Assembly: GCF_006125015.1 (NCBI RefSeq)
Contig: NZ_SZZN01000001.1
Span: 1,860,001 to 1,924,000 of the forward strand
Length of the DNA stretch: 64,000 nt
Direction: 5' to 3'
From: Roseovarius arcticus
Lineage (GTDB): Bacteria; Pseudomonadota; Alphaproteobacteria; Rhodobacterales; Rhodobacteraceae
This document shows, in pieces, positions 1 through 64,000 of this stretch (position 1 is the stretch's first letter; every line of letters begins with the position of its first letter). Position numbers and translations under genes: made by a program. Below the pieces are notes generated by a model. The model did not search any database and had not been told where the DNA came from. It saw only the letters and a program-made list of their open reading frames with translations.

Positions 1-2
1 TG

Positions 3-716
3 CCGACCAGTTTCGCACTGCCCGGCGACGTCACGGCCCAAGTGGTCCGCGTCGATCACGACGTCGCGGATGGCGGGCATGTGGAGGCCGTCAATGCGAT
101 GATTGCGGCGGCGCCTGCGGGCACGTGGATGTACTACTGCTACAACGCCGAATACCTATTTTATCCGTTCTGCGAGACACGCAGCATCGGCGAAATGCTG
201 ACCTATCACGGGGAAGAGCGGCGTGATGCAATGCTTACCTACGTCGTCGACGTATATGCCGGCGATCTGGACAAACATCCCAGTGCCGTCACGCTGGAGG
301 ACGCATGGCTGGACAAGTCGGGCTATTATGCCCTCGCCCGCGTGAACGGCGACGAGCACGCGCATCCAAAGGACAGGCAGCTCGATTTTTATGGCGGCCT
401 GCGCTGGCGATATGAAGAGCATATTCCCGCCCCGCGCCGCAACATCGACCGCATAGCGATCTTCCGCACCAAAGATGGGCTGAAGTTGTTGGAGGGCCAT
501 GTTTTCAACGATGAGGAATACAACACCTATGCCTGCCCGTGGCATAACAATCTGACCGCCGCCATCGCGTCGTTTCGCACTGCCAAGGCGCTAAAGCGCA
601 ATCCCGGCTCGACCTTTGATATCGCCACGTTCAAGTGGCATAACTCGGCCCAGTTCGAGTGGCACTCGCGTCAACTGTTGGATCTGGGCCTGATGGAGCC
701 GGGCCAATGGTTTTGA
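3..716 (+). CDS. 5'-truncated conserved protein of unknown function, possibly glycosyltransferase-related
   Basis: The reading frame is open from the left edge of the window with no stop, so the gene very probably begins outside it. An internal GTG at 42 could give 224 residues, but in-frame codons upstream of it read as plausible protein. The visible part is rich in aromatic residues (WMYYCYNAEYLFYPF near the start, a C-terminal W-F end) and contains many charged pairs. I see no signal peptide or membrane segment. The segment resembles the C-terminal part of family-2-type glycosyltransferase-like proteins that I associate with Rhodobacteraceae, but no diagnostic DxD motif is visible here, so no function is assigned. 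Its stop lies 44 bases from the convergent fabI stop. Confidence 0.6.
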   Translation, partial: PTSFALPGDVTAQVVRVDHDVADGGHVEAVNAMIAAAPAGTWMYYCYNAEYLFYPFCETRSIGEMLTYHGEERRDAMLTYVVDVYAGDLDKHPSAVTLEDAWLDKSGYYALARVNGDEHAHPKDRQLDFYGGLRWRYEEHIPAPRRNIDRIAIFRTKDGLKLLEGHVFNDEEYNTYACPWHNNLTAAIASFRTAKALKRNPGSTFDIATFKWHNSAQFEWHSRQLLDLGLMEPGQWF

Positions 717-760
717 CGCCGTTGGTTTGAGCTAAAAGTACCAGCAGCGCATCGCTCAGA

Positions 761-1579
761 TCAAAGGTTGTCCGCCTGCGGCATGCCCAAGACGTGGAAA
801 CCGCCATCGACATGGATAATCTCGCCCGTGGTGCAAGCGCCCGCGTCCGAGGCAAGGTATACTGCCGTGCCGCCGACCGCCTCCAGCGTCGCATTTTCGC
901 GCAAGGGCGCGTTCATGCCGGTGTGTTTGTAGGTACGCCGCGCGCCCCCAATGGCGGCGCCGGCCAGCGTCTTCATCGGGCCGGGGGATATAGCGTTGAC
1001 GCGAATACCGTCGGGGCCAAGGTCATTGGCCAGATAGCGCGTGGCCGACTCAAGTGCGGCTTTGGCCACGCCCATGACGTTGTAGCTGGGCACCACGCGG
1101 TTGCTACCCTGATAGGTCAGCGTCAGCAGCGTGCCGCCATTGTCGCGCATCAGCGGATGCGCGCGTCGCGCCACGTCGATAAAGCTATAGCACGAGATAT
1201 CGAGCGAGTGTTTGAAGTTCGCCCGGCTGGTGTTCAGAATTCGGCCCGTCAATTCTGATTTATCTGAAAAAGCAATGGCATGCACGACGAAGTCAATGCT
1301 AGGCCAGCGCTTACCCAGCGCATCAAACGCCGCATCCAGCGAGGCGTCGTCGGTCACATCCACATCAACCATGAAGTCAGACCCGACCGACGCGGCCAAC
1401 GGCTCCAGCCGCTTGCCGAACGCTTCGCCCTGATAGCTAAACGCCAGTTCCGCGCCCGCAGCATGCATCGCCCTTGCGATGCCCCACGCGATTGAACGGT
1501 CATTGGCAACGCCCATGATAAGCCCGCGTTTGCCCTGCATAGGCAGGGTTGCGGTCGGCTGGTCGGGTGTCTGTGTCAT
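761..1579 (-). CDS. fabI: Enoyl-ACP reductase FabI (NADH), housekeeping copy
   Basis: Reduces trans-2-enoyl-ACP in the last step of each fatty-acid elongation cycle, in the cytoplasm. The 272-residue protein has the atypical SDR nucleotide-binding segment of FabI (GVANDRSIAWGIA, residues 23-35). The catalytic pair is spaced Y-x6-K (Y166, K173), with the additional conserved Tyr at 156 ten residues upstream, as is typical of FabI. SPGPMKT and the C-terminal HVDGGFHV motif are also present. It is the last gene of a leftward fabA-fabB-fabI cluster, 6 bases after fabB, so the three genes are likely co-transcribed. A second FabI-family gene lies at 54389-55159. Length and motifs are normal. Confidence 0.95.
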   Translation of the reverse strand: MTQTPDQPTATLPMQGKRGLIMGVANDRSIAWGIARAMHAAGAELAFSYQGEAFGKRLEPLAASVGSDFMVDVDVTDDASLDAAFDALGKRWPSIDFVVHAIAFSDKSELTGRILNTSRANFKHSLDISCYSFIDVARRAHPLMRDNGGTLLTLTYQGSNRVVPSYNVMGVAKAALESATRYLANDLGPDGIRVNAISPGPMKTLAGAAIGGARRTYKHTGMNAPLRENATLEAVGGTAVYLASDAGACTTGEIIHVDGGFHVLGMPQADNL

Positions 1580-1585
1580 GCGCGC

Positions 1586-2815
1586 CTATCCGTGAAATTT
1601 GCTAAGCAGCATCGAGCCGTTGGTGCCGCCGAAGCCGAAAGAGTTGGTCATCACCGTATCAAGGCCTGCGTTATCGACGCGGACCGTCGCAACCTCGGCG
1701 GGGTCCAGCGCCGGATCCAGCGTTTCGACATTGATTGATGGGATGATAAAATCGTTCTCCAGCGCCAGCAGGCAATAGATCGCCTCCTGCGCGCCAGTTG
1801 CGCCCTGACTGTGGCCCGTCATTGACTTGGTCGAACTGATTGGCGGTGTGGACCCCTGCCCGAAGACGCGGCGCACCGCCTCGACCTCTCCCACGTCGCC
1901 GACGGGTGTCGAAGTGCCATGCGCGTTGATATAGCTGACCTTGCGACCCTCGCCCAGCGTGCGCAGCGCGCCGCGCATTGCCCGCTCGCCGCCTTCGCCC
2001 GAGGGGGCGACCATGTCGGCACCGTCGGATGTGGCAGCAAAACCAGTGACTTCTGCGTAGATCTTCGCGCCGCGCGCCTCTGCATGCTCCAGCGCCTCCA
2101 GCACGAGCATCGCGCCACCGCCGGATATGACAAACCCGTCGCGGCCCGCATCGAACGCGCGCGACGCCTTGTCCGGCGTATCGTTATACTTGGACGACAT
2201 CGCGCCCATCGCGTCAAAGAGGCAGGACAGCGTCCAGTCCAGCTCCTCACCGCCGCCGCCGAACATCACGTCCTGATGACCCAGCGCGATCTGCTGCGCC
2301 GCCATGCCGATACAGTGCAGCGAGGTCGAGCAGGCCGAGGTTATCGAGAAGTTCATGCCCTTGATCTGGTGCGCGGTGGCAAGGTTCGCGCTGACCGTGG
2401 ACGACATGCATTTTGGCACGGCAAACGGCCCGATCCGCTTCGTAGCGCCAGTTTTCAGCACTGTCTGGTGCGCCGCAAACAGCGCACTGGTCGACGGCCC
2501 GCCCGATCCGGCGATGAGGCCGGTCATCGGGTTGATTACGTCCGACGGCTCTAGCCCGGCATCCTTGATGGCCTGCTCCATAGCGATATGAGCATAGGCC
2601 GCACCCGGCCCCATAAAGCGCAGAGTTCGCTTGTCTACATGCTCGGACACGTCGAGCTTTATCGCCCCCGCAACCCGGCTGCGAAAGCCGTGTTCGGCCA
2701 TTTCTTCATTCGCGGTGATGCCGGATCGCCCTGCTTTTAGCGATGCCAACACTTCATCCGCACTGTTGCCAATGGACGAGACGATCCCCATCCCTGTAAC
2801 GACGACGCGGCGCAT
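1586..2815 (-). CDS. fabB: 3-oxoacyl-ACP synthase I (FabB)
   Basis: Condensing enzyme that elongates unsaturated acyl-ACPs made through FabA. The 409-residue protein has the thiolase-fold active-site Cys162 in [12 protein letters not shown], the first catalytic His in [11 protein letters not shown] and the second in [10 protein letters not shown], followed by the C-terminal [11 protein letters not shown] loop. This Cys-His-His triad and the length are normal for KAS I. It lies between fabA and fabI on the same strand. The pairing with fabA distinguishes it from FabF, since FabA/FabB occur together in anaerobic-type unsaturated fatty-acid synthesis. Confidence 0.95.
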
Positions 2816-2917
2816 GGCGCACTCCCTAGATGTTGCAACTTATCTTTAGGCTAGCGAGGCCAGTGGGCGCAACCCGTTCGCGGCCGCCCCGAGGTGAAGA
2901 AGATGGCGGCACGGCGC

Positions 2918-3427
2918 CTAGCTTTCGCTTAGCGCGACCTTCATGTCCTTGACCATGTAGATTACTTCGCCATCTGCCTCGACGATGCCATCGGCGACGC
3001 CCATTGTCAGGCGCCGGGTCTGGATCGCCTTGGTAAAGTCGATCTTGTAGGTCAACATCTTGCGATCCGGACGCACCATACCCGTCAGCTTGACCTCGCC
3101 CACACCCAGCGCATAACCGCGTCCCTGCCAGCCGCGCCAACCAAGGTTAAACCCCGTCAGTTGCCACAAGCCATCAAGGCCAAGGCAGCCGGGCATTATC
3201 GGATTACCGGGAAAGTGGCAGTCGAAAAACCACAGATCCGGCGTGATATCGAATTCGGCGGTGATGTGGCCCTTGCCATGGGCGCCGCCATCGCCAGAGA
3301 CGTCCGTAATACGGTCCATCATCAGCATGGGCGGCTCGGGCAGTTGCGCGTTTCCGGGGCCAAATAGCTCGCCTCGGGCGCATTTCAGCAGGTCTTCTTT
3401 TGCGAAGTGCGTCGGATAGTCGGCCAT
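2918..3427 (-). CDS. fabA: 3-hydroxydecanoyl-ACP dehydratase/isomerase FabA
   Basis: Dehydrates 3-hydroxydecanoyl-ACP and isomerises the product to the cis-3 form, which starts unsaturated fatty-acid synthesis. The 169-residue hot-dog protein carries the catalytic His71 in FDCHFPGNP and Asp85 in [10 protein letters not shown], matching the FabA His/Asp pair in position and spacing. It is the first gene of the fabA-fabB-fabI group, with 102 bases to fabB. Its promoter must lie in the 231-base gap shared with the divergent irr gene (3428-3658), where I could not identify a clear Irr/ICE box by eye. Confidence 0.95.
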
Positions 3428-3658
3428 TCAGGCGCTCCCCCTCGTGATGGATACAGCGGGGCCCTCTGGTTTTTGCCCCGCGTTGCGCCATATCCTCTAG
3501 CATCCGTCTACGCGCGCTTGCAAGCCCGCAGGATCGCCAGGCCCGATGCCCTTGCGGGACGGCTAGCAACGGTAAAAGCCGCATCCGGGGTTTTCATTTG
3601 AATTCCCACCGGAAATTGCCGTATAACGGCCCGAATGAGAGTAAGTCGCAGGTAGCAC

Positions 3659-4096
3659 ATGACACGCCCAGCATCCCCTCACCTCGCACCCGAGCAGCGC
3701 GGCACCGATTGGCTGTCAGGCGCGGGCCTTCGTCCGACGCGGCAGCGCGTCGCGCTGGCCAGCCTGCTGATCGGCGATGGCCAGCACCGCCACGTCACCG
3801 CCGAGAGCCTGTTCGCCGATGTCCAAAAATGCGGCGAGAGCGTTTCGCTCGCTACCGTCTACAACACACTGCGCGCCTTTTGCGAGGTTGGCCTGATGCA
3901 GGAAGTGTTGGTGGACGGTACGAAATCCTATTTCGATACCAATACACACGACCACCCGCATTTCTACTGGGAGGACGAGTGCCACCTTAGCGACGCGCCC
4001 GCCGACCAGCTAGAGATCACGCGCCTGCCCACTGCACCCGATGGCGCAAAAATCGCGTCGGTTGACGTCGTGATCCGTCTGCGCCGTCGCAACTGA
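3659..4096 (+). CDS. irr: Fur-family iron response regulator (Irr-type)
   Basis: A 145-residue Fur-superfamily DNA-binding protein. The N-terminal winged helix (residues 20-85) contains LRPTRQRVALASLL and the recognition region SLATVYNTLRAF. The dimerisation domain begins with THDHPHFYWEDE, the His-rich segment expected in Irr, and the CxxC pairs of zinc-type Fur are absent. In alphaproteobacteria Irr reports haem/iron status and controls haem synthesis and iron genes. Divergence from fabA is the arrangement I know from Rhodobacterales. The stop codon overlaps the next start (TGATG), so the downstream oxidoreductase is probably co-translated. Irr rather than Fur is an inference from the HxHPH segment. 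Confidence 0.8.
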   Translation: MTRPASPHLAPEQRGTDWLSGAGLRPTRQRVALASLLIGDGQHRHVTAESLFADVQKCGESVSLATVYNTLRAFCEVGLMQEVLVDGTKSYFDTNTHDHPHFYWEDECHLSDAPADQLEITRLPTAPDGAKIASVDVVIRLRRRN

Positions 4097-5076
4097 TGCG
4101 CGCCGCATTTTATAGCCGCTTTGGCCCCGCTGCCGACGTGATTGAGCTGGGCGAGGTAGCAACCCCGCAGCCCGGCCCCGGCGAAGTGCGCGTCAAAGTG
4201 CTGTATTCGGGCGTGAACCCATCTGATGCCAAGGCGCGCAGCGGCACCCGCCCGGGCGTGACCAAGCCCCCCTACGATCGCGTGATTCCCCATTCCGACG
4301 GCTCGGGCATCATCGACGCGGTCGGGGGTGGCGTGGACGCCGCGCGTGTGGGCCAGCCTGTCTGGATCTGGAACGGCGCGTGGCAACGCGCGGATGGAAC
4401 AGCGGCCGAGTATATCTGCCTGCCTAGCGCGCAGGCCGTGACACTCCCGGAGGGCATAGACCCGCAGATCGGCGCAGTGCTGGGCATTCCCGGCCTGACA
4501 GCCGCGCAGACGGTCTTTGGCGGCGGCGACGTGACCGGCCAGACCTTGCTGGTGAGCGGCGGTGCAGGCGCGGTCGGCCATAACGCGGTGCAACTGGCCA
4601 AATGGGGCGGCGCGCGTGTCATCGCCACTTGCAACAAGGGCAGCATGGACAGAGTGCGCGGCGCTGGCGCCGATGCGGTGTTTGACTATTCAGACCCCGA
4701 GCTTGCGGCCAAGATCACAGACGAATCTGGCGGTATCGACCGCGCGATCGAGGTGGAGTTCGGACCAAACGCGCCGCTTCTGGGCGAAGTAATGAAGCCG
4801 CTGGGTACCATTGCCGCCTATGGATCGGGCAAGGATATGACACCCACCCTGCCCTTCGGCGCATTTCTTTTTAAGGCGCTGAAACTTGATATCACGCTGA
4901 TTTATCTGCTGCCGCAAGGCCCGCGCGACCAGATTATCGCACGCTTGCATGCCGCGCTGACCGAAGGTGCGCTGCGGCCCACTATCGACACTATCTATCC
5001 GCTAGAGGACTGTGCAAAGGCGCATGAGGCGGTCATGACGCCGGGCCGTGCCGGGGCGGTCCTGCTAGAAATATAA
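4096..5076 (+). CDS. NADPH:quinone reductase-type zinc-independent MDR oxidoreductase
   Basis: A 326-residue medium-chain dehydrogenase/reductase of the quinone oxidoreductase type. The N-terminal GroES-like domain (about 1-120) includes GPGEVRVKVLYSGVNPSDAK. The Rossmann domain (about 130-270) carries the NADPH-binding motif VSGGAGAVGHNAVQLAK (AxxGxxG class). The catalytic and structural zinc Cys clusters of alcohol dehydrogenases are absent, as expected for the QOR/zeta-crystallin branch. The start codon overlaps the irr stop by one base, so the two are translationally coupled. A hairpin terminator lies just after the stop. The substrate is unknown; quinones or reactive enones are typical for the family. 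Confidence 0.8.
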   Translation: MRAAFYSRFGPAADVIELGEVATPQPGPGEVRVKVLYSGVNPSDAKARSGTRPGVTKPPYDRVIPHSDGSGIIDAVGGGVDAARVGQPVWIWNGAWQRADGTAAEYICLPSAQAVTLPEGIDPQIGAVLGIPGLTAAQTVFGGGDVTGQTLLVSGGAGAVGHNAVQLAKWGGARVIATCNKGSMDRVRGAGADAVFDYSDPELAAKITDESGGIDRAIEVEFGPNAPLLGEVMKPLGTIAAYGSGKDMTPTLPFGAFLFKALKLDITLIYLLPQGPRDQIIARLHAALTEGALRPTIDTIYPLEDCAKAHEAVMTPGRAGAVLLEI

Positions 5077-5078
5077 AA

Positions 5079-5104
5079 AGGCCCCGAAGTTACCTTCGGA
5101 GCCT
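5079..5104. terminator. Bidirectional hairpin terminator between convergent genes
   Basis: An 11-base inverted repeat, AGGCCCCGAAG / CTTCGGAGCCT, with a 4-base loop (TTAC) and one mismatch lies between the convergent oxidoreductase and FKBP genes. An A-tract precedes it and a CTTT follows, so it can serve as a rho-independent terminator in both directions. Confidence 0.75.
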
Positions 5105-5129
5105 CTTTGACATTGCCTCTGGCACAGCC

Positions 5130-5558
5130 TTAGCTGATCGCAACCAGTTCGATATTAAATGTCAGGTCCTTGCCGGCCAGCGCGTGGTTGGCATCCAGTG
5201 TAACGTGCTCTTCGGTGACTTCCAGAACCGTTACGGGCAGAACCTGACCGTTTTCTGTCTGCACCTGCAACTGCGTGCCAGCCTCCAGCGGGATATCCGC
5301 CGGGATACCCTCGCGCGGTACCTGCTGACGCGCATTGGGGTCGACTTCGCCATAGGCCTGATCGGCGGGCACTTCGACGGTCTTTTTGTCGCCGATGGTC
5401 ATGCCGGGAATCGCTGTATCGAGGCCGGGAATGATCTGGCCTGAGCCTACTTCGAACGCCAGCGGATCGCGCCCGTCGCTGCTGTCAAAGACGGTGCCGT
5501 CGTTCAGCGTGCCAGTGTAGTGGATGTGGACGGTATCGCCCGATTTCACTTCGGTCAT
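5130..5558 (-). CDS. FKBP-type peptidyl-prolyl cis-trans isomerase, SlyD-like
   Basis: A 142-residue protein. The FKBP domain starts with VKSGDTVHIHYTGTLNDGTVFDSS and is interrupted by the insert-in-flap (IF) chaperone domain around residues 70-125. It ends in VTLDANHALAGKDLTFNIELV, the SlyD-type closing motif. It should accelerate Xaa-Pro isomerisation and hold folding intermediates in the cytoplasm. The His/Cys-rich nickel-binding tail of E. coli SlyD is missing. I chose ATG 5558, not the longer frame up to 5696, because GGAGT lies 5-10 bases upstream and the extra 46 residues resemble nothing in the family. Confidence 0.88.
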   Translation of the reverse strand: MTEVKSGDTVHIHYTGTLNDGTVFDSSDGRDPLAFEVGSGQIIPGLDTAIPGMTIGDKKTVEVPADQAYGEVDPNARQQVPREGIPADIPLEAGTQLQVQTENGQVLPVTVLEVTEEHVTLDANHALAGKDLTFNIELVAIS

Positions 5559-5851
5559 GGAAAGACTCCAGTTCTTGTCTGTTGGGGGGGTGAATGGATT
5601 GCAAGGCCGCGCCGCGCGCGGGTGCTTGTGCGAATTGCCAAGTGATGTAGCGGCAGCGGGCACGAATTGCAAACACGCTAGGCGGAATTGCCGCACAAGC
5701 CGCTCATCACGAGGGATAATTTCTAACGCATCCGGTCTGATCTGGGCCGCCTCTCAGCCTTGCGGCGCGCCTGTACCGATGCAATTGCACCCTTTCGCGG
5801 CCTCGCCATCCATGCCAGTCTGATATTGTCCCACCAGCCCCCGGAGCGCCA
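5559..5851. other. Intergenic region, no supported gene
   Basis: This 293-base gap separates the divergent FKBP and HAD genes. Open frames here have no recognisable protein, and one would extend the FKBP N-terminus without support. It must contain both promoters, but I could not place convincing -35/-10 elements or an operator. Confidence 0.5.
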
Positions 5852-6535
5852 ATGACAATCACCACCTGTATCTTTGACGCATACGGCACCCTGCTGGATG
5901 TCGCCGCCGCCGCCCGCACCGCCGCCGCCGAGCCGGGACAGGACAGGCTGGCGGAATGCTGGCCAAACATCGCGCAAAACTGGCGTCTAAAGCAGCTGCA
6001 CTACACGTGGCTGCGCACCATCATGGACGATCACACCGATTTTTGGGCGGTAACCGGCGACGCGCTGGACTGGGCGATGGAGGCCGAAGGCATTGATGAT
6101 CCGGCCTTGCGCGCCCGCCTGATGGAGCTCTACCGCGAGCTTGAGGCGTACCCAGAAGTACCCAGCGTTCTGCGCGCGCTCAAGGCGGCGGGGCTCAACA
6201 CAGCCATCCTATCAAATGGCACACCAGACATGCTGAACGCCGCCGTGGCGTCGGCTGGGATCGGGGATGATCTGGACGATATCCTGTCGGTGGAAATGTG
6301 CGGCATCTACAAGCCGTCGCGCGCCGTCTACGATATGGTCGGGCGCCGCTTTGCCTGCGCGCCGGGCGAGGTGCTGTTCGTCTCCTCCAATGGCTGGGAT
6401 GCGGCCGGGGCCGCGGCTTATGGCTTTAACGTGGCATGGGTGAACCGCGGCGGCGACCCGGTGGAGCGTTTGCCGGGACGCCCTGCGCATATCCTGCCGG
6501 ACCTCAGCGGCATTCCCGCCCTAGCGGGCGTCTGA
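5852..6535 (+). CDS. Haloacid dehalogenase type II (HAD superfamily)
   Basis: A 227-residue HAD hydrolase with the nucleophile motif FDAYGTLLD (residues 8-16), motif II ILSNGTPDML with the conserved Ser-Asn, and a motif III/IV region KPSRAVYD...FVSSNGWDAAGA. The SSNGWD segment is characteristic of L-2-haloacid dehalogenases, which hydrolyse L-2-haloacids to D-2-hydroxyacids. Its stop overlaps the next gene's ATG (TGATG), so it is co-translated with the alpha/beta hydrolase. True haloacid activity is uncertain, because many family members act on other 2-substituted acids. Confidence 0.8.
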   Translation: MTITTCIFDAYGTLLDVAAAARTAAAEPGQDRLAECWPNIAQNWRLKQLHYTWLRTIMDDHTDFWAVTGDALDWAMEAEGIDDPALRARLMELYRELEAYPEVPSVLRALKAAGLNTAILSNGTPDMLNAAVASAGIGDDLDDILSVEMCGIYKPSRAVYDMVGRRFACAPGEVLFVSSNGWDAAGAAAYGFNVAWVNRGGDPVERLPGRPAHILPDLSGIPALAGV

Positions 6536-7365
6536 TGCCGAGGTTTGAAAGCGCGGATGGGCTAAGCCTGCATTTCGTGGACGAGGGCAGCGGCCCCGCG
6601 ATTCTGTGCCTCGCCGGACTGACGCGCAATGCCGGGGACTTCCGTTTTGTCCTGCCTTTTCTGTCTGGATACCGCGTGATCCGCATGGACTATCGCGGGC
6701 GCGGAAAATCGGACTATGCCGATGACATCACGACATATTCGGTCATGCAGGAGGCGGCGGATGCCATCGCCCTGCTAGACCATTTGGGGATTGAGCGCGC
6801 CACCATTCTTGGCACGTCGCGCGGCGGGTTGATCGCGATGCTGCTGGCTGCCACGCACCCACAGCGCCTGGCCGGTGCAATCCTCAACGACATTGGACCC
6901 GAAATCGCCCCCGGCGGTCTGGACAGGATCATGGAGTACGTGGGCAAGCGGCCTGAATTTGCCGATTACGACGCGGCGGCGGACGGCCTGAAGGCGGCGC
7001 AGGAGGCGCGGTTTCCTGGCGTATCGCGCGACCGATGGCGCCTTCATGCCGAGGCGTTGTGGGTGGAGCGCGAGGATGGGCTGGACCTGCGCTATGACCC
7101 GCGTCTGCGTGATGCGCTGATAGGACAGGCCGGCGTTGGCCCCGCGCCCGACCTATGGGAGCTGTGGGATGCAGCCGCGCAACTGCCGCTGACGGTGCTA
7201 CATGGCGAAAACTCTGACCTGCTGAACGCCGATATATTGGCGCGGATGCAGGCCCGCGCGCCTGATATGCGCGCCGTTACAGTGCCAAATAGGGGCCATG
7301 TTCCCTTCCTAGACGAAGCCGAGGCGCTGGACGCCGTACTGGCCCATTTGAAAGCCTATACATGA
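6535..7365 (+). CDS. Alpha/beta hydrolase
   Basis: A 276-residue alpha/beta-hydrolase-fold enzyme. The oxyanion region (CLAGLTRNAGDF), the MDYRGRGKSD strand and the nucleophile elbow GTSRGG (Ser in G-x-S-x-G) are in the usual order. The acid is expected near LHGENSDLL, and the catalytic His is in NRGHVPFLDE near the C-terminus. The start at 6535 overlaps the HAD stop by one base; a longer frame exists upstream but would lie inside the HAD gene. The stop overlaps the next gene by four bases (ATGA). The substrate is unknown; the neighbours suggest small-molecule catabolism. Confidence 0.8.
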   Translation: MPRFESADGLSLHFVDEGSGPAILCLAGLTRNAGDFRFVLPFLSGYRVIRMDYRGRGKSDYADDITTYSVMQEAADAIALLDHLGIERATILGTSRGGLIAMLLAATHPQRLAGAILNDIGPEIAPGGLDRIMEYVGKRPEFADYDAAADGLKAAQEARFPGVSRDRWRLHAEALWVEREDGLDLRYDPRLRDALIGQAGVGPAPDLWELWDAAAQLPLTVLHGENSDLLNADILARMQARAPDMRAVTVPNRGHVPFLDEAEALDAVLAHLKAYT

Positions 7366-8348
7366 GTGACATTGACATGATCCGCGCCGCCGCCGCGCGG
7401 CTGAGGGGACACGCGCGGCGTACGCCGCTGCTGTCGTCTCCGTTCCTTGACCAGATCGCCGGGCGCCGCGTCTGGGTCAAACCGGAATGCCTGCAACACA
7501 CCGGCAGCTTCAAATATCGTGGCGGGTATGCCGCCGTGTCAGCGCTGGAGGATCGCGCGCGCGCGCGCGGGGTTCTGGCGTTTTCGTCTGGTAATCATGC
7601 CCAAGGCGTAGCGCTGGCGGCTGCGCAGCACGGCGTGCCCAGCGTCATCATCATGCCATCCGACGCGCCCGAAATGAAAATCGCCAATACCCGCGCGCTG
7701 GGGGCCGAGGTGGTGCTGTACGACCGCGCCGGCGGCACCACCCGCGAAGAGCTGGGTGACGCGATTCAGAACGAGCGGAACCTGACCCTGATCCGCCCCT
7801 ATGACGAGCCGGAGGTCATCGCAGGACAAGGCACGACCGGGCTGGAGATAGCCGAGGATGCCGCCGAATTCGGGATCGAGCGCGCGGATGTTCTGGTCTG
7901 CTGCGGCGGCGGCGGGCTGACCTCTGGCATTGCGCTGGCGCTGGAGGCGGACGCGCCCGGCCTGACCGCGCGCCCCTGCGAGCCGGAAGGTTTCGATGAT
8001 GCCGCCCGCTCGCTAGCCACGGGGACGATCCAGCGCAACGCCCGCACGTCCGGCGGGCTGTGCGACGCGATCATCACACCGCAGCCGGGTGATATTACCT
8101 TTCCCATCATGCAGCGTTTGTGTGGCCCCGGCCTTGTGGTCAGCGACGAGGAAGTTTTGCGCGCTATGGCCCTTGCGTGGGGCCGCCTCAAACTGGTGGT
8201 CGAGCCCGGCGGCGCTGTGGCATTGGCGGCCGCGCTGTTTCATACGGGCCAATCAGGCGGGGGTGACGTGATCGCCGTCATCTCGGGCGGCAATGTCGAC
8301 GCAGGTATTTTTCAACGCAGCCTGACCAGCTACGGCACGCTGGATTAG
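7362..8348 (+). CDS. Threonine/serine dehydratase-like PLP enzyme
   Basis: A 328-residue fold-type II PLP enzyme. The Schiff-base lysine is in HTGSFKYRGGYAA (about residue 50), the substrate loop in SSGNHAQGVALAA, and the phosphate-binding glycine loop in CCGGGGLTSG. There is no C-terminal regulatory ACT domain, so it resembles catabolic threonine/serine dehydratases, serine racemases or hydroxyaspartate dehydratases rather than biosynthetic IlvA. The start overlaps the hydrolase stop by four bases. The position between a hydrolase and an enolase-superfamily enzyme suggests a catabolic role, but the substrate cannot be chosen from the sequence. Confidence 0.8.
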   Translation: MSDIDMIRAAAARLRGHARRTPLLSSPFLDQIAGRRVWVKPECLQHTGSFKYRGGYAAVSALEDRARARGVLAFSSGNHAQGVALAAAQHGVPSVIIMPSDAPEMKIANTRALGAEVVLYDRAGGTTREELGDAIQNERNLTLIRPYDEPEVIAGQGTTGLEIAEDAAEFGIERADVLVCCGGGGLTSGIALALEADAPGLTARPCEPEGFDDAARSLATGTIQRNARTSGGLCDAIITPQPGDITFPIMQRLCGPGLVVSDEEVLRAMALAWGRLKLVVEPGGAVALAAALFHTGQSGGGDVIAVISGGNVDAGIFQRSLTSYGTLD

Positions 8349-8379
8349 CATACATTCGGACACCACGGAGACCCTGCTC

Positions 8380-9606
8380 ATGCGCCTATCAACCGTCGAC
8401 ATCATCGTCACCTCGCCCCCTGCCCCCGGCTGGGGCGGACGCTACTGGATCCTTGTCAAGGTGCGCACTGATACTGGGCTGATCGGCTGGGGGGAATGCT
8501 ACGCCGCATCTGTCGGCCCCGAGGCGATGCGCGCCGTGATTGAGGACGTGTTCGAGCGGCACATGGCGGGCGAGAACCCCGAGAACATCGAGATGATGTT
8601 CCGCCGCGTCTATTCCTCGGGCTTTACCCAGAGGCCTGACCTGACGGTGATAGGCGCGTTTTCTGGGCTGGAAATTGCCTGCTGGGATATCTTGGGCAAG
8701 GCGCGAAATCGCCCGGTTCATGCCCTGCTGGGCGGGCGCATGAACGAACGTATCCGGGCCTACAGCTACCTCTACCCCCTTCCCCACCATGACGAGGATC
8801 AGTTCTGGTCGTCCCCCGAGATGGCCGCCGAAAGCGCGGCGGAGTTGGTGGACGAGGGTTACACAGCGGTCAAGTTTGACCCCGCCGGGCCCTACACACT
8901 GCGCGGCGGGCACATGCCGTCGATGATGGATATTGACCAGTCGGTCGCCTTCTGTGCCGCAATACGCGAAGCAGTGGGCAGGCGCGCCGATCTGCTATTT
9001 GGCACACACGGCCAGTTCACGACCGCCGGCGCGATCCGCCTGGGCCACGCCATCGCACCCTACGATCCGCTGTGGTATGAGGAGCCTGTTCCACCCGATA
9101 ATGTTGCCGCAATGGCGCGCGTTGCGGCGGCCACTGGCCTTAGCATTGCCACAGGCGAGCGGCTGTGTACCAAGGCCGAATTCGCACCAGTCCTGCGCGA
9201 GGGCGCGGCTAGCATCCTGCAACCCGCACTGGGGCGTGCCGGCGGCATATGGGAGTGCAAGAAGATCGCGGCCATGGCCGAGGTCTACAACGCGCAAATC
9301 GCGCCACACCTTTATGCGGGGCCCATTGAATGGGCAGCCAACGTGCAACTTGCCGCATCAATCCCGAACCTCTTGATGGCCGAGACTATCGATACAGATT
9401 TCCACCGCGACCTGATCCGGGACAGCATCCGCATCGAGAACGGCTATATCACCGTGCCCGACACACCCGGCCTTGGCATCGAAGTTGACGAAGATTTGGC
9501 CCGCGCGCACCCTTGGCGCGGCGAGGGGCTACATCTGGAAATGGCGGAAGCGCCTTGCAATTATCACGGCCCCAACCGCTTCTTGGGCGGCGCGCCAAGG
9601 GATTAA
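8380..9606 (+). CDS. Mandelate racemase/muconate lactonizing-type enolase superfamily enzyme
   Basis: A 408-residue enolase-superfamily protein. The N-terminal capping domain (about 1-125) is followed by a (beta/alpha)7-beta barrel. Recognisable barrel positions are K165 (VKFDPAG), E234 (WYEEPVPP), E260 (ATGERL) and H310 (IAPHLYAGP). Two usual residues are different: the first metal-ligand Asp position reads FGTHGQ (residues 207-212), and the Asp that normally partners the catalytic His is Ala283 (LQPALGRAGG). The family usually abstracts a proton alpha to a carboxylate in sugar-acid dehydratases or cycloisomerases. It follows the dehydratase gene by 31 bases and probably shares its operon. 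Its stop overlaps the convergent PACE gene stop. Confidence 0.8.
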   Translation: MRLSTVDIIVTSPPAPGWGGRYWILVKVRTDTGLIGWGECYAASVGPEAMRAVIEDVFERHMAGENPENIEMMFRRVYSSGFTQRPDLTVIGAFSGLEIACWDILGKARNRPVHALLGGRMNERIRAYSYLYPLPHHDEDQFWSSPEMAAESAAELVDEGYTAVKFDPAGPYTLRGGHMPSMMDIDQSVAFCAAIREAVGRRADLLFGTHGQFTTAGAIRLGHAIAPYDPLWYEEPVPPDNVAAMARVAAATGLSIATGERLCTKAEFAPVLREGAASILQPALGRAGGIWECKKIAAMAEVYNAQIAPHLYAGPIEWAANVQLAASIPNLLMAETIDTDFHRDLIRDSIRIENGYITVPDTPGLGIEVDEDLARAHPWRGEGLHLEMAEAPCNYHGPNRFLGGAPRD

Positions 9607-10037
9607 TGCGCGGACTTGGTGGCCTGATCCGGAATTGGAAACAAGATATCGTAAATCCAGTTATAGGCGAACGCGTAGACGAGGTAGAACAGCGCAAAAG
9701 AGAGATCCATCCAGAACGCCTGAATGAGGCTGATCCCCAAATACCACGCGATGAAGGGCAACAGCACCACAAGCAGGCCAAGCTCGAACAGGATCGAATG
9801 GATCACGCGTAGGCCAATCCCCTTACGGGTGTGGCCCATGCGGGCCTGCGTCATCCGGTCGAACATCAGGTTGTAAAGATAGGTCCAGCACGTCGCCAAC
9901 GTCGCGCTGACCACGGCGACCATGCCAATATCATGCATTGGCATGCCAAACGCCCAGCCGCCAACCGGAATCACAATAGCAAGGCCCAGCACCTCGAATA
10001 GAACCGCATGACGGATACGGTCGGCAGTGGTACGCAT
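9603..10037 (-). CDS. PACE-family efflux protein (bacterial transmembrane pair)
   Basis: A 144-residue inner-membrane protein with four predicted helices arranged as two repeats. Each repeat begins with a related motif, RIRHAVLFE near residue 7 and RVIHSILFE near residue 77, the signature of the bacterial transmembrane pair domain of PACE transporters. Characterised members export biocides such as chlorhexidine, or short-chain polyamines. Here the physiological substrate is unknown. Its 3' end overlaps the convergent enolase-superfamily gene by four bases, and it appears monocistronic. Confidence 0.8.
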   Translation of the reverse strand: MRTTADRIRHAVLFEVLGLAIVIPVGGWAFGMPMHDIGMVAVVSATLATCWTYLYNLMFDRMTQARMGHTRKGIGLRVIHSILFELGLLVVLLPFIAWYLGISLIQAFWMDLSFALFYLVYAFAYNWIYDILFPIPDQATKSAH

Positions 10038-10102
10038 CGCAGTTTCCTAGATAAGATTGCGGCACCAGCCCTAGCGCCGTGATGACGTGGCTGCAACCGG
10101 CG

Positions 10103-11032
10103 CTAGGGCAACAGGCCCAGCCAAATCCACGCAGTCAGGATGGACAGCGCCGTGGCGATAAGCACCGCTGATGCGGCAACGCGGCGCGCGACGCCGTACA
10201 TGTTGGCAAATATATAGGCATTGACCCCCGGCGCCATCGCGCCCGTGATGACCGCACTGCGCATCGCATTATCCGGCAGGCTGAACAGCATCCCAAGGGC
10301 AAACGTAATCGCCGGATGCACGCACAGGGCAATGACGCAAACCATTGCGATCACCCGCAAATCGCCCTCTGGTCGGTACTGCACCAGCACGCCGCCAAGG
10401 CCGAATAGCGCAGCAGGCAGCGCCGCGCGCGCGATCAGGTCCAGCCCGCTTTGCAAGGGGCCAGGCACTGCCAGACCCGACATATTGACGATCACGCCAA
10501 GCAATATCCCCAAGATCAGTGCATTGCTAAACATTGCTGTCAGCACCTTGCGCGCCACAGCAAAGGGCGCCACGCCGCGTGCGCGCGTGATCTCCATCGC
10601 GGTAATACCCACGGCGTAGCAAAAGGGCGAGTGCAGCGCGATGATGGCAAAGTTTGCCTCAAGGGCGCTGGCGCCATACGCCCGCTCAGTGATCGGCAAG
10701 CCCATGAGGACAGAGTTGGAGAAAAGACAGCAAAAGCCGATGGCAATCGCTTCTTCCCAGCTGCGACCAAAGATCAGCCGCGCGCCAAACGTGCCGAGGG
10801 TGAAGCCCGCCAGCGCACCTGCATAGAAGCTAAACAGCAGCGGCGCGTTGAAATTATCGCCCAGATCCAGCTGGGAAATGGCGGTGAAAAGCAGGCATGG
10901 AATGGCGAAGTTTTGCGTGAATTGGATCAGTCCGTCGACACCGCTTTGGGCGAACCAGCCCAGCCAGACGACCAGATAGCCTGCGCCGATGACGACGAAA
11001 ACCGGCAGGACCACGTCAAGCAGCGCGCTCAT
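10103..11032 (-). CDS. AEC-family transporter (auxin efflux carrier type)
   Basis: A 309-residue membrane protein with about ten hydrophobic segments in two five-helix halves. It begins with a long hydrophobic stretch (LDVVLPVFVVIGAGYLVVWLGW), has NFAIPCLLF in the first half, and GAMAPGVNAYIFANMYG in the eighth to ninth helix, typical for AEC proteins of the malonate/auxin type. It probably exports or takes up organic anions across the inner membrane. It starts 4 bases after the metallo-hydrolase stop, at the tail of the long operon from the SPOR gene. The substrate is not predictable. Confidence 0.8.
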   Translation of the reverse strand: MSALLDVVLPVFVVIGAGYLVVWLGWFAQSGVDGLIQFTQNFAIPCLLFTAISQLDLGDNFNAPLLFSFYAGALAGFTLGTFGARLIFGRSWEEAIAIGFCCLFSNSVLMGLPITERAYGASALEANFAIIALHSPFCYAVGITAMEITRARGVAPFAVARKVLTAMFSNALILGILLGVIVNMSGLAVPGPLQSGLDLIARAALPAALFGLGGVLVQYRPEGDLRVIAMVCVIALCVHPAITFALGMLFSLPDNAMRSAVITGAMAPGVNAYIFANMYGVARRVAASAVLIATALSILTAWIWLGLLP

Positions 11033-11036
11033 CTCG

Positions 11037-11849
11037 TCAAATCTCGACCGTGAGGGTCATGCCGTCATAGGCCACATCGACGCCCGCAGGCATCTCGGCC
11101 AGCAGCGTGCGGTAGTCCATGTCGGTGTGCATGTTGGTGATGATACCGCGCTGCGGGGCCGCACGCGCGATCCACTCAAGGCTGCGTTCCAGATGGATAT
11201 GAGTCGGATGCGGCGTACGGCGCAGCGCATCAAGAATCCAGATATCGAGGCCCTGTACCATTTCCCAGCACTCCGGCCCCATGTCCGCGACATCGGGCAG
11301 GTAGGCGACGTCGCCAATTCGAAATCCCAGCGCGTCGATGGCACCGTGATTGACCTGAAATGGCGACAGCGTGATTGATCCGCCTGCGCCGGTGATCGTC
11401 ACATCGCCGTCAATCGTGTTCATGTCCAGAATTGGCGGATAGCTGGACCCTTTGATCTGAACAAACGCGTAGTCGAACCGCGACTCCAGCGCCGCGCGCG
11501 TGTTGGGATCGGCCCACACTGGCAGGCGTCCGGGCATGTTAAACACCACGATGCGCAGATCATCCAGCCCGTGGCAGTGATCGGCATGACTATGCGTGAA
11601 CACCACAGCATCCAGCGTGCCGACCCCTTGGCGCAGCAGTTGTTGGCGCATGTCGGGTGACGCGTCAATCAGCACGCGGGTCAGTCCACCATCCGCGCCC
11701 TCCTGCTCGATCAGGACGGAGCAGCGCGTGCGCCTGTTGCGCGGCTCGTTCGGGTCGCAATTGCCCCAATTGCCACCGGGAGTGTCGGCAAGGCGAGGCA
11801 CCCCCCCGGACGAGCCGCATCCGAGAATGATGAAACGGCGCGTCGCCAT
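11037..11849 (-). CDS. MBL-fold metallo-hydrolase, PhnP-like
   Basis: A 270-residue metallo-beta-lactamase-fold enzyme. The motif THSHADHCHGLDD (HxHxDH, residues about 85-97) binds two metal ions, and later ligands are expected at NHGAID, YLPDVADM and NMHTDMDY. The N-terminal ILGCGSSGGVPR is typical of the PhnP/ElaC-like phosphodiesterase branch that cleaves cyclic phosphates. There is no phosphonate operon nearby. Instead, the gene is coupled to tatD by a one-base TAATG overlap, the arrangement seen in many alphaproteobacterial holB-tatD operons. It may act on nucleotides or as a general phosphodiesterase. Confidence 0.8.
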   Translation of the reverse strand: MATRRFIILGCGSSGGVPRLADTPGGNWGNCDPNEPRNRRTRCSVLIEQEGADGGLTRVLIDASPDMRQQLLRQGVGTLDAVVFTHSHADHCHGLDDLRIVVFNMPGRLPVWADPNTRAALESRFDYAFVQIKGSSYPPILDMNTIDGDVTITGAGGSITLSPFQVNHGAIDALGFRIGDVAYLPDVADMGPECWEMVQGLDIWILDALRRTPHPTHIHLERSLEWIARAAPQRGIITNMHTDMDYRTLLAEMPAGVDVAYDGMTLTVEI

Positions 11850-12682
11850 TAGCCCTGCCCCCGGGTCTGTGCAGCATCATATGCCGCGACTTTGGAGAAC
11901 AGCCTGTCAAAGTTCGCCTGCGTTTGCGCAGCAAAATCCGGCCAATCCATGCCCATCGTCTCGGCGCCCTTTTTCGCGGTATGCGCGGTATAGGCAGGCT
12001 CGTTCCGGCGGCCTCGGTGGGGAGGTGGGGCAAGGTAGGGCGCATCCGTTTCCACCAGTATCCGGTCGCGCGGTGCGGCGGCAAAGATGTCGCGCAACTC
12101 GCTGCTTTTGGGAAAGGCGGTGATGCCCGACATGCTGAGGTAGAAGCCCAGATCCAGCGCGCGGCGCGCCAATTCGGCGCCAGAGCTAAAGCAATGCATG
12201 ACGCACGAATACGCGCCATTGCGGTATTCCTCGGCCAGAATTCGCGCCATGTCATCGTCGGCGTCGCGCGCGTGGATGATCAGTGGCAGGCCCGTCTGGC
12301 GCGCCGCCGCGATATGAATGCGAAGGGAGGTTTTCTGAACCTCGGCGCTGTCGGCAGTATAGTGATAATCCAGCCCAGTCTCGCCGATGCCGACGAATTT
12401 GGGATGATCCGCCAGCGCAATCAGCTCGTCCACGGTTACCAGCGGCTCGTCAGCCGCGCTCATCGGGTGGGTGCCGGCGGCGTAGAAGACCGGGCCATGC
12501 GCCTCGGCTATTGCGCGCACGGCAGGTTCCTGCCGCAGTTTGGTGCAAATCGTAACCATCCGCGTGACGCCCGCTGCCACCGCGCGTTCGATCACCTGCG
12601 GTAATTCCTCGCCAAAGTCGGGGAAATCGAGGTGGCAGTGGCTGTCGGTTATCTGGACCCGATGGGTGTCGTCGCCTGTCAT
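11849..12682 (-). CDS. tatD: TatD-family metal-dependent hydrolase
   Basis: A 277-residue TIM-barrel amidohydrolase-type DNase. Metal-binding motifs are DSHCHLDF at the start, GETGLDYHY mid-protein, HARDADDD, MHCFSSG, and ETDAPYLAP with the C-terminal metal Asp. Family members are 3'-5' DNases or quality-control nucleases in the cytoplasm. The gene lies 9 bases after holB and overlaps the metallo-hydrolase by one base, in the common holB-tatD order. The naming follows the family (YcfH-like branch); in vivo substrates are uncertain. Confidence 0.88.
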   Translation of the reverse strand: MTGDDTHRVQITDSHCHLDFPDFGEELPQVIERAVAAGVTRMVTICTKLRQEPAVRAIAEAHGPVFYAAGTHPMSAADEPLVTVDELIALADHPKFVGIGETGLDYHYTADSAEVQKTSLRIHIAAARQTGLPLIIHARDADDDMARILAEEYRNGAYSCVMHCFSSGAELARRALDLGFYLSMSGITAFPKSSELRDIFAAAPRDRILVETDAPYLAPPPHRGRRNEPAYTAHTAKKGAETMGMDWPDFAAQTQANFDRLFSKVAAYDAAQTRGQG

Positions 12683-12691
12683 GCTGGCCCT

Positions 12692-13810
12692 TCAGGCGGG
12701 CTGCCCCGCCGCCGTTTTTTGTATTCTGAACACGGTATCTAGGACGAGTGCGGCAGGGTCAAGGTTGACCGCCCGTCCATGGCGCATCCGTGCGCCAACG
12801 TCCTGTGCGCAGTCGGCCCAGCCTCGCGCCGCTGCCAGATCGGGCGCCACATGGGCCAGCATGCGCGCCTCACCGGGCGCACCCTCTGGGCTGGGTGTGG
12901 TCCCTGTCGCGCCAGTGGCGGCCATCCGGCCTAGCAGCAGCTCCATCAGCCAGATCAGCAGATCAAGACGGTCCGCCGCGCCCCGCTGCGCTGCCGCATT
13001 CGCCAGTGCCAGCGCTCGGGGGCGGTCAATATTGGGTAAATCCGCAAAGAGTTGGACCAACTCAGAGTAAAGAGCCAGCCCGCCCAGATTGATCAGGCGC
13101 GCCGCCTCGCCAACCGACCCGCCAGAGAGAGCCGCGAGCGCGGGAATATCATCCCCCTGCTCAATCCCCGCCTGTACCAGCGCATCGGCCATATCCTGCG
13201 CGCTCAGCGGCGGCAGGCGCAACTCGCGGCAGCGCGACCGAATAGTCGGCAAAAGGCCAGAGGGCTGGTGGCTGATCAGGAAAAAGGTTGTGCGCGCAGG
13301 CGGCTCCTCCAGCATTTTCAGCAGGGAGTTGGCGGCTTGCACGTTCATCTCGTCTGCGCTGTCGATTAGGACCGCACGCCGCCCACCATCGGTACTGGAA
13401 AGCGACAGAAAGTTGTGCAAACTGCGCACATCCTCGGCGCGGATAACATCGCGCAAGCGCTTGGTATCGTCGTTCAACTTGCGTGTGATATGGTACATCT
13501 GCGGCTCGGACCGGGCCAAGAGGCGCCGCGCAACCGGGTGATCCGGCGCTATACCCAAGCTGTCTGGCGTGTCCGCACCGAACATGCCGCCGCCATCGTC
13601 GTGGGCCAGTAAAAATCGCGCGGCGCGCCATGCGAACGTCGCCTTGCCCACACCGCGAGGGCCGGTGATCATCCACGCGTGATGCAGGCGGCCGCTGTTG
13701 AACGCGTCCAGAAACGCCGCCTCGGCCGCGCCCTGCCCGATCAGGCGCTGCGTCTCGCGCGGATGCGGCGCGCCCTCAATGCAATCAGGTTGCGGGGTGT
13801 CGTCGGTCAT
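12692..13810 (-). CDS. holB: DNA polymerase III subunit delta' (HolB)
   Basis: The clamp-loader subunit that works with tau/gamma and delta to open the beta clamp. The 372-residue AAA+ protein has a Walker A-like loop GPRGVGKATFAWRAARFLL (about residues 50-68), followed by LIDSADEMNVQAANSLLKMLEEPP, the conserved helix around sensor 1, and the Arg-finger region SRCRELRLPPL. Zinc-binding Cys are not obvious. It overlaps tmk by four bases and precedes tatD, in the usual tmk-holB-tatD order. Length and motifs are normal for alphaproteobacteria. Confidence 0.92.
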   Translation of the reverse strand: MTDDTPQPDCIEGAPHPRETQRLIGQGAAEAAFLDAFNSGRLHHAWMITGPRGVGKATFAWRAARFLLAHDDGGGMFGADTPDSLGIAPDHPVARRLLARSEPQMYHITRKLNDDTKRLRDVIRAEDVRSLHNFLSLSSTDGGRRAVLIDSADEMNVQAANSLLKMLEEPPARTTFFLISHQPSGLLPTIRSRCRELRLPPLSAQDMADALVQAGIEQGDDIPALAALSGGSVGEAARLINLGGLALYSELVQLFADLPNIDRPRALALANAAAQRGAADRLDLLIWLMELLLGRMAATGATGTTPSPEGAPGEARMLAHVAPDLAAARGWADCAQDVGARMRHGRAVNLDPAALVLDTVFRIQKTAAGQPA

Positions 13811-14442
13811 CCCATCCGCTCCGCCACAGTGGCTTGCACGTCTGCCGCCACCGCATCCACATCGCGCGCGCCATTTATGACGCGAATACGTTGCGGAAAT
13901 TCGGCAGCGAGCGCCAAGAAGCCCTGCCGCATCTGAGCCTGCAAATCCCCACCAAACGCCTCAAATCTGTCCTCGCCTCCGCCACCTGCGGCGACACGGG
14001 CAACAGCGCGGGCCAGCCCTGCGCTAGCGTCCATGTCGATGAGGATGGTCAGATCAGGCTCCTGCCCAATCATCAGATCGTGCAGCGCGTCCACCTGCGC
14101 GCGTAGGCCCGCACCGCGCAGACCTTGATACATACGTGTGCTGTCGGCAAAGCGGTCGCAAATCACGGTACGGCCAGCGGCCAGCGCGGGGCGCACCGTG
14201 CGCTCCAGATGGTCGCGGCGGGCTGCGGTAAAGAGCAGCAATTCAGTCTCGGGCGACCAGCGGTCAGGTGCGCCGTTCAGCACCAATGCGCGTATTTCCT
14301 CGGCGCCCGGGCTGCCCCCCGGCTCGCGCGTCAGGATCGCGTCATGGCCGCCAGCCTGCAAATGGGCGTGCAGCATCCGCGCCTGCGTGGACTTGCCCGA
14401 CCCGTCGATCCCTTCAAAGCTGACAAAGAGGCCAGCGCTCAC
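13807..14442 (-). CDS. tmk: Thymidylate kinase
   Basis: Phosphorylates dTMP to dTDP. The 211-residue protein has the P-loop FEGIDGSGKSTQ (residues 9-20), the substrate motif TREPGGSPGAEEIR, and the DRFADSTRMYQG segment with the conserved DR(Y/F) motif. It is embedded in the dacC-tmk-holB string with four-base overlaps on both sides, which implies co-translation. The LID region ARVAAGGGGEDRFEAFG carries the arginine expected of this type. Confidence 0.95.
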   Translation of the reverse strand: MSAGLFVSFEGIDGSGKSTQARMLHAHLQAGGHDAILTREPGGSPGAEEIRALVLNGAPDRWSPETELLLFTAARRDHLERTVRPALAAGRTVICDRFADSTRMYQGLRGAGLRAQVDALHDLMIGQEPDLTILIDMDASAGLARAVARVAAGGGGEDRFEAFGGDLQAQMRQGFLALAAEFPQRIRVINGARDVDAVAADVQATVAERMG

Positions 14443-15620
14443 AGCGCCCCCTCAGGCCCCTGTTGCAGCCGCTTGAGCAATAGGCCCGACACCGTTTGCA
14501 GCCGCGTGACGAACCCGCCGCGCGCCACATCTGCCCCTGCCAGCAGCGGCACGCGCGTCTCAGGCATCCCCTCGGGGGCGACGACCAGTTCGGCGACTTG
14601 CGTGCCCGCAGCAATGGGCGCCTGAAGCGGGCCGGTGTAGATCACTTCGGCTTTGATCTGATCGCCGCCCAGAACGGGCAGCAGCATGGTCAGATCGGCG
14701 CCCGTAACGAGGCCGACAGTGGCCGCATCGCCCATCCACACCTCGGCCTGCGCGACATCGGTCCCGGCAGTCACCAGCGTGTTTTCGGCAAATTGGCGAA
14801 AGGCCCAGTTGACGATCGCCTCCGATTCCTCGGCGCGGGCCTGCGCAGTGGTCAGACCAGACAGGACAAACAGAACGCGCCTGTCGTCCTGTTTGGCCGA
14901 TCCGACGAGGCCGTAACCCGCCGCCTGAGTATGCCCTGTTTTCAGCCCATCCGCACCAATACCAAGGTTCAGTAGCGGATTGCGGTTTTGCGTGTTCTGC
15001 GGCGCGCGGCCATCGAAGGCGAACTCAGTCTCAGCGAACATCGGATAGAATTGCGGGAAATCGGCAATGATATGACGCGACACAAGCGCCAGATCACGCA
15101 TGCTCATCCGGTGATTTTCTGCGGGCCATCCGTTGGAATTGGCAAAGGTCGAGTTTGTCATGCCCATCTGCTGCGCGCGCGTCGTCATAAATCGGGCAAA
15201 GCCGGCCTCAGTCCCATCGGGGCTGAGCGCCTCGGCGATGACAGCGCAGGCATCATTTCCCGACAGCACGATGATGCCGCGCAAGAGATCCTCGACCGAA
15301 ACCCTGTCTGTCGTATCAAGGAACATGGTTGAGCCGCCATAGCTCATCGCGTGGCGCGAAACCGGCAGCTTTTCATCCAGCGACAGGCGTCCGTCGCGGA
15401 TCGCCTCAAACGTTACATAGAGCGTCATCAGCTTGGACATCGAAGCCGGCGGCAGCGGCTGATCTGCGTTTTTACTCAGCAGAACCGTTCCGGTCCCCAT
15501 ATCGACGACATAGGCGGCTTTGGCTGCCGTCTCAAAGGCGGCGGCGGGCAGCGCGAGGCAAACGATTGCCAGCGCCGCGCAGGCGGCCCTGAGTTGAGTG
15601 AATGTGCGGGCTGTGGGCAT
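14439..15620 (-). CDS. dacC: D-alanyl-D-alanine carboxypeptidase (PBP5/6 class)
   Basis: A 393-residue penicillin-binding protein that trims the terminal D-Ala of peptidoglycan stem peptides. An N-terminal signal peptide (about residues 1-28, ending ALPAAA) leads to the periplasm. The active-site motifs are in order: S60-M-S-K63, SGN in IVLSGNDACAV, and KTG in GLKTGHTQAAGYG. The C-terminal PBP5-type domain follows (about 280-375), and the last helix may bind the membrane. The gene overlaps tmk by four bases. A 14-base tandem repeat lies between it and the upstream SPOR gene. The symbol is by family; dacA or dacF would be equally acceptable. Confidence 0.9.
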   Translation of the reverse strand: MPTARTFTQLRAACAALAIVCLALPAAAFETAAKAAYVVDMGTGTVLLSKNADQPLPPASMSKLMTLYVTFEAIRDGRLSLDEKLPVSRHAMSYGGSTMFLDTTDRVSVEDLLRGIIVLSGNDACAVIAEALSPDGTEAGFARFMTTRAQQMGMTNSTFANSNGWPAENHRMSMRDLALVSRHIIADFPQFYPMFAETEFAFDGRAPQNTQNRNPLLNLGIGADGLKTGHTQAAGYGLVGSAKQDDRRVLFVLSGLTTAQARAEESEAIVNWAFRQFAENTLVTAGTDVAQAEVWMGDAATVGLVTGADLTMLLPVLGGDQIKAEVIYTGPLQAPIAAGTQVAELVVAPEGMPETRVPLLAGADVARGGFVTRLQTVSGLLLKRLQQGPEGAL

Positions 15621-15658
15621 AGCTTTGCGTCGCGCTCCGTCTGTTGTGTGCAGTCTGT

Positions 15659-15698
15659 GGTGGTCGGTTCACGGTGGTCGGTTCACGGTGGTCGGTTT
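15659..15698. repeat. Three tandem copies of a 14-base unit
   Basis: The unit GGTGGTCGGTTCAC occurs at 15659-15672 and 15673-15686, with a partial third copy GGTGGTCGGTTT at 15687-15698. It lies in the 118-base gap between the SPOR gene stop and the dacC start, about 40 bases upstream of dacC. It could be a slippage-prone minisatellite or a repeated binding site. Confidence 0.9.
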
Positions 15699-15738
15699 GT
15701 ATTAGGCAGTTCGGCCCGCCCGTCAGGCGGGACCGATA

Positions 15739-16626
15739 TTAGTTTTTGACGGCATAGGCATCGTCAAACCCGACGCCCTTGATCTTTTTCAGCAGCGCGG
15801 CCTGTTCGGACGCGGATCCTGCGGGGCCGACGATGACGCGCCAGAACGTCTTGCCCTGGCTGCCCTCCTCGCGGACGCTTGGAACCATGCCTGCCTGGCG
15901 CATCGCGGTCGCAGTATTCTCGGCGTTCTGCTCAACCGAGAAGATGCCGATCTGAATATATGGCTGGTCCAATGATGACGCCTTTGGCGCCGGCGCAGGT
16001 GCGGCGGCCACGACCTGTTCGGGCTGCGGCGTACCAGTAGCGGACGGGCGCGTGGCGTCTGCCGCCTCAATGGCGGCGGCTGCAGCACCCTCAACCGCGT
16101 CAAGGCTGCTTGTCTCGATCGCACCGGGCGTTAGCGTCTCGGCGCCGTCCTCGGACGCGTCAGCGGGCGCCTCCTCGCGGCGAAGGGCAGTCACGTTTAG
16201 CTGCGCCGGAGCGCCGGCGAGCATCCCCAGCGCGGCAGCCGCGTCGGACGATACCTGAAATGCGGGTCCGGGCGTGGCCCGCTCGCGTCGAAAAAGCGCG
16301 CCAATGACGAATTTCGAATTGGCAGTATTGCGGATGATAACCCGCTCGGGATCCGTAACGTCCGGATGCGCAACCCAAACCCCGCCCAGCGATGGGCGCC
16401 CGTCCCACAATCCCTTATCGGTGACCTGAAAGACGCTTGGCGCCTCAACGTCGCGCTCAACCAGCCGGACCGACGATGCGTCGCCAGAGACCGATGCGGC
16501 ATCAGACTTGGCCTTGAACAGGCCGCCGCCTTCCGTGCCTTCGCATCCTGCCAACGCCAGAATTGCCGCGCCGCCAAGCGCCGCCTTGCGCCAAAATTGC
16601 GCATCACCGTCCATCGAAAAATCCAT
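15739..16626 (-). CDS. SPOR-domain lipoprotein
   Basis: A 295-residue predicted lipoprotein. The N-terminus has a hydrophobic stretch ending in the lipobox LALAGC (Cys28). A low-complexity Ala/Glu/Pro linker (about 150-215) follows, then a C-terminal SPOR domain (about 220-295; YIQIGIFSVEQNAE, WRVIVGP). SPOR domains bind denuded glycan strands at the septum, so a role in division-linked peptidoglycan processing is likely, in keeping with dacC downstream. I chose ATG 16626, preceded by GAGGGGCGAA, because it gives a normal lipoprotein signal. A start at 16668 would add 14 residues before it. Confidence 0.82.
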   Translation of the reverse strand: MDFSMDGDAQFWRKAALGGAAILALAGCEGTEGGGLFKAKSDAASVSGDASSVRLVERDVEAPSVFQVTDKGLWDGRPSLGGVWVAHPDVTDPERVIIRNTANSKFVIGALFRRERATPGPAFQVSSDAAAALGMLAGAPAQLNVTALRREEAPADASEDGAETLTPGAIETSSLDAVEGAAAAAIEAADATRPSATGTPQPEQVVAAAPAPAPKASSLDQPYIQIGIFSVEQNAENTATAMRQAGMVPSVREEGSQGKTFWRVIVGPAGSASEQAALLKKIKGVGFDDAYAVKN

Positions 16627-16870
16627 GCTTCGCCCCTCGCCTGTTCGCCAGATCAACACCTGCCGCATATGGGCCGGTCCGGATCGGCCGCATTTCGCCT
16701 GCCACCGCAGTCTGTGCCGCGTGCGCGCACTCTAGCTGCCGTATCCAGCCAAGAAAAGCGTCCAGTGCCAATTCGGCGGATTTCCCCTGCCACGCCACAA
16801 GTCCAACTGCGGAAAAATTGCGAATGAGGTACTTTTAGAATCGCGGCAAGACGCCTACACACACCACGTC

Positions 16871-16960
16871 GGAGGAGTGGCAGAGTGGTCGAATGCACCG
16901 GTCTTGAAAACCGACGAGGGTGTAAGTCCTCCGTGGGTTCGAATCCCACCTCCTCCGCCA
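16871..16960 (+). tRNA. tRNA-Ser (anticodon UGA)
   Basis: A 90-base class II tRNA with acceptor stem GGAGGAG pairing CTCCTCC and an encoded CCA end (16958-16960). The D-arm, the anticodon loop CTTGAAA (anticodon TGA), a long variable arm and the T-loop GGTTCGAATCC are all in place. The long variable arm and the anticodon identify serine, reading UCA and other UCN codons. It stands alone between the SPOR gene and the IS66 fragment. Confidence 0.97.
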
Positions 16961-17118
16961 GAGCCCAATTCCTTCAAGAGCGGCGCCTAAGTCAGCATTT
17001 GGATTAGTTCGCTGGCCCCGCTGTTGGAATTAGGATGCGCTCACTTGTGACGTCCGCTTGATCCGGATCTTAATAGTGACCGCGTCAGCAGTACAAGATC
17101 GGTTTCGTCGCTCAAACA

Positions 17119-17140
17119 GTAAGCGTCCGGTGTGACCGCC
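17119..17140. repeat. Putative IS66 terminal inverted repeat (right end)
   Basis: The sequence starts GTAAGCGTCCGGTGTGACCG, matching the GTAAGCG start common to IS66-family ends. It sits just beyond the transposase C-terminus, where the right end should be. No partner CGCTTAC end is visible on the other side of the fragment. Confidence 0.6.
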
Positions 17141-17750
17141 TTATATCGTGGTTTTCCATGGCAGCAGATCGCCGACGCGGTTGATCTTGTAGTCGGGGAT
17201 GCGGGCAAAGGTGTCGGCTAGTCAGCCATGCGGATCAACACCATTCAGTTTGGCGGTTTCAATCAATGTGTAGGCGATTGAGGCAGCGTTGCCTTCGATC
17301 TGCAAACTCACGAGGAGGTAGTCCTTCCGGCCAATAGCGATTGAGCGCATAGCCTGCTCGGCCGTGTCGTTGTCCAACTCCAGTATGCCGTGCTCAAGGT
17401 AGGGTCTGAGCCGTGCCATGCGCGTCTGTGCGTGTCTGATGGCATCCGCCAGTGGCGACTTTTAGGAGATGCTGGACAACTGGGCGCGCAGCCAAGCTTC
17501 CAGCTCCTCGAAGATCGGTTTTGTCATTGCCTGCCTGAGTTGAGCACGGCGTTCGGGCGGTGATTCAAGCGCCTCCTTATAAACTGCGTAGAGTTGCGCG
17601 ATGCGGTCGATAGCTTCATTGGCGATTGCCGGGCCTTGGAACCTATGGATATCGACCAACCTGCGCCTGGAATGCGCGCTGCAGGCAACCTCACGGATAT
17701 CGCCCGAGCGGTTGAGGTCTTCAAAGCCGGCGTCTCGCGCGCGCCAACCT
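17119..17750 (-). mobile_element. Degenerate IS66-family transposase fragment (TnpC C-terminal part)
   Basis: Read leftward, one frame gives the IS66 transposase C-terminal third: DIREVACSAHSRRRLVDIH, then IANEAIDRIAQLYAVYKEA, LRPYLEHGILELDNDTAEQAMR, IGRKDYLLVS, LIETAKLNGVDPHG, and finally DYKINRVGDLLPW. Two in-frame nonsense codons break it: TAA at 17462-17464, just before the KSPL segment, and TGA at 17222-17224, replacing the Trp expected after PHG. The N-terminal two-thirds and the accessory tnpA/tnpB genes are absent. It is a dead remnant between tRNA-Ser and the oxidase operon. Confidence 0.88.
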
Positions 17751-17814
17751 TAGATCCCGTCGCTGTCTCTTGGTATTGCTCACGCCCCTCACCGGGCCAA
17801 TCGACAAGCTACGG

Positions 17815-19122
17815 CTACCAAGGCCGCGAAGGCTGACCATCGCGCCATTCATCCCATCGATCGCGCAACTCGTAGGCGCGTAAGGCTAGCTGCGGCGCTA
17901 TGGCCATATAGCTTGGTGCCTGCGCCAAAGGCTCCAACGGCAGAGCCAGATCTGCCTCGGGCACGTCATTGGCCCAATCGGTCAGCACTTGCCCTACTGT
18001 CCAGCCTGTCGGCACACCGCGCCCGGACAGGCCTGTAACGGCGATGGCCCCCTCGCCCAGATGATAGAGGCGCGGGATGGTGTTGCGTTGCATATCCAGC
18101 TCGCCGGTCCATAGACACTCCCACTGAAGCCGCTTCGGCAGGCTGGGGTGATGAAAGCGCAGACGGCTATCCAGCAAGCGCAGCATTCTTGACCGGCTAC
18201 CGAACATGCGCGGAAACATTGAGGCGACGATCCGGCCATATGCGTCGCGCTTGTAGACAAGAATATTGCCGCGGCCGTCATGGGCCGTGACATTTTGCGG
18301 CAAAACCTCAGTCGCGTTCGGCATGGGCCGCGTCGCGCCCACCATTACACGCATGATGCGAAAGGTTCGGTCCAGTCCCGGCCACCCTCCTTGCGTATAG
18401 GCGCCAGTGGCAAAGATCACTTTATCAGCCATCACCGTGCCGCCCGGCGTCGCAACGCGCCATCTGGCACCGTCCCGCTGCGCCCCGGTGACGGGCGAGC
18501 GGGTGTGGATGCGCGCGCCATGTCCCTGCGCCGCACGGGCAAGACCGCGCGAGAGGCCCATTGGGTTCAGATGCGCACCGCCCGGATGCACCCAGCCACC
18601 GAACTGGCCATGCATGCCAGTGATGGCGCGCACCTCGTCTGCATCAGCGAGCCGGGTGGATTGTCCGGCAGCGTTGTAATCGTCACGCTTCTGCGCCATC
18701 GCCGCCAGTCGCCCCCGGGTCGAGGCGCACATGACATAGCCGTTTTGCACCCATTCACATTCGATGTCGTAGGAGGCTACGATCTGTGCAATCTGGTCAG
18801 CCGCGCTTAGCTGAAGCCCGATCACCGCGTCGCCGCGCCGGGCACCCAGCATCTCGATTACACCGCTCAGGCTGTGATGGTGGAATGTCGGCGTGCAGTG
18901 TCCCGCATTGCGCCCCGATCCGCCAAAGCCGACTTCGTCCGCCTCTAGAACGACAACAGACCGGCCCTCTTTGGACAGGTTTAGCGCCGTGTGAAGGCCA
19001 CAATAGCCAGCACCTATGATGCAGATTTCTGCCTCGACCGCGCTGTCCAGTGGCTGCGCCTCGTCGGCCGGGGGGGCCGTGCGCGGCCACAGAACGTCGG
19101 AAATGGGGGAAAAGCGGGTCAT
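17815..19122 (-). CDS. FAD-dependent amine/amino-acid oxidoreductase (DAO family, PuuB/OrdL-like)
   Basis: A 435-residue DAO-type flavoprotein. The dinucleotide-binding motif IIGAGYCGLHTALNLSKEG (about 34-52) is followed by LEADEVGFGGSGRNAGHC, a signature of the glycine oxidase/gamma-glutamylputrescine oxidase branch, and the C-terminal FAD-contact segment VTGLSGRGVPTGWTVG. Such enzymes oxidise secondary or primary amines or D-amino acids to imines. It is the last gene of the ABC-importer operon and overlaps the upstream ATPase gene by four bases, so it probably works on the imported compound. A second enzyme of this class stands at the operon's head. Confidence 0.82.
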   Translation of the reverse strand: MTRFSPISDVLWPRTAPPADEAQPLDSAVEAEICIIGAGYCGLHTALNLSKEGRSVVVLEADEVGFGGSGRNAGHCTPTFHHHSLSGVIEMLGARRGDAVIGLQLSAADQIAQIVASYDIECEWVQNGYVMCASTRGRLAAMAQKRDDYNAAGQSTRLADADEVRAITGMHGQFGGWVHPGGAHLNPMGLSRGLARAAQGHGARIHTRSPVTGAQRDGARWRVATPGGTVMADKVIFATGAYTQGGWPGLDRTFRIMRVMVGATRPMPNATEVLPQNVTAHDGRGNILVYKRDAYGRIVASMFPRMFGSRSRMLRLLDSRLRFHHPSLPKRLQWECLWTGELDMQRNTIPRLYHLGEGAIAVTGLSGRGVPTGWTVGQVLTDWANDVPEADLALPLEPLAQAPSYMAIAPQLALRAYELRDRWDEWRDGQPSRPW

Positions 19123-20147
19123 GCAGTGTCACGCGTGGGCACGCTTTGCTGCGTGGCAGAGGCAAGGGTCAAATCATCGCGAATGCACGCGGTCTTGTGC
19201 CCCGGCGCAACCTCGCGCAGCGCAGGCAGATCAGCGGCACAGGCATCCAGCGCATAGAGGCAACGCGTGCGAAATGGACACCCCGAGGGCGGATTGACGG
19301 CGCTTGGAATGTCGCCTTTCAGAACGATACGCTTGGCACGATCCCGGGCCTCGGGCGTGGGCGCGGCCGATAGCAATGCCTCGGTATAGGGGTGCTGGGG
19401 CGCCGAAAATAGAGCGCGGGTTGGGGCCAGCTCGACGATGCGGCCCAGATACATGACGGCGACGAAATCCGACACATGCCCCACCACAGCCAGATCGTGT
19501 GTGATGAATAGCATGGTCAGTTGCATGTCCCGCTGCAGCTTGGCGAACAGGTTTAGCACCTGGGCCTGAACCGACACGTCAAGGGCCGATACCACCTCGT
19601 CCGCCATGATAAAATCGGGGTGCACCATCAGGGCGCGGGCGATGCCAATGCGCTGGCGTTGCCCCCCCGAGAACTCGTGTGGGAAGCGGTCGATATAGGC
19701 TGCGGGCAGACCGACACGCTCCAGCATTTCGGCGGCGCGGTCGCGGCGCGCAGCGCGGCTTAGGTCGCGCTCATGAAAGCGAAGCGGCACGCCCAGCGTC
19801 TCATTCACGCTCATCCGAGGGTTGAGGCTGCTGAAAGGATCTTGAAACACCATCTGCATCCGGCGGCGCAGTGCCTTCATTTCGTCCTTGGATGCTGACG
19901 CTAAATCCATGCCGTCAAATTTGATCGTCCCGGAGGTTGGGCTGTCCAGCCCCATGACGGCGCGACCGAATGTCGATTTGCCTGACCCCGACTCGCCAAC
20001 GAGGCCCAGAACCGAGCGGTGTGGGATGTCGATGGTAATGCCGTCTACGGCCTTGACCCAAAGGCTGGGGCGTCCAAAAAGACCAGCGCGCAGCGGGAAA
20101 TGCTGCTTGAGGTCGATGGTCTGGATCAGGGGGGTATTTTCGCTCAT
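19119..20147 (-). CDS. Oligopeptide-type ABC transporter ATP-binding protein (OppF/DppF-like)
   Basis: A 342-residue ATPase with Walker A GESGSGKST, the Q-loop MVFQDPFSSLNPR, the signature FSGGQRQRIGIARAL, Walker B DFIMADEVVSALD and the H-loop ITHD. The C-terminal oligopeptide-type extension contains the Cys motif PFRTRCLYALDAC found in Opp/Dpp ATPases. I chose ATG 20147, which has GGAGG about 8 bases upstream and an ATGA overlap with the preceding gene; a longer frame to 20279 lies inside that gene. It pairs with the other ATPase to energise uptake. Confidence 0.9.
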   Translation of the reverse strand: MSENTPLIQTIDLKQHFPLRAGLFGRPSLWVKAVDGITIDIPHRSVLGLVGESGSGKSTFGRAVMGLDSPTSGTIKFDGMDLASASKDEMKALRRRMQMVFQDPFSSLNPRMSVNETLGVPLRFHERDLSRAARRDRAAEMLERVGLPAAYIDRFPHEFSGGQRQRIGIARALMVHPDFIMADEVVSALDVSVQAQVLNLFAKLQRDMQLTMLFITHDLAVVGHVSDFVAVMYLGRIVELAPTRALFSAPQHPYTEALLSAAPTPEARDRAKRIVLKGDIPSAVNPPSGCPFRTRCLYALDACAADLPALREVAPGHKTACIRDDLTLASATQQSVPTRDTA

Positions 20148-21151
20148 CCATTTGCCTCCGACAGTTCCTGCCAGCGTTTGCAGCGCACCATGTGCCCGCG
20201 TCCGGCATCCTCCAGCGGCACTGGGGGCACGTCGCACAGCCCCTCGCGCACATGGCGGCATCGCGGGTGGAACGAGCATCCCACCGGCAGGTTCGCTGGA
20301 TCGGGCACAAATCCGTCGATGGTCTGCAATTCGCCTTGCTTCAAGCCAGCTGTTTGCAGCTTCGGCACCGCGCTCATCAGGCCGCTGGTGTATGGCATCA
20401 GAGGGCGGCCAAGAACGGTATCCGTCTCGCCCTCTTCGACCATTTCGCCGGCATACATCACGATGGTGCGGTCGGCGACGTCGGCGACGACACCAAAATC
20501 ATGGGTGATGAACAGCATCGCCATGCCAGTGTCAGCTTGCAGGCGGCGCAGCAGGTCAATGATCTGCGCCTGAACTGTCACGTCCAGCGCTGTCGTCGGC
20601 TCGTCCGCTATCAGGATGTCGGGCTCCAGCGCCAGCGCGATGGCGATCATAATGCGCTGGCGCATTCCACCCGACAGCTCGTGCGGATATGTCCCCAGCC
20701 GCGCGGCGGCGTCGGGGATGCCGACCTGCTCAATCAGTTCGACCGCGCGGGCGCGGGCCGCCTTGCGCGTCATACGGCGGTGGCTGCGGATCGCCTCAAC
20801 AATCTGGGCGCCAACGGTGTGAACCGGGTTCAGCGATGTCAGCGGCTCCTGAAAGATCATCGCAATTCTGTCGCCGCGCACGCGGCGCATGCGCGATTCC
20901 GGCAATGTCAGCAAATCTGCGTCACCCTTCCCATGCAGGATAATGCGCCCGCCTGTGACCGATTGCGGCGGCGGTGGCAGAAGACCCATGATGCCAAGGC
21001 TGGTCACCGATTTTCCCGACCCCGACTCGCCCACCAGTGCCAGCGTCTTGCCCGCCTCCAGCGTGAAGTTGACGCCGCGAACGACGGTCACAACCTTGCC
21101 TTCGGACCTGAACCCGATGCTCAAATCCTCCACTGTCAGGAGCGCGTTCAT
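20144..21151 (-). CDS. Oligopeptide-type ABC transporter ATP-binding protein (OppD/DppD-like)
   Basis: A 335-residue ATPase with Walker A GESGSGKSV, the Q-loop MIFQEPLTSLNPVHTVGAQI, the signature LSGGMRQRIMIAIAL, Walker B DILIADEPTTALD and the H-loop ITHD. The C-terminal extension carries the CSFHPRCRHVREGLC Cys motif of the Opp/Dpp class. It overlaps both neighbours by four bases. Together with the adjacent permeases and the binding protein it makes a complete importer. Confidence 0.9.
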   Translation of the reverse strand: MNALLTVEDLSIGFRSEGKVVTVVRGVNFTLEAGKTLALVGESGSGKSVTSLGIMGLLPPPPQSVTGGRIILHGKGDADLLTLPESRMRRVRGDRIAMIFQEPLTSLNPVHTVGAQIVEAIRSHRRMTRKAARARAVELIEQVGIPDAAARLGTYPHELSGGMRQRIMIAIALALEPDILIADEPTTALDVTVQAQIIDLLRRLQADTGMAMLFITHDFGVVADVADRTIVMYAGEMVEEGETDTVLGRPLMPYTSGLMSAVPKLQTAGLKQGELQTIDGFVPDPANLPVGCSFHPRCRHVREGLCDVPPVPLEDAGRGHMVRCKRWQELSEANG

Positions 21152-22038
21152 GGCAGATCACTCCTTGCATCCAGCGCGTCGCGCAGCCCGTCACCGATAA
21201 AATTAAAGCTGGTAACGGCCATCGTAATCGCCACCCCCGGCACCAGCGCCAGCCATGGTGCGGTATCCAGATATTGCTGCGCGTTGTTCAGCATGTTGCC
21301 CCAGCTGGGCATCGGCGGCTGGATGCCATAGCCGAGAAAGCTGACATAGGCCTCAATCAGGATTGCGCGCGCGACAGTCAGCGTGGCGGCGACGATGATG
21401 GGACCAATGATGTTCGGCAACAGCTCGCGGAACATGATCCAGCTGTGCGATGCGCCGCTGATACGCGCGGCGGTCACAAAATCACGCTCGCGAAGCGACC
21501 GAATTTCCGCCGAGACAATGCGCGCGATCTCCATCCAGCTAGTTGCGGCGATGATAAGAGTGATCATCAGCGCACTCGGCTCCAAAAACGCGGCAAGCGT
21601 CAGCAGCAGGAATATCTGCGGAAAGCACAGAACTGAATCGGTAAAGCGCATAAGAATGGTGCCTGTCACCTTGCCAAAATAGCCCGCAACCAATCCTATG
21701 ACGGCGCCAAACAGTGTCGACAGGACCATCGCGGCCACGCCCACCATCAGCGACACACGGCCGGCCATAAAGAGGCGCGCAGCCAGATCGCGCCCCATCT
21801 CATCCGTGCCAAGGATGTATGTCTCCGTCCCCGGCGGCTTGAACCGGTCAATGATGTGGATCTCGAGCATGCCGTGCGGCAGCAGCCATGGTCCGGCGAC
21901 GCATAGGGCCGCGATGACGCTAATCATTACCAGCCCTGTGATTGCCAGCCTGTGGCGCACGAACCGGCGCACTCCGCGTGATGAAGTCCAAGGGCCATGC
22001 TTTGCGCTTGCTACGGGGGTTGCTACATTCGCCATCAT
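21148..22038 (-). CDS. Oligopeptide-type ABC transporter permease (OppC/DppC-like)
   Basis: A 296-residue inner-membrane permease. The N-terminal helix is followed by a long periplasmic loop (TYILGTDEMGRDLAARLF, typical of DppC), then five more helices. The EAA-type coupling loop is visible as AARISGASHSWIMFRELLPNIIGPI. It overlaps the DppB-like gene and the DppD-like ATPase gene by four bases on either side. It forms the heterodimeric channel with the next permease. Confidence 0.9.
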   Translation of the reverse strand: MMANVATPVASAKHGPWTSSRGVRRFVRHRLAITGLVMISVIAALCVAGPWLLPHGMLEIHIIDRFKPPGTETYILGTDEMGRDLAARLFMAGRVSLMVGVAAMVLSTLFGAVIGLVAGYFGKVTGTILMRFTDSVLCFPQIFLLLTLAAFLEPSALMITLIIAATSWMEIARIVSAEIRSLRERDFVTAARISGASHSWIMFRELLPNIIGPIIVAATLTVARAILIEAYVSFLGYGIQPPMPSWGNMLNNAQQYLDTAPWLALVPGVAITMAVTSFNFIGDGLRDALDARSDLP

Positions 22039-22985
22039 TCCAACCTCACCCTTGGATCGACACTTGCCACCAGAATGTCGGCGACCAAATTGCCCAGCAG
22101 AACAAAGATCGCCGTGAACATCAGCACACCCATGATGACCGGGTAGTCGTTGTAGCCAAGACTATCGAGAAAGAGGCGCCCGATGCCTGGCCATGTGAAG
22201 ACCGTCTCTGTCACCAACGCGCCCGACAGCAGCGTCGGCAGCTGAATGCCTGCCAGCGTGATCATCGGGATCAGCGCGTTGCGCAGAATATGCACATATA
22301 GGACACGGGGGCGGGTCAGACCCTTGGCCCGTGCAGTGCGCACAAAATCCTGGCCGATAACGTCCAGCATGGACGAGCGCATATAGCGCGACCAGATGGC
22401 AACATTGACCAGCGCCAGAACGGCGGACGGCATGATAAGGTGGCGCGCATAGTCCAGCACGCTTTCGTCGCCGATTGAATACATGTTGCCTGACGGCAGC
22501 CAGCCCAGCTTTAGCGAAAAGACATAAATCGCGACGAGGCCGAACCAGAATGTCGGGATCGACAGCGCGATCATTGCGCCAACGGTGGCCAGATAGTCGA
22601 AGGCGGAGTAGCGCCGCGTCGCGCCCAGCACGCCCACCAGCGTCCCAAGCCCGACCGACAGGATGGTAGAGCTGATGACCAGCAGCAGCGTAGCAAAGAG
22701 GTGGCCCATAATGATGTCGAGCACGGCCCGGCCATCGCGAAAACTGTGCCCCCAATCGCCAATAACCAGCCCCGTGAACCAATCAAACCATTGCACCGGC
22801 AGTGGCCTGTTCAGGCCCATCCGCTCGGCTATTTTGGCAAGCTCGACTTGGCTCATGCCCGGAGACAGGGCAAATTGAGATAACGGCCCGCCGGGGGCGA
22901 GGTGCAGGATGGTGAAGCCCAAAATCGACACCAGAAAAAGCAACAGCAGGCTGTGGCCCAGTCGGTGCAAAATAAATCTCAGCAT
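22035..22985 (-). CDS. Oligopeptide-type ABC transporter permease (OppB/DppB-like)
   Basis: A 316-residue permease starting with the typical DppB N-terminus (MLRFILHRLGHSLLLLFLVSILGF). It contains the EAA coupling loop ARAKGLTRPRVLYVHILRNALIPMI, and ends with a helix and a DPRVRLE tail. Six membrane segments are expected. It follows the substrate-binding protein gene by about 60 bases, a common spacing for a stabilising structure, although I did not define a hairpin there. Confidence 0.9.
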   Translation of the reverse strand: MLRFILHRLGHSLLLLFLVSILGFTILHLAPGGPLSQFALSPGMSQVELAKIAERMGLNRPLPVQWFDWFTGLVIGDWGHSFRDGRAVLDIIMGHLFATLLLVISSTILSVGLGTLVGVLGATRRYSAFDYLATVGAMIALSIPTFWFGLVAIYVFSLKLGWLPSGNMYSIGDESVLDYARHLIMPSAVLALVNVAIWSRYMRSSMLDVIGQDFVRTARAKGLTRPRVLYVHILRNALIPMITLAGIQLPTLLSGALVTETVFTWPGIGRLFLDSLGYNDYPVIMGVLMFTAIFVLLGNLVADILVASVDPRVRLE

Positions 22986-23045
22986 GGCCGCCTCTCCCGT
23001 GATAGTCGGCCCGCCGAATTTCGGCGGGCCGGCGGTTCAGTCAGG

Positions 23046-24698
23046 TTAGCTCCAGCGCCACTGCCCTACATTCCATGTCTCGATCCGTACGTTCACGTTT
23101 GCCATGAACCCTTCAAGGTCGGATTTGTGACCGCGCAGGTTGGCATACTGAAAGATCGGCAGGAATGGTCGATCCTCGTGGACCAGCATCTGGATCTCGT
23201 CATAGACCACCTTGCGCTCTTCCGGCACAAAGAGGCTTCCGCCCTTCTTCAGCAGTTCGTCCACCTTGTCGTTGTGATATTGCCATGTGTTTTGGCCGGC
23301 GCCGCCCTGTGCGCTAATGCCGTCAGAGGACAGATAGTTTGACACGTCGGGATCGGGGCCAGTGGTATAGTTGATGCCAACCATGACGCTGTCAAATTGT
23401 GACATCATCCAGTATTCGCCCCACATGACGGCTGGCGGCAGATTCGAGATCTGCATGTCGACGCCGATCGACGCATAGGTCTGCTGAATAAATTGCTGCG
23501 CCTGCTCGCGAACGCTATTGCCTGCGGTCGTTGAGTTCTTAAACGACAGACGTACGCCATCCTTTTCGCGGATCCCGTCCGCGCCCGGCATCCATCCCGC
23601 CGCATCCAAGACTTCGGCGGCTTTGGCCACGTCGTATTCTGCGACCGGCAGGTCCTGATTGTAGTAAAACGACTCCTTGGGCAGAAAACTCTCGGTTGAC
23701 TGGGGGATGCCGTAGTAGATCGCCTCGACGATGGAATTGCGGTCCAGCGCCAGCGATAGCGCACGGCGCACCTCGGGGTCTTTGAATTGCGGCGCTTCGG
23801 TGTTGAAGCTGATCGACTCTACTGTCGCCGACGGCATTTTGACGACCGTGCGGCCCTCGATCTGCTGCGCCTGCTCGTAGCGGTCGGGCTGGATGCCCTG
23901 AAGGCCAATCACGTCAATATCGCCGGTACGGAACTGCGTATAAAGTACAGTCATGTCCGGTATATAGCGAAAGATAGCCTTTTCCAGATAGGGTCCATCG
24001 CCGAAATATTCCGTATTGGCATTCAACAAGATGTAATTGCCCGCCACCCGTTCGCCGAACTTAAACGCTCCAGTACCAACTGGATCGTTGCGGAAATCGG
24101 TCTGATTGGGGTCCTCAGCGCCGCCAAGTATGTGTTCAGGCACCATAAATGTCCAAGACAAGATCGCCGGATAGGGCGCGAAAGGCGATTCCATTTCCCA
24201 TGTCAGTTCGTGATCGTTCACGATCTGGATGTTGCGCACCAGTTCATGGCCGGTGCGGCGCATGGCACCAAAATTCGGGTCCTGCTGAAGCTCGATGGTG
24301 AATTTCACGTCTTTGGCGGAAAACGGCTCGCCGTCGTGCCACGTCACGTCGTCGCGTAGCTTTATTCGCCAATTCAAGCCGTCCTCGGAGATGCCTCCAT
24401 TTTCGACTGTAGGCACCTCGGTAACCAAAGCGGGCTGGAACTTGCCCTCTGGATCGACGGTAAAGAGCGGATCGAAAATATTGAAATGGATGCCTTCGTC
24501 GACCTCGATATGGGGCATGTGGGGATGCATCACCGTTGGCTCTTGCGAGAAACCGATGATGACCTGGCCGGATGCGTCCTGCGCCGACAGCCGCCGGGCT
24601 GACAGGCCCGACATCATCAGCGTTATGCCAGCCGTGCCCGTCTGCAGCAGTCTGCGGCGGTTGATGCCTGCGCCCTTGGGGCCATTTTCGCTATTCAT
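23046..24698 (-). CDS. Periplasmic substrate-binding protein of the peptide/opine ABC importer
   Basis: A 550-residue family-5 extracellular solute-binding protein (DppA/OppA type). The N-terminus has a twin-arginine-like signal (NRRRLLQTGTAGITLMMSG, about residues 13-31) with cleavage expected near LSAQDA. Typical fold segments follow: LTWEMESPFAPYPAIL, FRNDPVGTGAFKF, RRALSLALDRNSIVEAIYYG and AAEVLDAAGWMPGADG. It captures the substrate in the periplasm for the adjacent permeases. The Tat-type signal suggests export in a folded state, which happens in some family members. The ligand is unknown; the flanking amine oxidases hint at a modified amino acid, an amine or an opine-like compound. Confidence 0.88.
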   Translation of the reverse strand: MNSENGPKGAGINRRRLLQTGTAGITLMMSGLSARRLSAQDASGQVIIGFSQEPTVMHPHMPHIEVDEGIHFNIFDPLFTVDPEGKFQPALVTEVPTVENGGISEDGLNWRIKLRDDVTWHDGEPFSAKDVKFTIELQQDPNFGAMRRTGHELVRNIQIVNDHELTWEMESPFAPYPAILSWTFMVPEHILGGAEDPNQTDFRNDPVGTGAFKFGERVAGNYILLNANTEYFGDGPYLEKAIFRYIPDMTVLYTQFRTGDIDVIGLQGIQPDRYEQAQQIEGRTVVKMPSATVESISFNTEAPQFKDPEVRRALSLALDRNSIVEAIYYGIPQSTESFLPKESFYYNQDLPVAEYDVAKAAEVLDAAGWMPGADGIREKDGVRLSFKNSTTAGNSVREQAQQFIQQTYASIGVDMQISNLPPAVMWGEYWMMSQFDSVMVGINYTTGPDPDVSNYLSSDGISAQGGAGQNTWQYHNDKVDELLKKGGSLFVPEERKVVYDEIQMLVHEDRPFLPIFQYANLRGHKSDLEGFMANVNVRIETWNVGQWRWS

Positions 24699-24774
24699 GT
24701 CATCTCTCCTTGTTGCTGGTTTTTATGTCTTTTCTTTTTTCAGTCAGTGTCAGTGAGGATCAGTTTGCCGAAGT

Positions 24775-26106
24775 TTAGTATCCAAGTTGCGGCGCGACCC
24801 GGCTGCCGTCTGTGAAACGTGAAAACCGGAATTCATGCGGATCGACCCGCGGTGTGCGACCCAGCACGATATCTGCCATCAGCCCGCCCGCCGCCGGCCC
24901 AATACCAAACCCGTGCCCTGAAAACCCACTTGCGATGTGCAGGCCGGGCACAGAATCTACCGCCGATATGACTGGGATCGCGTCGGGCGTGACGTCAATG
25001 CAGCCGGCCCATGTCTGGGCTACGGTGGCGTTTTTCAGCGCGGGAAACGCAGCACCGACTCTCGCCATCAGCGAATTCAGCATGCGCGGCGAAGGCGCGG
25101 GATCAAACACGCGCTCGCGCTCGAACGGGGTCACATCGCCTTCGCCCCAAGATTTTGCGCGGCGCGCCTCATGAAAAAACCGGCCCGACAGGCGGAAATG
25201 CAGATCACGGTGCTGCATTTTCAGCGCGCGCAGGTATCTTGTTGCGTAGCGAAAGGAGTTTGGCACGATTTCAACGGTGTTCCCCGACCCGGCTGAGATG
25301 CTGTATCCGCCATCGTCGCGTTTGCGCATCGCGTAATTGGTCGTCCATATTGCCTGCTCTGGCCCGCCTTCTACCGGATCTGTGCGCAACACGTGGCTTA
25401 CGACGCCCAGCGACGGCAGGTCGATGCCCAAATTGCCCAAAAACAGGTTCGACCACATTCCGCCCGCAACAACGACAGAGGTGCACGCAATCCGGCCCCG
25501 TTCGGTCACCACGCCGGTGATGCTGCCGCCCTCGGTCTCGACGCAGCGCACGGCGCAATTCGTCAGGATATGCGCGCCCTTGTCGCGTGCGGCCTCGGCA
25601 ATGGCGGGCGCGGCTTTCTGCGGCTCCGCCCGGCCATCCTCAGGAGTGTAGAGAGCGCCGACACCTTGCAAATTGGCGTCTGGGAACATCTGCTGCATTT
25701 CGGCGGGCCGCAGCATGCGGGCCTGCATCTGGTACGGCAACAGATGGTCCTTCCACCTGTTGTAGCCTTCGAATGTCGCCTCGTCTTCGCAGACAAAGCA
25801 AATGCCGGCCGGCCGATATCCGGTATCGCGCCCCGTGCGGCTGTCAAGGTCGCGCCAAAGGCGGATAGCCTCGGCCATCAGCGGGACCTCGCGCGGATCG
25901 CGGCGTGATATACGCACCCAGCCCCAATTGCGGCTTGATTGCTCATGCGCGATGCCGCCCTTTTCGCAGATGGCCACACGCTGGCCGGCCTCGGCCAATT
26001 CCAGCGCAGTCGCGCACCCTATGATGCCGCCGCCAATAACTACGACATCCACAGATTGCGGCAGATCGGTATCGCCTTCGACGTGAATGGGTGTAGGGCC
26101 GGGCAT
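24775..26106 (-). CDS. FAD-dependent oxidoreductase (DAO family), importer-associated
   Basis: A 443-residue DAO-type flavoenzyme. The FAD motif is VVVIGGGIIGCATALELAEAGQRV (about 20-43), followed by EKGGIAHEQSSRNWGWVR, the signature of the DadA/glycine-oxidase-like branch, and ending with the FAD-contact segment IASGFSGHGFGIGPAAG. It should oxidise an amine or amino acid and pass electrons to oxygen or the respiratory chain. Its ATG overlaps the stop of a 41-residue upstream ORF (TGATG). It is a paralog of the oxidase at the far end of the same operon, but the two are clearly different sequences. Confidence 0.82.
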   Translation of the reverse strand: MPGPTPIHVEGDTDLPQSVDVVVIGGGIIGCATALELAEAGQRVAICEKGGIAHEQSSRNWGWVRISRRDPREVPLMAEAIRLWRDLDSRTGRDTGYRPAGICFVCEDEATFEGYNRWKDHLLPYQMQARMLRPAEMQQMFPDANLQGVGALYTPEDGRAEPQKAAPAIAEAARDKGAHILTNCAVRCVETEGGSITGVVTERGRIACTSVVVAGGMWSNLFLGNLGIDLPSLGVVSHVLRTDPVEGGPEQAIWTTNYAMRKRDDGGYSISAGSGNTVEIVPNSFRYATRYLRALKMQHRDLHFRLSGRFFHEARRAKSWGEGDVTPFERERVFDPAPSPRMLNSLMARVGAAFPALKNATVAQTWAGCIDVTPDAIPVISAVDSVPGLHIASGFSGHGFGIGPAAGGLMADIVLGRTPRVDPHEFRFSRFTDGSRVAPQLGY

Positions 26107-26231
26107 CAGGAATATCGCTCCGGCGCATATTCAGCGATAACGCGGTACATCTCAGAATGAGCACAGCCGGGATGGATGGCGGCGCTGGCGCGCCTGCTGG
26201 CACCAGAATTCAATGCGACCTTATCGGTCAT
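26106..26231 (-). CDS. Small ORF (41 residues), translationally coupled, unknown function
   Basis: An ATG at 26231 overlaps the marR stop codon by ATGA, and the TGA stop overlaps the oxidase ATG by TGATG. The small frame therefore fills the whole marR-oxidase gap with coupling at both ends. The product begins MTDKVALNSGAS, contains AIHPGCAHSEMYRVI and ends APERYS. It has one Cys and two His and no membrane segment. I do not recognise it. It may be a real small protein of the oxidase or only a coupling leader; the perfect fit to both overlaps argues that it is translated. Confidence 0.55.
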   Translation of the reverse strand: MTDKVALNSGASRRASAAIHPGCAHSEMYRVIAEYAPERYS

Positions 26232-26740
26232 TTTGCTCGCTCCTCCCTGATCTTGCGATAAATGTTCCGCGTGATCCGCATCAGCGCGTCGCGGTCATCT
26301 TGCGGCACAAAGGCGAAAAACTCATCCGACTGCGTCTTGACTATGCCGCGCACCTTTTCTGCCAGCACATGCCCGGATGGCGTGATATAGAGACCGAACG
26401 CGCGCCGCTCGCCGGGTGTTTCTCGCTTTATAATCAGCTTGTTGCGGACCAGTTGAGTGATAATCCGACTTGTACTAGGTCTGTCGCGTAATGTGGCCTC
26501 TGCAATCGCGGAGGCCCGTATTCCCGGGTGCGAGTCGATCAAAAGCAGCGCTGTGATCTTGCCAGTACCGCGCGCGACCTCCAAGTTTGCCAGCCGCGAG
26601 TCCAAGTCAGTAGAGAGCACATAGCTCGCCGATCGGACGTAGAAACTGAGCAGGTCGTCGAGGCAGTCAAGATCTTCAACGTCGAGAGACGCCAAACTGC
26701 CATTCGCAATCTTGTCTAGGTTCCGCTCGCGCATGAACAT
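26228..26740 (-). CDS. MarR-family transcriptional regulator
   Basis: A 170-residue winged-helix regulator. The dimer helix is N-terminal (LDCLDDLLSFYVRSASYV). The DNA-binding region is IRASAIAEATLRDRPSTSRIITQLVRNKLIIKRETPGERRAFGLYITPSG, with the conserved Asp/Arg of the wing shifted slightly from the MarR consensus (shown here in pieces: recognition helix RPSTSRIITQLVRNKLI, wing GERRAFGLYIT). It heads the oxidase/ABC operon and probably controls it in response to the imported compound. A perfect 15-base palindrome 30 bases upstream of its start is the likely operator. Confidence 0.85.
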   Translation of the reverse strand: MFMRERNLDKIANGSLASLDVEDLDCLDDLLSFYVRSASYVLSTDLDSRLANLEVARGTGKITALLLIDSHPGIRASAIAEATLRDRPSTSRIITQLVRNKLIIKRETPGERRAFGLYITPSGHVLAEKVRGIVKTQSDEFFAFVPQDDRDALMRITRNIYRKIREERAK

Positions 26741-26769
26741 CTCCTCGGCAATAGGTTAACGCCAAGTCA

Positions 26770-26784
26770 GTTGCGATTCGCAAC
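26770..26784. promoter_or_regulatory. Candidate MarR operator (perfect palindrome)
   Basis: GTTGCGA-T-TCGCAAC is a perfect 7+1+7 palindrome 30-44 bases upstream of the marR start. A second short palindrome, ACAATTGT (26783-26790), overlaps its end. The position in the promoter of a MarR gene suggests autoregulation. Confidence 0.55.
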
Positions 26785-26998
26785 AATTGTTTTCTCAAAC
26801 TAAAATTGTCAGTTGCGGCGGCGCTGGGTTGTCCCCGCTGGCAACAGGCAGTCGTCCCCTTCATGGACCCCGCGGCGGTCAATAGGGATATCGGCCGGAA
26901 GGAAGGGGAAATAGTCGGCGCAGGTTACCGCTTTTATTTCCATCATTTTCTGCTCTGCCCAGTCTGTCCTCGCGCCGTGAATCTGGTATTCAAGTTTC

Positions 26999-29512
26999 AT
27001 GGACATCATTCTAATCACAACGATCATCGCATCGCTCTTTCTGCTGATCGGCGCAGCCGAGCCGTTGGCCAGCCGTCTGCGCCTTCCTTATGCGGTGATT
27101 ATTGCGTGCCTCGGCATCCTCGTAGGTGTCGCTGCGACATTTTTCCTGCGCACCGAACTGACCGACGCGCTTAATCCGGTGGCGACGGCGATTCTGGCGT
27201 TGCCGATCAGATCCAATGTGTTTTTGTATGTCTTCCTCCCAACCCTCGTCTTTCAGGTCACGCTGGGATTGAACTTGCGGCGCATGGTCGACGACTGGGT
27301 GCCGATACTGGTGCTGGCAGTGGTTGCCGTTTTTGTCGCAACCTTTGTTGTTGGGTATGCGCTGGCGTTTGCAAGTGCGTTGACGCTATCGGCGGCGCTG
27401 CTTGTGGGGGCTATCGTTTCGACCACCGACCCTTCGGCTGTCGTAAGCATCTTTCGCTCGATCTCGGCTCCTCGCCGTCTGGCGAGGATCATCGAGGGCG
27501 AAAGCCTGCTGAACGATGCCGCTGCCATCGCGTTGGCCGCGCTCTTTATGGAGTATGTGAAGGCCGGCGTACCAGACCCGTCAGTCCAAGGCGCGCTGGC
27601 GCAATTCCCAATTTTGCTTGTCGGGGGCGTTGTGGTCGGCTGGATCGCGGCGCGGGTCGCGATCTGGGTCATGGCGCTGTTCGCGCGGTATGAGATGGCT
27701 GTGGTTTCGGTGTCGATTGCCCTGCCCTACCTTGCCTACATCATCGCCGAGCAGAGCGTGGGTGCATCCGGCGTCATCGCCGTCGTCGTCGCCGCGATGA
27801 CCCTACAGCTTGCCGGGTCAGGACAGTTGCCGCCAGCCACGTGGCAAAATCTGCGCGAGGTGTGGGATTTGCTGGCGCATTGGGCCGGAGCGCTGATCTT
27901 TATTCTTGCGGCTCTACTGATCCCTCGCATGCTTGAGACGGTGCAACTGCTAGATCTGGGCCTCATCATAGTGGTGGTGCTGGCTGCCATCGCCGCGCGG
28001 GCGATCATCCTCTATGGGCTACTGCCGCTTCTTACGTTGTTGCGCCTGTCGCCAATGGTCGAGAGGCCGTACCGCGTCGCAATTCTATGGGGCGGCCTGC
28101 GCGGGGCCGTCACGCTATCACTGGCATTGGCCGTGACTGAAAGCTCTCTCATACCGGCCGACGTAAAAAGACAGGTCGCGGTCCTCGCCACCGGATTCGT
28201 CCTGTTCACGCTACTGGTGCAAGGTACAACACTGCGCTGGGTGATCCGCTGGCTGGGATTGGACAAACTCTCGCCGCTCGACAATGCGCTTTACAATCAG
28301 GTGATTGCGGTCGCCCTACAGACTGTCCGGGAAGATCTGGCAAAGGTCACCGAAAACTATGAACTGACAAAGGAAACCGTACGTTCCGAGGCCAAAAGGT
28401 TCGGGGAGCGTCTGGAATTGGCGGTGAAATCTGCCGAGGTCGACACAGAAATACTGGATCGCGATCGCGTCACTCTGGGCCTGATTGCGTTGGCCAGCGC
28501 TGAGCGCGATACTATTCTCGCCCGTTTTCGCGACCGGACCATTTCGTCGACGCTGTCCGACCGGATGCTGTCTGGCGCGGACGCATTGATCGAAGGGGCG
28601 CGGTTTGGCGGGCGCACTGGTTATAAAAAAATGGCCAGCCGTAGCCTTGGGTTCAGCCCGTGGTTGCGGCCAGCGATCTTCCTGCACAATCGCCTGCGGT
28701 TCTCTATCCCACTGGCCCAGATCACCGCGACCCGGTTTGGCCTTCTCTTGGCGCAGCGGCTGATCCTGCGCGATTTGCACGGGTTCATTGACGGGCGCAT
28801 CCGGCGCATTCACGGACGCCGCGTGGCGGAGGTGCTGCACGAAATGCTGGACCGCCGCATTGAGCAGGTCAAACAGGCGCTCGACGGGCTACGCCTGCAG
28901 TATCCGGGCTATGCCGAAGAGATGGAGCGCCGTTTCATTCACCGGACCGCCCTGCGTCTGGAAGAGCGTGAGTATGACACACTGCTCGAAGACGGGTTGA
29001 TCGGCGAAGAGGTCCACAATGCACTTACCCTAGATGTGGCCTCGCGCCGCGACCGCGCCGAAGCGACCCCGTTGCTGGATCTGACATTGCAAAAAGCCGA
29101 ATTGGTGCGCCAGTTCCCGCTATTTTCGGACATGGACGAGGCTGTCCTAAACAGAATGGCGCGCGGCCTTGTCACCCGCTACGTCAATCCCGGTGAGCGT
29201 ATCCTGAATCGCGACGGTGTATCGCGTAACGTCTATTTCGTGGCCTCCGGCGCGGTCGAGCTGGACGTGGCGGGCCAAAGCTGGCGTTTGGGGCGCGGTG
29301 AAATGTTCGGACAGATGGGCGTGCTGATGCGAAACCCGCAACGCGCAGAGGTCCGCGCCATCGCGCCCTCAACGCTTCTTGTTCTGGATGAAGGTCGGTT
29401 TTTGCGCCTTCTGAAGCGAAGCAAGGTCGTTCAATCAGCGGTCCGCGAAAGCGCAGTCCGGCGCGGGATTCCGACCGAACAACTCATGGCGGATATCGAC
29501 GCCGCCAGCTGA
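26999..29512 (+). CDS. CPA1-type Na+/H+ antiporter with long cytosolic tail and cyclic-nucleotide-binding-like domain (SOS1-like)
   Basis: An 837-residue protein. Residues about 1-420 form a 12-13-helix CPA1 antiporter with STTDPSAVVSIF and GESLLNDAAAIALAAL, the paired Asp motifs (TDP, ND) that bind the cation in NhaP/NHE proteins. A charged tail follows (about 430-690), with a segment (YKKMASRSLGFSPWLRPAIF) before an amphipathic region. Residues about 695-815 form a cNMP-binding-like beta-roll (LVTRYVNPGERILNRDG, FGQMGVLMRNPQRAEV). The phosphate-binding cassette keeps Arg, but the usual FGE Glu is Gln, so nucleotide affinity is doubtful. The order resembles plant SOS1. It probably exports Na+ against protons. 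Confidence 0.85.
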   Translation: MDIILITTIIASLFLLIGAAEPLASRLRLPYAVIIACLGILVGVAATFFLRTELTDALNPVATAILALPIRSNVFLYVFLPTLVFQVTLGLNLRRMVDDWVPILVLAVVAVFVATFVVGYALAFASALTLSAALLVGAIVSTTDPSAVVSIFRSISAPRRLARIIEGESLLNDAAAIALAALFMEYVKAGVPDPSVQGALAQFPILLVGGVVVGWIAARVAIWVMALFARYEMAVVSVSIALPYLAYIIAEQSVGASGVIAVVVAAMTLQLAGSGQLPPATWQNLREVWDLLAHWAGALIFILAALLIPRMLETVQLLDLGLIIVVVLAAIAARAIILYGLLPLLTLLRLSPMVERPYRVAILWGGLRGAVTLSLALAVTESSLIPADVKRQVAVLATGFVLFTLLVQGTTLRWVIRWLGLDKLSPLDNALYNQVIAVALQTVREDLAKVTENYELTKETVRSEAKRFGERLELAVKSAEVDTEILDRDRVTLGLIALASAERDTILARFRDRTISSTLSDRMLSGADALIEGARFGGRTGYKKMASRSLGFSPWLRPAIFLHNRLRFSIPLAQITATRFGLLLAQRLILRDLHGFIDGRIRRIHGRRVAEVLHEMLDRRIEQVKQALDGLRLQYPGYAEEMERRFIHRTALRLEEREYDTLLEDGLIGEEVHNALTLDVASRRDRAEATPLLDLTLQKAELVRQFPLFSDMDEAVLNRMARGLVTRYVNPGERILNRDGVSRNVYFVASGAVELDVAGQSWRLGRGEMFGQMGVLMRNPQRAEVRAIAPSTLLVLDEGRFLRLLKRSKVVQSAVRESAVRRGIPTEQLMADIDAAS

Positions 29513-29558
29513 ATGATCGTGCTTAGCCACGACAGGGCGAGCCATACAGCGAGCGCTT

Positions 29559-31160
29559 TTACTGGGATATTTCAAGCCCGGCTTTTTGCCATGCTGCGAC
29601 CGCACGGTCGAGGATTGATTTATCGAAACACCAAGCCCGAAGATGAGGCAGTATAACTTGCTCAAAATCCGGAAGCACCTCCAGCAGCTGCGCCTTTTCA
29701 AGCTGCGCGGCAACCATCTGATCTAATTCGACAAGAAACCAAAGCCTGTAGCAATGGTAATAGAACGTACCGGGAAGCGGGGCCACCAGCGTCTCCGCAA
29801 GCGCTTCCTTGGGCCCGCGGGTCATCGCAAGGCAAATCGCTTTGGGTATGTGATACCATCCCGGCTGCAGCGGATTGTGCGCAATCGCCTTGTTCAGCAG
29901 AGGCATCGCGACGCTCCAGTTAGCCCGCACGCAATAGCAAATCCCAAGCATGGCGAACATATCTGGGTGACCAGGGTTTAGGGACAGTGCCTGCTGCGCT
30001 TCTGCTTCGAATTGATCGAATTCCCTGCGGTGGAACTGCACGATAGCCAGCGCCTTATGGGCCGCCGCGTTCTCTGGATCATGTAGCACCGCGAGGTTGG
30101 CCTCATGCAAAGCTTGATCCAGCAACGCGACGTTGGTGTTTTCGGCAAACCACATCCGGTATTGATCGACCGTCGTCAGAGCCAAGACCGCATGTGCATC
30201 AGACGATGTCGGATCGCTTTCCAGAGCCTTGCGCACACCCTCCTGGATCTCTTTTCGATCTTCCTCACTCAACTGGACCGAGAATTGGTAGTACCGCGAG
30301 ATCCAGCTATACGTTTGCCATTTCAGTGACGGGGATAATTGCGCACTTCGGCGTGCGTACAGTCCCAAGGGACCGAACCGATCCGCGATCCATGTGGCGA
30401 TAGCCAGCGACATCTCATTTTGCAGGACATACATGGCCTCTGGGGTCGCTGAACGACTGAAATGCTGCGTTAGAATTATCTCGGCAGACGAGGCGTCAAC
30501 CAGATTGATCGTGATATTGACCATTTCATTGTCTATCCGAAAACTACCCTCAAGAACAAAGTCAGGACGAAACTCGTCGTAAATTTGCTTGATGCTCAGG
30601 TTTCTTAGCTTCGCTTGTTCGGTCGTCAATCTGGAGAAAACGGACAGCTCTTTGAACCGCGACAGGTTAGCTATGGTTTCTTCGGTCAGCCCACTAGCAA
30701 AATACTGGTTTTCCTGTTCTCGACTGAAGTCATCAAATGGCAGCACTGCGATGGATGGTTTTATAGATGGCAACGCGGGCGAAGGCAGATCCGCGCCTGC
30801 CGGCGCATCACCATCGCACGACAGGGAGAACGCCGCCGTATACGATCCTTTTGCGATCGTGATAAGCACCGGGTCGCCTCGACCCTCCTGCGCATAATAC
30901 TGATCCAGCTTTTGCCGCATCGCACGCGCTTGGACGCGAACGATCGTGTCGGTTTGCGGGTCAAAGTCCTCGGGCCTGTCAAAAACCTCTAGACCGATGG
31001 TGTAGCCCTTTAAGCGGTCCGCGTGCCCGGCGACACTCTCTTCCACGACGTATGACAAGAACCGTGAAAGGCGCGGCGCGTTGCAAAACTGCCTGCTCCC
31101 CGTAATACGGGCCAGTTGTGTCAGCACCATCTCGCGGGACAGTGATCTTGTTTGCGTCAT
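29559..31160 (-). CDS. TolB-like/TPR protein with N-terminal DNA-binding-like domain
   Basis: A 533-residue protein. Residues about 1-88 match a domain common at the N-terminus of adenylate-cyclase-like and CadC-like signalling proteins (FLSYVVEESVAGHADRLKGYTIGLEVF, DPQTDTIVRVQARAMRQKLDQYY). Residues about 120-245 are TolB/FlgO-like (SIAVLPFDDFSREQENQYFASGL). From about 295 to 500 there are TPR-like helix repeats (AVLALTTVDQYRMW, AHKALAIVQFHRREFDQFE, MFAMLGICYCV). No cyclase domain is present. ATG 31160 is chosen because homologous sequence starts there; ATGs at 31193 and 31229 would add 11 and 23 residues. It is convergent with the antiporter and divergent from the FNR-type gene. A regulatory role is inferred. 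Confidence 0.7.
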   Translation of the reverse strand: MTQTRSLSREMVLTQLARITGSRQFCNAPRLSRFLSYVVEESVAGHADRLKGYTIGLEVFDRPEDFDPQTDTIVRVQARAMRQKLDQYYAQEGRGDPVLITIAKGSYTAAFSLSCDGDAPAGADLPSPALPSIKPSIAVLPFDDFSREQENQYFASGLTEETIANLSRFKELSVFSRLTTEQAKLRNLSIKQIYDEFRPDFVLEGSFRIDNEMVNITINLVDASSAEIILTQHFSRSATPEAMYVLQNEMSLAIATWIADRFGPLGLYARRSAQLSPSLKWQTYSWISRYYQFSVQLSEEDRKEIQEGVRKALESDPTSSDAHAVLALTTVDQYRMWFAENTNVALLDQALHEANLAVLHDPENAAAHKALAIVQFHRREFDQFEAEAQQALSLNPGHPDMFAMLGICYCVRANWSVAMPLLNKAIAHNPLQPGWYHIPKAICLAMTRGPKEALAETLVAPLPGTFYYHCYRLWFLVELDQMVAAQLEKAQLLEVLPDFEQVILPHLRAWCFDKSILDRAVAAWQKAGLEISQ

Positions 31161-31581
31161 GGCAGTGGCACCCCTGTCGCCCGCTTGAAACATCCCGTGC
31201 CGCCTGGCCTCCCGCGCCTTCAGCCTCACTGTGACTCACTTACTGGCCGCCGCCCCAACCCGTAATGGTTGATCATTGGCAAACCCAGCATGTCCCGCTC
31301 TTACCAGCGGCAGCGAAAGGTATCCATGATGGACGCGCGCTGCGCACCTCAAAGGTCGGCAAAAGATCGCCAAAGGGCGGTCGGCGCACGAATTAAAGGC
31401 ATTTGGCAGTGGTTGGCGAGGCATCCACGCACCGCTCAAACCGGATGGTCGAGGCAGTTACCTGCCTCAGGTTTCAATAGGCGGGGCACCCCGCCAACCG
31501 GCGCAAAACATGAGCGAGATCAACGTCTGGCTGAATTAAATCACCCAGAATACGGCGGCACTTAAATCTAGGAGTAACGTG
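31161..31581. promoter_or_regulatory. Divergent intergenic region with two strong hairpins upstream of the FNR-type gene
   Basis: This 421-base gap holds no recognisable gene. Two perfect inverted repeats lie upstream of the regulator: GAGGCAG-TTAC-CTGCCTC (31451-31468) and GGCGGGG-CA-CCCCGCC (31480-31495). A weak FNR-like site, TTGATCATTGGCAA (31269-31282), is nearer the TPR gene; its second half is imperfect. The hairpins could attenuate or stabilise the fnr leader, or terminate readthrough, but no T-run follows either. Confidence 0.5.
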
Positions 31582-32376
31582 ATGACGGCATCAACGACCG
31601 ACTTTCGTGAGGCGAAGTTTTCATTCCGGGCTCCGGAGACAAAACTTGTGCCCAAATCCAGTCATGCGTTCCCCATTGATTGGTCAAAGAACACAAAGCT
31701 CAACGCACCAAGGACCAGCGGGCAACCTTCGGATACGGCCAAGTACCGTCGTCTATATGCCCTATTTAATGCTGGATCCTTCGAGCAGCATTTTCAACCA
31801 AACAGCACCATTGCACTACATGGCGAAGCGGCAGCCGCCGTCTACTTGATCGCGTCAGGCACGGTCCGCTGCTGCACTATTAGTGCCGGTGGGTGCCGTC
31901 AAATCTCTTGCTTTGCCAAAAAAGGCGGGTTTGTCGGGCTCTCTGAAATGGGAAACTGGCACTTAACCGCCGAGGCGGTCGACCACGTCATCGTTAAATC
32001 GATCCCTCGTGCGGCCCTCGAACATGCACTGACGGTCGACACTGAGTTGCGACAAGAGATTAGGATGTATGTTCTGGAACTCTTGGAATGTCGTGAAAAG
32101 CAGCTGCTGACCTTGATCAGCACAAAGGCGGCGGATCGCTTGTTTCAATTCCTCTGCGATTTTGCGGCTTCAAAGCAAAAAGCTGGCCATGTCGTATTGC
32201 CTATGTGCCGGCAGGATATTGCGGATCACCTTGGCCTGTCGACAGAGACCGTCAGCCGGGGGTTTACCGAACTTAAACGCGCGGGGCGCATCGACCTTGC
32301 CACCACCGAGAAATACAAGATCTGCAAGGTCGCCGGGATCGACGCCGAGGCTGCGTTAGGTATGCGCGTCATGTGA
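31582..32376 (+). CDS. Crp/Fnr-family regulator, FixK/FNR DNA-binding type, cysteine-rich
   Basis: A 264-residue Crp/Fnr protein. The sensory beta-roll occupies about 55-165, followed by a dimer helix, and the helix-turn-helix is MCRQDIADHLGLSTETVSRGFTELKRAG (about 205-232). The E-T-V-S-R recognition helix carries the Glu, Ser and Arg that read TTGAT half-sites in FNR. There is no N-terminal Fe-S Cys cluster as in FNR, but Cys97, Cys98, Cys105 and Cys110 are grouped in the beta-roll, and four more Cys follow. ATG 31582 is preceded by AGGAG at a good spacing. It probably controls the neighbouring arc-atp, gad, pha and usp promoters, which carry matching sites. Confidence 0.85.
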   Translation: MTASTTDFREAKFSFRAPETKLVPKSSHAFPIDWSKNTKLNAPRTSGQPSDTAKYRRLYALFNAGSFEQHFQPNSTIALHGEAAAAVYLIASGTVRCCTISAGGCRQISCFAKKGGFVGLSEMGNWHLTAEAVDHVIVKSIPRAALEHALTVDTELRQEIRMYVLELLECREKQLLTLISTKAADRLFQFLCDFAASKQKAGHVVLPMCRQDIADHLGLSTETVSRGFTELKRAGRIDLATTEKYKICKVAGIDAEAALGMRVM

Positions 32377-32510
32377 CGCCTCTTGCGATCACGCTGGGCG
32401 ATTTCGAGGCGCAATTTAACCGCCTGAAAGTGCGGATTGCCGCCAAGCATGCGGCGCATGGCGCCAGAGGCAAGGTATCGCAGATCATTTTGACGTATCG
32501 GCCGACTTGA
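32373..32510 (+). CDS. Possible small ORF (45 residues) after the FNR-type gene
   Basis: A GTG at 32373 overlaps the regulator's stop codon (ATGTGA), and the frame runs 45 codons, overlapping the convergent atpG 3' end by 26 bases. The peptide is basic (contains LGDFEAQFNRLKVRIAAKHAA and ends LTYRPT) and reads like protein rather than random sequence. I do not recognise it, and no ribosome site beyond coupling is evident. It may be a remnant of a longer gene. Confidence 0.25.
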   Translation: MTPLAITLGDFEAQFNRLKVRIAAKHAAHGARGKVSQIILTYRPT

Positions 32511-33420
32511 GATCTGCATCGCGCCCAGCGTGCGATGCAGGTCTCCTGTCTTTCTTCAGCGCCTCAAAGCCAGTGATGACATCGAGAAGTTCAGTGGTGA
32601 TTTCACTCTGGCGTAGGGCGCGCGTGTCCGATTGAAGCGTATCAAGCCTGTCGTCCACCGATTGCTCTGCCTGTTGCATCAGGGCAAGCCGTGCCGCATT
32701 TTCCGTAACCATCGCCTCAGCAGAGGCCCGGAACAGGCTTGCAAACAAATGCCCCCGGATCAGCGCCACAAAGAGATCGCTCGCACTCATGGAAAAGTAT
32801 GGCAGGCTCCGCGAGGACCACGGCCTTGACCGAAAATCTGCTATCAGTGCGGGATCCAGCGGCAGCAAAGGCACGATTTCAGGCGATTGGGTGTCGCCCT
32901 CTCGGCGCGCAAAATAGGCTAGTGAAACGGCGACTTCGCGGGGGGCATTGCCGCGCCTGATATCGTCCAGCTTCTGAGTAAGCAGATTTGCAAGCCGCCC
33001 GATCCCGTCAACAGACGCCGGCGGAAGGAACGTGCCCTCCACACCATGGCCCAGATCGGCCAACGCATCTACCATCTGCGCCCCGACGCACAAAATGGTC
33101 GTGGCGGTGCTATCGCCGATGTGATGCCTGACATGCGCCGCCAGCGCCACGTTGTAGTTTCCGCACAGGCCGTGGTCCGAGCCGAATACCACGATTACCT
33201 GTGCAGCACTGCGCGGTGCCGCAGCACTGATAGGCCCCGATTGCGAAATGAATGCATGAAGACCCTCCAGCACCGTGCCATAATAGGCCTCAATAGCGCG
33301 GGCCGCATGTTCATAGGGCGCGGAATTTATGACAGACAACGTCTTCATCGTGTGAACTACGCTTCGGATGCCCTGCATACTGGTCGTCCGCCGTGCCAGC
33401 GCCTCAAGGGTTTGTGCCAT
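32485..33420 (-). CDS. atpG: N-type ATPase gamma subunit
   Basis: A 311-residue F-type gamma-like central shaft protein. The N-terminal coiled coil contains [30 protein letters not shown], and the C-terminal helix [37 protein letters not shown] is typical of gamma, with the E-I-T-x-E-L-L-D motif. The Rossmann-like middle domain includes [19 protein letters not shown] 33420 gives the standard gamma start, overlapping the atpA 3' end by 17 bases; the longer frame above it is inside atpA. It is the last gene of the arc-atp operon, as in other N-ATPase operons (atpDCQRBEFAG). Confidence 0.92.
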
Positions 33421-34942
33421 TTTGGACCCCCAATGCCGTACGCGCCTTTTGGCCAAGCGCGGCCATGCGGGTGCGCGTTTCATCGCCAAACGGCTCGTTT
33501 TGCGCGATCTGCTCGGCCAAATCGACCAGATCGCTTGCGGCGGCTTTTCTAATATCCGCCATGACTGCAAAGGTGTCTGCCTCACTCAATCCGTCGAGTT
33601 GGCCGTCCATCGCCGCGATCAGAACGGATAGCTGTTCAATGGCCGGTATTGGATCACGCTCTGCCTGCCGCAGTGACGCACGCACAGCCGCCCCCCGGGT
33701 GAGCCTTGCGCGGGTTGCATCATCCAGCCGTGTGCCGAAACGGGCAAAATCCTCCAACTCTTCGAATTGCGATAGCGTCACGCGCAGATTGCCCGCCACT
33801 GAGCGAAAGGCCGGGCTTTGCGCCTTGCCGCCTACGCGGCTGACCGACACCCCCAGATCAACCGCCGGAAACTGGTTTTTGCGCACGAGGCGCGGTGACA
33901 GGTAGATCTGCCCGTCGGTGATCGAAATGAGGTTCGTGGGGATATAGGCCGAAAGGTTTTCGGCTTGCGTCTCGACCACCGGCAGGACCGTGATCGACCC
34001 GCCGCCCGCGGCCTCGGTAAATTGCCCGGCGCGTTCCAGTAATCTGGCATGGATGTAGAATATATCGCCGGGAAATGCCTCGCGCCCGGGCGGGCGGCGC
34101 AGCAGCAGCGACAATTCGCGGTAGGAGCGGGCGTGATGCGTCAAGTCGTCCAAAACCACCAAGACATCGCGGCCCTTATCCGCAAAATACTCGGCCATGG
34201 TCAGCGCGGCATAGGGCGCGACATAGGCCAGCCCTGCGGCATCCTCGTCGCCAGCGGACATGATGATCGTGCGCTCCATCATGCCGCCGTCGCGGACCGC
34301 GCCGATCACCTTGGCGACCGCATCGCCGCGCTGACCGATTGCGCAATAGATACAGATCAGATCGGTGTTTTTCTGATTAAGGATCGCGTCCACCGCCAAT
34401 GACGTCTTGCCGGTTTGCCTGTCGCCGATCAGCAACTCCCGCTGCCCTAGCCCGACCGGCACTGCCGCGTCCACCGCCTTGACCCCTGTCGCCAGGGGGC
34501 GCGAGATGGCTTTGCGATCCAGAATTTTGGGCGCCTCCGCCTCAACTGGGTGGAGCGCTTCGGCCTCGATGGGGCCGTTGCCATCCCGTGGGTTGCCAAG
34601 CGCATCAACAACGCGGCCCAAAAGTGCCGGACCAACTTTGGCGCTGACGACCTTGTGGGTGCGCATGACGCTTTCGCCGACGGTGATATGATCGGTCGGG
34701 CCAAGCAGCACAACTCCCAGACGTCCGGGCTCCAAATCTAGGATGATCCCCTGCACGCCGCTCTCAAAGTGGAGCAGCTCGTCCGACAAGGCGCGCTCCA
34801 AACCGGTCACGATGGCGATGCCGTCTGCCACCTCGGCAACTTGCCCGATTTCGCTGAGACGCGGCGTCGGGGCGGGAATGCTTAGAAGGGCCTCCAACAG
34901 TCCCTCCGGCGTGGCGCTAATCTTGCTCGTTTCAATGCTCAT
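33404..34942 (-). CDS. atpA: N-type ATPase alpha subunit
   Basis: A 512-residue F1 alpha-type subunit. The P-loop is [11 protein letters not shown] in the middle, with [29 protein letters not shown] and SISRVGG-like contact segments ([13 protein letters not shown]) as in alpha subunits. It binds nucleotide non-catalytically in the hexamer with beta. The gene overlaps atpF by four bases and atpG by 17. The housekeeping F1Fo alpha gene must lie elsewhere, since this copy is in an N-type gene order. Confidence 0.93.
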
Positions 34943-35700
34943 GAGCGCGCTTTCGGGTCGGTGCCCATGGCCAGATTTTCGGAAATCAACGTATCAAGAC
35001 CGTCGATGTAGGACGCTACAGTCCATTCCGCCTGCGCGCCGCCCATGCGCAGCACAAGGCCGGGCGCTTGCTCTGTATCTGTCTCGAAACGCAGCGACAC
35101 GTCGGGGAACTGTGCCTTCAACTCAGATGTCAGGCTTTTTTGCGCCGCTGGCGGCAGTGGCTCATGGCTGGTGATGACGGCCGCCGCCGCCTGCCCTGCA
35201 GCGCGCTTCAGATCTGCGGCCATCGGCTTGATTTGACGGATCAAATGATGCGCCATACGCGCCTCCAGCGTGTCATCCGCAAGGTCGGTCAGCGCTTTGC
35301 GGGTTAGCGACAACAGCGCGGCCGCACCGGCACTTTGCATCTTGGCGGTGTACTTTTTGGCCTCATCGTCCAGATGGGTCTGCCAGGCCTTGTGCTCCTG
35401 CTCCATCCGATCGCGCGCATCTGCCAGCAACAGATCGCGCTCTGCCTCGGCCTTTTTCCTTATCGTTTCCGTCATCTCGGCCTCTGCTGCCTGCAGGGAC
35501 CGCACTTTGCCGCGATACTCAGCTTCAGTCGCGGCAGCCGCGGCCTTGGCTTGCCCCGCTTCTTGCATCCGGGCGGCAATCCCCGCTTCGCGGGCGTCGA
35601 TGCCATCCAAAATGGGGCGGTAGAGAAACCGCTTCAACAGCCAGACCAGAACCATAAAGTTGGCAATCTGGGCGGCGACGGTGATCCAGTCGATGGACAT
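34939..35700 (-). CDS. atpF: N-type ATPase b subunit, long form with delta-like C-terminus
   Basis: A 253-residue peripheral-stalk protein. An N-terminal membrane helix ([20 protein letters not shown]) leads into a long Ala/Glu/Arg coiled coil (about 30-150). The C-terminal about 90 residues resemble an F-type delta/OSCP domain: [51 protein letters not shown]. This would explain why the operon has no separate delta gene, a known feature of N-ATPases. Usual b subunits are about 160 residues. The gene lies 3 bases after atpE and overlaps atpA by four bases. Confidence 0.85.
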
Positions 35701-35703
35701 GGG

Positions 35704-35991
35704 TCAGCCAGCCGCCGCTTGGGCCGCTGCCACCGCCGCATTCCAGAATGGGTTTGCAAAGATTAGGATCATGGCCACAACAAAGCAATAGATCGCCGTG
35801 GATTCGATCATGGCGAGGCTGACAAACAGGGTGCGCGAAATGGTCGAGGCTGCGTCAGGCTGCTGCGCAATCGCGCTGAGCGCGGTTGAGGCTGCGCGCC
35901 CTTCGCCAAGCGCCGGGCCAATGGCGCCGAACGCGACGGTCAGGCCTGATGTGAAGATCGAGATGGCGGCGATGATGGCAAGTTCTGTCAT
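35704..35991 (-). CDS. atpE: N-type ATPase c (rotor ring) subunit
   Basis: A 95-residue two-helix rotor subunit. Helix 1 carries GPALGEGRAASTALSAIAQQP, with Glu30 at the position occupied by Gln in Na+-type F-ATPase c subunits. Helix 2 carries MIESTAIYCFVVAMILIFANPFW, where Glu63-Ser64-Thr65 and Tyr68 match the Na+-coordinating E-S-T/Y pattern. It therefore has two carboxylates per subunit near the ion site. The N-ATPase family has been described as Na+-pumping, while a Burkholderia pseudomallei N-type ring was reported, to my memory, as proton-specific; the sequence here does not settle which ion is used. It overlaps atpB by four bases. Confidence 0.93.
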   Translation of the reverse strand: MTELAIIAAISIFTSGLTVAFGAIGPALGEGRAASTALSAIAQQPDAASTISRTLFVSLAMIESTAIYCFVVAMILIFANPFWNAAVAAAQAAAG

Positions 35992-36683
35992 GGCGTGTCC
36001 TTTGTGGTCAGTGAGGGGGCTGGCGTAGCGGTCGCGCTAGAGATGTAGACCGCAGCCAAAATTGCGAAGATGTAGGCTTGGATCATGCCGGTCAGCAGGC
36101 CGAGAACATCCATCACCACGGGAAAGAAGAAGGGCGCGACGCTGAGCAAGATTGCCGCGATCACGGCCCCGCTCATGATATTTCCATAAAGCCTGATGGC
36201 GAGGGAAATGCCGCGAGAGAACTCTGAGATGATATTGAAGGGCAGCATGATGAACGACGGCTCAAGATAAGTTTTGAGGTAGCCCCCCAACCCCCTGCTG
36301 CTGACGCCGAATATGGGCACCGCGATCAAGACCGAAATCGCAAGCGCCGTCGTGGTCGACAACGAGGATGTCGGCGGCTGAAATCCGGGGACAACCAGCA
36401 GAAGGTTCGACACGGCCACAAACAAAAAGAGCGTGCCTGCGTAGTACAACAAGTACCGCGACGGCCCTTGCGCGACCTCCTCAATCTGGCTCTGGATGCC
36501 CTGTACGATCACCTCTAGCATCGTTCGCCACCTGTTCGGCGGCACGTCCGGGCGCAGGTTGCGCGTGATCAGAATCGAACAGATGGTCAGTAGCGCCATC
36601 ACGATCCAAGTATAAAATATGGTCGCGTTCAGCGAGTGCCCCCAGATGTCGAGGATGGTGGTCTGATCAGGCGACAGGTTCAT
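35988..36683 (-). CDS. atpB: N-type ATPase a (stator channel) subunit
   Basis: A 231-residue membrane protein with about five to six helices. The conserved channel segment is ISEFSRGISLAIRLYGNIMSGAVIAAILLS, whose Arg (in LAIRLYGN) is the essential stator arginine, and the last helices read MIQAYIFAILAAVYISSA. ATG 36683 overlaps the atpR stop (ATGA); an upstream extension lies within atpR and is not supported. It forms the ion half-channels against the c ring. Confidence 0.92.
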   Translation of the reverse strand: MNLSPDQTTILDIWGHSLNATIFYTWIVMALLTICSILITRNLRPDVPPNRWRTMLEVIVQGIQSQIEEVAQGPSRYLLYYAGTLFLFVAVSNLLLVVPGFQPPTSSLSTTTALAISVLIAVPIFGVSSRGLGGYLKTYLEPSFIMLPFNIISEFSRGISLAIRLYGNIMSGAVIAAILLSVAPFFFPVVMDVLGLLTGMIQAYIFAILAAVYISSATATPAPSLTTKDTP

Positions 36684-36979
36684 GACGCGCCTCCGGCTGT
36701 TACGCCGATCCGGGCAAACGTCGTGGCGACAACGCGCGCGAATATGAACGCCGCCCCATAGCCCAAAGCGGCCCAAGGCCCGCCCTGCCCGGCGATGATC
36801 CACCCACCCCCCAGCAACGCGGAAATTCGCAGGGCGGCGCTGATCGACAATAGTTTAACGGGGCTTGCGCTGCGCAGGGCGTGCCGCACTCCGATAGCCA
36901 GCCCTGCAAAAAAACAGGCGCCCATGACGAGACCCGCAGCGACGCCCAGCATTACGGCATTCCAATCGACGGTTATCAT
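36680..36979 (-). CDS. atpR: N-type ATPase accessory membrane protein AtpR
   Basis: A 99-residue protein with three hydrophobic segments (VMLGVAAGLVMGACFFAGLAIGV; LLSISAALRISALLGGGWII; AALGYGAAFIFARVVATTF). Conserved Arg residues lie near helix ends, as in N-ATPase AtpR. AtpQ and AtpR are specific to N-type operons and are thought to help assemble the rotor ring or bind its ions. ATG 36979 overlaps atpQ by four bases. The longer frame up to 37063 would lie within atpQ. Confidence 0.85.
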   Translation of the reverse strand: MITVDWNAVMLGVAAGLVMGACFFAGLAIGVRHALRSASPVKLLSISAALRISALLGGGWIIAGQGGPWAALGYGAAFIFARVVATTFARIGVTAGGAS

Positions 36980-37259
36980 TTGTCGCCTCCTTCCTTGTTC
37001 ATCCATGCAGCGGCCAGAAACGCGCCCAGAACGACGCCGCCCAGGATCAGGGCGATCGTCCACGAAAATGCCTGAGGCGCCACTCGGTCCAGCCAGAGAC
37101 CCAGAAACGCGCCGCCAACTGTCGGCACAGCGACGGACCAGCCGATCATTCCGAACGTGCCGATACCGCGCAGCGGGCTTGGCCCTGGATTATCGCGCGA
37201 TGATTTCATTCGCTTGGCTCGGCGGGCGATCTCTTCGGTGGATTTGTCGGGCTTGGGCG

Positions 37260-37263
<4 letters not shown>
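36976..37263 (-). CDS. atpQ: N-type ATPase accessory protein AtpQ (AtpI/AtpZ-like)
   Basis: A 95-residue protein with a charged N-terminus (STEEIARRAKRMKSS) and two membrane helices (GTFGMIGWSVAVPTVGGAFLGLWLD; FSWTIALILGGVVLGAFLAAAW) separated by a short Asp-containing turn. This is the AtpI/AtpZ-like fold found in F-ATPase operons, and the N-type operon version is called AtpQ. It probably assists c-ring assembly or Mg2+/Ca2+ entry, by analogy only. It overlaps atpC and atpR by four bases each. Confidence 0.85.
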
Positions 37264-39981
<2,718 letters not shown>

Positions 39982-39982
39982 G

Positions 39983-40984
39983 TCAGGCCCCCAAAGTGGC
40001 GACGAGAACCGCCTTGATCGTGTGCATCCGGTTTTCAGCCTGATCGAACACGATGGACGCGGCACTCTCGAACACCTCTTCTGTCACTTCCATCGCGTCC
40101 AGCCCGAACTCTTCTTTGATCTGCGCGCCCACGGTCGTCTCGGTGTTGTGGAAGGCAGGTAGGCAATGCATGAAGCAGGCGCGCGGATTGCCGGTCTTTT
40201 TCATGACCTCAGCAGTCACCTGATAGGGTTTCAGGAGCTCGATGCGCTCGCCCCATTTCTCCTTGGGCTCGCCCATCGAAACCCAGACATCAGTGTAGAC
40301 GAAATCGACGTCCTTGACCGCCGCATCAACGTCCTCGGTAATGGTCACGCGCGCGCCGGTCTGCGCGGCAATTTCCTTGGCCTCCTCTATGATCTCAGAG
40401 TTCGGCCAGCAGGCCTTGGGGGCGCAGAGGCGGACATCCATCCCCATCTTGGCACCGCCGATCAGCAGGCTATCGCCCATATTGTTGCCCGCATCCCCGA
40501 GAAACGCATAGGCCACGCGGTGCAGCGGTTTTTCCACATGCTCCTGCATGGTCAGAAAATCGGCGAGGATCTGGGTCGGATGAAACTCGTTCGTAAGTCC
40601 GTTATAAACTGGCACACCAGAGTATTTCGCCAGTTGCTCCACAACATCTTGGCCAAAGCCGCGATACTCGATCGCGTCATAAATACGGCCCAGAACGCGC
40701 GCTGTATCCTTGACCGACTCCTTATGCCCGATATGCGATCCGGTTGGTCCCAGATAGGTGACGCGCGCACCTTGATCATATGCCGCGACCTCAAACCCCA
40801 CACGGGTGCGCGTGCTGTCTTTTTCAAAGATCAGCGCGATGTCCTTGCCTTGCAGCTTCGGCATTTCGGTGCCGGTGTATTTCGCGACCTTTAGATCGGC
40901 AGCCAGCTTCAGCAGGAATGCAATCTCACGGGGGGCGAAATCACGCAGGGTCAGAAAATGTCGGTTCTTCAGATTATAAGCCAT
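39983..40984 (-). CDS. arcB: Ornithine carbamoyltransferase, catabolic
   Basis: A 333-residue OTCase. The carbamoyl-phosphate motif STRTR is at 57-61, followed by [13 protein letters not shown], the HPTQ motif in [15 protein letters not shown], and the ornithine-binding HCLP motif in [10 protein letters not shown]. In the arginine deiminase pathway it phosphorolyses citrulline to ornithine and carbamoyl phosphate. Its length and its position between arcA and arcC fit the catabolic ArcB class, while anabolic ArgF is usually about 310 residues and sits with argD. Start 40984 is 18 bases after arcA. Confidence 0.93.
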
Positions 40985-41002
40985 TGGTGTCGCCTTTCGG
41001 GG

Positions 41003-42235
41003 TCAAACAGGATCGCGCATAGTGGGGCAGCTCATGCAGTGGCCGCCGCCGCGGCCGCGGCCCAGTTCGGCGCCTGGGATCGCCAGCACTTCGATACCTG
41101 CCGCCTTTAGTGCGGCGTTGGTGTCATCATTGCGGTCGTAGCCGATAACCACACCGGGCCTGAGGGCCAGCACGTTGTTGCCATCATTCCACTGCTCGCG
41201 TGCGCGCTCTTCGACGGTATCGCCGCCGGTGGGCACGATCTGGAGGCTCTTGTAGCCCAGCACCTCAGCCACGATGTCAAAGATCGGGCGAGGATCCTGG
41301 CGAAATTGCAGGGGGGCGGGCCCGTCACCGGGGCGGATGTCATAGCAAACCAACTCGTCCGCAACCTCCTTAAAGGTCGTGACCACATCGCCGCCGCACA
41401 AGGTAAACACGGTGTCCAAGTGCATCGCGGCCCGTGATTTTGGAATGGCGAAGGCCAGCACCCGGTGCGCCGTGCCCGACTCGAACAGCGCTTCGGCCAG
41501 TTGTCCAATGCCTTGCGGCGACGACCGCTCGCCCATGCCGACCAGCACCGTGCCGTTACCGACGGGCATGATGTCGCCGCCCTCAACCGTGGCCAGCCCA
41601 TGACCGGTTGTCGGATCGCCCCAGTGGATCGTCGTCTTACCGGCGAATTTCGGATGAAACTTGTAGATCGCGGTGTTCAGTAGGGTTTCGGGCCGGCGGG
41701 CGGGCCAGTGCATCGGATTGACCGATACCCCGCCAAAGATCCACGCTGAATTGTCCCGCGTGAAAAGCGCGTTGGGCAGTGGCGGCAGGATGAAACCATG
41801 ATCACCGAGGTAGCTGCCAAAGAGGCCGGACGGCTTGAACGGCAGATCGTTCGTGGCCAGCCCGCCCAGCAGGTATTCGGCAAGTTTGACGCCGGGCAGC
41901 TCGTCCATCCAGCCGCGCAGCTCTGACATCATGCCCACGCCAATCTGGTCGGGCGTAACCAAGTGGTCCAGCACCCAATCGCGGCCTTTGGCACGGTCCA
42001 GCGTCTCCGCCAAGAGGTCGTTCACGTCCAGAACCTCGACACCTTGACCCCGCATCGTGGCGGCAAAGACATCGTGATCCTTTTGCGCCTGCTTGACCCA
42101 GAAAACGTCGTCGAACAGCAGCTCTTGGCAGTTTGCCGGCGTCAGGCGGCGGTGCGCCAGACCGGGGCGGCACACGATCACCTGCCGCAGGGTGCCAGTC
42201 TCGGAATGGACGCCAAGGGTTTGAGTGTGTTCCAT
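41003..42235 (-). CDS. arcA: Arginine deiminase
   Basis: Hydrolyses arginine to citrulline and ammonia. The 410-residue pentein-fold enzyme has [42 protein letters not shown] and the C-terminal nucleophile Cys400 in [17 protein letters not shown]. The H-x-E pair is expected around [18 protein letters not shown]. Start and length are normal for ADI. It follows the arcD gene by 27 bases. Ammonia production can neutralise acid, and the pathway yields one ATP per arginine. Confidence 0.95.
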
Positions 42236-42262
42236 GGTAGCTGTTCCTTGAATTTATCTAAG

Positions 42263-43732
42263 TTAGAGAGCGCTGATCGCGCCGGTCCACATCAGGTAAG
42301 CCGCCACAACAGCAGCCCCGACCAGACCAACGGCAATCAGAATTTCAATGCTGGTGAATGTGCGTTCGCGGTGCGACGTACGCGCCCAGATGTAGAATGG
42401 AATACCCACCGCATAGAGGATGGCGCACATCAGCAGGTACGCAGGACCAGCAGCATAGACGAGCCAAGCGCCATAGACGGTTGCCAGCGCGCCAATAGCC
42501 ATGTCGCCACCGCGACGATCGCCCGGGCCATAGCTTTCGCCGCTCAGCGCCAGCTTGAGCGCGTAGGCACCGGAGAAGACATACGGCACAAGGATCGCTG
42601 TCGATGCAATGTAGAAAAGCGCGAGATAGGTCGAGTTTGCGTAGAGCGTCACAATCAAAACGACCTGCACGCAGATGTTGGTAATCCAGAGCGCGCCTGA
42701 CGGCGATCCGTTGTCATTTTCCGCTGCAAAGAACGCTGGCAACATCCCCTCTTTGGCGGCGCGGTAGGGGATTTCTGCGGCGAGGAGCGTCCAGCTTAGA
42801 AACGCCCCGGCAACAGAGATGACCAGCCCGATCCGAACCAGAACCGACCCCCACGGCCCGACCACGGATTCCAGAACATTCGCCATTGAGGCGGCGGCGG
42901 GCAATCCAGCCAATTCGGGCTGCGACATGACACCCAGCGAGAGCAGCGACACGAGCAGATAGAGCAACAAGACAGAGAGGAAACCAAAGATGGTGGCCTT
43001 GCCGATATCGCTACGCTTGGCGGCGCGGGCAGATCCGACGCTTGCCCCTTCGATACCGATAAAGACCCAAAGCGTGACCAGCATCGTGCTTTGAACCTGG
43101 GTCGTGATGCTGCCCAGCGTTAGCGACTCTGTGCCCCAGAAATCCAACTGGAACGTCGGCATGTTAAAGGCCACGAAAACCAGCACGACGAATAAAAAGA
43201 TCGGCCCTAGCTTTGCAATCGTTGTGATCAGATTGACGATAGCCGCCTGACGCACCCCCATCAGGACAAGCGCGTGAACCAGCCAGACGCAGATTGAGGC
43301 GCCTACGATCGCCTGCCACGTGTTCCCCTCGTCACCGAAAGGTGCATAGAAATAGCTCAGCGCGCCAAAGATCAGGACCGCATATGAAACGTTGCCAATC
43401 CAAGCGCTGAGCCAATAGCCCCAAGCACTGTTGAACCCGACGAAATTGCCGAACCCCGCGCGCGCGTAGGAATATGGCCCTGCATCGAGCGCGGGTTTGC
43501 GGGTCGACAGGTTCTTGTAAACGAACGCAAGGGCCAGCATCCCAACGCCGGTGATCAACCAACCGATGGTAATCGCGCCGGCCGACGCACCGCGTGCCAT
43601 GTTCTGCGGCAGGCTGAATACGCCGCCGCCGATCATCGATCCGACGACCAGCGCCGTGAGGGACAACAGCCCCAACTTGCCGGGTGCCGCGGCGCCCGTT
43701 TGAGTGTCGGATGCGGATGTGTCTGTTGGCAT
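42263..43732 (-). CDS. arcD: Arginine/ornithine antiporter (APC superfamily)
   Basis: A 489-residue APC transporter with about 12-13 helices. The first helix carries LTALVVGSMIGGGVFSLPQNMA, the substrate-binding G-S/A-G unwound motif, followed by the conserved PYSYARAGFGNFVGFNSAWGYWLSAWIGN. It should exchange external arginine for internal ornithine at no direct energy cost. ATG 43732, with AAGGGGAAT just upstream, is preferred over a longer frame to 43828. It is the first gene of the arc-atp operon. An FNR-type palindrome lies about 140 bases upstream. Confidence 0.9.
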   Translation of the reverse strand: MPTDTSASDTQTGAAAPGKLGLLSLTALVVGSMIGGGVFSLPQNMARGASAGAITIGWLITGVGMLALAFVYKNLSTRKPALDAGPYSYARAGFGNFVGFNSAWGYWLSAWIGNVSYAVLIFGALSYFYAPFGDEGNTWQAIVGASICVWLVHALVLMGVRQAAIVNLITTIAKLGPIFLFVVLVFVAFNMPTFQLDFWGTESLTLGSITTQVQSTMLVTLWVFIGIEGASVGSARAAKRSDIGKATIFGFLSVLLLYLLVSLLSLGVMSQPELAGLPAAASMANVLESVVGPWGSVLVRIGLVISVAGAFLSWTLLAAEIPYRAAKEGMLPAFFAAENDNGSPSGALWITNICVQVVLIVTLYANSTYLALFYIASTAILVPYVFSGAYALKLALSGESYGPGDRRGGDMAIGALATVYGAWLVYAAGPAYLLMCAILYAVGIPFYIWARTSHRERTFTSIEILIAVGLVGAAVVAAYLMWTGAISAL

Positions 43733-43870
43733 CAGTATTCCCCTTTGGTCAACGAGCAGGCCGCTTGCCCCCGTTTCGATCATGGAGCTGATCCGTTGAG
43801 TCGCACCTCCCCGGGTGGGACGAAACAATCAGCCGTTGGAATACAATTGGCAGACATGACGCCGTCTCGA

Positions 43871-43884
43871 TTGACGATCGTCAA
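43871..43884 (-). promoter_or_regulatory. FNR/FixK-type site upstream of the arcD-arcABC-atp operon
   Basis: TTGACGATCGTCAA is a perfect 14-base palindrome in the 238-base gap between arcD and the upstream exchanger gene. For leftward transcription, a -41.5 class II position predicts initiation near 43836, and TTGTAT (complement of 43841-43846) is a reasonable -10. Confidence 0.7.
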
Positions 43885-43970
43885 TCACCGAACCAGCGCG
43901 CGCATTTCAGCATGTAAGGGGGCAGAAATGCGCGGGCCGGATGGGTCCAGTCGGCAGAACACCGGCCTAG

Positions 43971-45869
43971 TCACGATAAAATCATCGAGAAGTAGCCACC
44001 GATCAGTGCCAAGACAGTCGTCAGAGCATAGCTTACGGGATAAGGCACAGCGGCGACGGAACTACGGGATTCCTCCATGATGGCGTTCAGTCCCGGTGTG
44101 CTGTTGCGCGCACCTGTCGCCGCGCCGTCCGAAATGATCGAGTTGAGGCCAAATATTTTGATCCCTACCCAAAACGCTATGAATGGCGGCAAAAGAGCGC
44201 CCACTATCCCGATCAACGCCAACCACAAGATCGTGTCGCCGCCCAAGGCCGAGATCACCTTTGGCCCCACATTCGCCGACAAGACCGCCACAAAGGCGTT
44301 CAGGCCAAAGTCCTGAAGGAAACTGCGCGCGCCCTCATGCACGGGGCCGCCAAATTCGGGATTGCGGCTGCGGAAATAGCTGACGCAGATGCCGGCAAGG
44401 ATGCACCCTGCCGATGTCCCCAGCGCGAATGGAATGCCCGAGATGGTCACCGTCGCGATCCCGACCAGATAGCCCACGAGCATCGCCAGCGAGAGATACA
44501 GAAGCTCGGACTTCATCGTCGGTAGTACGGCATGGCCGCCCAACCGCTTTGCAGTCACTTTGAGCGCGGCATCAGGGCCCGTCAGGCGCAGGACGTCGCC
44601 AAATCGCACTTCGCTTTTAGGCCCAAGGGGCAATTCGCTGCCCGCGCGAAAGAGCGCCTGCACCTCAACTCCGACAGCGCCGAAGCTGGCCAGATCCTCC
44701 AGCGCTTTCCCCGAGACGGCGTGCGAGCCGATATGTACGTCGGCAACTTCCATCGGGATGTTGCGCGCCAGTGGGGCATCTGATTCGGGGCCGATCAGTT
44801 CGCCCTCTTTAAGGATCAGATCATGCACATTCGCGCGAACGGTCACGATGTCGCCCGCGGCAAGCGTGGGATCGCTGGCGAGGTCCATGACCGCGCCGTC
44901 CCGCACCACGCGTAGGATCGGCACTGCTGGGAAATCGTTAGCCAACTGTGACAGGCTGCGCCCCACAAAACTGTCATGCGTGACGGCAAACGCGCGCAGA
45001 TCGTAGGGAGAGAACCCCATCGTCAGCGCGCCGGGTGCGCCCGGAACAGGGTGCGTGGCACCGCCGCTGAACTCGGCCTCGGCCAGTTTCGCGTCGGCGA
45101 CAGCGTCACGGCCAAAGATGCGCGGCAGGTACCGGATCAACAAGATGATCCCGACGGTCGACAGAACATAGCTGATGGCATAGGCCGCCGCCATATTCGC
45201 GCCGACCTCTTCGACGGTCATGCCCGCTGGGGGCACATACGCGCCGCTGGCCATTGCGCCCTGCCCTACACCCAGTATTGCGGTGATCGTGTAGCTGCCG
45301 GAAATCAGCCCTGTGGCATAGCCCGGCGCGAGGCCGACCAGCTTGGCCCCAAAGTAGCAGATGACCCAGTTCAGAACCCAGACGACCAGTCCGATCACGA
45401 CAAAGGCCAGACCGCCCTTGCGCAAGCCGGAAAAGAACTGCGGCCCCACCTTTAGCCCGAGGGCATACATAAAAAGGAGCAGCATGAACGACGATAGGAT
45501 GCCGGGAATCGAATAGGTGATGCCATAAGCCGCCTCAGCGATCATCGAGAACACGACACCGACCAGCAGTGTGCCGGCCGTGGACCCCAGCGAAACGCCC
45601 TTCAGGCTGAATCTGCCAATTAGCGTACCCAGTGCCAGCGCGAGCAAGATGAACGCTATCGGTTGGTTCCCAAGAAGCTGAAAGAAGCCGTGCGCGCCGG
45701 CCTCCGTGATCGGCTCGATCCGGCCGAATATCTGCCCGACCACGCCTTCGGCCGTGGCGGGCGCATCCGCTTGGGCCAACGCGGGTCCGGTAGCGAACAC
45801 CATTGGTATGATAGCTGCGCGCGACACTGATTTGGCGGTGGCCCGGCATCGGGCGCGCGGTCTATCCAT
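43971..45869 (-). CDS. AspT/AAEx-family exchanger with two RCK-C-like domains, GAD-linked
   Basis: A 632-residue transporter of the aspartate:alanine exchanger family. Two hydrophobic halves of about five to six helices each (PIAFILLALALGTLIGRFSL to about residue 260; LLYLSLAMLVGYLVGIATVT to the end) flank a cytosolic middle (about 270-470) with two TrkA-C/RCK-C-like domains (FAVTHDSFVGRSLSQLAND; PMEVADVHIGSHAVSGKALEDL). ATG 45869 overlaps the gadB stop by eight bases. An N-terminal segment (AIIPMVFATGPALAQA) looks like a cleavable signal peptide. Coupling to gadB suggests glutamate/GABA exchange; AspT itself exchanges aspartate and alanine. Confidence 0.85.
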   Translation of the reverse strand: MDRPRARCRATAKSVSRAAIIPMVFATGPALAQADAPATAEGVVGQIFGRIEPITEAGAHGFFQLLGNQPIAFILLALALGTLIGRFSLKGVSLGSTAGTLLVGVVFSMIAEAAYGITYSIPGILSSFMLLLFMYALGLKVGPQFFSGLRKGGLAFVVIGLVVWVLNWVICYFGAKLVGLAPGYATGLISGSYTITAILGVGQGAMASGAYVPPAGMTVEEVGANMAAAYAISYVLSTVGIILLIRYLPRIFGRDAVADAKLAEAEFSGGATHPVPGAPGALTMGFSPYDLRAFAVTHDSFVGRSLSQLANDFPAVPILRVVRDGAVMDLASDPTLAAGDIVTVRANVHDLILKEGELIGPESDAPLARNIPMEVADVHIGSHAVSGKALEDLASFGAVGVEVQALFRAGSELPLGPKSEVRFGDVLRLTGPDAALKVTAKRLGGHAVLPTMKSELLYLSLAMLVGYLVGIATVTISGIPFALGTSAGCILAGICVSYFRSRNPEFGGPVHEGARSFLQDFGLNAFVAVLSANVGPKVISALGGDTILWLALIGIVGALLPPFIAFWVGIKIFGLNSIISDGAATGARNSTPGLNAIMEESRSSVAAVPYPVSYALTTVLALIGGYFSMILS

Positions 45870-47244
45870 GATGGAAACTGGGTGTCGCCGTCGAATTTGG
45901 GACTGGGTTTTTTGACAGGTGATCAATCGCGCGCTCAATATCATCGAGCAGAAGACGCGCAAGATCGCGGCTGACCCCGTGGCGGATCAGGATGCGCTGA
46001 ACGACCGTTTCCTGGCGATTTGATGGAAGGGGGTAGGACGCGATTTGCCATCCGCGCATCCGCACCCTCTCTGACAGATCATAAAGGGTGTATCCGTGAT
46101 CTGCGTCCGTCAGCTTGTAGGCGACTGCCGGTAGACCGCCATGGCCATCATAGACCATCTCGAACGGGCCGATCTTGGCCAGTTCTGCGCCCAGCCACTG
46201 CGCCGTGTCCGAACACGCCTGCTGAATGGCCGTGTATCCCTCGCGGCCCAGCCGAAGGAAATTGTAGTACTGCGCGATGATCTCGCCGCCGGGCCGCGAG
46301 AAATTAAGCGCGAAGGTGGGCATGTTGCCGCCCAGATAGTCGACGTAAAATATTAGATCTTCGGGCAAATCTTCTTTTGACGCCCAGATTACCCAGCCTA
46401 CGCCTAATGGCGCCAACCCGTATTTATGGCCGGATGCGTTAATCGACCGCACTCGCTCAATCTGAAAGTCCCAGACCAGATCTCGCTGGATAAAGGGCGC
46501 GATGAACCCGCCCGACGCCGCATCAACGTGGATCGGGATATCAAGCCCTAGATCGCGTTCCATCGCGTCCAATTCGCGTGCCAGCGCTTCGACCGGCTCG
46601 TAAATACCGGTAAATGTGACGCCCAACGTGGCAACCACACCGATGGTGTTCTCATCGCAGTATTTCCGCAGATCGGCCGGTTGTAGCCCGAGGGCATCAC
46701 CCTCCAGCGGAACTTCGCGGATCTCAACATCAAAGTAGCGGGCAAATTTCTTCCAGCAAATCTGTACGGGTCCGGTGACGATGTTTGGCTTGCTGGTATC
46801 CTTGCCCTCTGCTTCGCGGCGATTGCGCCATTTCCATTTGAAGGCCAACCCGCCCAACATGGCCGCTTCGCTTGATCCGGTTGTCGAACAGCCAACCGTC
46901 TCCCACGCTTTTTGAGCGTGCCAAAGATCGGCTATGATATGGACGCAGCGGTTTTCGATTTCGGCAGTCTGTGGGTATTCGTCCTTGTCGATCATGTTCT
47001 TGTCAACGGCGTCAGTCATCAACTGCTTTGCTTCGTCCTCAACCCAAGTTGTGCAAAAAGTGGCGAGGTTTTGCCGCGAATTGCCATCAAGCAAAAGCTC
47101 GTCCCGGACGAGGCTGTACGCCGCGTGAGGTTCGGACGAATTGTTTGGAAGGCGGTATTTCGGCAACGCGTGTTCCGACGCATTCGTCGCGTAGATGTCT
47201 TGAAAGGTCGAGTCGTCGTCTGCATTCACATAGTGGATGGGCAT
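45862..47244 (-). CDS. gadB: Glutamate decarboxylase
   Basis: A 460-residue PLP decarboxylase that turns glutamate into GABA and CO2 and consumes a cytosolic proton. It has TGSSEAAMLGGLAFKWKWR, the HVDAASGGFIAPF Asp-PLP motif, and the Schiff-base Lys274 in NASGHKYGLAPLGVGW, at nearly the same position as in E. coli GadB. The N-terminal region (YRLPNNSSEPHAAYSLVRDELLLDG) is also typical. It has GAAGGAA just upstream. The C-terminal residues include HHG. The acid-resistance partner GadC is not present; the exchanger gene next to it is of another family. Confidence 0.95.
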   Translation of the reverse strand: MPIHYVNADDDSTFQDIYATNASEHALPKYRLPNNSSEPHAAYSLVRDELLLDGNSRQNLATFCTTWVEDEAKQLMTDAVDKNMIDKDEYPQTAEIENRCVHIIADLWHAQKAWETVGCSTTGSSEAAMLGGLAFKWKWRNRREAEGKDTSKPNIVTGPVQICWKKFARYFDVEIREVPLEGDALGLQPADLRKYCDENTIGVVATLGVTFTGIYEPVEALARELDAMERDLGLDIPIHVDAASGGFIAPFIQRDLVWDFQIERVRSINASGHKYGLAPLGVGWVIWASKEDLPEDLIFYVDYLGGNMPTFALNFSRPGGEIIAQYYNFLRLGREGYTAIQQACSDTAQWLGAELAKIGPFEMVYDGHGGLPAVAYKLTDADHGYTLYDLSERVRMRGWQIASYPLPSNRQETVVQRILIRHGVSRDLARLLLDDIERAIDHLSKNPVPNSTATPSFHHG

Positions 47245-47496
47245 GTCGGTATTCCTTCGCGTCCTGTATTAAAGATGGCTCAAGATCGCATTCTTGGGGT
47301 ATCAGCGACGCCGCGCTATCTGACAGACTTGAAGACAGGCTTGGCTGGCGGGCGCCGCCTTCACGCGTCATTTCAGGGTTCTCTCGCTCTCAACACGGTC
47401 CTCTTCTTGGCCGGAATTAGAAAAGCTAGTGACACCGCGCTGCTGAAACTGTTGCAGTATGTGGGCCAGACCTTAGTGATGCGGCGCGCTGTGAAA

Positions 47497-47510
47497 TTGA
47501 TTGTCGTCAA
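47497..47510 (-). promoter_or_regulatory. FNR/FixK-type site upstream of gadB
   Basis: TTGATTGTCGTCAA (TTGAT-N4-GTCAA) lies 253-266 bases upstream of gadB in the 290-base gap after the ABC permease gene. A class II start would be near 47462, leaving a leader of about 220 bases that holds no gene I can support. Confidence 0.5.
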
Positions 47511-47534
47511 TTGGCAATCGGGTGGTTCTGGATT

Positions 47535-48662
47535 TCAGTGTGCGGAGGCCATGGTGTGACGGAACCGCAGTAGCGCTATGACGAAAAACACTGCGCTAAG
47601 CGCGACCATCACCAACATATCTGGCCAGACTGTCTCCAGCCCCGCGCCGCGGTAAAGAATGGCCTGCGAGAATGCTACAAAATGCGTGGAAGGTGACAGC
47701 TGCATGACCATCTGAAGCCAGTGCGGAATACTCTCCATCGGCGTCGTGCTGCCTGAGAGCAGGTTCATAATGACCAGAACCGGCAAAGCCAGCAGGCCAA
47801 ACTGTGGCATGGAGGTGGTAAAGGTCGCGAGCAGAATACCAAGGCCGGTCACAGAGACTAAATACAGAACCGTCCCCGCGACAAAAAGTGTGATTGAGCC
47901 AGCTATGGGCACCCCAAGAATGCCTTGGACCACCAGCCAAAGCGACAACACAGCAGCAATGATGATTGCGAGGCCATTGGCCCAAATCTTGGCGAGCATA
48001 ATCTCTGATGGTGTGACCGGCATGACCAGCAGATGCTCAATTGTTCCGTGTTCCCGCTCGCGGATCAACGCCGCTCCGGTCAGTAGCACCGACAGGATCG
48101 TGACGTTGTTGATGACCTGCATCACGGACGAAAACCACGTAGATTGCAGATTAGGATTAAACTGGGCGGTGACAATCAGATCAATGGGCAGCGTGCTTGC
48201 CGTGTCATCGCCTGCGACGAACTTTGCAATTTCGGCCGCGATGATTTCCTGAAGGAAAACCGACCCGTTCCCGGCTTGAACCATCGCCGTGGCATCCACA
48301 TTCAATTGCATGGATGGCTGTAGCCCTGCGATGACGTCCGCCTCAAACCGAGGGGGGAACGACAGCACAAAAACATAGTCGCCGTTGTTCATCGCGCGGT
48401 CTACGTCAGAGGCTGCAATCTCGCGCGGTGTATCAAACTCTGGCGGTAGAATTGCCCCGACAATCCGCCCGGTCAAATCTGAACGATCCAGATCGACATA
48501 GGCCACCGATGCGTTGACAACTTCCAGTTTGGCACCCGTCGCCACGGCATAGACCGCAAAGCTGAACACATAAGCAATCAGGAACAGCAGGACCGGGTCC
48601 GCCCGCAGGCTGCGCAATTCTTTGAGACCGAGCCGATAGATGTTGGAGAGCCACTGCACCAT
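47535..48662 (-). CDS. yhhJ: ABC-2-type export permease (YhhJ-like)
   Basis: A 375-residue ABC-2 permease. An N-terminal helix (DPVLLFLIAYVFSFAVYA) is followed by a large extracytoplasmic domain (about 50-170), then five helices with the conserved RGAALIREREHGTIEHLLVMPVTPSEIMLAKIWANG-type segment (REREHGTIEHLLVMP is diagnostic). It matches YhhJ of E. coli in length and operon position. It follows the RbbA-like gene by one base and forms the exporter with it and the HlyD-type protein. Confidence 0.88.
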   Translation of the reverse strand: MVQWLSNIYRLGLKELRSLRADPVLLFLIAYVFSFAVYAVATGAKLEVVNASVAYVDLDRSDLTGRIVGAILPPEFDTPREIAASDVDRAMNNGDYVFVLSFPPRFEADVIAGLQPSMQLNVDATAMVQAGNGSVFLQEIIAAEIAKFVAGDDTASTLPIDLIVTAQFNPNLQSTWFSSVMQVINNVTILSVLLTGAALIREREHGTIEHLLVMPVTPSEIMLAKIWANGLAIIIAAVLSLWLVVQGILGVPIAGSITLFVAGTVLYLVSVTGLGILLATFTTSMPQFGLLALPVLVIMNLLSGSTTPMESIPHWLQMVMQLSPSTHFVAFSQAILYRGAGLETVWPDMLVMVALSAVFFVIALLRFRHTMASAH

Positions 48663-48663
48663 T

Positions 48664-51399
48664 TCAGGCTTCCTGCTTGTTCAGCGCCAGGATCGACACC
48701 GCCATGAATAAAATGGCAAAGCCCCCCAGCGCGAGATGGTTTTGCCAAAGTTCTGCAAAACCAAGGTCCTTGGTGAACGTGCCCACGCTGATCTGCTGAT
48801 ACCAGCCCGACGGGAAACTAAGGCCGATTAGCCTGCCGCTACCCGAAAGCGATGATACAGGGACAAGAAGGCCCGAGAAATTGACTGCGGGAATGATGGC
48901 GATGATCGCCGCGGCAAACGTGGCAGCCACCTGCGTTTTGGTGAAGGTCGAGATGAGAACGCCGAAACCCGTCGTCGCAAAGACATACAGGAACGTTCCG
49001 ACCAAAAGCGCCACACCCGACCCTTTGACAGGCACGCTAAAAACCCCGTAGGCGACGACCAGCAAACTCACAAAGCTGAGCATCGCGATGACGACATAGG
49101 GAAGCTGTTTTCCAAGAAGAAATTCCGCCCGCGTAACAGGGGTGGAGCGGAAATTGGCGATGGAGCCTGTCTCTTTTTCCCGCACGACGCCCATGGCGGC
49201 CATCATCGACGGAATGAGAACAAGCATCAGCATGATTACCGAAGGCACCATAGCGACGACACTTTTGAAACCTTGATTGTAGCGAAACCGCGTCACAACA
49301 TTCGCGCCGCTGGTATCGATAGCCTCGCCATATGTACGCTCGCTCTGATCGGCCATGTATGACACGGCAAGGCCTGCTAAATAGCCTCGCGTCGTCTCAG
49401 CCCGAAATGGCATCGCGGCATCAATCGCTGCGCGCACTTCGGGAATGTCGCCCCGCAAAAGCGAGCGACCAAAATCTGGTGGGATTTGGATCGCGATCGC
49501 GATCTCTGCACTGCGCAGGCGAGATTCCAGCTCGGCCGCGCTGGTCGCCGGGCTGCGTTCCTCGAAATAGCGCGACCCTGAGAACGCTTCGAGCAAAGTA
49601 CGGCTCTCTGCTGATTGGTCCTGATCCAGCACCGCATAAGGCAGATCCGTCACGTCAAATGAGATCCCATATCCGAAGGTCAGCATCAAAATGATCGGGC
49701 CCAAAAATGCAAAGGTCAGTCGCAATCGGTCGCGCAAGATCTCCATTGTTTCCCGGCGGGCAAAGGCCCACATGCGCGCCAGACTGCCGCCGCTAGGCCC
49801 CGCCGGGCCGCGCAGCGCGGGCGCCGGGGGAATTTGCGGCGCGTCTACACCGCCGCTTGGCACGACGTCGTCAACCGCATCCTCTAAATAGCTGACGAAG
49901 GCATCGCTTAGGCTGTCCGTATTTTTCGCCTTTGCGATCTCTGTCGGTGTGCCAACGGTCAAAACCCGCCCCGCGTGCATCAATGATATACGGTCGCACC
50001 TCTCGGCCTCGTTCATGAAATGGGTGGAGACAAAGATCGTCACGTCATGATCTCTGGAAAGTGCGATCAAGTGCTGCCAAAACGCATCGCGCGCGACCGG
50101 ATCGACACCCGATGTCGGCTCGTCCAGGATCAAGATCTCTGGCGAATGGATCACGGCCACAGCAAGTTGCAGACGCTGGCGTATCCCTAGAGGCAGGGCA
50201 TCCGGCCTTTCGCCCTCAACGGCAATCAACTCGAACGTATCCAGCATCTGTTTGACGCGCCCTGCCCGCTTGGCGGTTGGCAACTGATAGAGGTCGGCGT
50301 GCAAATCCAGGTTCTGGCGCACGGTCAATTCGCTATACAAGGAAAACGACTGCGACATGTATCCCACCCGCTGGCGCGTGCGCATATCGCCTGCATCCAG
50401 CGTCTCGCCAAACAAAAGCGCCTGACCGGAGGTTGCGGGCAGCAATCCGGTCAGCATCTTCATGGTCGTCGTCTTGCCGCACCCGTTCGAGCCCAGAAAT
50501 CCAAAGATTTCGCCGCGCTCAATCTCAAAGTTCACGGCGTCAACAGCGACAAAGTCCCCGAATTTGCGGGTAAGGTCCTTTGCCTCGATAGCGGGCGGAC
50601 CGCCGGTGTCCGGTCGGGGCGGCACAACAACATCGCGATGCCCGCGGCGCAATTCCTCTGGCAACAGCGCGATGAAGGCCCGCTCCATCGTCGGCTGATC
50701 GACCTTCTGCCGGATCTCAGCCGGGGTGCCTGTTGCCATAACCTTGCCGCCTGACATCGCAGCCAGCCAGTCAAAGCGTTCAGCCTCCTCCATGTACGCG
50801 GTTGCGACAATCACGCTCATCTCGGGGCGCTGCCCTCGAATGTGGTCGATAAGGTCCCAAAATTGCTGCCTCGACAGTGGGTCAACGCCTGTTGTCGGCT
50901 CGTCTAGGATTAACAGGTCAGGGTCGTGAATAAGCGCCGAGCAGAGCGAGAGCTTTTGCTTCATGCCGCCCGACAGCTTGCCCGCAGGGCGATCCGGGAA
51001 CGGATCGAGGCCCGTCGCGCTGAGCAGATCGGCAATGCGCGCCTGCCGCTCGGCCTGAGACTGCGCAAAAAGCCTGCCGAAGAAATCCAGGTTCTCAGCA
51101 ACCGTCAAAGTCGGATAGAGGTTCCGCCCAAGGCCTTGCGGCATATAGGCGACACGGTGGTTGCACGCTTTAAGGTGACGGCGATCGCGGATATCGCCGT
51201 CCAGCACGCGCACATTGCCGGTCTGCAGTCGCCGGACGCCGGCAACGAGCGCCAGCAACGTTGATTTCCCAACGCCATCGGGGCCGATCAGGCCCGCCAT
51301 GCAGCCCGCAGGAATATCAAGCGTCACATCGTCCAGCGCAGCGATCTGCCCATAGCGATGCGTAACCGCCGACAGCGTTGCTACAGACGAAGCTGTCAT
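48664..51399 (-). CDS. rbbA: RbbA/YhiH-like double ABC ATPase fused to an ABC-2 permease
   Basis: A 911-residue protein, the same length as E. coli RbbA. The first ATPase (about 10-230) has Walker A GPDGVGKSTLL, signature LSGGMKQKLSL and Walker B LLILDEPTTGVD. The second (about 280-500) has GSNGCGKTTT, a degenerate signature PLGIRQRLQLAV and Walker B ILILDEPTSGVD. The C-terminal permease (about 545-911) has an extracytoplasmic domain and helices around VVREKETGSIANFRSTPVTRAEFLLGKQLPYV. The yhiI-rbbA-yhhJ order equals that of E. coli. RbbA was first described as a ribosome-associated ATPase, but the gene context is that of an export pump. Confidence 0.9.
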   Translation of the reverse strand: MTASSVATLSAVTHRYGQIAALDDVTLDIPAGCMAGLIGPDGVGKSTLLALVAGVRRLQTGNVRVLDGDIRDRRHLKACNHRVAYMPQGLGRNLYPTLTVAENLDFFGRLFAQSQAERQARIADLLSATGLDPFPDRPAGKLSGGMKQKLSLCSALIHDPDLLILDEPTTGVDPLSRQQFWDLIDHIRGQRPEMSVIVATAYMEEAERFDWLAAMSGGKVMATGTPAEIRQKVDQPTMERAFIALLPEELRRGHRDVVVPPRPDTGGPPAIEAKDLTRKFGDFVAVDAVNFEIERGEIFGFLGSNGCGKTTTMKMLTGLLPATSGQALLFGETLDAGDMRTRQRVGYMSQSFSLYSELTVRQNLDLHADLYQLPTAKRAGRVKQMLDTFELIAVEGERPDALPLGIRQRLQLAVAVIHSPEILILDEPTSGVDPVARDAFWQHLIALSRDHDVTIFVSTHFMNEAERCDRISLMHAGRVLTVGTPTEIAKAKNTDSLSDAFVSYLEDAVDDVVPSGGVDAPQIPPAPALRGPAGPSGGSLARMWAFARRETMEILRDRLRLTFAFLGPIILMLTFGYGISFDVTDLPYAVLDQDQSAESRTLLEAFSGSRYFEERSPATSAAELESRLRSAEIAIAIQIPPDFGRSLLRGDIPEVRAAIDAAMPFRAETTRGYLAGLAVSYMADQSERTYGEAIDTSGANVVTRFRYNQGFKSVVAMVPSVIMLMLVLIPSMMAAMGVVREKETGSIANFRSTPVTRAEFLLGKQLPYVVIAMLSFVSLLVVAYGVFSVPVKGSGVALLVGTFLYVFATTGFGVLISTFTKTQVAATFAAAIIAIIPAVNFSGLLVPVSSLSGSGRLIGLSFPSGWYQQISVGTFTKDLGFAELWQNHLALGGFAILFMAVSILALNKQEA

Positions 51400-52376
51400 T
51401 GCGGCAGTCTCACCGCAAGTTCAGGGGGCCATGTCGCGCCATCGGCGACCAATACGTAACCTACGCCCGGAACACCGGCGCGCGCGCGGTCGCTATACTC
51501 GGCCAGCAACTCGGGGGCGATGGTCAGTTTGACCCGAAACATCAGCTGATCTCGCTCTTCCGACGTCTCCACCGATTTGGGCGTGAATTGCGCCGTGCTC
51601 GCAACGAACGTGACGGTCGCAGGAATAACGTAGTCCGGGATCGCATCCAGTATGATCCGCGCATCCGCGCCGATTGCCAGACGTCCGGCGTCGCGCGATG
51701 GCAGGTATATCGACATATACATATCCGACAGGTCAGTCAGGGTAACGATGCTGGATCCGGCCGCGACAACCTCGCCGGGGTGTTCCAAAACGTATTGCAC
51801 GCGGCCTGCGCGCGGCGCTGTCAGATTGGAATCGTCGATCAGGCTTTGCACGCCTTCAACAGCTGCTCTGGCGGCCGCGATGGTTGCCTCCGCCAGCGGA
51901 ATTCCCGCTTCTGCTGACGCAACTGCGGCCTGCGCCGAATGAAGAACGGTGCGCTGCGTGTCCAATTGCGCCTGACTGTTATATCCGTCGCTGGCCAACT
52001 GCTCGACGCGCGAAAAGTTAGCCTCTGCCGTCGTCAACTCTGACTGGCGTTGCCGCAACAGAGCTTCCGCTTGGAGTTTTTGCTGCTCTGCCTGCAGTAC
52101 GACTGCTTGCGCTTGGCGCAGGTTAGCCTCGAGGTCAGCGGTGTCCATCCGGGCAATCAATTGCCCGCTCTCTACCCAATCGCCCTCCACGACGAGAACT
52201 TCGGCAACCCTGCCGGCCAATTTTGTCGCAACCGCAATCCGCTCAGCCTCAATCCGTCCGTTTGACTGACTGATGCCGTCCGGCAGGTTCGATCGCTGAG
52301 AGATTTGCCACCACGCCGCGCCTCCGGCAGCGATGACTACCAGCAAGGCAGCGGCAGCAATGATGCGCTTTTTCAT
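51396..52376 (-). CDS. yhiI: HlyD-family membrane fusion protein (YhiI-like)
   Basis: A 326-residue periplasmic adaptor. An N-terminal membrane anchor (IIAAAALLVVIAAGGAAWW) is followed by a lipoyl-like half (GRIEAERIAVATKLAGRVAEVLVVEGDWVESGQ, in pieces), then a long Ala/Gln coiled coil (about 80-200) and a closing beta domain (SNLTAPRAGRVQYVLEHPGEVV). ATG 52376 is chosen. A GTG at 52433 would put the start within a few bases of the transcription start predicted from the FNR-type site at 52473. It overlaps rbbA by four bases and heads the three-gene export operon. Confidence 0.88.
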   Translation of the reverse strand: MKKRIIAAAALLVVIAAGGAAWWQISQRSNLPDGISQSNGRIEAERIAVATKLAGRVAEVLVVEGDWVESGQLIARMDTADLEANLRQAQAVVLQAEQQKLQAEALLRQRQSELTTAEANFSRVEQLASDGYNSQAQLDTQRTVLHSAQAAVASAEAGIPLAEATIAAARAAVEGVQSLIDDSNLTAPRAGRVQYVLEHPGEVVAAGSSIVTLTDLSDMYMSIYLPSRDAGRLAIGADARIILDAIPDYVIPATVTFVASTAQFTPKSVETSEERDQLMFRVKLTIAPELLAEYSDRARAGVPGVGYVLVADGATWPPELAVRLPQ

Positions 52377-52472
52377 GATCCGTATCCAATCCATTGGGCC
52401 AACAAGGAACTGAACGCGGCTTACGTCGCTCACTCCGTCTTGGTGGTTTTAGGAAGCGGGCCCGCCCGGCGA

Positions 52473-52486
52473 TTGACGCAGGTCAA
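52473..52486. promoter_or_regulatory. FNR/FixK-type site in the phaC/yhiI divergent promoter
   Basis: TTGACGCAGGTCAA (perfect TTGAC/GTCAA half-sites) is centred at 52479.5. For phaC a -41.5 position predicts initiation near 52521, and a TATATATT stretch at 52504-52511 supplies the -10, 30-47 bases before the phaC ATG. It could also serve the leftward yhiI operon, where no clear -10 is visible. Confidence 0.75.
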
Positions 52487-52550
52487 TTGTCGCGATCAAT
52501 GCCTATATATTGAACTGATAAGATTTCATCATTGGCAAAGGGTTCAGGCC

Positions 52551-54383
52551 ATGTCGCAGGTCACATCACTTCACAGCAAAAAGATCCCCGGCAAGATCGC
52601 CGGAATCGGCGGCTCGCCCTATTCCGTGCCTCAAAGGCTTGATCATTTACCGCAAACGCATACCAGCATTCAGCAAGCTCTGGACAAAGGACTAAAAGCG
52701 GCGCAAGCAAAGTTCACAGGTGGGTTGTCGCCCATTGCGCTTGCCGCGTGCTATTCGGACTGGGCCTTGCATCTGTCCTCTTCCCCCGGCAAGCAACTGC
52801 AACTCGTGGAAAAAGCGGGCAAGAAAGCGTGGCGTTTTGCCAACTATGCGGCATCTTGCGCCGTCAACCCCGACAAAGCTGAAACCTGCGTTGAGCCGCT
52901 TCCCCAAGATCGGCGGTTCAAGGGGGACGCCTGGCGGAAATGGCCGTTCAACGTTATGTCGCAAGCGTTTTTGCTGAACCAGCAATGGTGGCACAACGCA
53001 ACCACTGGCATTGAAGGCGTCACGACCCAGCATGAAAACGTTACGACATTTGCGGCGCGGCAGGTGCTGGACGTGTTCTCGCCGTCTAACTTCGCCCTCA
53101 CTAACCCCGAAGTTCTAGCCAAAACTTATCAAGATGGCGGCTGGAACCTTGTGCGTGGCTGGCAGAATCTCGTCGAAGACATCTCTCGGGCCAACTCGGG
53201 ACAAGGGCCGGTTGGATTAGAGGCGTTCAAAGTCGGCGAAAACTTGGCAACCGCACCCGGCAAGGTCGTCTACCGCAACCGGCTGATCGAGCTGATCCAG
53301 TATGCCCCGACGACCGAGACCGTCCGGCCAGAGCCCATTTTCATCGTGCCCGCCTGGATCATGAAATACTATATACTCGATCTTAGCGCCCAGAATTCGC
53401 TGGTTCAGTATCTGACCGCCCAAGGCTTCACGGTGTTCATGGTTTCATGGAAAAACCCGGATGCAGGCGACCGGGACCTTGGGATGGATGACTACCTGTC
53501 CTTGGGCATAATGGACGCCCTTGATGCGGTCGAAACCATTACCAAGGGGTCGAAAGTCCACGCGCTCGGCTATTGTCTGGGCGGCACTCTTTTGTCCATT
53601 GCAGCGTCCGCGATGGCACGCGATGGGGACGCGCGTCTGCAGACATTGACGCTTTTGGCGGCGCAGGTTGATTTCACCGAAGCGGGTGAACTGACGCTTT
53701 TTATCAACGACAGCCAGCTTGCGTATCTTGACGATATGATGTGGGATAAGGGGTATCTGGACACCACGCAGATGGCCGGGGCATTTCAACTTCTGCGCTC
53801 TAACGATCTGATCTGGTCGCGAGTGATCCATGATTATCTGATGGGCGAGCGACCTGAGATGATCGATCTTATGGCCTGGAACGCAGACGCAACGCGGATG
53901 CCCTACAGGATGCATTCTGAATACCTGAGGTCTCTGTTCCTGAACAACGACCTTGCCGAAGGGCGGTACCGGGTGGGTGGGCGACCCGTAGCAATCACCG
54001 ATATCCGCGCGCCGGTATTTCTGGTCGGGACCGAGCGGGACCATGTCGCGCCATGGCATTCTGTCTATAAATTCAATCTACTCTCTGACACCCATGTCAC
54101 CTTCGTGCTGACCAGCGGTGGACACAATGCCGGTATCGTGTCGGAGCCCGGACACCCGCACCGACATTACAGGATGCGGCCCAAGGCCAAGGACGCGCAG
54201 TATGCCGACCCCGACCAGTGGATGGCGCAGACGGATCCTGTAGATGGGTCGTGGTGGCCGGTCCTTGCCGACTGGCTTGCGGATGCGTCGGGCGATCCGG
54301 TAAAACCCCCGCCCCTTGGTGCCAAATCAAAGGGTTACGCCGCGCTCTGCGACGCGCCCGGCACCTACGTATTTCAGGAGTGA
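52551..54383 (+). CDS. phaC: Polyhydroxyalkanoate synthase (class I PhaC)
   Basis: A 610-residue PHA synthase that polymerises (R)-3-hydroxyacyl-CoA into storage granules. The lipase-like box GYCLGG holds the nucleophile Cys342, and the other catalytic residues are Asp497 (GTERDHVAPWHS) and His525 (TSGGHNAGI). The N-terminal region (about 1-200) has PFNVMSQAFLLNQQWWHNAT, typical of class I. ATG 52551 has AAAGGG upstream; longer frames lie over the promoter. No phasin or phaAB gene is nearby. It starts a rightward cluster with a FabI paralog 5 bases downstream. Confidence 0.93.
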   Translation: MSQVTSLHSKKIPGKIAGIGGSPYSVPQRLDHLPQTHTSIQQALDKGLKAAQAKFTGGLSPIALAACYSDWALHLSSSPGKQLQLVEKAGKKAWRFANYAASCAVNPDKAETCVEPLPQDRRFKGDAWRKWPFNVMSQAFLLNQQWWHNATTGIEGVTTQHENVTTFAARQVLDVFSPSNFALTNPEVLAKTYQDGGWNLVRGWQNLVEDISRANSGQGPVGLEAFKVGENLATAPGKVVYRNRLIELIQYAPTTETVRPEPIFIVPAWIMKYYILDLSAQNSLVQYLTAQGFTVFMVSWKNPDAGDRDLGMDDYLSLGIMDALDAVETITKGSKVHALGYCLGGTLLSIAASAMARDGDARLQTLTLLAAQVDFTEAGELTLFINDSQLAYLDDMMWDKGYLDTTQMAGAFQLLRSNDLIWSRVIHDYLMGERPEMIDLMAWNADATRMPYRMHSEYLRSLFLNNDLAEGRYRVGGRPVAITDIRAPVFLVGTERDHVAPWHSVYKFNLLSDTHVTFVLTSGGHNAGIVSEPGHPHRHYRMRPKAKDAQYADPDQWMAQTDPVDGSWWPVLADWLADASGDPVKPPPLGAKSKGYAALCDAPGTYVFQE

Positions 54384-54388
54384 TCGGG

Positions 54389-55159
54389 ATGCTAGAGACG
54401 TTATTGCGGGGCAAGCGCGGGCTGATTGTCGGTATCGCGAACGAACACTCTATCGCAGCCGGCTGCGCCATGGCCTTTCGCGCGGCGGGCGCCGAGCTTG
54501 CCATTACATACGCAAGCGAGCGGTCCAAGCCATACATCGCCCCGGTCGTGGCCCAGCTAGATGCTGATTTGTTTCTGCCACTCGATGTCGAAATCGACGG
54601 GCAGATGGAAGCCGTTTTTGAGGCAATTCGCGAAAAATGGGGCCGCCTCGACTTTGTCGTCCATTCGATCGCCTTCTGCCCCAAGGATGATCTGCACGGC
54701 CCGGTCAGCGAATGCTCGCAAGCAGGGTTTGCGCAGGCAATGGACGTCTCGGTCCATTCGCTGATCCGGTTGACGCGGCTGGCCATTCCGCTGATGGCAG
54801 ACGGCGGCAGTATCCTGACGATGAGCTACTACGGCGCCGAAAAAGTCGTCGACAATTATAATATCATGGGCCCGGTAAAATCCGCGCTTGAGGGAACAGT
54901 GCGCTACTTGGCAGCCGAGTTGGGCCCCAAGCAAATTCGGATCAACGCCATCTCGCCCGGCCCCCTGAACACGCGTGCCGGGTCGGGCATCGCCCACTTT
55001 GACGAACTGATTGCTGCCGCGCAGAAACGCGCACCCGAGCAGAGCCTCGTCAGTATTAAGGATGTCGGGCATATAGCCACCGGATTGGTTAGCGATCTGT
55101 CGCGCAAAGTCACTGGCAACATTGCCTATGTTGATGGCGGCTTCCACGTTCGGGCCTGA
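54389..55159 (+). CDS. fabI2: FabI-family enoyl reductase paralog (FabI2)
   Basis: A 256-residue FabI-type SDR with the FabI nucleotide segment (GIANEHSIAAGCAMAF, 15-30), the catalytic Y157-x6-K164 (NYNIMGPVK), upstream Tyr147/148 (MSYYGAEKV), SPGPLNT and YVDGGFHV. It differs considerably from the housekeeping FabI at 761-1579 (for example, a short N-terminus and AFCPKDDL instead of AFSDKSEL). The gene lies 5 bases after phaC with GGAG before the ATG. In this cluster it may reduce enoyl-ACP for membrane lipids under low oxygen, or enoyl-CoA in an acyl fermentation route; neither is proven. Confidence 0.88.
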   Translation: MLETLLRGKRGLIVGIANEHSIAAGCAMAFRAAGAELAITYASERSKPYIAPVVAQLDADLFLPLDVEIDGQMEAVFEAIREKWGRLDFVVHSIAFCPKDDLHGPVSECSQAGFAQAMDVSVHSLIRLTRLAIPLMADGGSILTMSYYGAEKVVDNYNIMGPVKSALEGTVRYLAAELGPKQIRINAISPGPLNTRAGSGIAHFDELIAAAQKRAPEQSLVSIKDVGHIATGLVSDLSRKVTGNIAYVDGGFHVRA

Positions 55160-55228
55160 TACTGCGCACGCCGCCCTGACCCGCCGCGAACCCGACGCCA
55201 GACCCACCGCAAAGCAAGGCAATCATAC

Positions 55229-56626
55229 ATGCAATTCATTGAAAACAGAACGTACGACGAAATCAAAGTCGGTGACACGGCTGAGCTGACCCGCACGCTA
55301 AAACCCGAAGATATCGAGCTGTTCGCCGTCATGTCCGGCGACGTGAATCCGGCACATGTCGACAAGGAATACGCGAGCTCTGACATGTTTCATCATGTCA
55401 TTGCCCACGGGATGTGGGGGGGCGCGTTGATCTCTGCCGTCCTCGGAACCGAGCTTCCCGGTCCCGGAACGATATACCTGAACCAGAATTTCAGCTTTCG
55501 CGCGCCGGTCGGCTTGGGTGATACAGTCGTCATAAAGGTGACAGTGGCGGAAAAGGTCGAAAAACATCATCACGTTACGCTCGACTGCGTGTGTGTGAAC
55601 CAAGACGGCAAAACCGTCATCGAAGGCAGCGCGCTGGTCATCGCGCCTACAGTCAAGGTGCGGCGCCCGCGGGTGATTTTGCCCGATGTCCACCTACACG
55701 AAAGGGGCGCGCGATTTAATGAGCTGATCCGCGCGAACGCAAATCTGGAGCCTGTGCGCACCGCCGTCGTTCACCCTTGCGATGCCTTGTCTCTCGAAGG
55801 TGCGCTCGAAGCTGGAATTAAGAAGCTCATCATTCCCGTTCTGGTCGGACCCAAGGCTAAAATAGAAGCCACCGCCTTGGAAATTGGCCGCGATCTAAGC
55901 GGTATCGAAATCGTTGATGTGCCTCACAGCCATGCCGCTGCAGAAACTGCTGTAGCGTTGGCGCGCGCGGGCAAGGTCAGTATGCTGATGAAGGGCAAGA
56001 TCCACACTGATGAGTTGCTGGAGCCGGTCGTGAACAATGATAAGGGACTGCGCACAGAGAGGCGGATGAGCCATATTTTCGCGCTCGACGTGCCAAACTA
56101 CTCTAAGCCTTTGCTGATAAGCGATGCTGCGATCAACATCTTTCCCGACCTTCAAACGAAACGCGATATCGTGCAGAATTCTATCGATCTTGCCCATGCT
56201 CTTGGAATTGATCTGCCGAAAGTCGCGATTTTGTCAGCAGTCGAGACGGTGACGCCTACCATTCCCTCGACGGTCGATGCCGCAGGACTTTGCAAGATGT
56301 CGGACCGGGGGCAAATTACCGGGGCCTTGATTGACGGGCCGCTTGCCTTCGACAATGCCGTGTCCCAATCCGCCGCCGAGGCCAAGGGCATACAGTCAGA
56401 CGTCGCGGGGCAAGCGGACATCCTAATCGTCCCCGATCTTGAAGCGGGCAACATGCTGGCAAAGCAACTGATTTATCTGGCTGGCGCGGATGCAGCCGGG
56501 ATCGTTCTAGGCGCGCGCGTTCCCATCGTTCTGACCAGCCGGGCCGATGGCGTGATGTCGCGGCTGGCCTCCGCAGCGATAGCGCAGCTTTATGTTCACC
56601 ATATGCCTATCGGTACCATTCAGTGA
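55229..56626 (+). CDS. MaoC hydratase - phosphate acetyl/butyryltransferase fusion
   Basis: A 465-residue bifunctional protein. Residues about 10-140 form a MaoC-type hot-dog enoyl-CoA hydratase, with the Asp/His motif VMSGDVNPAHVDKEYA followed by HGMWGGALISAVLG. Residues about 160-465 are a phosphotransacetylase/phosphotransbutyrylase domain (LMKGKIHTDELLEPVV, MSHIFALDVPNYSKPLLISDAAINI in pieces, KMSDRGQITGALIDGPLAFDNA, LVPDLEAGNMLAKQL). The second half reads closer to phosphate butyryltransferase than to Pta. It converts acyl-CoA to acyl phosphate for the kinase encoded next; the genes overlap (GTGA). Confidence 0.9.
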   Translation: MQFIENRTYDEIKVGDTAELTRTLKPEDIELFAVMSGDVNPAHVDKEYASSDMFHHVIAHGMWGGALISAVLGTELPGPGTIYLNQNFSFRAPVGLGDTVVIKVTVAEKVEKHHHVTLDCVCVNQDGKTVIEGSALVIAPTVKVRRPRVILPDVHLHERGARFNELIRANANLEPVRTAVVHPCDALSLEGALEAGIKKLIIPVLVGPKAKIEATALEIGRDLSGIEIVDVPHSHAAAETAVALARAGKVSMLMKGKIHTDELLEPVVNNDKGLRTERRMSHIFALDVPNYSKPLLISDAAINIFPDLQTKRDIVQNSIDLAHALGIDLPKVAILSAVETVTPTIPSTVDAAGLCKMSDRGQITGALIDGPLAFDNAVSQSAAEAKGIQSDVAGQADILIVPDLEAGNMLAKQLIYLAGADAAGIVLGARVPIVLTSRADGVMSRLASAAIAQLYVHHMPIGTIQ

Positions 56627-57816
56627 CGGGGGCGTTTCTAACGATCAATGCAGGCTCGTCGAGCATCAAGTTCGCGGTCTTTGATAGTGATGCCGCCTCT
56701 ACGAAACCTCGGATCAGGGGCAAGGTCGCGGGCATTGGAACGACGCCTGTCTTTTCTGCCCGTACTGCGGGTGGCGGCGCGCTGGATGCAGGCGCATTGG
56801 CGTCTCTGGATGTGCTGTCGGGCCACGACGCGGTGATTGCGCTGTTGCTGCCGTGGCTTGCGACGCATACCGGTGATCGACCGCTTTTGGCGGTGGGGCA
56901 CCGGGTTGTCCATGGGGGCCAGGATCTCACTGGCCCGACACTGATTTCTCCATCTGTTTTGGAGCAGCTTGAACGGCTGGTGCCTCTTGCCCCGCTGCAC
57001 CAACCTCATAACATCGCGGCCATCCGTGCTGTCGCGAAATGGCAACCTGACGTTCCCCAAGTCGCGTGCTTTGATACCAGCTTTCATCGCAGTCAGGACC
57101 GGTTGGCGCAGCTATTCGCCCTGCCCCGCGCCCTGACCGACGAGGGCATCATCCGGTATGGGTTTCACGGGCTCTCGTACGAGTATATCAGCAGCGTCCT
57201 GCCGGACCATCTGGGCGACCGCGCGAATGGCCGCGTGATCGTCGCCCATCTCGGAAATGGCTCCAGCATGTGCGCAATGAAGGATCGCAAAAGCGCCGCG
57301 ACCAGTATGGGGTTTACCGCGCTGGACGGCCTGATGATGGGCCGCCGCTGCGGCGCGCTAGACCCCGGTGTTGTGCTCTATCTGATGCAGGACAAGGGCC
57401 TCAGCGCGCCAGAGATCGAAGATATTCTCTACAAACAATCGGGGCTTTTGGGCGTCTCGGCGATCAGCAACGACATGCAAGTTTTGCAAGACAGCGAAAA
57501 TCCGCATGCACAAGAAGCGATCGACCTGTTCTGCTACCGTGCCGCCAGCAGTCTGGCCGCGCTGGTGCCGTCGATAGGCGGGCTGGATGCGCTGATCTTT
57601 ACGGCCGGTATCGGCGAGAATTCGGCAATGGTGCGCAAATTGATCTGCGACCGCCTGTCTTGGCTGGGCGCCGCGCTAGATGACACTGCGAATGTGCGGA
57701 ATGCGGTACAGATAAGCTCGCATCAATCGCCGGTAGATATCCTAGTGATCCCAACCAACGAAGAAGCGGTCGTGGCCCGCGCGTGCAGCACGCTCCTACA
57801 GAGCCCCACGAGCTAA
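56623..57816 (+). CDS. ackA: Acetate kinase (AckA family; acetate or butyrate)
   Basis: A 397-residue ASKHA-fold kinase that makes ATP from acyl phosphate. It has INAGSSSIKFAVFD (start), GHRVVHGG, the catalytic region CFDTSFHRSQ, YGFHGLSYEYI, HLGNGSSMCAM, LDGLMMGRRCGALDPGVV and FTAGIGENSAMVR. Length and motifs are those of AckA rather than butyrate kinase, though the partner domain is Ptb-like. The GTG start overlaps the fusion gene stop. Together they give a substrate-level phosphorylation route independent of respiration. Confidence 0.93.
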   Translation: MTGAFLTINAGSSSIKFAVFDSDAASTKPRIRGKVAGIGTTPVFSARTAGGGALDAGALASLDVLSGHDAVIALLLPWLATHTGDRPLLAVGHRVVHGGQDLTGPTLISPSVLEQLERLVPLAPLHQPHNIAAIRAVAKWQPDVPQVACFDTSFHRSQDRLAQLFALPRALTDEGIIRYGFHGLSYEYISSVLPDHLGDRANGRVIVAHLGNGSSMCAMKDRKSAATSMGFTALDGLMMGRRCGALDPGVVLYLMQDKGLSAPEIEDILYKQSGLLGVSAISNDMQVLQDSENPHAQEAIDLFCYRAASSLAALVPSIGGLDALIFTAGIGENSAMVRKLICDRLSWLGAALDDTANVRNAVQISSHQSPVDILVIPTNEEAVVARACSTLLQSPTS

Positions 57817-57855
57817 GACACGCTTGCCCGAATCGTGCAAATCTGCGCCTGTTAA

Positions 57856-57869
57856 TTGATGCACATCAA
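57856..57869 (+). promoter_or_regulatory. FNR consensus site upstream of the usp gene
   Basis: TTGATGCACATCAA is a perfect match to the FNR consensus (TTGAT-N4-ATCAA). Its centre at 57862.5 predicts initiation near 57904, and TACCAT (57892-57897) sits where a class II -10 belongs, 56-69 bases before the usp ATG. Confidence 0.8.
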
Positions 57870-57924
57870 TCCAAGCCGTGGCCACATCCGTTACCATCCC
57901 TGCAACTGAGCAAGGAATCCAGCC

Positions 57925-58779
57925 ATGAAAAACAGCACGATCCTGATCGCTATTGGCAAAGAAGCATCCACAACCGAACTTGCCAAAAAACTTGAGGCGC
58001 TGCGCGCGATACCGGCGCATGCGGTTGTCCTCATCATTGGCGAAATGCCACCATTTCCCTACTACGCGATTGGTGTTCCCCTTTATGGAACGGCAGATGT
58101 TCCAGTAGAATGGCAAGAGGAAGTGGCCACCTACAAGGCCGCCCTGCATGCCAAGGGAGACGAGATAGAAACCCTGCTCCAACAGCATGATGTGTCTGGC
58201 GAAGTCTCGTCCATAATATGCGAGCCATCCAGCGTAGCCGATGCCATCGCGCGACGGGCGATGCTGTGCGACATGGCGATAATCAGCGAAGATTTACGCA
58301 AGCCCGATATGCTCTTTAAGCAAGTCGTCCACGGTGTTTTGTTCCAATCCCCCATCGGGATTTTGCTGAACGATCATGACGCCAATGCCATCGCCAACTC
58401 AAAACGAATTTTCGTCGCCTGGACCACGCATCTGCATTCCGCGCGAGCCGTTCATCAGGCGCTTCCTTTCTTGCGCGAGGCAGAAGAGGTTATCATCGCG
58501 ACTATCGATCCAGTGATGACAGCGTTCCGCGATGGCGAAGACCCCGGCGTCGATGTTGCCAAATGGCTGACGCATCACGGATGCACCGTGACTGTGCAGC
58601 AATATCCCAGCGGCGGTAAGGACATTGGCGACTGCATTCTGGATAGGTCCAAAGAAGTGGGCGCGGATTTGATCGTTATGGGATCGTACGGACATTCCAG
58701 AACCCGCCAAGCCTTCTTTGGTGGCACCACCCGGACGTTGATTGAGCAAACCGACCACCCTGTTTTCCTCGCCCACTAA
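57925..58779 (+). CDS. Universal stress protein, two Usp domains
   Basis: A 284-residue tandem Usp. The N-terminal domain (about 1-145) has NSTILIAIGKEASTTELAKK but a degenerate nucleotide loop. The C-terminal domain (about 155-284) ends with GADLIVMGSYGHSRTRQAFF...TRTLIEQTDHPVFLAH, carrying the G-x2-G-x9-G-S/T-type ATP motif in a slightly altered form. Such double Usp proteins are linked to energy starvation and anoxia survival in bacteria, in agreement with the FNR site upstream. AAGGAA precedes the ATG. A GC-rich hairpin follows the gene. Confidence 0.9.
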   Translation: MKNSTILIAIGKEASTTELAKKLEALRAIPAHAVVLIIGEMPPFPYYAIGVPLYGTADVPVEWQEEVATYKAALHAKGDEIETLLQQHDVSGEVSSIICEPSSVADAIARRAMLCDMAIISEDLRKPDMLFKQVVHGVLFQSPIGILLNDHDANAIANSKRIFVAWTTHLHSARAVHQALPFLREAEEVIIATIDPVMTAFRDGEDPGVDVAKWLTHHGCTVTVQQYPSGGKDIGDCILDRSKEVGADLIVMGSYGHSRTRQAFFGGTTRTLIEQTDHPVFLAH

Positions 58780-58810
58780 TTTCGGCGTTTGGGCACGACA
58801 GAGCCTGTCA

Positions 58811-58838
58811 CGCCCGGCCGTCTGCGTGCGGCCGGGCG
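58811..58838. terminator. GC-rich hairpin after usp
   Basis: CGCCCGGCCG and CGGCCGGGCG form a perfect 10-base stem with an 8-base loop, 32 bases after the usp stop. It lacks a T-run (CTGTAAAC follows), so termination strength is uncertain. Confidence 0.55.
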
Positions 58839-58914
58839 CTGTAAACGCTGGGGCGTTGGATCGCGTATAACTGGCACCCAAATATGCGATTTGACGCTTG
58901 ACTAGGCATCTGCA

Positions 58915-58940
58915 TATCCATACTTCACGATACATGGATA
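58915..58940. promoter_or_regulatory. Candidate ArsR operator overlapping the arsR start
   Basis: TATCCAT and ATGGATA form an inverted repeat with a 12-base spacer, the second arm covering the arsR ATG. ArsR-family proteins often bind imperfect inverted repeats at their own promoter, so autoregulation is plausible. Confidence 0.4.
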
Positions 58941-59338
58941 CATTTCATGCTCTCGATGCCTTCGCCGCCCTCGGCCAACAAACACGCCTGCAGGTGTTCC
59001 GCCTTCTCATTCAGGCGGGGAAAACAGGAATGTCGGCTGGCGAAATCAGCGCTGCGCTTGAGGTTCGCCAGAACACAATGTCGGCTAACCTTTCGGTTTT
59101 GGCACGATCTGGCCTGATCCGAAGCACGCGGGAGGGCCGCAGCATTCGATATTTCTCTGACATGGACGGATTGCGCAGCCTGCTCGCCTTTTTAATGGAG
59201 GATTGCTGTGGCGGCTGCCCGGAAACCTGCCAGCCCGTCATCGATGAAATTGCCTGCGGCGATAGGGCGACGCCGCAGGCAACTGCAATGCCTGCAGCGA
59301 AATCCAGCGAACTGAAAACTTCCGAAAGGCCGACATGA
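58934..59338 (+). CDS. arsR: ArsR-family arsenic-responsive repressor
   Basis: A 134-residue winged-helix repressor. The DNA-binding part contains [17 protein letters not shown] and [28 protein letters not shown] (in pieces, recognition helix [15 protein letters not shown]). The C-terminal tail has Cys91, Cys92, Cys95 and Cys99 ([13 protein letters not shown]), the arrangement used for As(III) in the Acidithiobacillus-type ArsR rather than the helix-4 site of plasmid R773 ArsR. ATG 58934 is chosen; a TTG at 58898 would add 12 residues. It overlaps the ACR3 gene by four bases. Confidence 0.9.
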
Positions 59339-60402
59339 CCGATACATCACTCCCTGCCGGTGCGGGTCTGGGCACCTTTGAGCGTTGGCTTTCTGTTTGG
59401 GTGGCTCTCGCCATCGGCGCAGGGCTGCTTCTTGGAAACTTGTTTCCGGGTCTCTTCGCCTTCCTCGCATCGCTAGAGGTCGCCTCGGTCAACCTGCCGG
59501 TGGCAGTGCTGATCTGGGCGATGGTTTATCCGATGATGGTCGGCGTGGATTTCGGCGCGCTGCGGCAGGTCGGCGACAAGCCGAAGGGCCTGGTTGTGAC
59601 GCTGGTGGTGAATTGGCTGATAAAGCCCTTCACGATGGCCGCGCTCGGGGTGCTCTTCTTCGAATATGTCTTTGCTGGTATGATACCGCCTGATGACGCG
59701 CAGGCCTATCTGGCGGGCGTGATCCTGCTGGGGGCCGCCCCCTGCACCGCGATGGTATTTGTCTGGTCCAACCTGACGCGCGGCGACGCGACTTATACAC
59801 TGGTTCAGGTCAGCGTGAATGACGTCGTCATGGTGTTTGCGTTCGCGCCCATTGTGGCCTTCCTGCTGGGTGTGACGGATATCGTCGTGCCTTGGGACAC
59901 GCTGCTGCTGTCGGTGGGCCTATACGTTATGCTGCCGTTGCTGGCGGGGTATCTGACCCGCCGGACCCTAGTTCAAAGCGGCAGCGAAGCCGCGGTAGAT
60001 ACATTCAAATCGCGCGTGCAGCCGTTCTCAATCTTTGGTCTTTTGGTTACGGTCGTGCTGCTCTTTGGGTTTCAGGGCGAGGTTATTCTCGACCGCCCCC
60101 TGGTTATCGCGCTGATTGCTGTCCCGCTGCTGATCCAGTCCTACGGCATCTTCTTCCTGGCCTACGGGGCTGCATGGGCGTGGGGCATCCCGTTTAACGT
60201 GGCGGCCCCCTGCGCCCTGATTGGCACGTCCAACTTTTTTGAGTTGGCGGTGGCCGTCGCGATCAGTCTATTCGGGCTCGGCTCTGGCGCGGCATTGGCG
60301 ACAGTCGTCGGTGTTCTCGTGGAAGTGCCCGTAATGCTGTCCCTCGTCGCTTTTGCAAATAGAACCCAGCACTGGTTTCCGTCAGAAAAGCCCTCAGCAT
60401 GA
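59335..60402 (+). CDS. arsB: Arsenite efflux transporter ACR3
   Basis: A 355-residue ten-helix arsenite/H+ antiporter of the ACR3 type. The essential Cys is Cys137 in [16 protein letters not shown], with [22 protein letters not shown] after it; the conserved Glu region is [22 protein letters not shown]. It removes As(III) from the cytosol. The gene overlaps arsR and arsC by four bases on either side. In databases the gene appears both as arsB and acr3; sequence type is ACR3. Confidence 0.92.
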
Positions 60403-60821
60403 GTATCGTCATCCATCACAACCCGGGTTGCGGCACCTCGCGCAACGTATTGGCGATCATCAAGGCGTCGGGCGAGACGCCAGTGATCATCGACTACATG
60501 CAGACCGGCTGGACACGCCCGCAACTGATCGCACTGTTTGCCGCCGCCGGGCTAACGCCCCGCACTGCCCTCAGGACGACGAGGTCACCGGCCGACATTT
60601 TGGGTTTGCTCGATCCCGCAGTGGACGACGAGGCGCTGATTGCAGCGATGCTGGAGCACCCCGTACTGGTCAACCGGCCAATTGTCTGCTCGCCCAAGGG
60701 GGTTCGGCTGTGCCGCCCCAGCGAGATGGTGCTGGACCTTCTAGACCGTCTACCACCCGGCCCGATGGCAAAGGAGGACGGCACGCTGATCATCGACGCA
60801 GAGGGACATCGCATCCTTTGA
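60399..60821 (+). CDS. arsC: Arsenate reductase, glutaredoxin-dependent (ArsC, ArsC/Spx fold)
   Basis: Reduces arsenate to arsenite for export by ACR3. The 140-residue protein starts with [12 protein letters not shown], with nucleophile Cys11, and has the three Arg positions expected in [21 protein letters not shown] and [13 protein letters not shown]. It is the glutaredoxin-linked type, not the low-molecular-weight phosphatase type. It is the last gene of arsR-ACR3-arsC. Confidence 0.92.
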
Positions 60822-60982
60822 CGCGGTCCGGCAGGCCGCTGAAATCTAGTCTGAGTCCGCTCACGCCTGCATTTTGTATAAGAAATTGTAGCCACTACAG
60901 CCAAGGTGCAATTGGCGAGATTTCGCCGGCGTTTCCCTATTACTTACAATCATTTGACGACTGACCTTATTGCACTTCGCGA

Positions 60983-63835
60983 ATGACGCCTTTACGTGTC
61001 GAAACGTCGTTCTGTGATCATGCACGCTACAACAAAGGATCCTTCGCCATACCCTCACCTCAGACAGTTCCCGCTGATCTGGTTCGCGCGATTGCGGACC
61101 ATCCCCAGCGCACCGCCATGGCCGATCAGGACCGCGCGATCACCTACAGCCGACTTGGCCAGTTCGTCGCTGATTTTGGCCGGCACGTCGACACTTCGCA
61201 AGTCGTTGGAATTTTCGGATCACCCGGTGTCGCTATGGCTGCGGGCGCTGTGGCTTGTGTGATCCATGGGCGTCCCTTTGTTCATCTGGACCCTGCAATG
61301 CCGCAGATGGTGCTGCACAACATTATCTCTGAGTTGCGCGTGACATTGGTTGTCGTGTGCCAGCCTGCTGCGCCGGGGCATCTGCCCGGAGATTGCGACA
61401 CGCTCAATGCTGCGGCGCTGCTTGATCTGCCGGACCGGACGCCACTCACCCCGCTACGCGCTGCATCTGTTTCGCCTGACGCCCCTATCTATCTGGTGGC
61501 AACATCCGGCACGACAGGCCGGCCCAAATGCATTCCTGTCGCGCATGACGCCGCGTTTTTGTCTTATGAATGGCGCGACGCGTTCACCCCATATCACCCT
61601 GATATGCGCGTCGGCATCTATATTTTCGCCATCTGGGAAATGTTTCGCCCGCTGCGCAAAGGGTCCGGGTTGTGGTTCCCAGACGCCAAGACATTGATGG
61701 CGCCGCGTAATCTAGCAGGTTTTTTGATCGAGCACGAAATTGAGGAGATGCTGTTTACGCCGTCGTTTTATGATGCGTTCCTGACAACGCTGACGCGTGA
61801 TCAGGCCGCTGCGTTACCTCTGCGCCGCATCGTTCTGAACGGCGAAGTGGTGAGCGATGATCTGATCGCCGCATCGCTGGATAAGCTACCCGGCACCGAG
61901 CTGTGGAACCTCTATAGTATCTGCGAAACCCACGATGTCTGCATGTCGCGGCTGAACACCCCATCGGGCGGTGCGCCTGTCTCGGTTGGCGTCCCGATGG
62001 AGCATTTGCGGGCCGTCATCCTGGATGAAGCTGACATGCCCTGCCCCACAGGAACCGCAGGCCAGCTGCATTTTGAGGGACCTCGGATGCTGGGCCGTGG
62101 ATATGTAAATCGCCCAGAGGAAACGCGCCTGCGGTTTCGCGAACTCACGATCGAAGGACGCGACGTGCGCCTCTACGATACGGGCGATCTGGCATGGCTC
62201 GACGATGACGGTGCGCTCCATATTGAGGGCCGCATCGCCCATATGCTGAAGCTACGTGGCTATTCGATCCAAACACGCGAATTGGTCGAAACCATGCGTA
62301 CCCCACTCGCATTTGCCCGAGCCGAGCCTTGGGTCGCCGAAGTGGGGGCGCGCGGGCAGGCTCTGATCTTTTACTTTGCGGCCGACGCGGCGCAGGCCTG
62401 CGCCAATGCCGAAAAATGGGGTCTGCAATCAGGGACAAACAGAATGCCAGCGGCCCTTGCCGCAGAGCTCCGCGATGTTCTGCCCGCCTATTGCGTGCCG
62501 TCATTCCTAGTCCAGCTTGATGCGATTCCGTTGCATCCGGTGTCGGGCAAGGCAGATATTCGCGCCTTGCCGCCCGTCGCGGACGATGCACAGCCCCATG
62601 CCGCAATCGACGATGCCGTGATCGCCGCTGCCGCTTTGGCAATGGGGTGTGCGCCTGAACTAATCGACCCCGCGCTTAGCTTTCATGATCAGGGCGGCGA
62701 TTCACTGATGTGCGTCACCCTGATGCTGGAACTAGAGAAAGCCTACGATCGGCCAATCGATTTCGAGTTGGCGATGAACGTACCGCTGCACCGACTGGAC
62801 CAATTGCTGACATGCGAAGCAGACGGACCTGCGCCTAACGATTGCTTTGATAAGCCCGGTATATTGCTAACCGGCGCGACAGGGTTTTTGGGCGCTCATG
62901 TGCTGGCACGCGCCGCACGTGATCTGCCACCCGGCCATGTCGTCTATTGCCTTGTGCGGGACAAACAGCGCGGTGCGCGCGACCGACTGGACGAAGTTGC
63001 AGGTTTGCACGGTATCAGTCAGGACCGCTTTGTCATGGTTCGCGGCACTCTTGACGAGGCGCGCTTTGGCTTGGGCGACGAGGCACATAGCACGCTGGCC
63101 ACTTCGGTTACGACGGTTGTGCATTGTGCAGCTATGGTCAACCTTGCCATCGGGCGGGACGAGATGCTGAATTGGTCAGCACGAGGTATCGAGACGGTGC
63201 TGGCATTTTGTAACGCCGCCGGCGCCGATTTGAGGTTCACGTCGTCCAGCGCAGTGTTCCCCGATCAAGGCGGCCCGTGGCCCGAGGCGCCAGCGCAACC
63301 GTGGGAGGGATGCACCGGCTATGGCGCGGCCAAAATCGCGGCAGAGGCGGCAATTCGCGCGTCGGGCATCCCGGCCGCCATCGTCAGATTGCCTTCGCTT
63401 TATGACCTGAACGCACCTAACGCCCGCGACATCTATGAAATCATCCTAGAGGCGTCATTTCGGCTAGGGCACATGCCGCAAGGCCTAGAGTTTCCGATGA
63501 CGGACGTGGCGGCTGCCGCTGCCTTTCTACTGGGCCCGGTCACAAATGCAGGTGCACCGATTTATAATCTGATGGGTGATGCCCGCATCATTCCAGACGG
63601 CAGATCCGCATTGCCAGCGGCGCAGTGGCTGGACGCCGCCACCCTGCCCTCAGGTATCGCGGGGGTAATCGCTGATTTCCCCAGCACCCTCATAGCGGAC
63701 GCGCGATTTGACAATGCCAAGGCACGCGCCGCATGGGCACAGGTCAGCGACCAGCCCTATGAAACAATCAGCGACGCCACGGCGCTGCTCTCACGCCGCA
63801 GAAGGGCCTACCAGAGCGAGCCTGCATTGATCTGA
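60983..63835 (+). CDS. Adenylation - carrier - thioester reductase protein (carboxylic acid reductase-like)
   Basis: A 950-residue three-domain protein. The adenylation domain (about 20-530) has core A3 SGTTGRPK (175-182), YDTGDLAWLDDDG and GRIAHMLKLRGYSIQTRE, and the A10 Lys in HPVSGKADIR. The carrier domain has DQGGDSLM, with phosphopantetheine Ser574. The reductase domain (about 625-950) has GILLTGATGFLGAHVL and the catalytic Y780-GAA-K784. It would activate a carboxylic acid with ATP and reduce the thioester with NAD(P)H to an aldehyde. It is shorter than actinobacterial CARs (about 1170) and has no condensation domain. The acid is unknown. A phosphopantetheinyl transferase must come from elsewhere. 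Confidence 0.85.
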   Translation: MTPLRVETSFCDHARYNKGSFAIPSPQTVPADLVRAIADHPQRTAMADQDRAITYSRLGQFVADFGRHVDTSQVVGIFGSPGVAMAAGAVACVIHGRPFVHLDPAMPQMVLHNIISELRVTLVVVCQPAAPGHLPGDCDTLNAAALLDLPDRTPLTPLRAASVSPDAPIYLVATSGTTGRPKCIPVAHDAAFLSYEWRDAFTPYHPDMRVGIYIFAIWEMFRPLRKGSGLWFPDAKTLMAPRNLAGFLIEHEIEEMLFTPSFYDAFLTTLTRDQAAALPLRRIVLNGEVVSDDLIAASLDKLPGTELWNLYSICETHDVCMSRLNTPSGGAPVSVGVPMEHLRAVILDEADMPCPTGTAGQLHFEGPRMLGRGYVNRPEETRLRFRELTIEGRDVRLYDTGDLAWLDDDGALHIEGRIAHMLKLRGYSIQTRELVETMRTPLAFARAEPWVAEVGARGQALIFYFAADAAQACANAEKWGLQSGTNRMPAALAAELRDVLPAYCVPSFLVQLDAIPLHPVSGKADIRALPPVADDAQPHAAIDDAVIAAAALAMGCAPELIDPALSFHDQGGDSLMCVTLMLELEKAYDRPIDFELAMNVPLHRLDQLLTCEADGPAPNDCFDKPGILLTGATGFLGAHVLARAARDLPPGHVVYCLVRDKQRGARDRLDEVAGLHGISQDRFVMVRGTLDEARFGLGDEAHSTLATSVTTVVHCAAMVNLAIGRDEMLNWSARGIETVLAFCNAAGADLRFTSSSAVFPDQGGPWPEAPAQPWEGCTGYGAAKIAAEAAIRASGIPAAIVRLPSLYDLNAPNARDIYEIILEASFRLGHMPQGLEFPMTDVAAAAAFLLGPVTNAGAPIYNLMGDARIIPDGRSALPAAQWLDAATLPSGIAGVIADFPSTLIADARFDNAKARAAWAQVSDQPYETISDATALLSRRRRAYQSEPALI

Positions 63836-64000
63836 AAGTCCTCCATCGTGATGGCGCGGGCGGCATCACTCACCAGAAACGCGGCCAGCTCGGCGATCTC
63901 TTCGGGCTGGACTAGTTGGTGCTGTGGGTTTGACGCTGCATAGTCTGCGCGCACCTCTTCCAGGGATTTGCCGGTGGCTGCGATGTCGGCATCAATAAAC
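63808..64000 (-). CDS. Short-chain dehydrogenase/reductase, C-terminal part (cut by window edge)
   Basis: The last 63 residues of an SDR enter from the right edge. Visible are QPEEIAELAAFLVSDAARAIT and the terminal MEDFQINAGSLW, the standard SDR closing segment where the last strand packs. The active-site and nucleotide motifs lie outside the window. The 3' end overlaps the convergent reductase gene by 28 bases. Substrate and pathway cannot be judged; the neighbouring aldehyde-forming reductase makes an alcohol/aldehyde role possible but unproven. Confidence 0.8.
   Translation of the reverse strand, partial: FIDADIAATGKSLEEVRADYAASNPQHQLVQPEEIAELAAFLVSDAARAITMEDFQINAGSLW

Follow-up and report, generated by a model that had tools for sequence, protein, structure and literature searches.

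What N-type rotary ATPases (N-ATPases) do for the bacteria that carry them is unsettled; the roles put forward so far are salt tolerance, acid survival and restoration of a Na+ gradient. The N-type operon was reportedly first defined by Dibrova et al. in 2010. A locus of Roseovarius arcticus gives the question a particular form: why should the genes of an arginine deiminase (ADI) pathway run directly into those of an N-ATPase? We analyzed positions 1,860,001 to 1,924,000 (forward strand) of contig NZ_SZZN01000001.1, assembly GCF_006125015.1, a stretch of 64,000 nt that we call the window. Thirteen genes, arcD-arcA-arcB-arcC-atpDCQRBEFAG, lie there on the minus strand from 43732 to 32485 with no internal stops (Table 1), and profile searches matched each product, from arcD to atpG, to its expected family. 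An operon that recurs, links an N-ATPase to one simple source of ATP and sits behind an oxygen-responsive box opens the enzyme's role to direct test.

Table 1. Features of the arc-N-atp locus and its surroundings (positions in the window).
Feature	Position	Strand	Match
FixK-like Crp/Fnr regulator, convergent with atpG	31579..32376	+	NF050806 107.2 bits, under cut-off 300
atpG, gamma, 311 aa from ATG 33420	32485..33420	-	TIGR03323 212.1 bits, under cut-off 282.35
atpA, alpha, 512 aa	33404..34942	-	TIGR03324 640 bits, under 750.5; NF009884 639.1, cut-off 554
atpF, long N-type b, 253 aa	34939..35700	-	TIGR03321 190 bits, under cut-off 224.7
atpE, subunit c, 95 aa	35704..35991	-	TIGR03322 144.8 bits, cut-off 130.85
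atpB, subunit a, 231 aa	35988..36683	-	TIGR03306 296.1 bits, just below cut-off 302.1
atpR, 99 aa	36680..36979	-	PF12966 34.3 bits, cut-off 26; TIGR03165 39, under 55.5
atpQ, 95 aa	36976..37263	-	TIGR02230 74.4 bits, cut-off 46.7
atpC, N-ATPase epsilon, 136 aa	37260..37670	-	TIGR03166 113 bits, cut-off 100.1
atpD, N-ATPase beta, 464 aa	37667..39061	-	TIGR03305 744.7 bits, just below cut-off 752
arcC, carbamate kinase, 307 aa, GTG start at 39981	39058..39981	-	TIGR00746 368.8 bits, cut-off 358.25
arcB, ornithine carbamoyltransferase, 333 aa	39983..40984	-	NF002470 553.6 bits, cut-off 545
arcA, arginine deiminase, 410 aa	41003..42235	-	NF002381 548.3 bits, cut-off 414
arcD, arginine:ornithine antiporter, 489 aa	42263..43732	-	TIGR03810 601 bits, cut-off 591
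FNR/FixK-type box TTGACGATCGTCAA	43871..43884		exact match to TTGAYNNNNRTCAA; 138 bases before arcD start codon
AspT-family antiporter, between gadB and arc operon	43971..45902	-	TIGR03802 350.3 bits, under 546.95; TIGR01625 129.4, cut-off 71.95
gadB, glutamate decarboxylase	45862..47244	-	TIGR01788 632.7 bits, cut-off 380.4

The junctions are tight throughout. Gaps of 27, 18 and 1 bases separate arcD/arcA, arcA/arcB and arcB/arcC, the arcC stop shares ATGA with the atpD start (-4), and the atp junctions are also -4 at D/C, C/Q, Q/R, R/B, B/E and F/A, with +3 at E/F and a 17-base overlap between atpA and the likeliest start of atpG. An initial annotation of this DNA had described a same-strand run with gaps of at most 27 bases, an arcC/atpD overlap and four-base overlaps at nearly all atp junctions, all of which the coordinates bear out; its start calls needed only small corrections, to the arcC and atpG starts of Table 1. 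A single transcript spanning arcC-atpD is suggested by this overlap, by the position of the upstream box and by relics described below. A simple sigma-70 scan found no minus-strand site from arcD to atpD and was uninformative, with three sites overall against 4.7 in shuffles, and a promoter and terminator scan performed no better than on shuffled sequence.

The ADI set is complete, comprising ArcA, ArcB, ArcC and an arginine/ornithine exchanger. Active-site motifs are in place in ArcA (the 13-residue motif), alpha, beta (Walker A and GERSREA) and subunit a (the conserved Arg, in SLAIRLYGN). Against TIGR01078, ArcA scores 467.8 bits, under the cut-off of 489.1. The atp genes follow the N-type order beta-epsilon-Q-R-a-c-b-alpha-gamma, and they include AtpR (PF12966), a subunit considered distinctive of N-ATPases. 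None of the nine encodes delta, and atpF matches TIGR03321 over profile positions 1-243, below that model's cut-off. The NCBIfam cut-offs for alternate F1F0 enzymes are reached by epsilon, c and Q, narrowly missed by beta and a, and clearly missed by b, alpha, gamma and R. The best-scoring model is nevertheless N-type for beta (611.4 bits with TIGR01039), alpha, a, b and gamma (73.7 with TIGR01146); for epsilon and c, a plain F0F1-named model scores slightly above the N-type one. A canonical enzyme is encoded alongside, as indicated by a second beta match (C1:2460671-2462038, 572 bits) and a weaker match 1.2 kb away that we take as its alpha.

The arrangement recurs. The initial annotation had named absence of the arcC-atpD adjacency from all relatives as grounds for rejecting its reading, and the adjacency is in fact conserved: arcC lies just upstream of atpD in 36 of 80 loci, the best 80 of 388 relatives of the R. 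arcticus N-ATPase (hereafter the named loci), a set in which close kin dominate, so that 36/80 is not an unbiased rate. The frames overlap in 16 of them, overlap values of -8 or -1 hinging on guessed start codons. The taxa are Rhodobacterales, Rhizobiales IMCC20636, Martelella, Cohaesibacter, a Kiloniellaceae MAG and Marinobacter. The unit also occurs on one predicted-conjugative plasmid, from Roseicitreum antarcticum, where an HdeD-family gene separates arcC from atpD. A plasmid search with arcA-atpC matched 513 records, just one of them with 80% coverage of the query. Separate N-ATPase clades show complete arc clusters in other positions, transcribed divergently from N-atp (L116-L118) or placed downstream of it (L119-L121). 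The remaining 44 named loci have no arc gene before atpD, a count that includes L085, whose contig begins downstream of atpD and leaves its state indeterminable. Conversely, arc clusters without atp neighbours are common, and two more arc clusters in the R. arcticus genome have none within the stretches examined.

In a sample of the order, ArcC and an N-type b occur together in 18 of 196 genomes against an expectation of 7.8 (p 2e-5, not corrected for kinship), and in 11 of these 18, our own included, the two lie at most 10 kb apart, as judged by eye from coordinates. This sample and the named loci are not additive, some genomes being apparently identical (G500 as L110, G558 as L065). In a sample of the phylum, ArcC is present in 7 of 23 N-type genomes (3.5 expected, p 0.04), a set from which we had removed 13 rows whose b match contained a stop, taking them for F-type b plus delta. 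Among the five linked genomes of this sample, G689/L122 has a broken arc cluster with no arcA match, partial arcE and arcB, and a stop in arcC. Pairwise distances of ArcA and AtpD correlate at 0.89 over 34 loci, compared with 0.85 for AtpD and AtpA. Chance adjacency of arc and N-atp is rejected by the recurrence, the order-sample linkage and this co-divergence. Mapped on the beta tree, the linked state undergoes 22 changes, whereas shuffled labels give a mean of 32; it is thus inherited, with repeated gain or loss. The trees were quick ones (one had 36 weak forks). They left out L108 (short) and L085, and two rows sharing an identical beta sequence were merged; for the state-change count L128 was also taken out, as it is not a true beta.

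The box upstream of arcD is a candidate anaerobic promoter element of the arc-N-atp operon. An FNR-type regulon is indicated by this match, in sequence, to TTGAY-N4-RTCAA and by an encoded FNR-type regulator, FnrL, which scores above its cut-off in the R. arcticus genome. The window holds four strict boxes against 0.23 expected, a cluster picked after being seen. Of 79 related loci (L053, at a contig edge, excluded), 38 carry a strict box no more than 450 bases from the first gene, where 0.012 per locus is expected. These are 19 of the 35 arc-linked loci and 19 of the 44 arc-less ones; the boxed gene is arcD or arcE, or atpD where arc is absent. Inside the arc block before atpD there is 1 strict box in 131 kb. 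No strict box was found upstream in 12 Marinobacter loci, 2 Lysobacter loci or 5 of 6 arcC-SDR-atpD loci. The FixK-like regulator has ETVSR in its recognition helix and no cysteine ahead of residue 98, and its kin follow atpG at nine named loci, 8 of them arc-linked and 1 arc-less. In Streptococcus suis, arc has an FNR-like activator (PMC5039431), and FnrL and DnrD mediate repression of F-type atp genes in Dinoroseobacter shibae (PMC5398030). An N-type operon of Pelobacter carbinolicus rises during 2,3-butanediol fermentation, on the evidence of the authors' unpublished array, but not during acetoin fermentation (PMC3543383).

Four arc-less loci (L040, L036, L037 and L077) hold eroded arc fragments that end 25-37 bases ahead of an intact atpD, with atp genes free of stops. 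In Roseovarius L040 arc is lost, yet the boxed promoter and arcE start are homologous to those of its sister L046. Such relics before an intact atpD argue for one shared promoter. They also show the N-ATPase outliving arc, and the 44 named loci with no arc gene before atpD likewise mean that ADI is not required; since many relatives lack arc, arginine is not an obligate fuel of the N-ATPase.

We consider it probable, though well short of certain, that the locus is an anoxia-induced 13-gene unit in which the N-ATPase hydrolyses ATP supplied by ADI and thereby exports ions, most likely Na+. When oxygen drops, an FNR-family activator, either FnrL or the FixK-like neighbour, would act at 43871-43884 and switch on the run. 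ArcD would exchange external arginine for ornithine, and ArcA, ArcB and ArcC would convert arginine to ornithine, CO2, ammonia and one ATP. The N-ATPase translated from the same mRNA would hydrolyse this ATP and pump ions out, keeping the membrane energised while respiration is off. We infer co-transcription, the hydrolytic direction, the ion and the physiological role from sequence. If the proposal is correct, marine bacteria that otherwise respire could survive anoxia on arginine. The initial annotation had spoken of a self-contained arginine-powered pump; an operon-like, conserved unit of energy pathway and extra ATPase stands, but "self-contained" is too strong, with gadB, aspT and pta-ackA nearby under FNR boxes of their own (that of gadB at 47497-47510).

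The choice of Na+ is favoured by the c-subunit motif. AtpE has a two-carboxylate site, E30 plus E63-S-T-A-I-Y68 (residues E30, E63, S64, T65 and Y68), and so shows the Na+-type pattern of Gln/Glu in helix 1 and E-S-T-x-x-Y in helix 2, a motif rather than a measured specificity. Its residues are the Na+ side-chain ligands of the Fusobacterium nucleatum enzyme (PMC3692424). The E-S-T-x-x-Y site is present in all 80 of the named loci, the best 80 of 388 relatives, and an ion-site difference between arc-linked and arc-less N-ATPases is thereby rejected. Among 20 further stretches, 14 have E-S-T, L119-L121 (arc downstream) have E-T-T and L133-L135 (arc-less) have E-T-M. Sequence-based Na+ calls have failed before: for the Burkholderia pseudomallei N-ATPase, Na+ was predicted and H+ measured (PMC5376962), although its c-site, with Thr62-Met63, differs from E-S-T.

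Alternatively, two anaerobic functions, each useful on its own, may simply be driven from a common promoter, without ADI ATP being channelled specifically to the pump. The persistence of the N-ATPase without arc and the clustering of further FNR-boxed genes in the same island are in keeping with this, but the pairing recurs across several arrangements and N-ATPase lineages and changes state less often on the beta tree than shuffled labels do. Common anaerobic regulation could by itself account for part of this pattern, but we regard mere co-regulation as unlikely. We give similarly little credence to an acid-resistance unit, in which cytoplasmic pH would be raised jointly by ammonia from ADI, by glutamate decarboxylase and by an N-ATPase pumping H+. 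The gadB and AspT-family genes directly upstream would suit such a role, as would the HdeD-family gene on the Roseicitreum plasmid and the H+-coupled B. pseudomallei enzyme, for which acid survival was proposed (PMC5376962). Against it, all 80 named loci have the E-S-T-x-x-Y site, FNR boxes indicate oxygen rather than pH, and aspT lies near only 2 and gadB near 1 of these loci, although at arc-linked loci no more than some 3 kb ahead of the transporter gene came into view. In a third alternative, the N-ATPase might run forward under anoxia, making ATP from a weak ion gradient and supplementing ADI ATP; a high ion/ATP ratio makes synthesis thermodynamically more favourable when the ion-motive force is low. 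The F-type architecture common to N-ATPases and the 17-member B. pseudomallei ring, at 5.7 ions per ATP (PMC5376962), would allow such a mode, but a substrate-level ATP source presumably fits a consumer better than a second producer, and we hold synthesis to be the most doubtful of the three.

Coupling of ADI to a rotary pump has a parallel in streptococcal acid tolerance, where the H+-coupled F-type ATPase of the cell probably runs on ATP from ADI; in both cases ADI ATP would reach a rotary pump, but the streptococcal genes lie apart. The N-type operons of B. pseudomallei (PMC5376962), Pelobacter (PMC3543383) and Futiania (PMC9927469) share with R. arcticus the gene order, AtpR, a long b without delta, a two-carboxylate c and an F-type enzyme alongside. 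Unlike them, the R. arcticus N-atp genes are joined to arc behind an FNR-type box, and its c-site is E-S-T-x-x-Y where that of B. pseudomallei is E-T-M. A survey reported 124 ADI clusters with ArcD or ArcE in 1281 species (PMC5300872); the known operons, like ours, combine a transporter with ArcA, ArcB and ArcC, but the R. arcticus run continues into a whole rotary ATPase, and in the text of the survey the terms "ATPase" and "ATP synthase" occur zero times. The initial annotation knew of no description of such a unit, and we likewise found none among the open-licence papers searched, nor any such paper in which "N-ATPase" or "alternate F1F0 ATPase" co-occurs with "arginine deiminase"; a mention in a subscription paper or in Dibrova et al. 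2010 is possible.

A broader and more tentative proposal, which we rate below even, is that the N-ATPases of these Proteobacteria as a class are anoxic membrane energisers hydrolysing fermentative ATP, mostly for a Na+ gradient, with arc-N-atp as a mobile FNR-controlled cassette of fuel and pump and a nearby acetate kinase as a looser pairing. Acetate kinase lies near N-atp in 14 of the 80 named loci (11 of the 44 without arc, 3 of the 36 with it). As a general partner it is suggestive only, given no background rate and a longer view at arc-less loci (median 7.6 kb ahead of the first gene) than at arc-linked ones (4.4 kb ahead of the first arc gene).

Both halves of arc-N-atp are already known, and what is new is the recurrent unit with a predicted shared promoter. 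The ADI pathway is textbook knowledge, yielding one ATP per arginine with no need for respiration. That N-ATPases work as ATP-driven pumps is already the presumption in the description of ProAD, which by prediction divides 1807 N-type enzymes into 893 coupled to H+ and 914 coupled to Na+ (PMC11738941). Searches for "N-ATPase" or "alternate F1F0 ATPase" with "arginine deiminase" found no joint mention in the literature searched, which covered few subscription papers, and the pairing was absent from the top-ranked matches of wider literature searches.

The initial annotation described a tight leftward arc-atp run with gaps of 27 bases or less and an arcC/atpD overlap, and the spacing bears this out: intergenic gaps in the arc part are 27, 18, and 1, followed by -4 at arcC/atpD. 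The four-base overlap that it ascribed to nearly all atp junctions is found at six beyond arcC/atpD, but not at E/F (+3) or at A/G (-17, with gamma begun at its own ATG). All 13 products agreed with the expected families in a family-model search, and a motif check found the active-site motifs of ArcA, alpha, beta, and subunit a intact. Against the curated "alternate F1F0" cut-offs, epsilon, c, and Q scored above, beta and a narrowly below, and b, alpha, gamma, and R clearly below; R is above the Pfam AtpR cut-off. The atpD product scored higher with the N-type beta model (744.7 bits) than with the F-type model (611.4), and a second beta, of F-type, lies at a separate site of the 4.22 Mb genome.

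Features of arc-N-atp, its surroundings, and related loci
Feature	Location	Strand	Remarks
arcD, arcA, arcB, arcC, then N-type ATPase genes D-C-Q-R-B-E-F-A-G	window 43732 to 32485	minus	sequence reading
FNR box before arcD	window 43871..43884		
FNR box before gadB	window		
FNR box between divergent hlyD and phaC	window		
FNR box before universal stress gene	window		downstream of pta-ackA
gadB-aspT, arc-N-atp, RbbA-like ABC exporter + HlyD, phaC-fabI-pta-ackA, universal stress gene	window 43871-57869		four boxes in 14 kb
ABC permease	window 47535-48662		in stretch window 47535-52433
Phosphate acetyltransferase with N-terminal MaoC-like dehydratase domain	window 55229-56626		PF01575 + PF01515
CPA1-type Na+/H+ antiporter-like protein	window 26999-29512		C-terminal part resembles cyclic-nucleotide domain (weak match)
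Further arc cluster, source genome	L139, C2:1-1906		start of 119-kb contig
Further arc cluster, source genome	L140, C1:2565283-2569900		
HdeD-family acid-resistance gene	L141 12165-12725		arcC/atpD interval, plasmid pRA02
arcA + arcC preceding atpD	L074 5410-7635		arcB and transporter searched, no match

GTDB species genomes were scanned with subunit a, and the best 80 of 388 relatives were retained as named loci. The arcC-atpD adjacency sought in relatives is present, with a same-strand arcC at most 3.5 kb upstream of atpD in 36 of these best 80. The two genes overlap in 16 loci (13 by four bases), are separated by gaps of 2-60 in 14, and flank a short-chain dehydrogenase (SDR) gene in six. 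Among the hosts of the linked arrangement are many Rhodobacterales, as well as Rhizobiales IMCC20636, Martelella, Cohaesibacter, one Kiloniellaceae MAG, and Marinobacter. The first gene encodes an ArcE-like (YfcC family) transporter in 25 of the 35 linked loci with the head in view, ArcD in nine, and is arcA in one. In Roseicitreum antarcticum, a plasmid predicted to be conjugative bears a YfcC-family gene, arcA, arcB, arcC, an HdeD-family gene, and nine atp genes; only this one of 513 matching plasmid records had at least 80% cover of the arcA-atpC query. SDR genes lie directly before atpD with arc upstream in L058, L084, L095, L103, L104, and L106, and without arc in L094, L107, and L112. 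The arc set of L074 is possibly a decaying copy.

The linkage has been gained or lost repeatedly. On the beta tree, the linked state required 22 changes, against a mean of 32 and a minimum of 26 in 200 label shuffles, and ArcA-AtpD distances correlated at 0.89 over 34 linked loci (AtpD-AtpA, 0.85); these tests, like those of co-occurrence, carry no kinship correction. Among 196 genomes sampled by order, N-type b occurred in 38, ArcC in 40, and both in 18 versus 7.8 expected (kinship uncorrected), with the two at most 10 kb apart in 11 of the 18. Among 397 genomes sampled by phylum, 7 of the 23 with N-type b had ArcC, versus 3.5 expected (p 0.04, kinship uncorrected), and five of the seven were linked, one being the broken cluster downstream of N-atp in L122. 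Complete arc clusters are divergent from N-atp in L116-L118 (the L116 arcC match has a stop) and downstream in L119-L121; these arrangements belong to other N-ATPase lineages.

The recurrent unit appears to have one shared promoter. Four exact TTGAYNNNNRTCAA boxes lie in the window versus 0.23 expected, and the whole genome, which encodes FnrL above the family cut-off, has 39 sites versus 9 for the reversed control. Four boxes within 14 kb is a dense cluster (p 9e-6 for that stretch and 0.009 for any such stretch), and the boxed region is a putative anaerobic or stress island. With 0.012 strict boxes expected per locus, one was found at most 450 bases from the first gene in 19 of 35 loci with linked arc and in 19 of 44 without arc, and 131 kb of arc block preceding atpD across relatives held one; the box thus tracks the head of the unit. 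No strict box was found upstream of the Marinobacter loci, the Lysobacter loci, or five of six SDR-containing loci. Roseovarius sp. A-2 (L040) and R. lutimaris (L046) have homologous boxed promoters and arcE starts, but in L040 nothing more than arcE fragments precedes atpD. Eroded arc pieces stop 25-37 bases short of atpD in Tateyamaria pelophila (L036), an Octadecabacter MAG (L037), and Phaeobacter sp. CECT 5382 (L077), with a box upstream and stop-free atp genes. We read these four loci as probable natural arc losses that left N-atp under the former arc promoter.

Most likely, arc-N-atp works as an ADI-fuelled anaerobic ion pump. The anaerobic box would drive the ADI pathway and the ATPase from one promoter, and the ATPase would spend ADI-derived ATP on an ion gradient held once the respiratory chain stops. 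Hints come from expression in other bacteria: F-type genes are reported as repressed via FnrL and DnrD in Dinoroseobacter shibae (PMC5398030), and an unpublished array cited by its authors had the N-type operon of Pelobacter carbinolicus up on 2,3-butanediol fermentation, not acetoin (PMC3543383). The pairing might instead reflect shared regulation with energy coupling absent, low-force ATP synthesis, or acid resistance. An exclusive ADI-N-ATPase role is disfavoured because arc is missing from many relatives and atp neighbours are missing from many arc clusters, including two more in the source genome, where no atp genes were seen in the stretches fetched around both.

Na+ is the likelier predicted ion. 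In subunit c, helix 1 contributes Glu30 and helix 2 the run Glu63-Ser64-Thr65-Ala-Ile-Tyr68; their counterparts are Glu32, Glu65, Ser66, Thr67, and Tyr70 in the Na+ ring of Fusobacterium nucleatum (PMC3692424), whereas the H+-coupled ring of B. pseudomallei has Thr62-Met63 in place of Ser64-Thr65 (PMC5376962). The E-S-T site is present in all of the best 80 of 388 relatives. Na+ stays a prediction because an earlier one for B. pseudomallei was wrong (PMC5376962). The CPA1-type antiporter-like protein could turn a Na+ gradient into an H+ gradient or the reverse. In 11 of the 80 named loci, the stretch fetched includes a relative of the ABC permease, and in eight of these it lies directly upstream of arc-N-atp or atpD.
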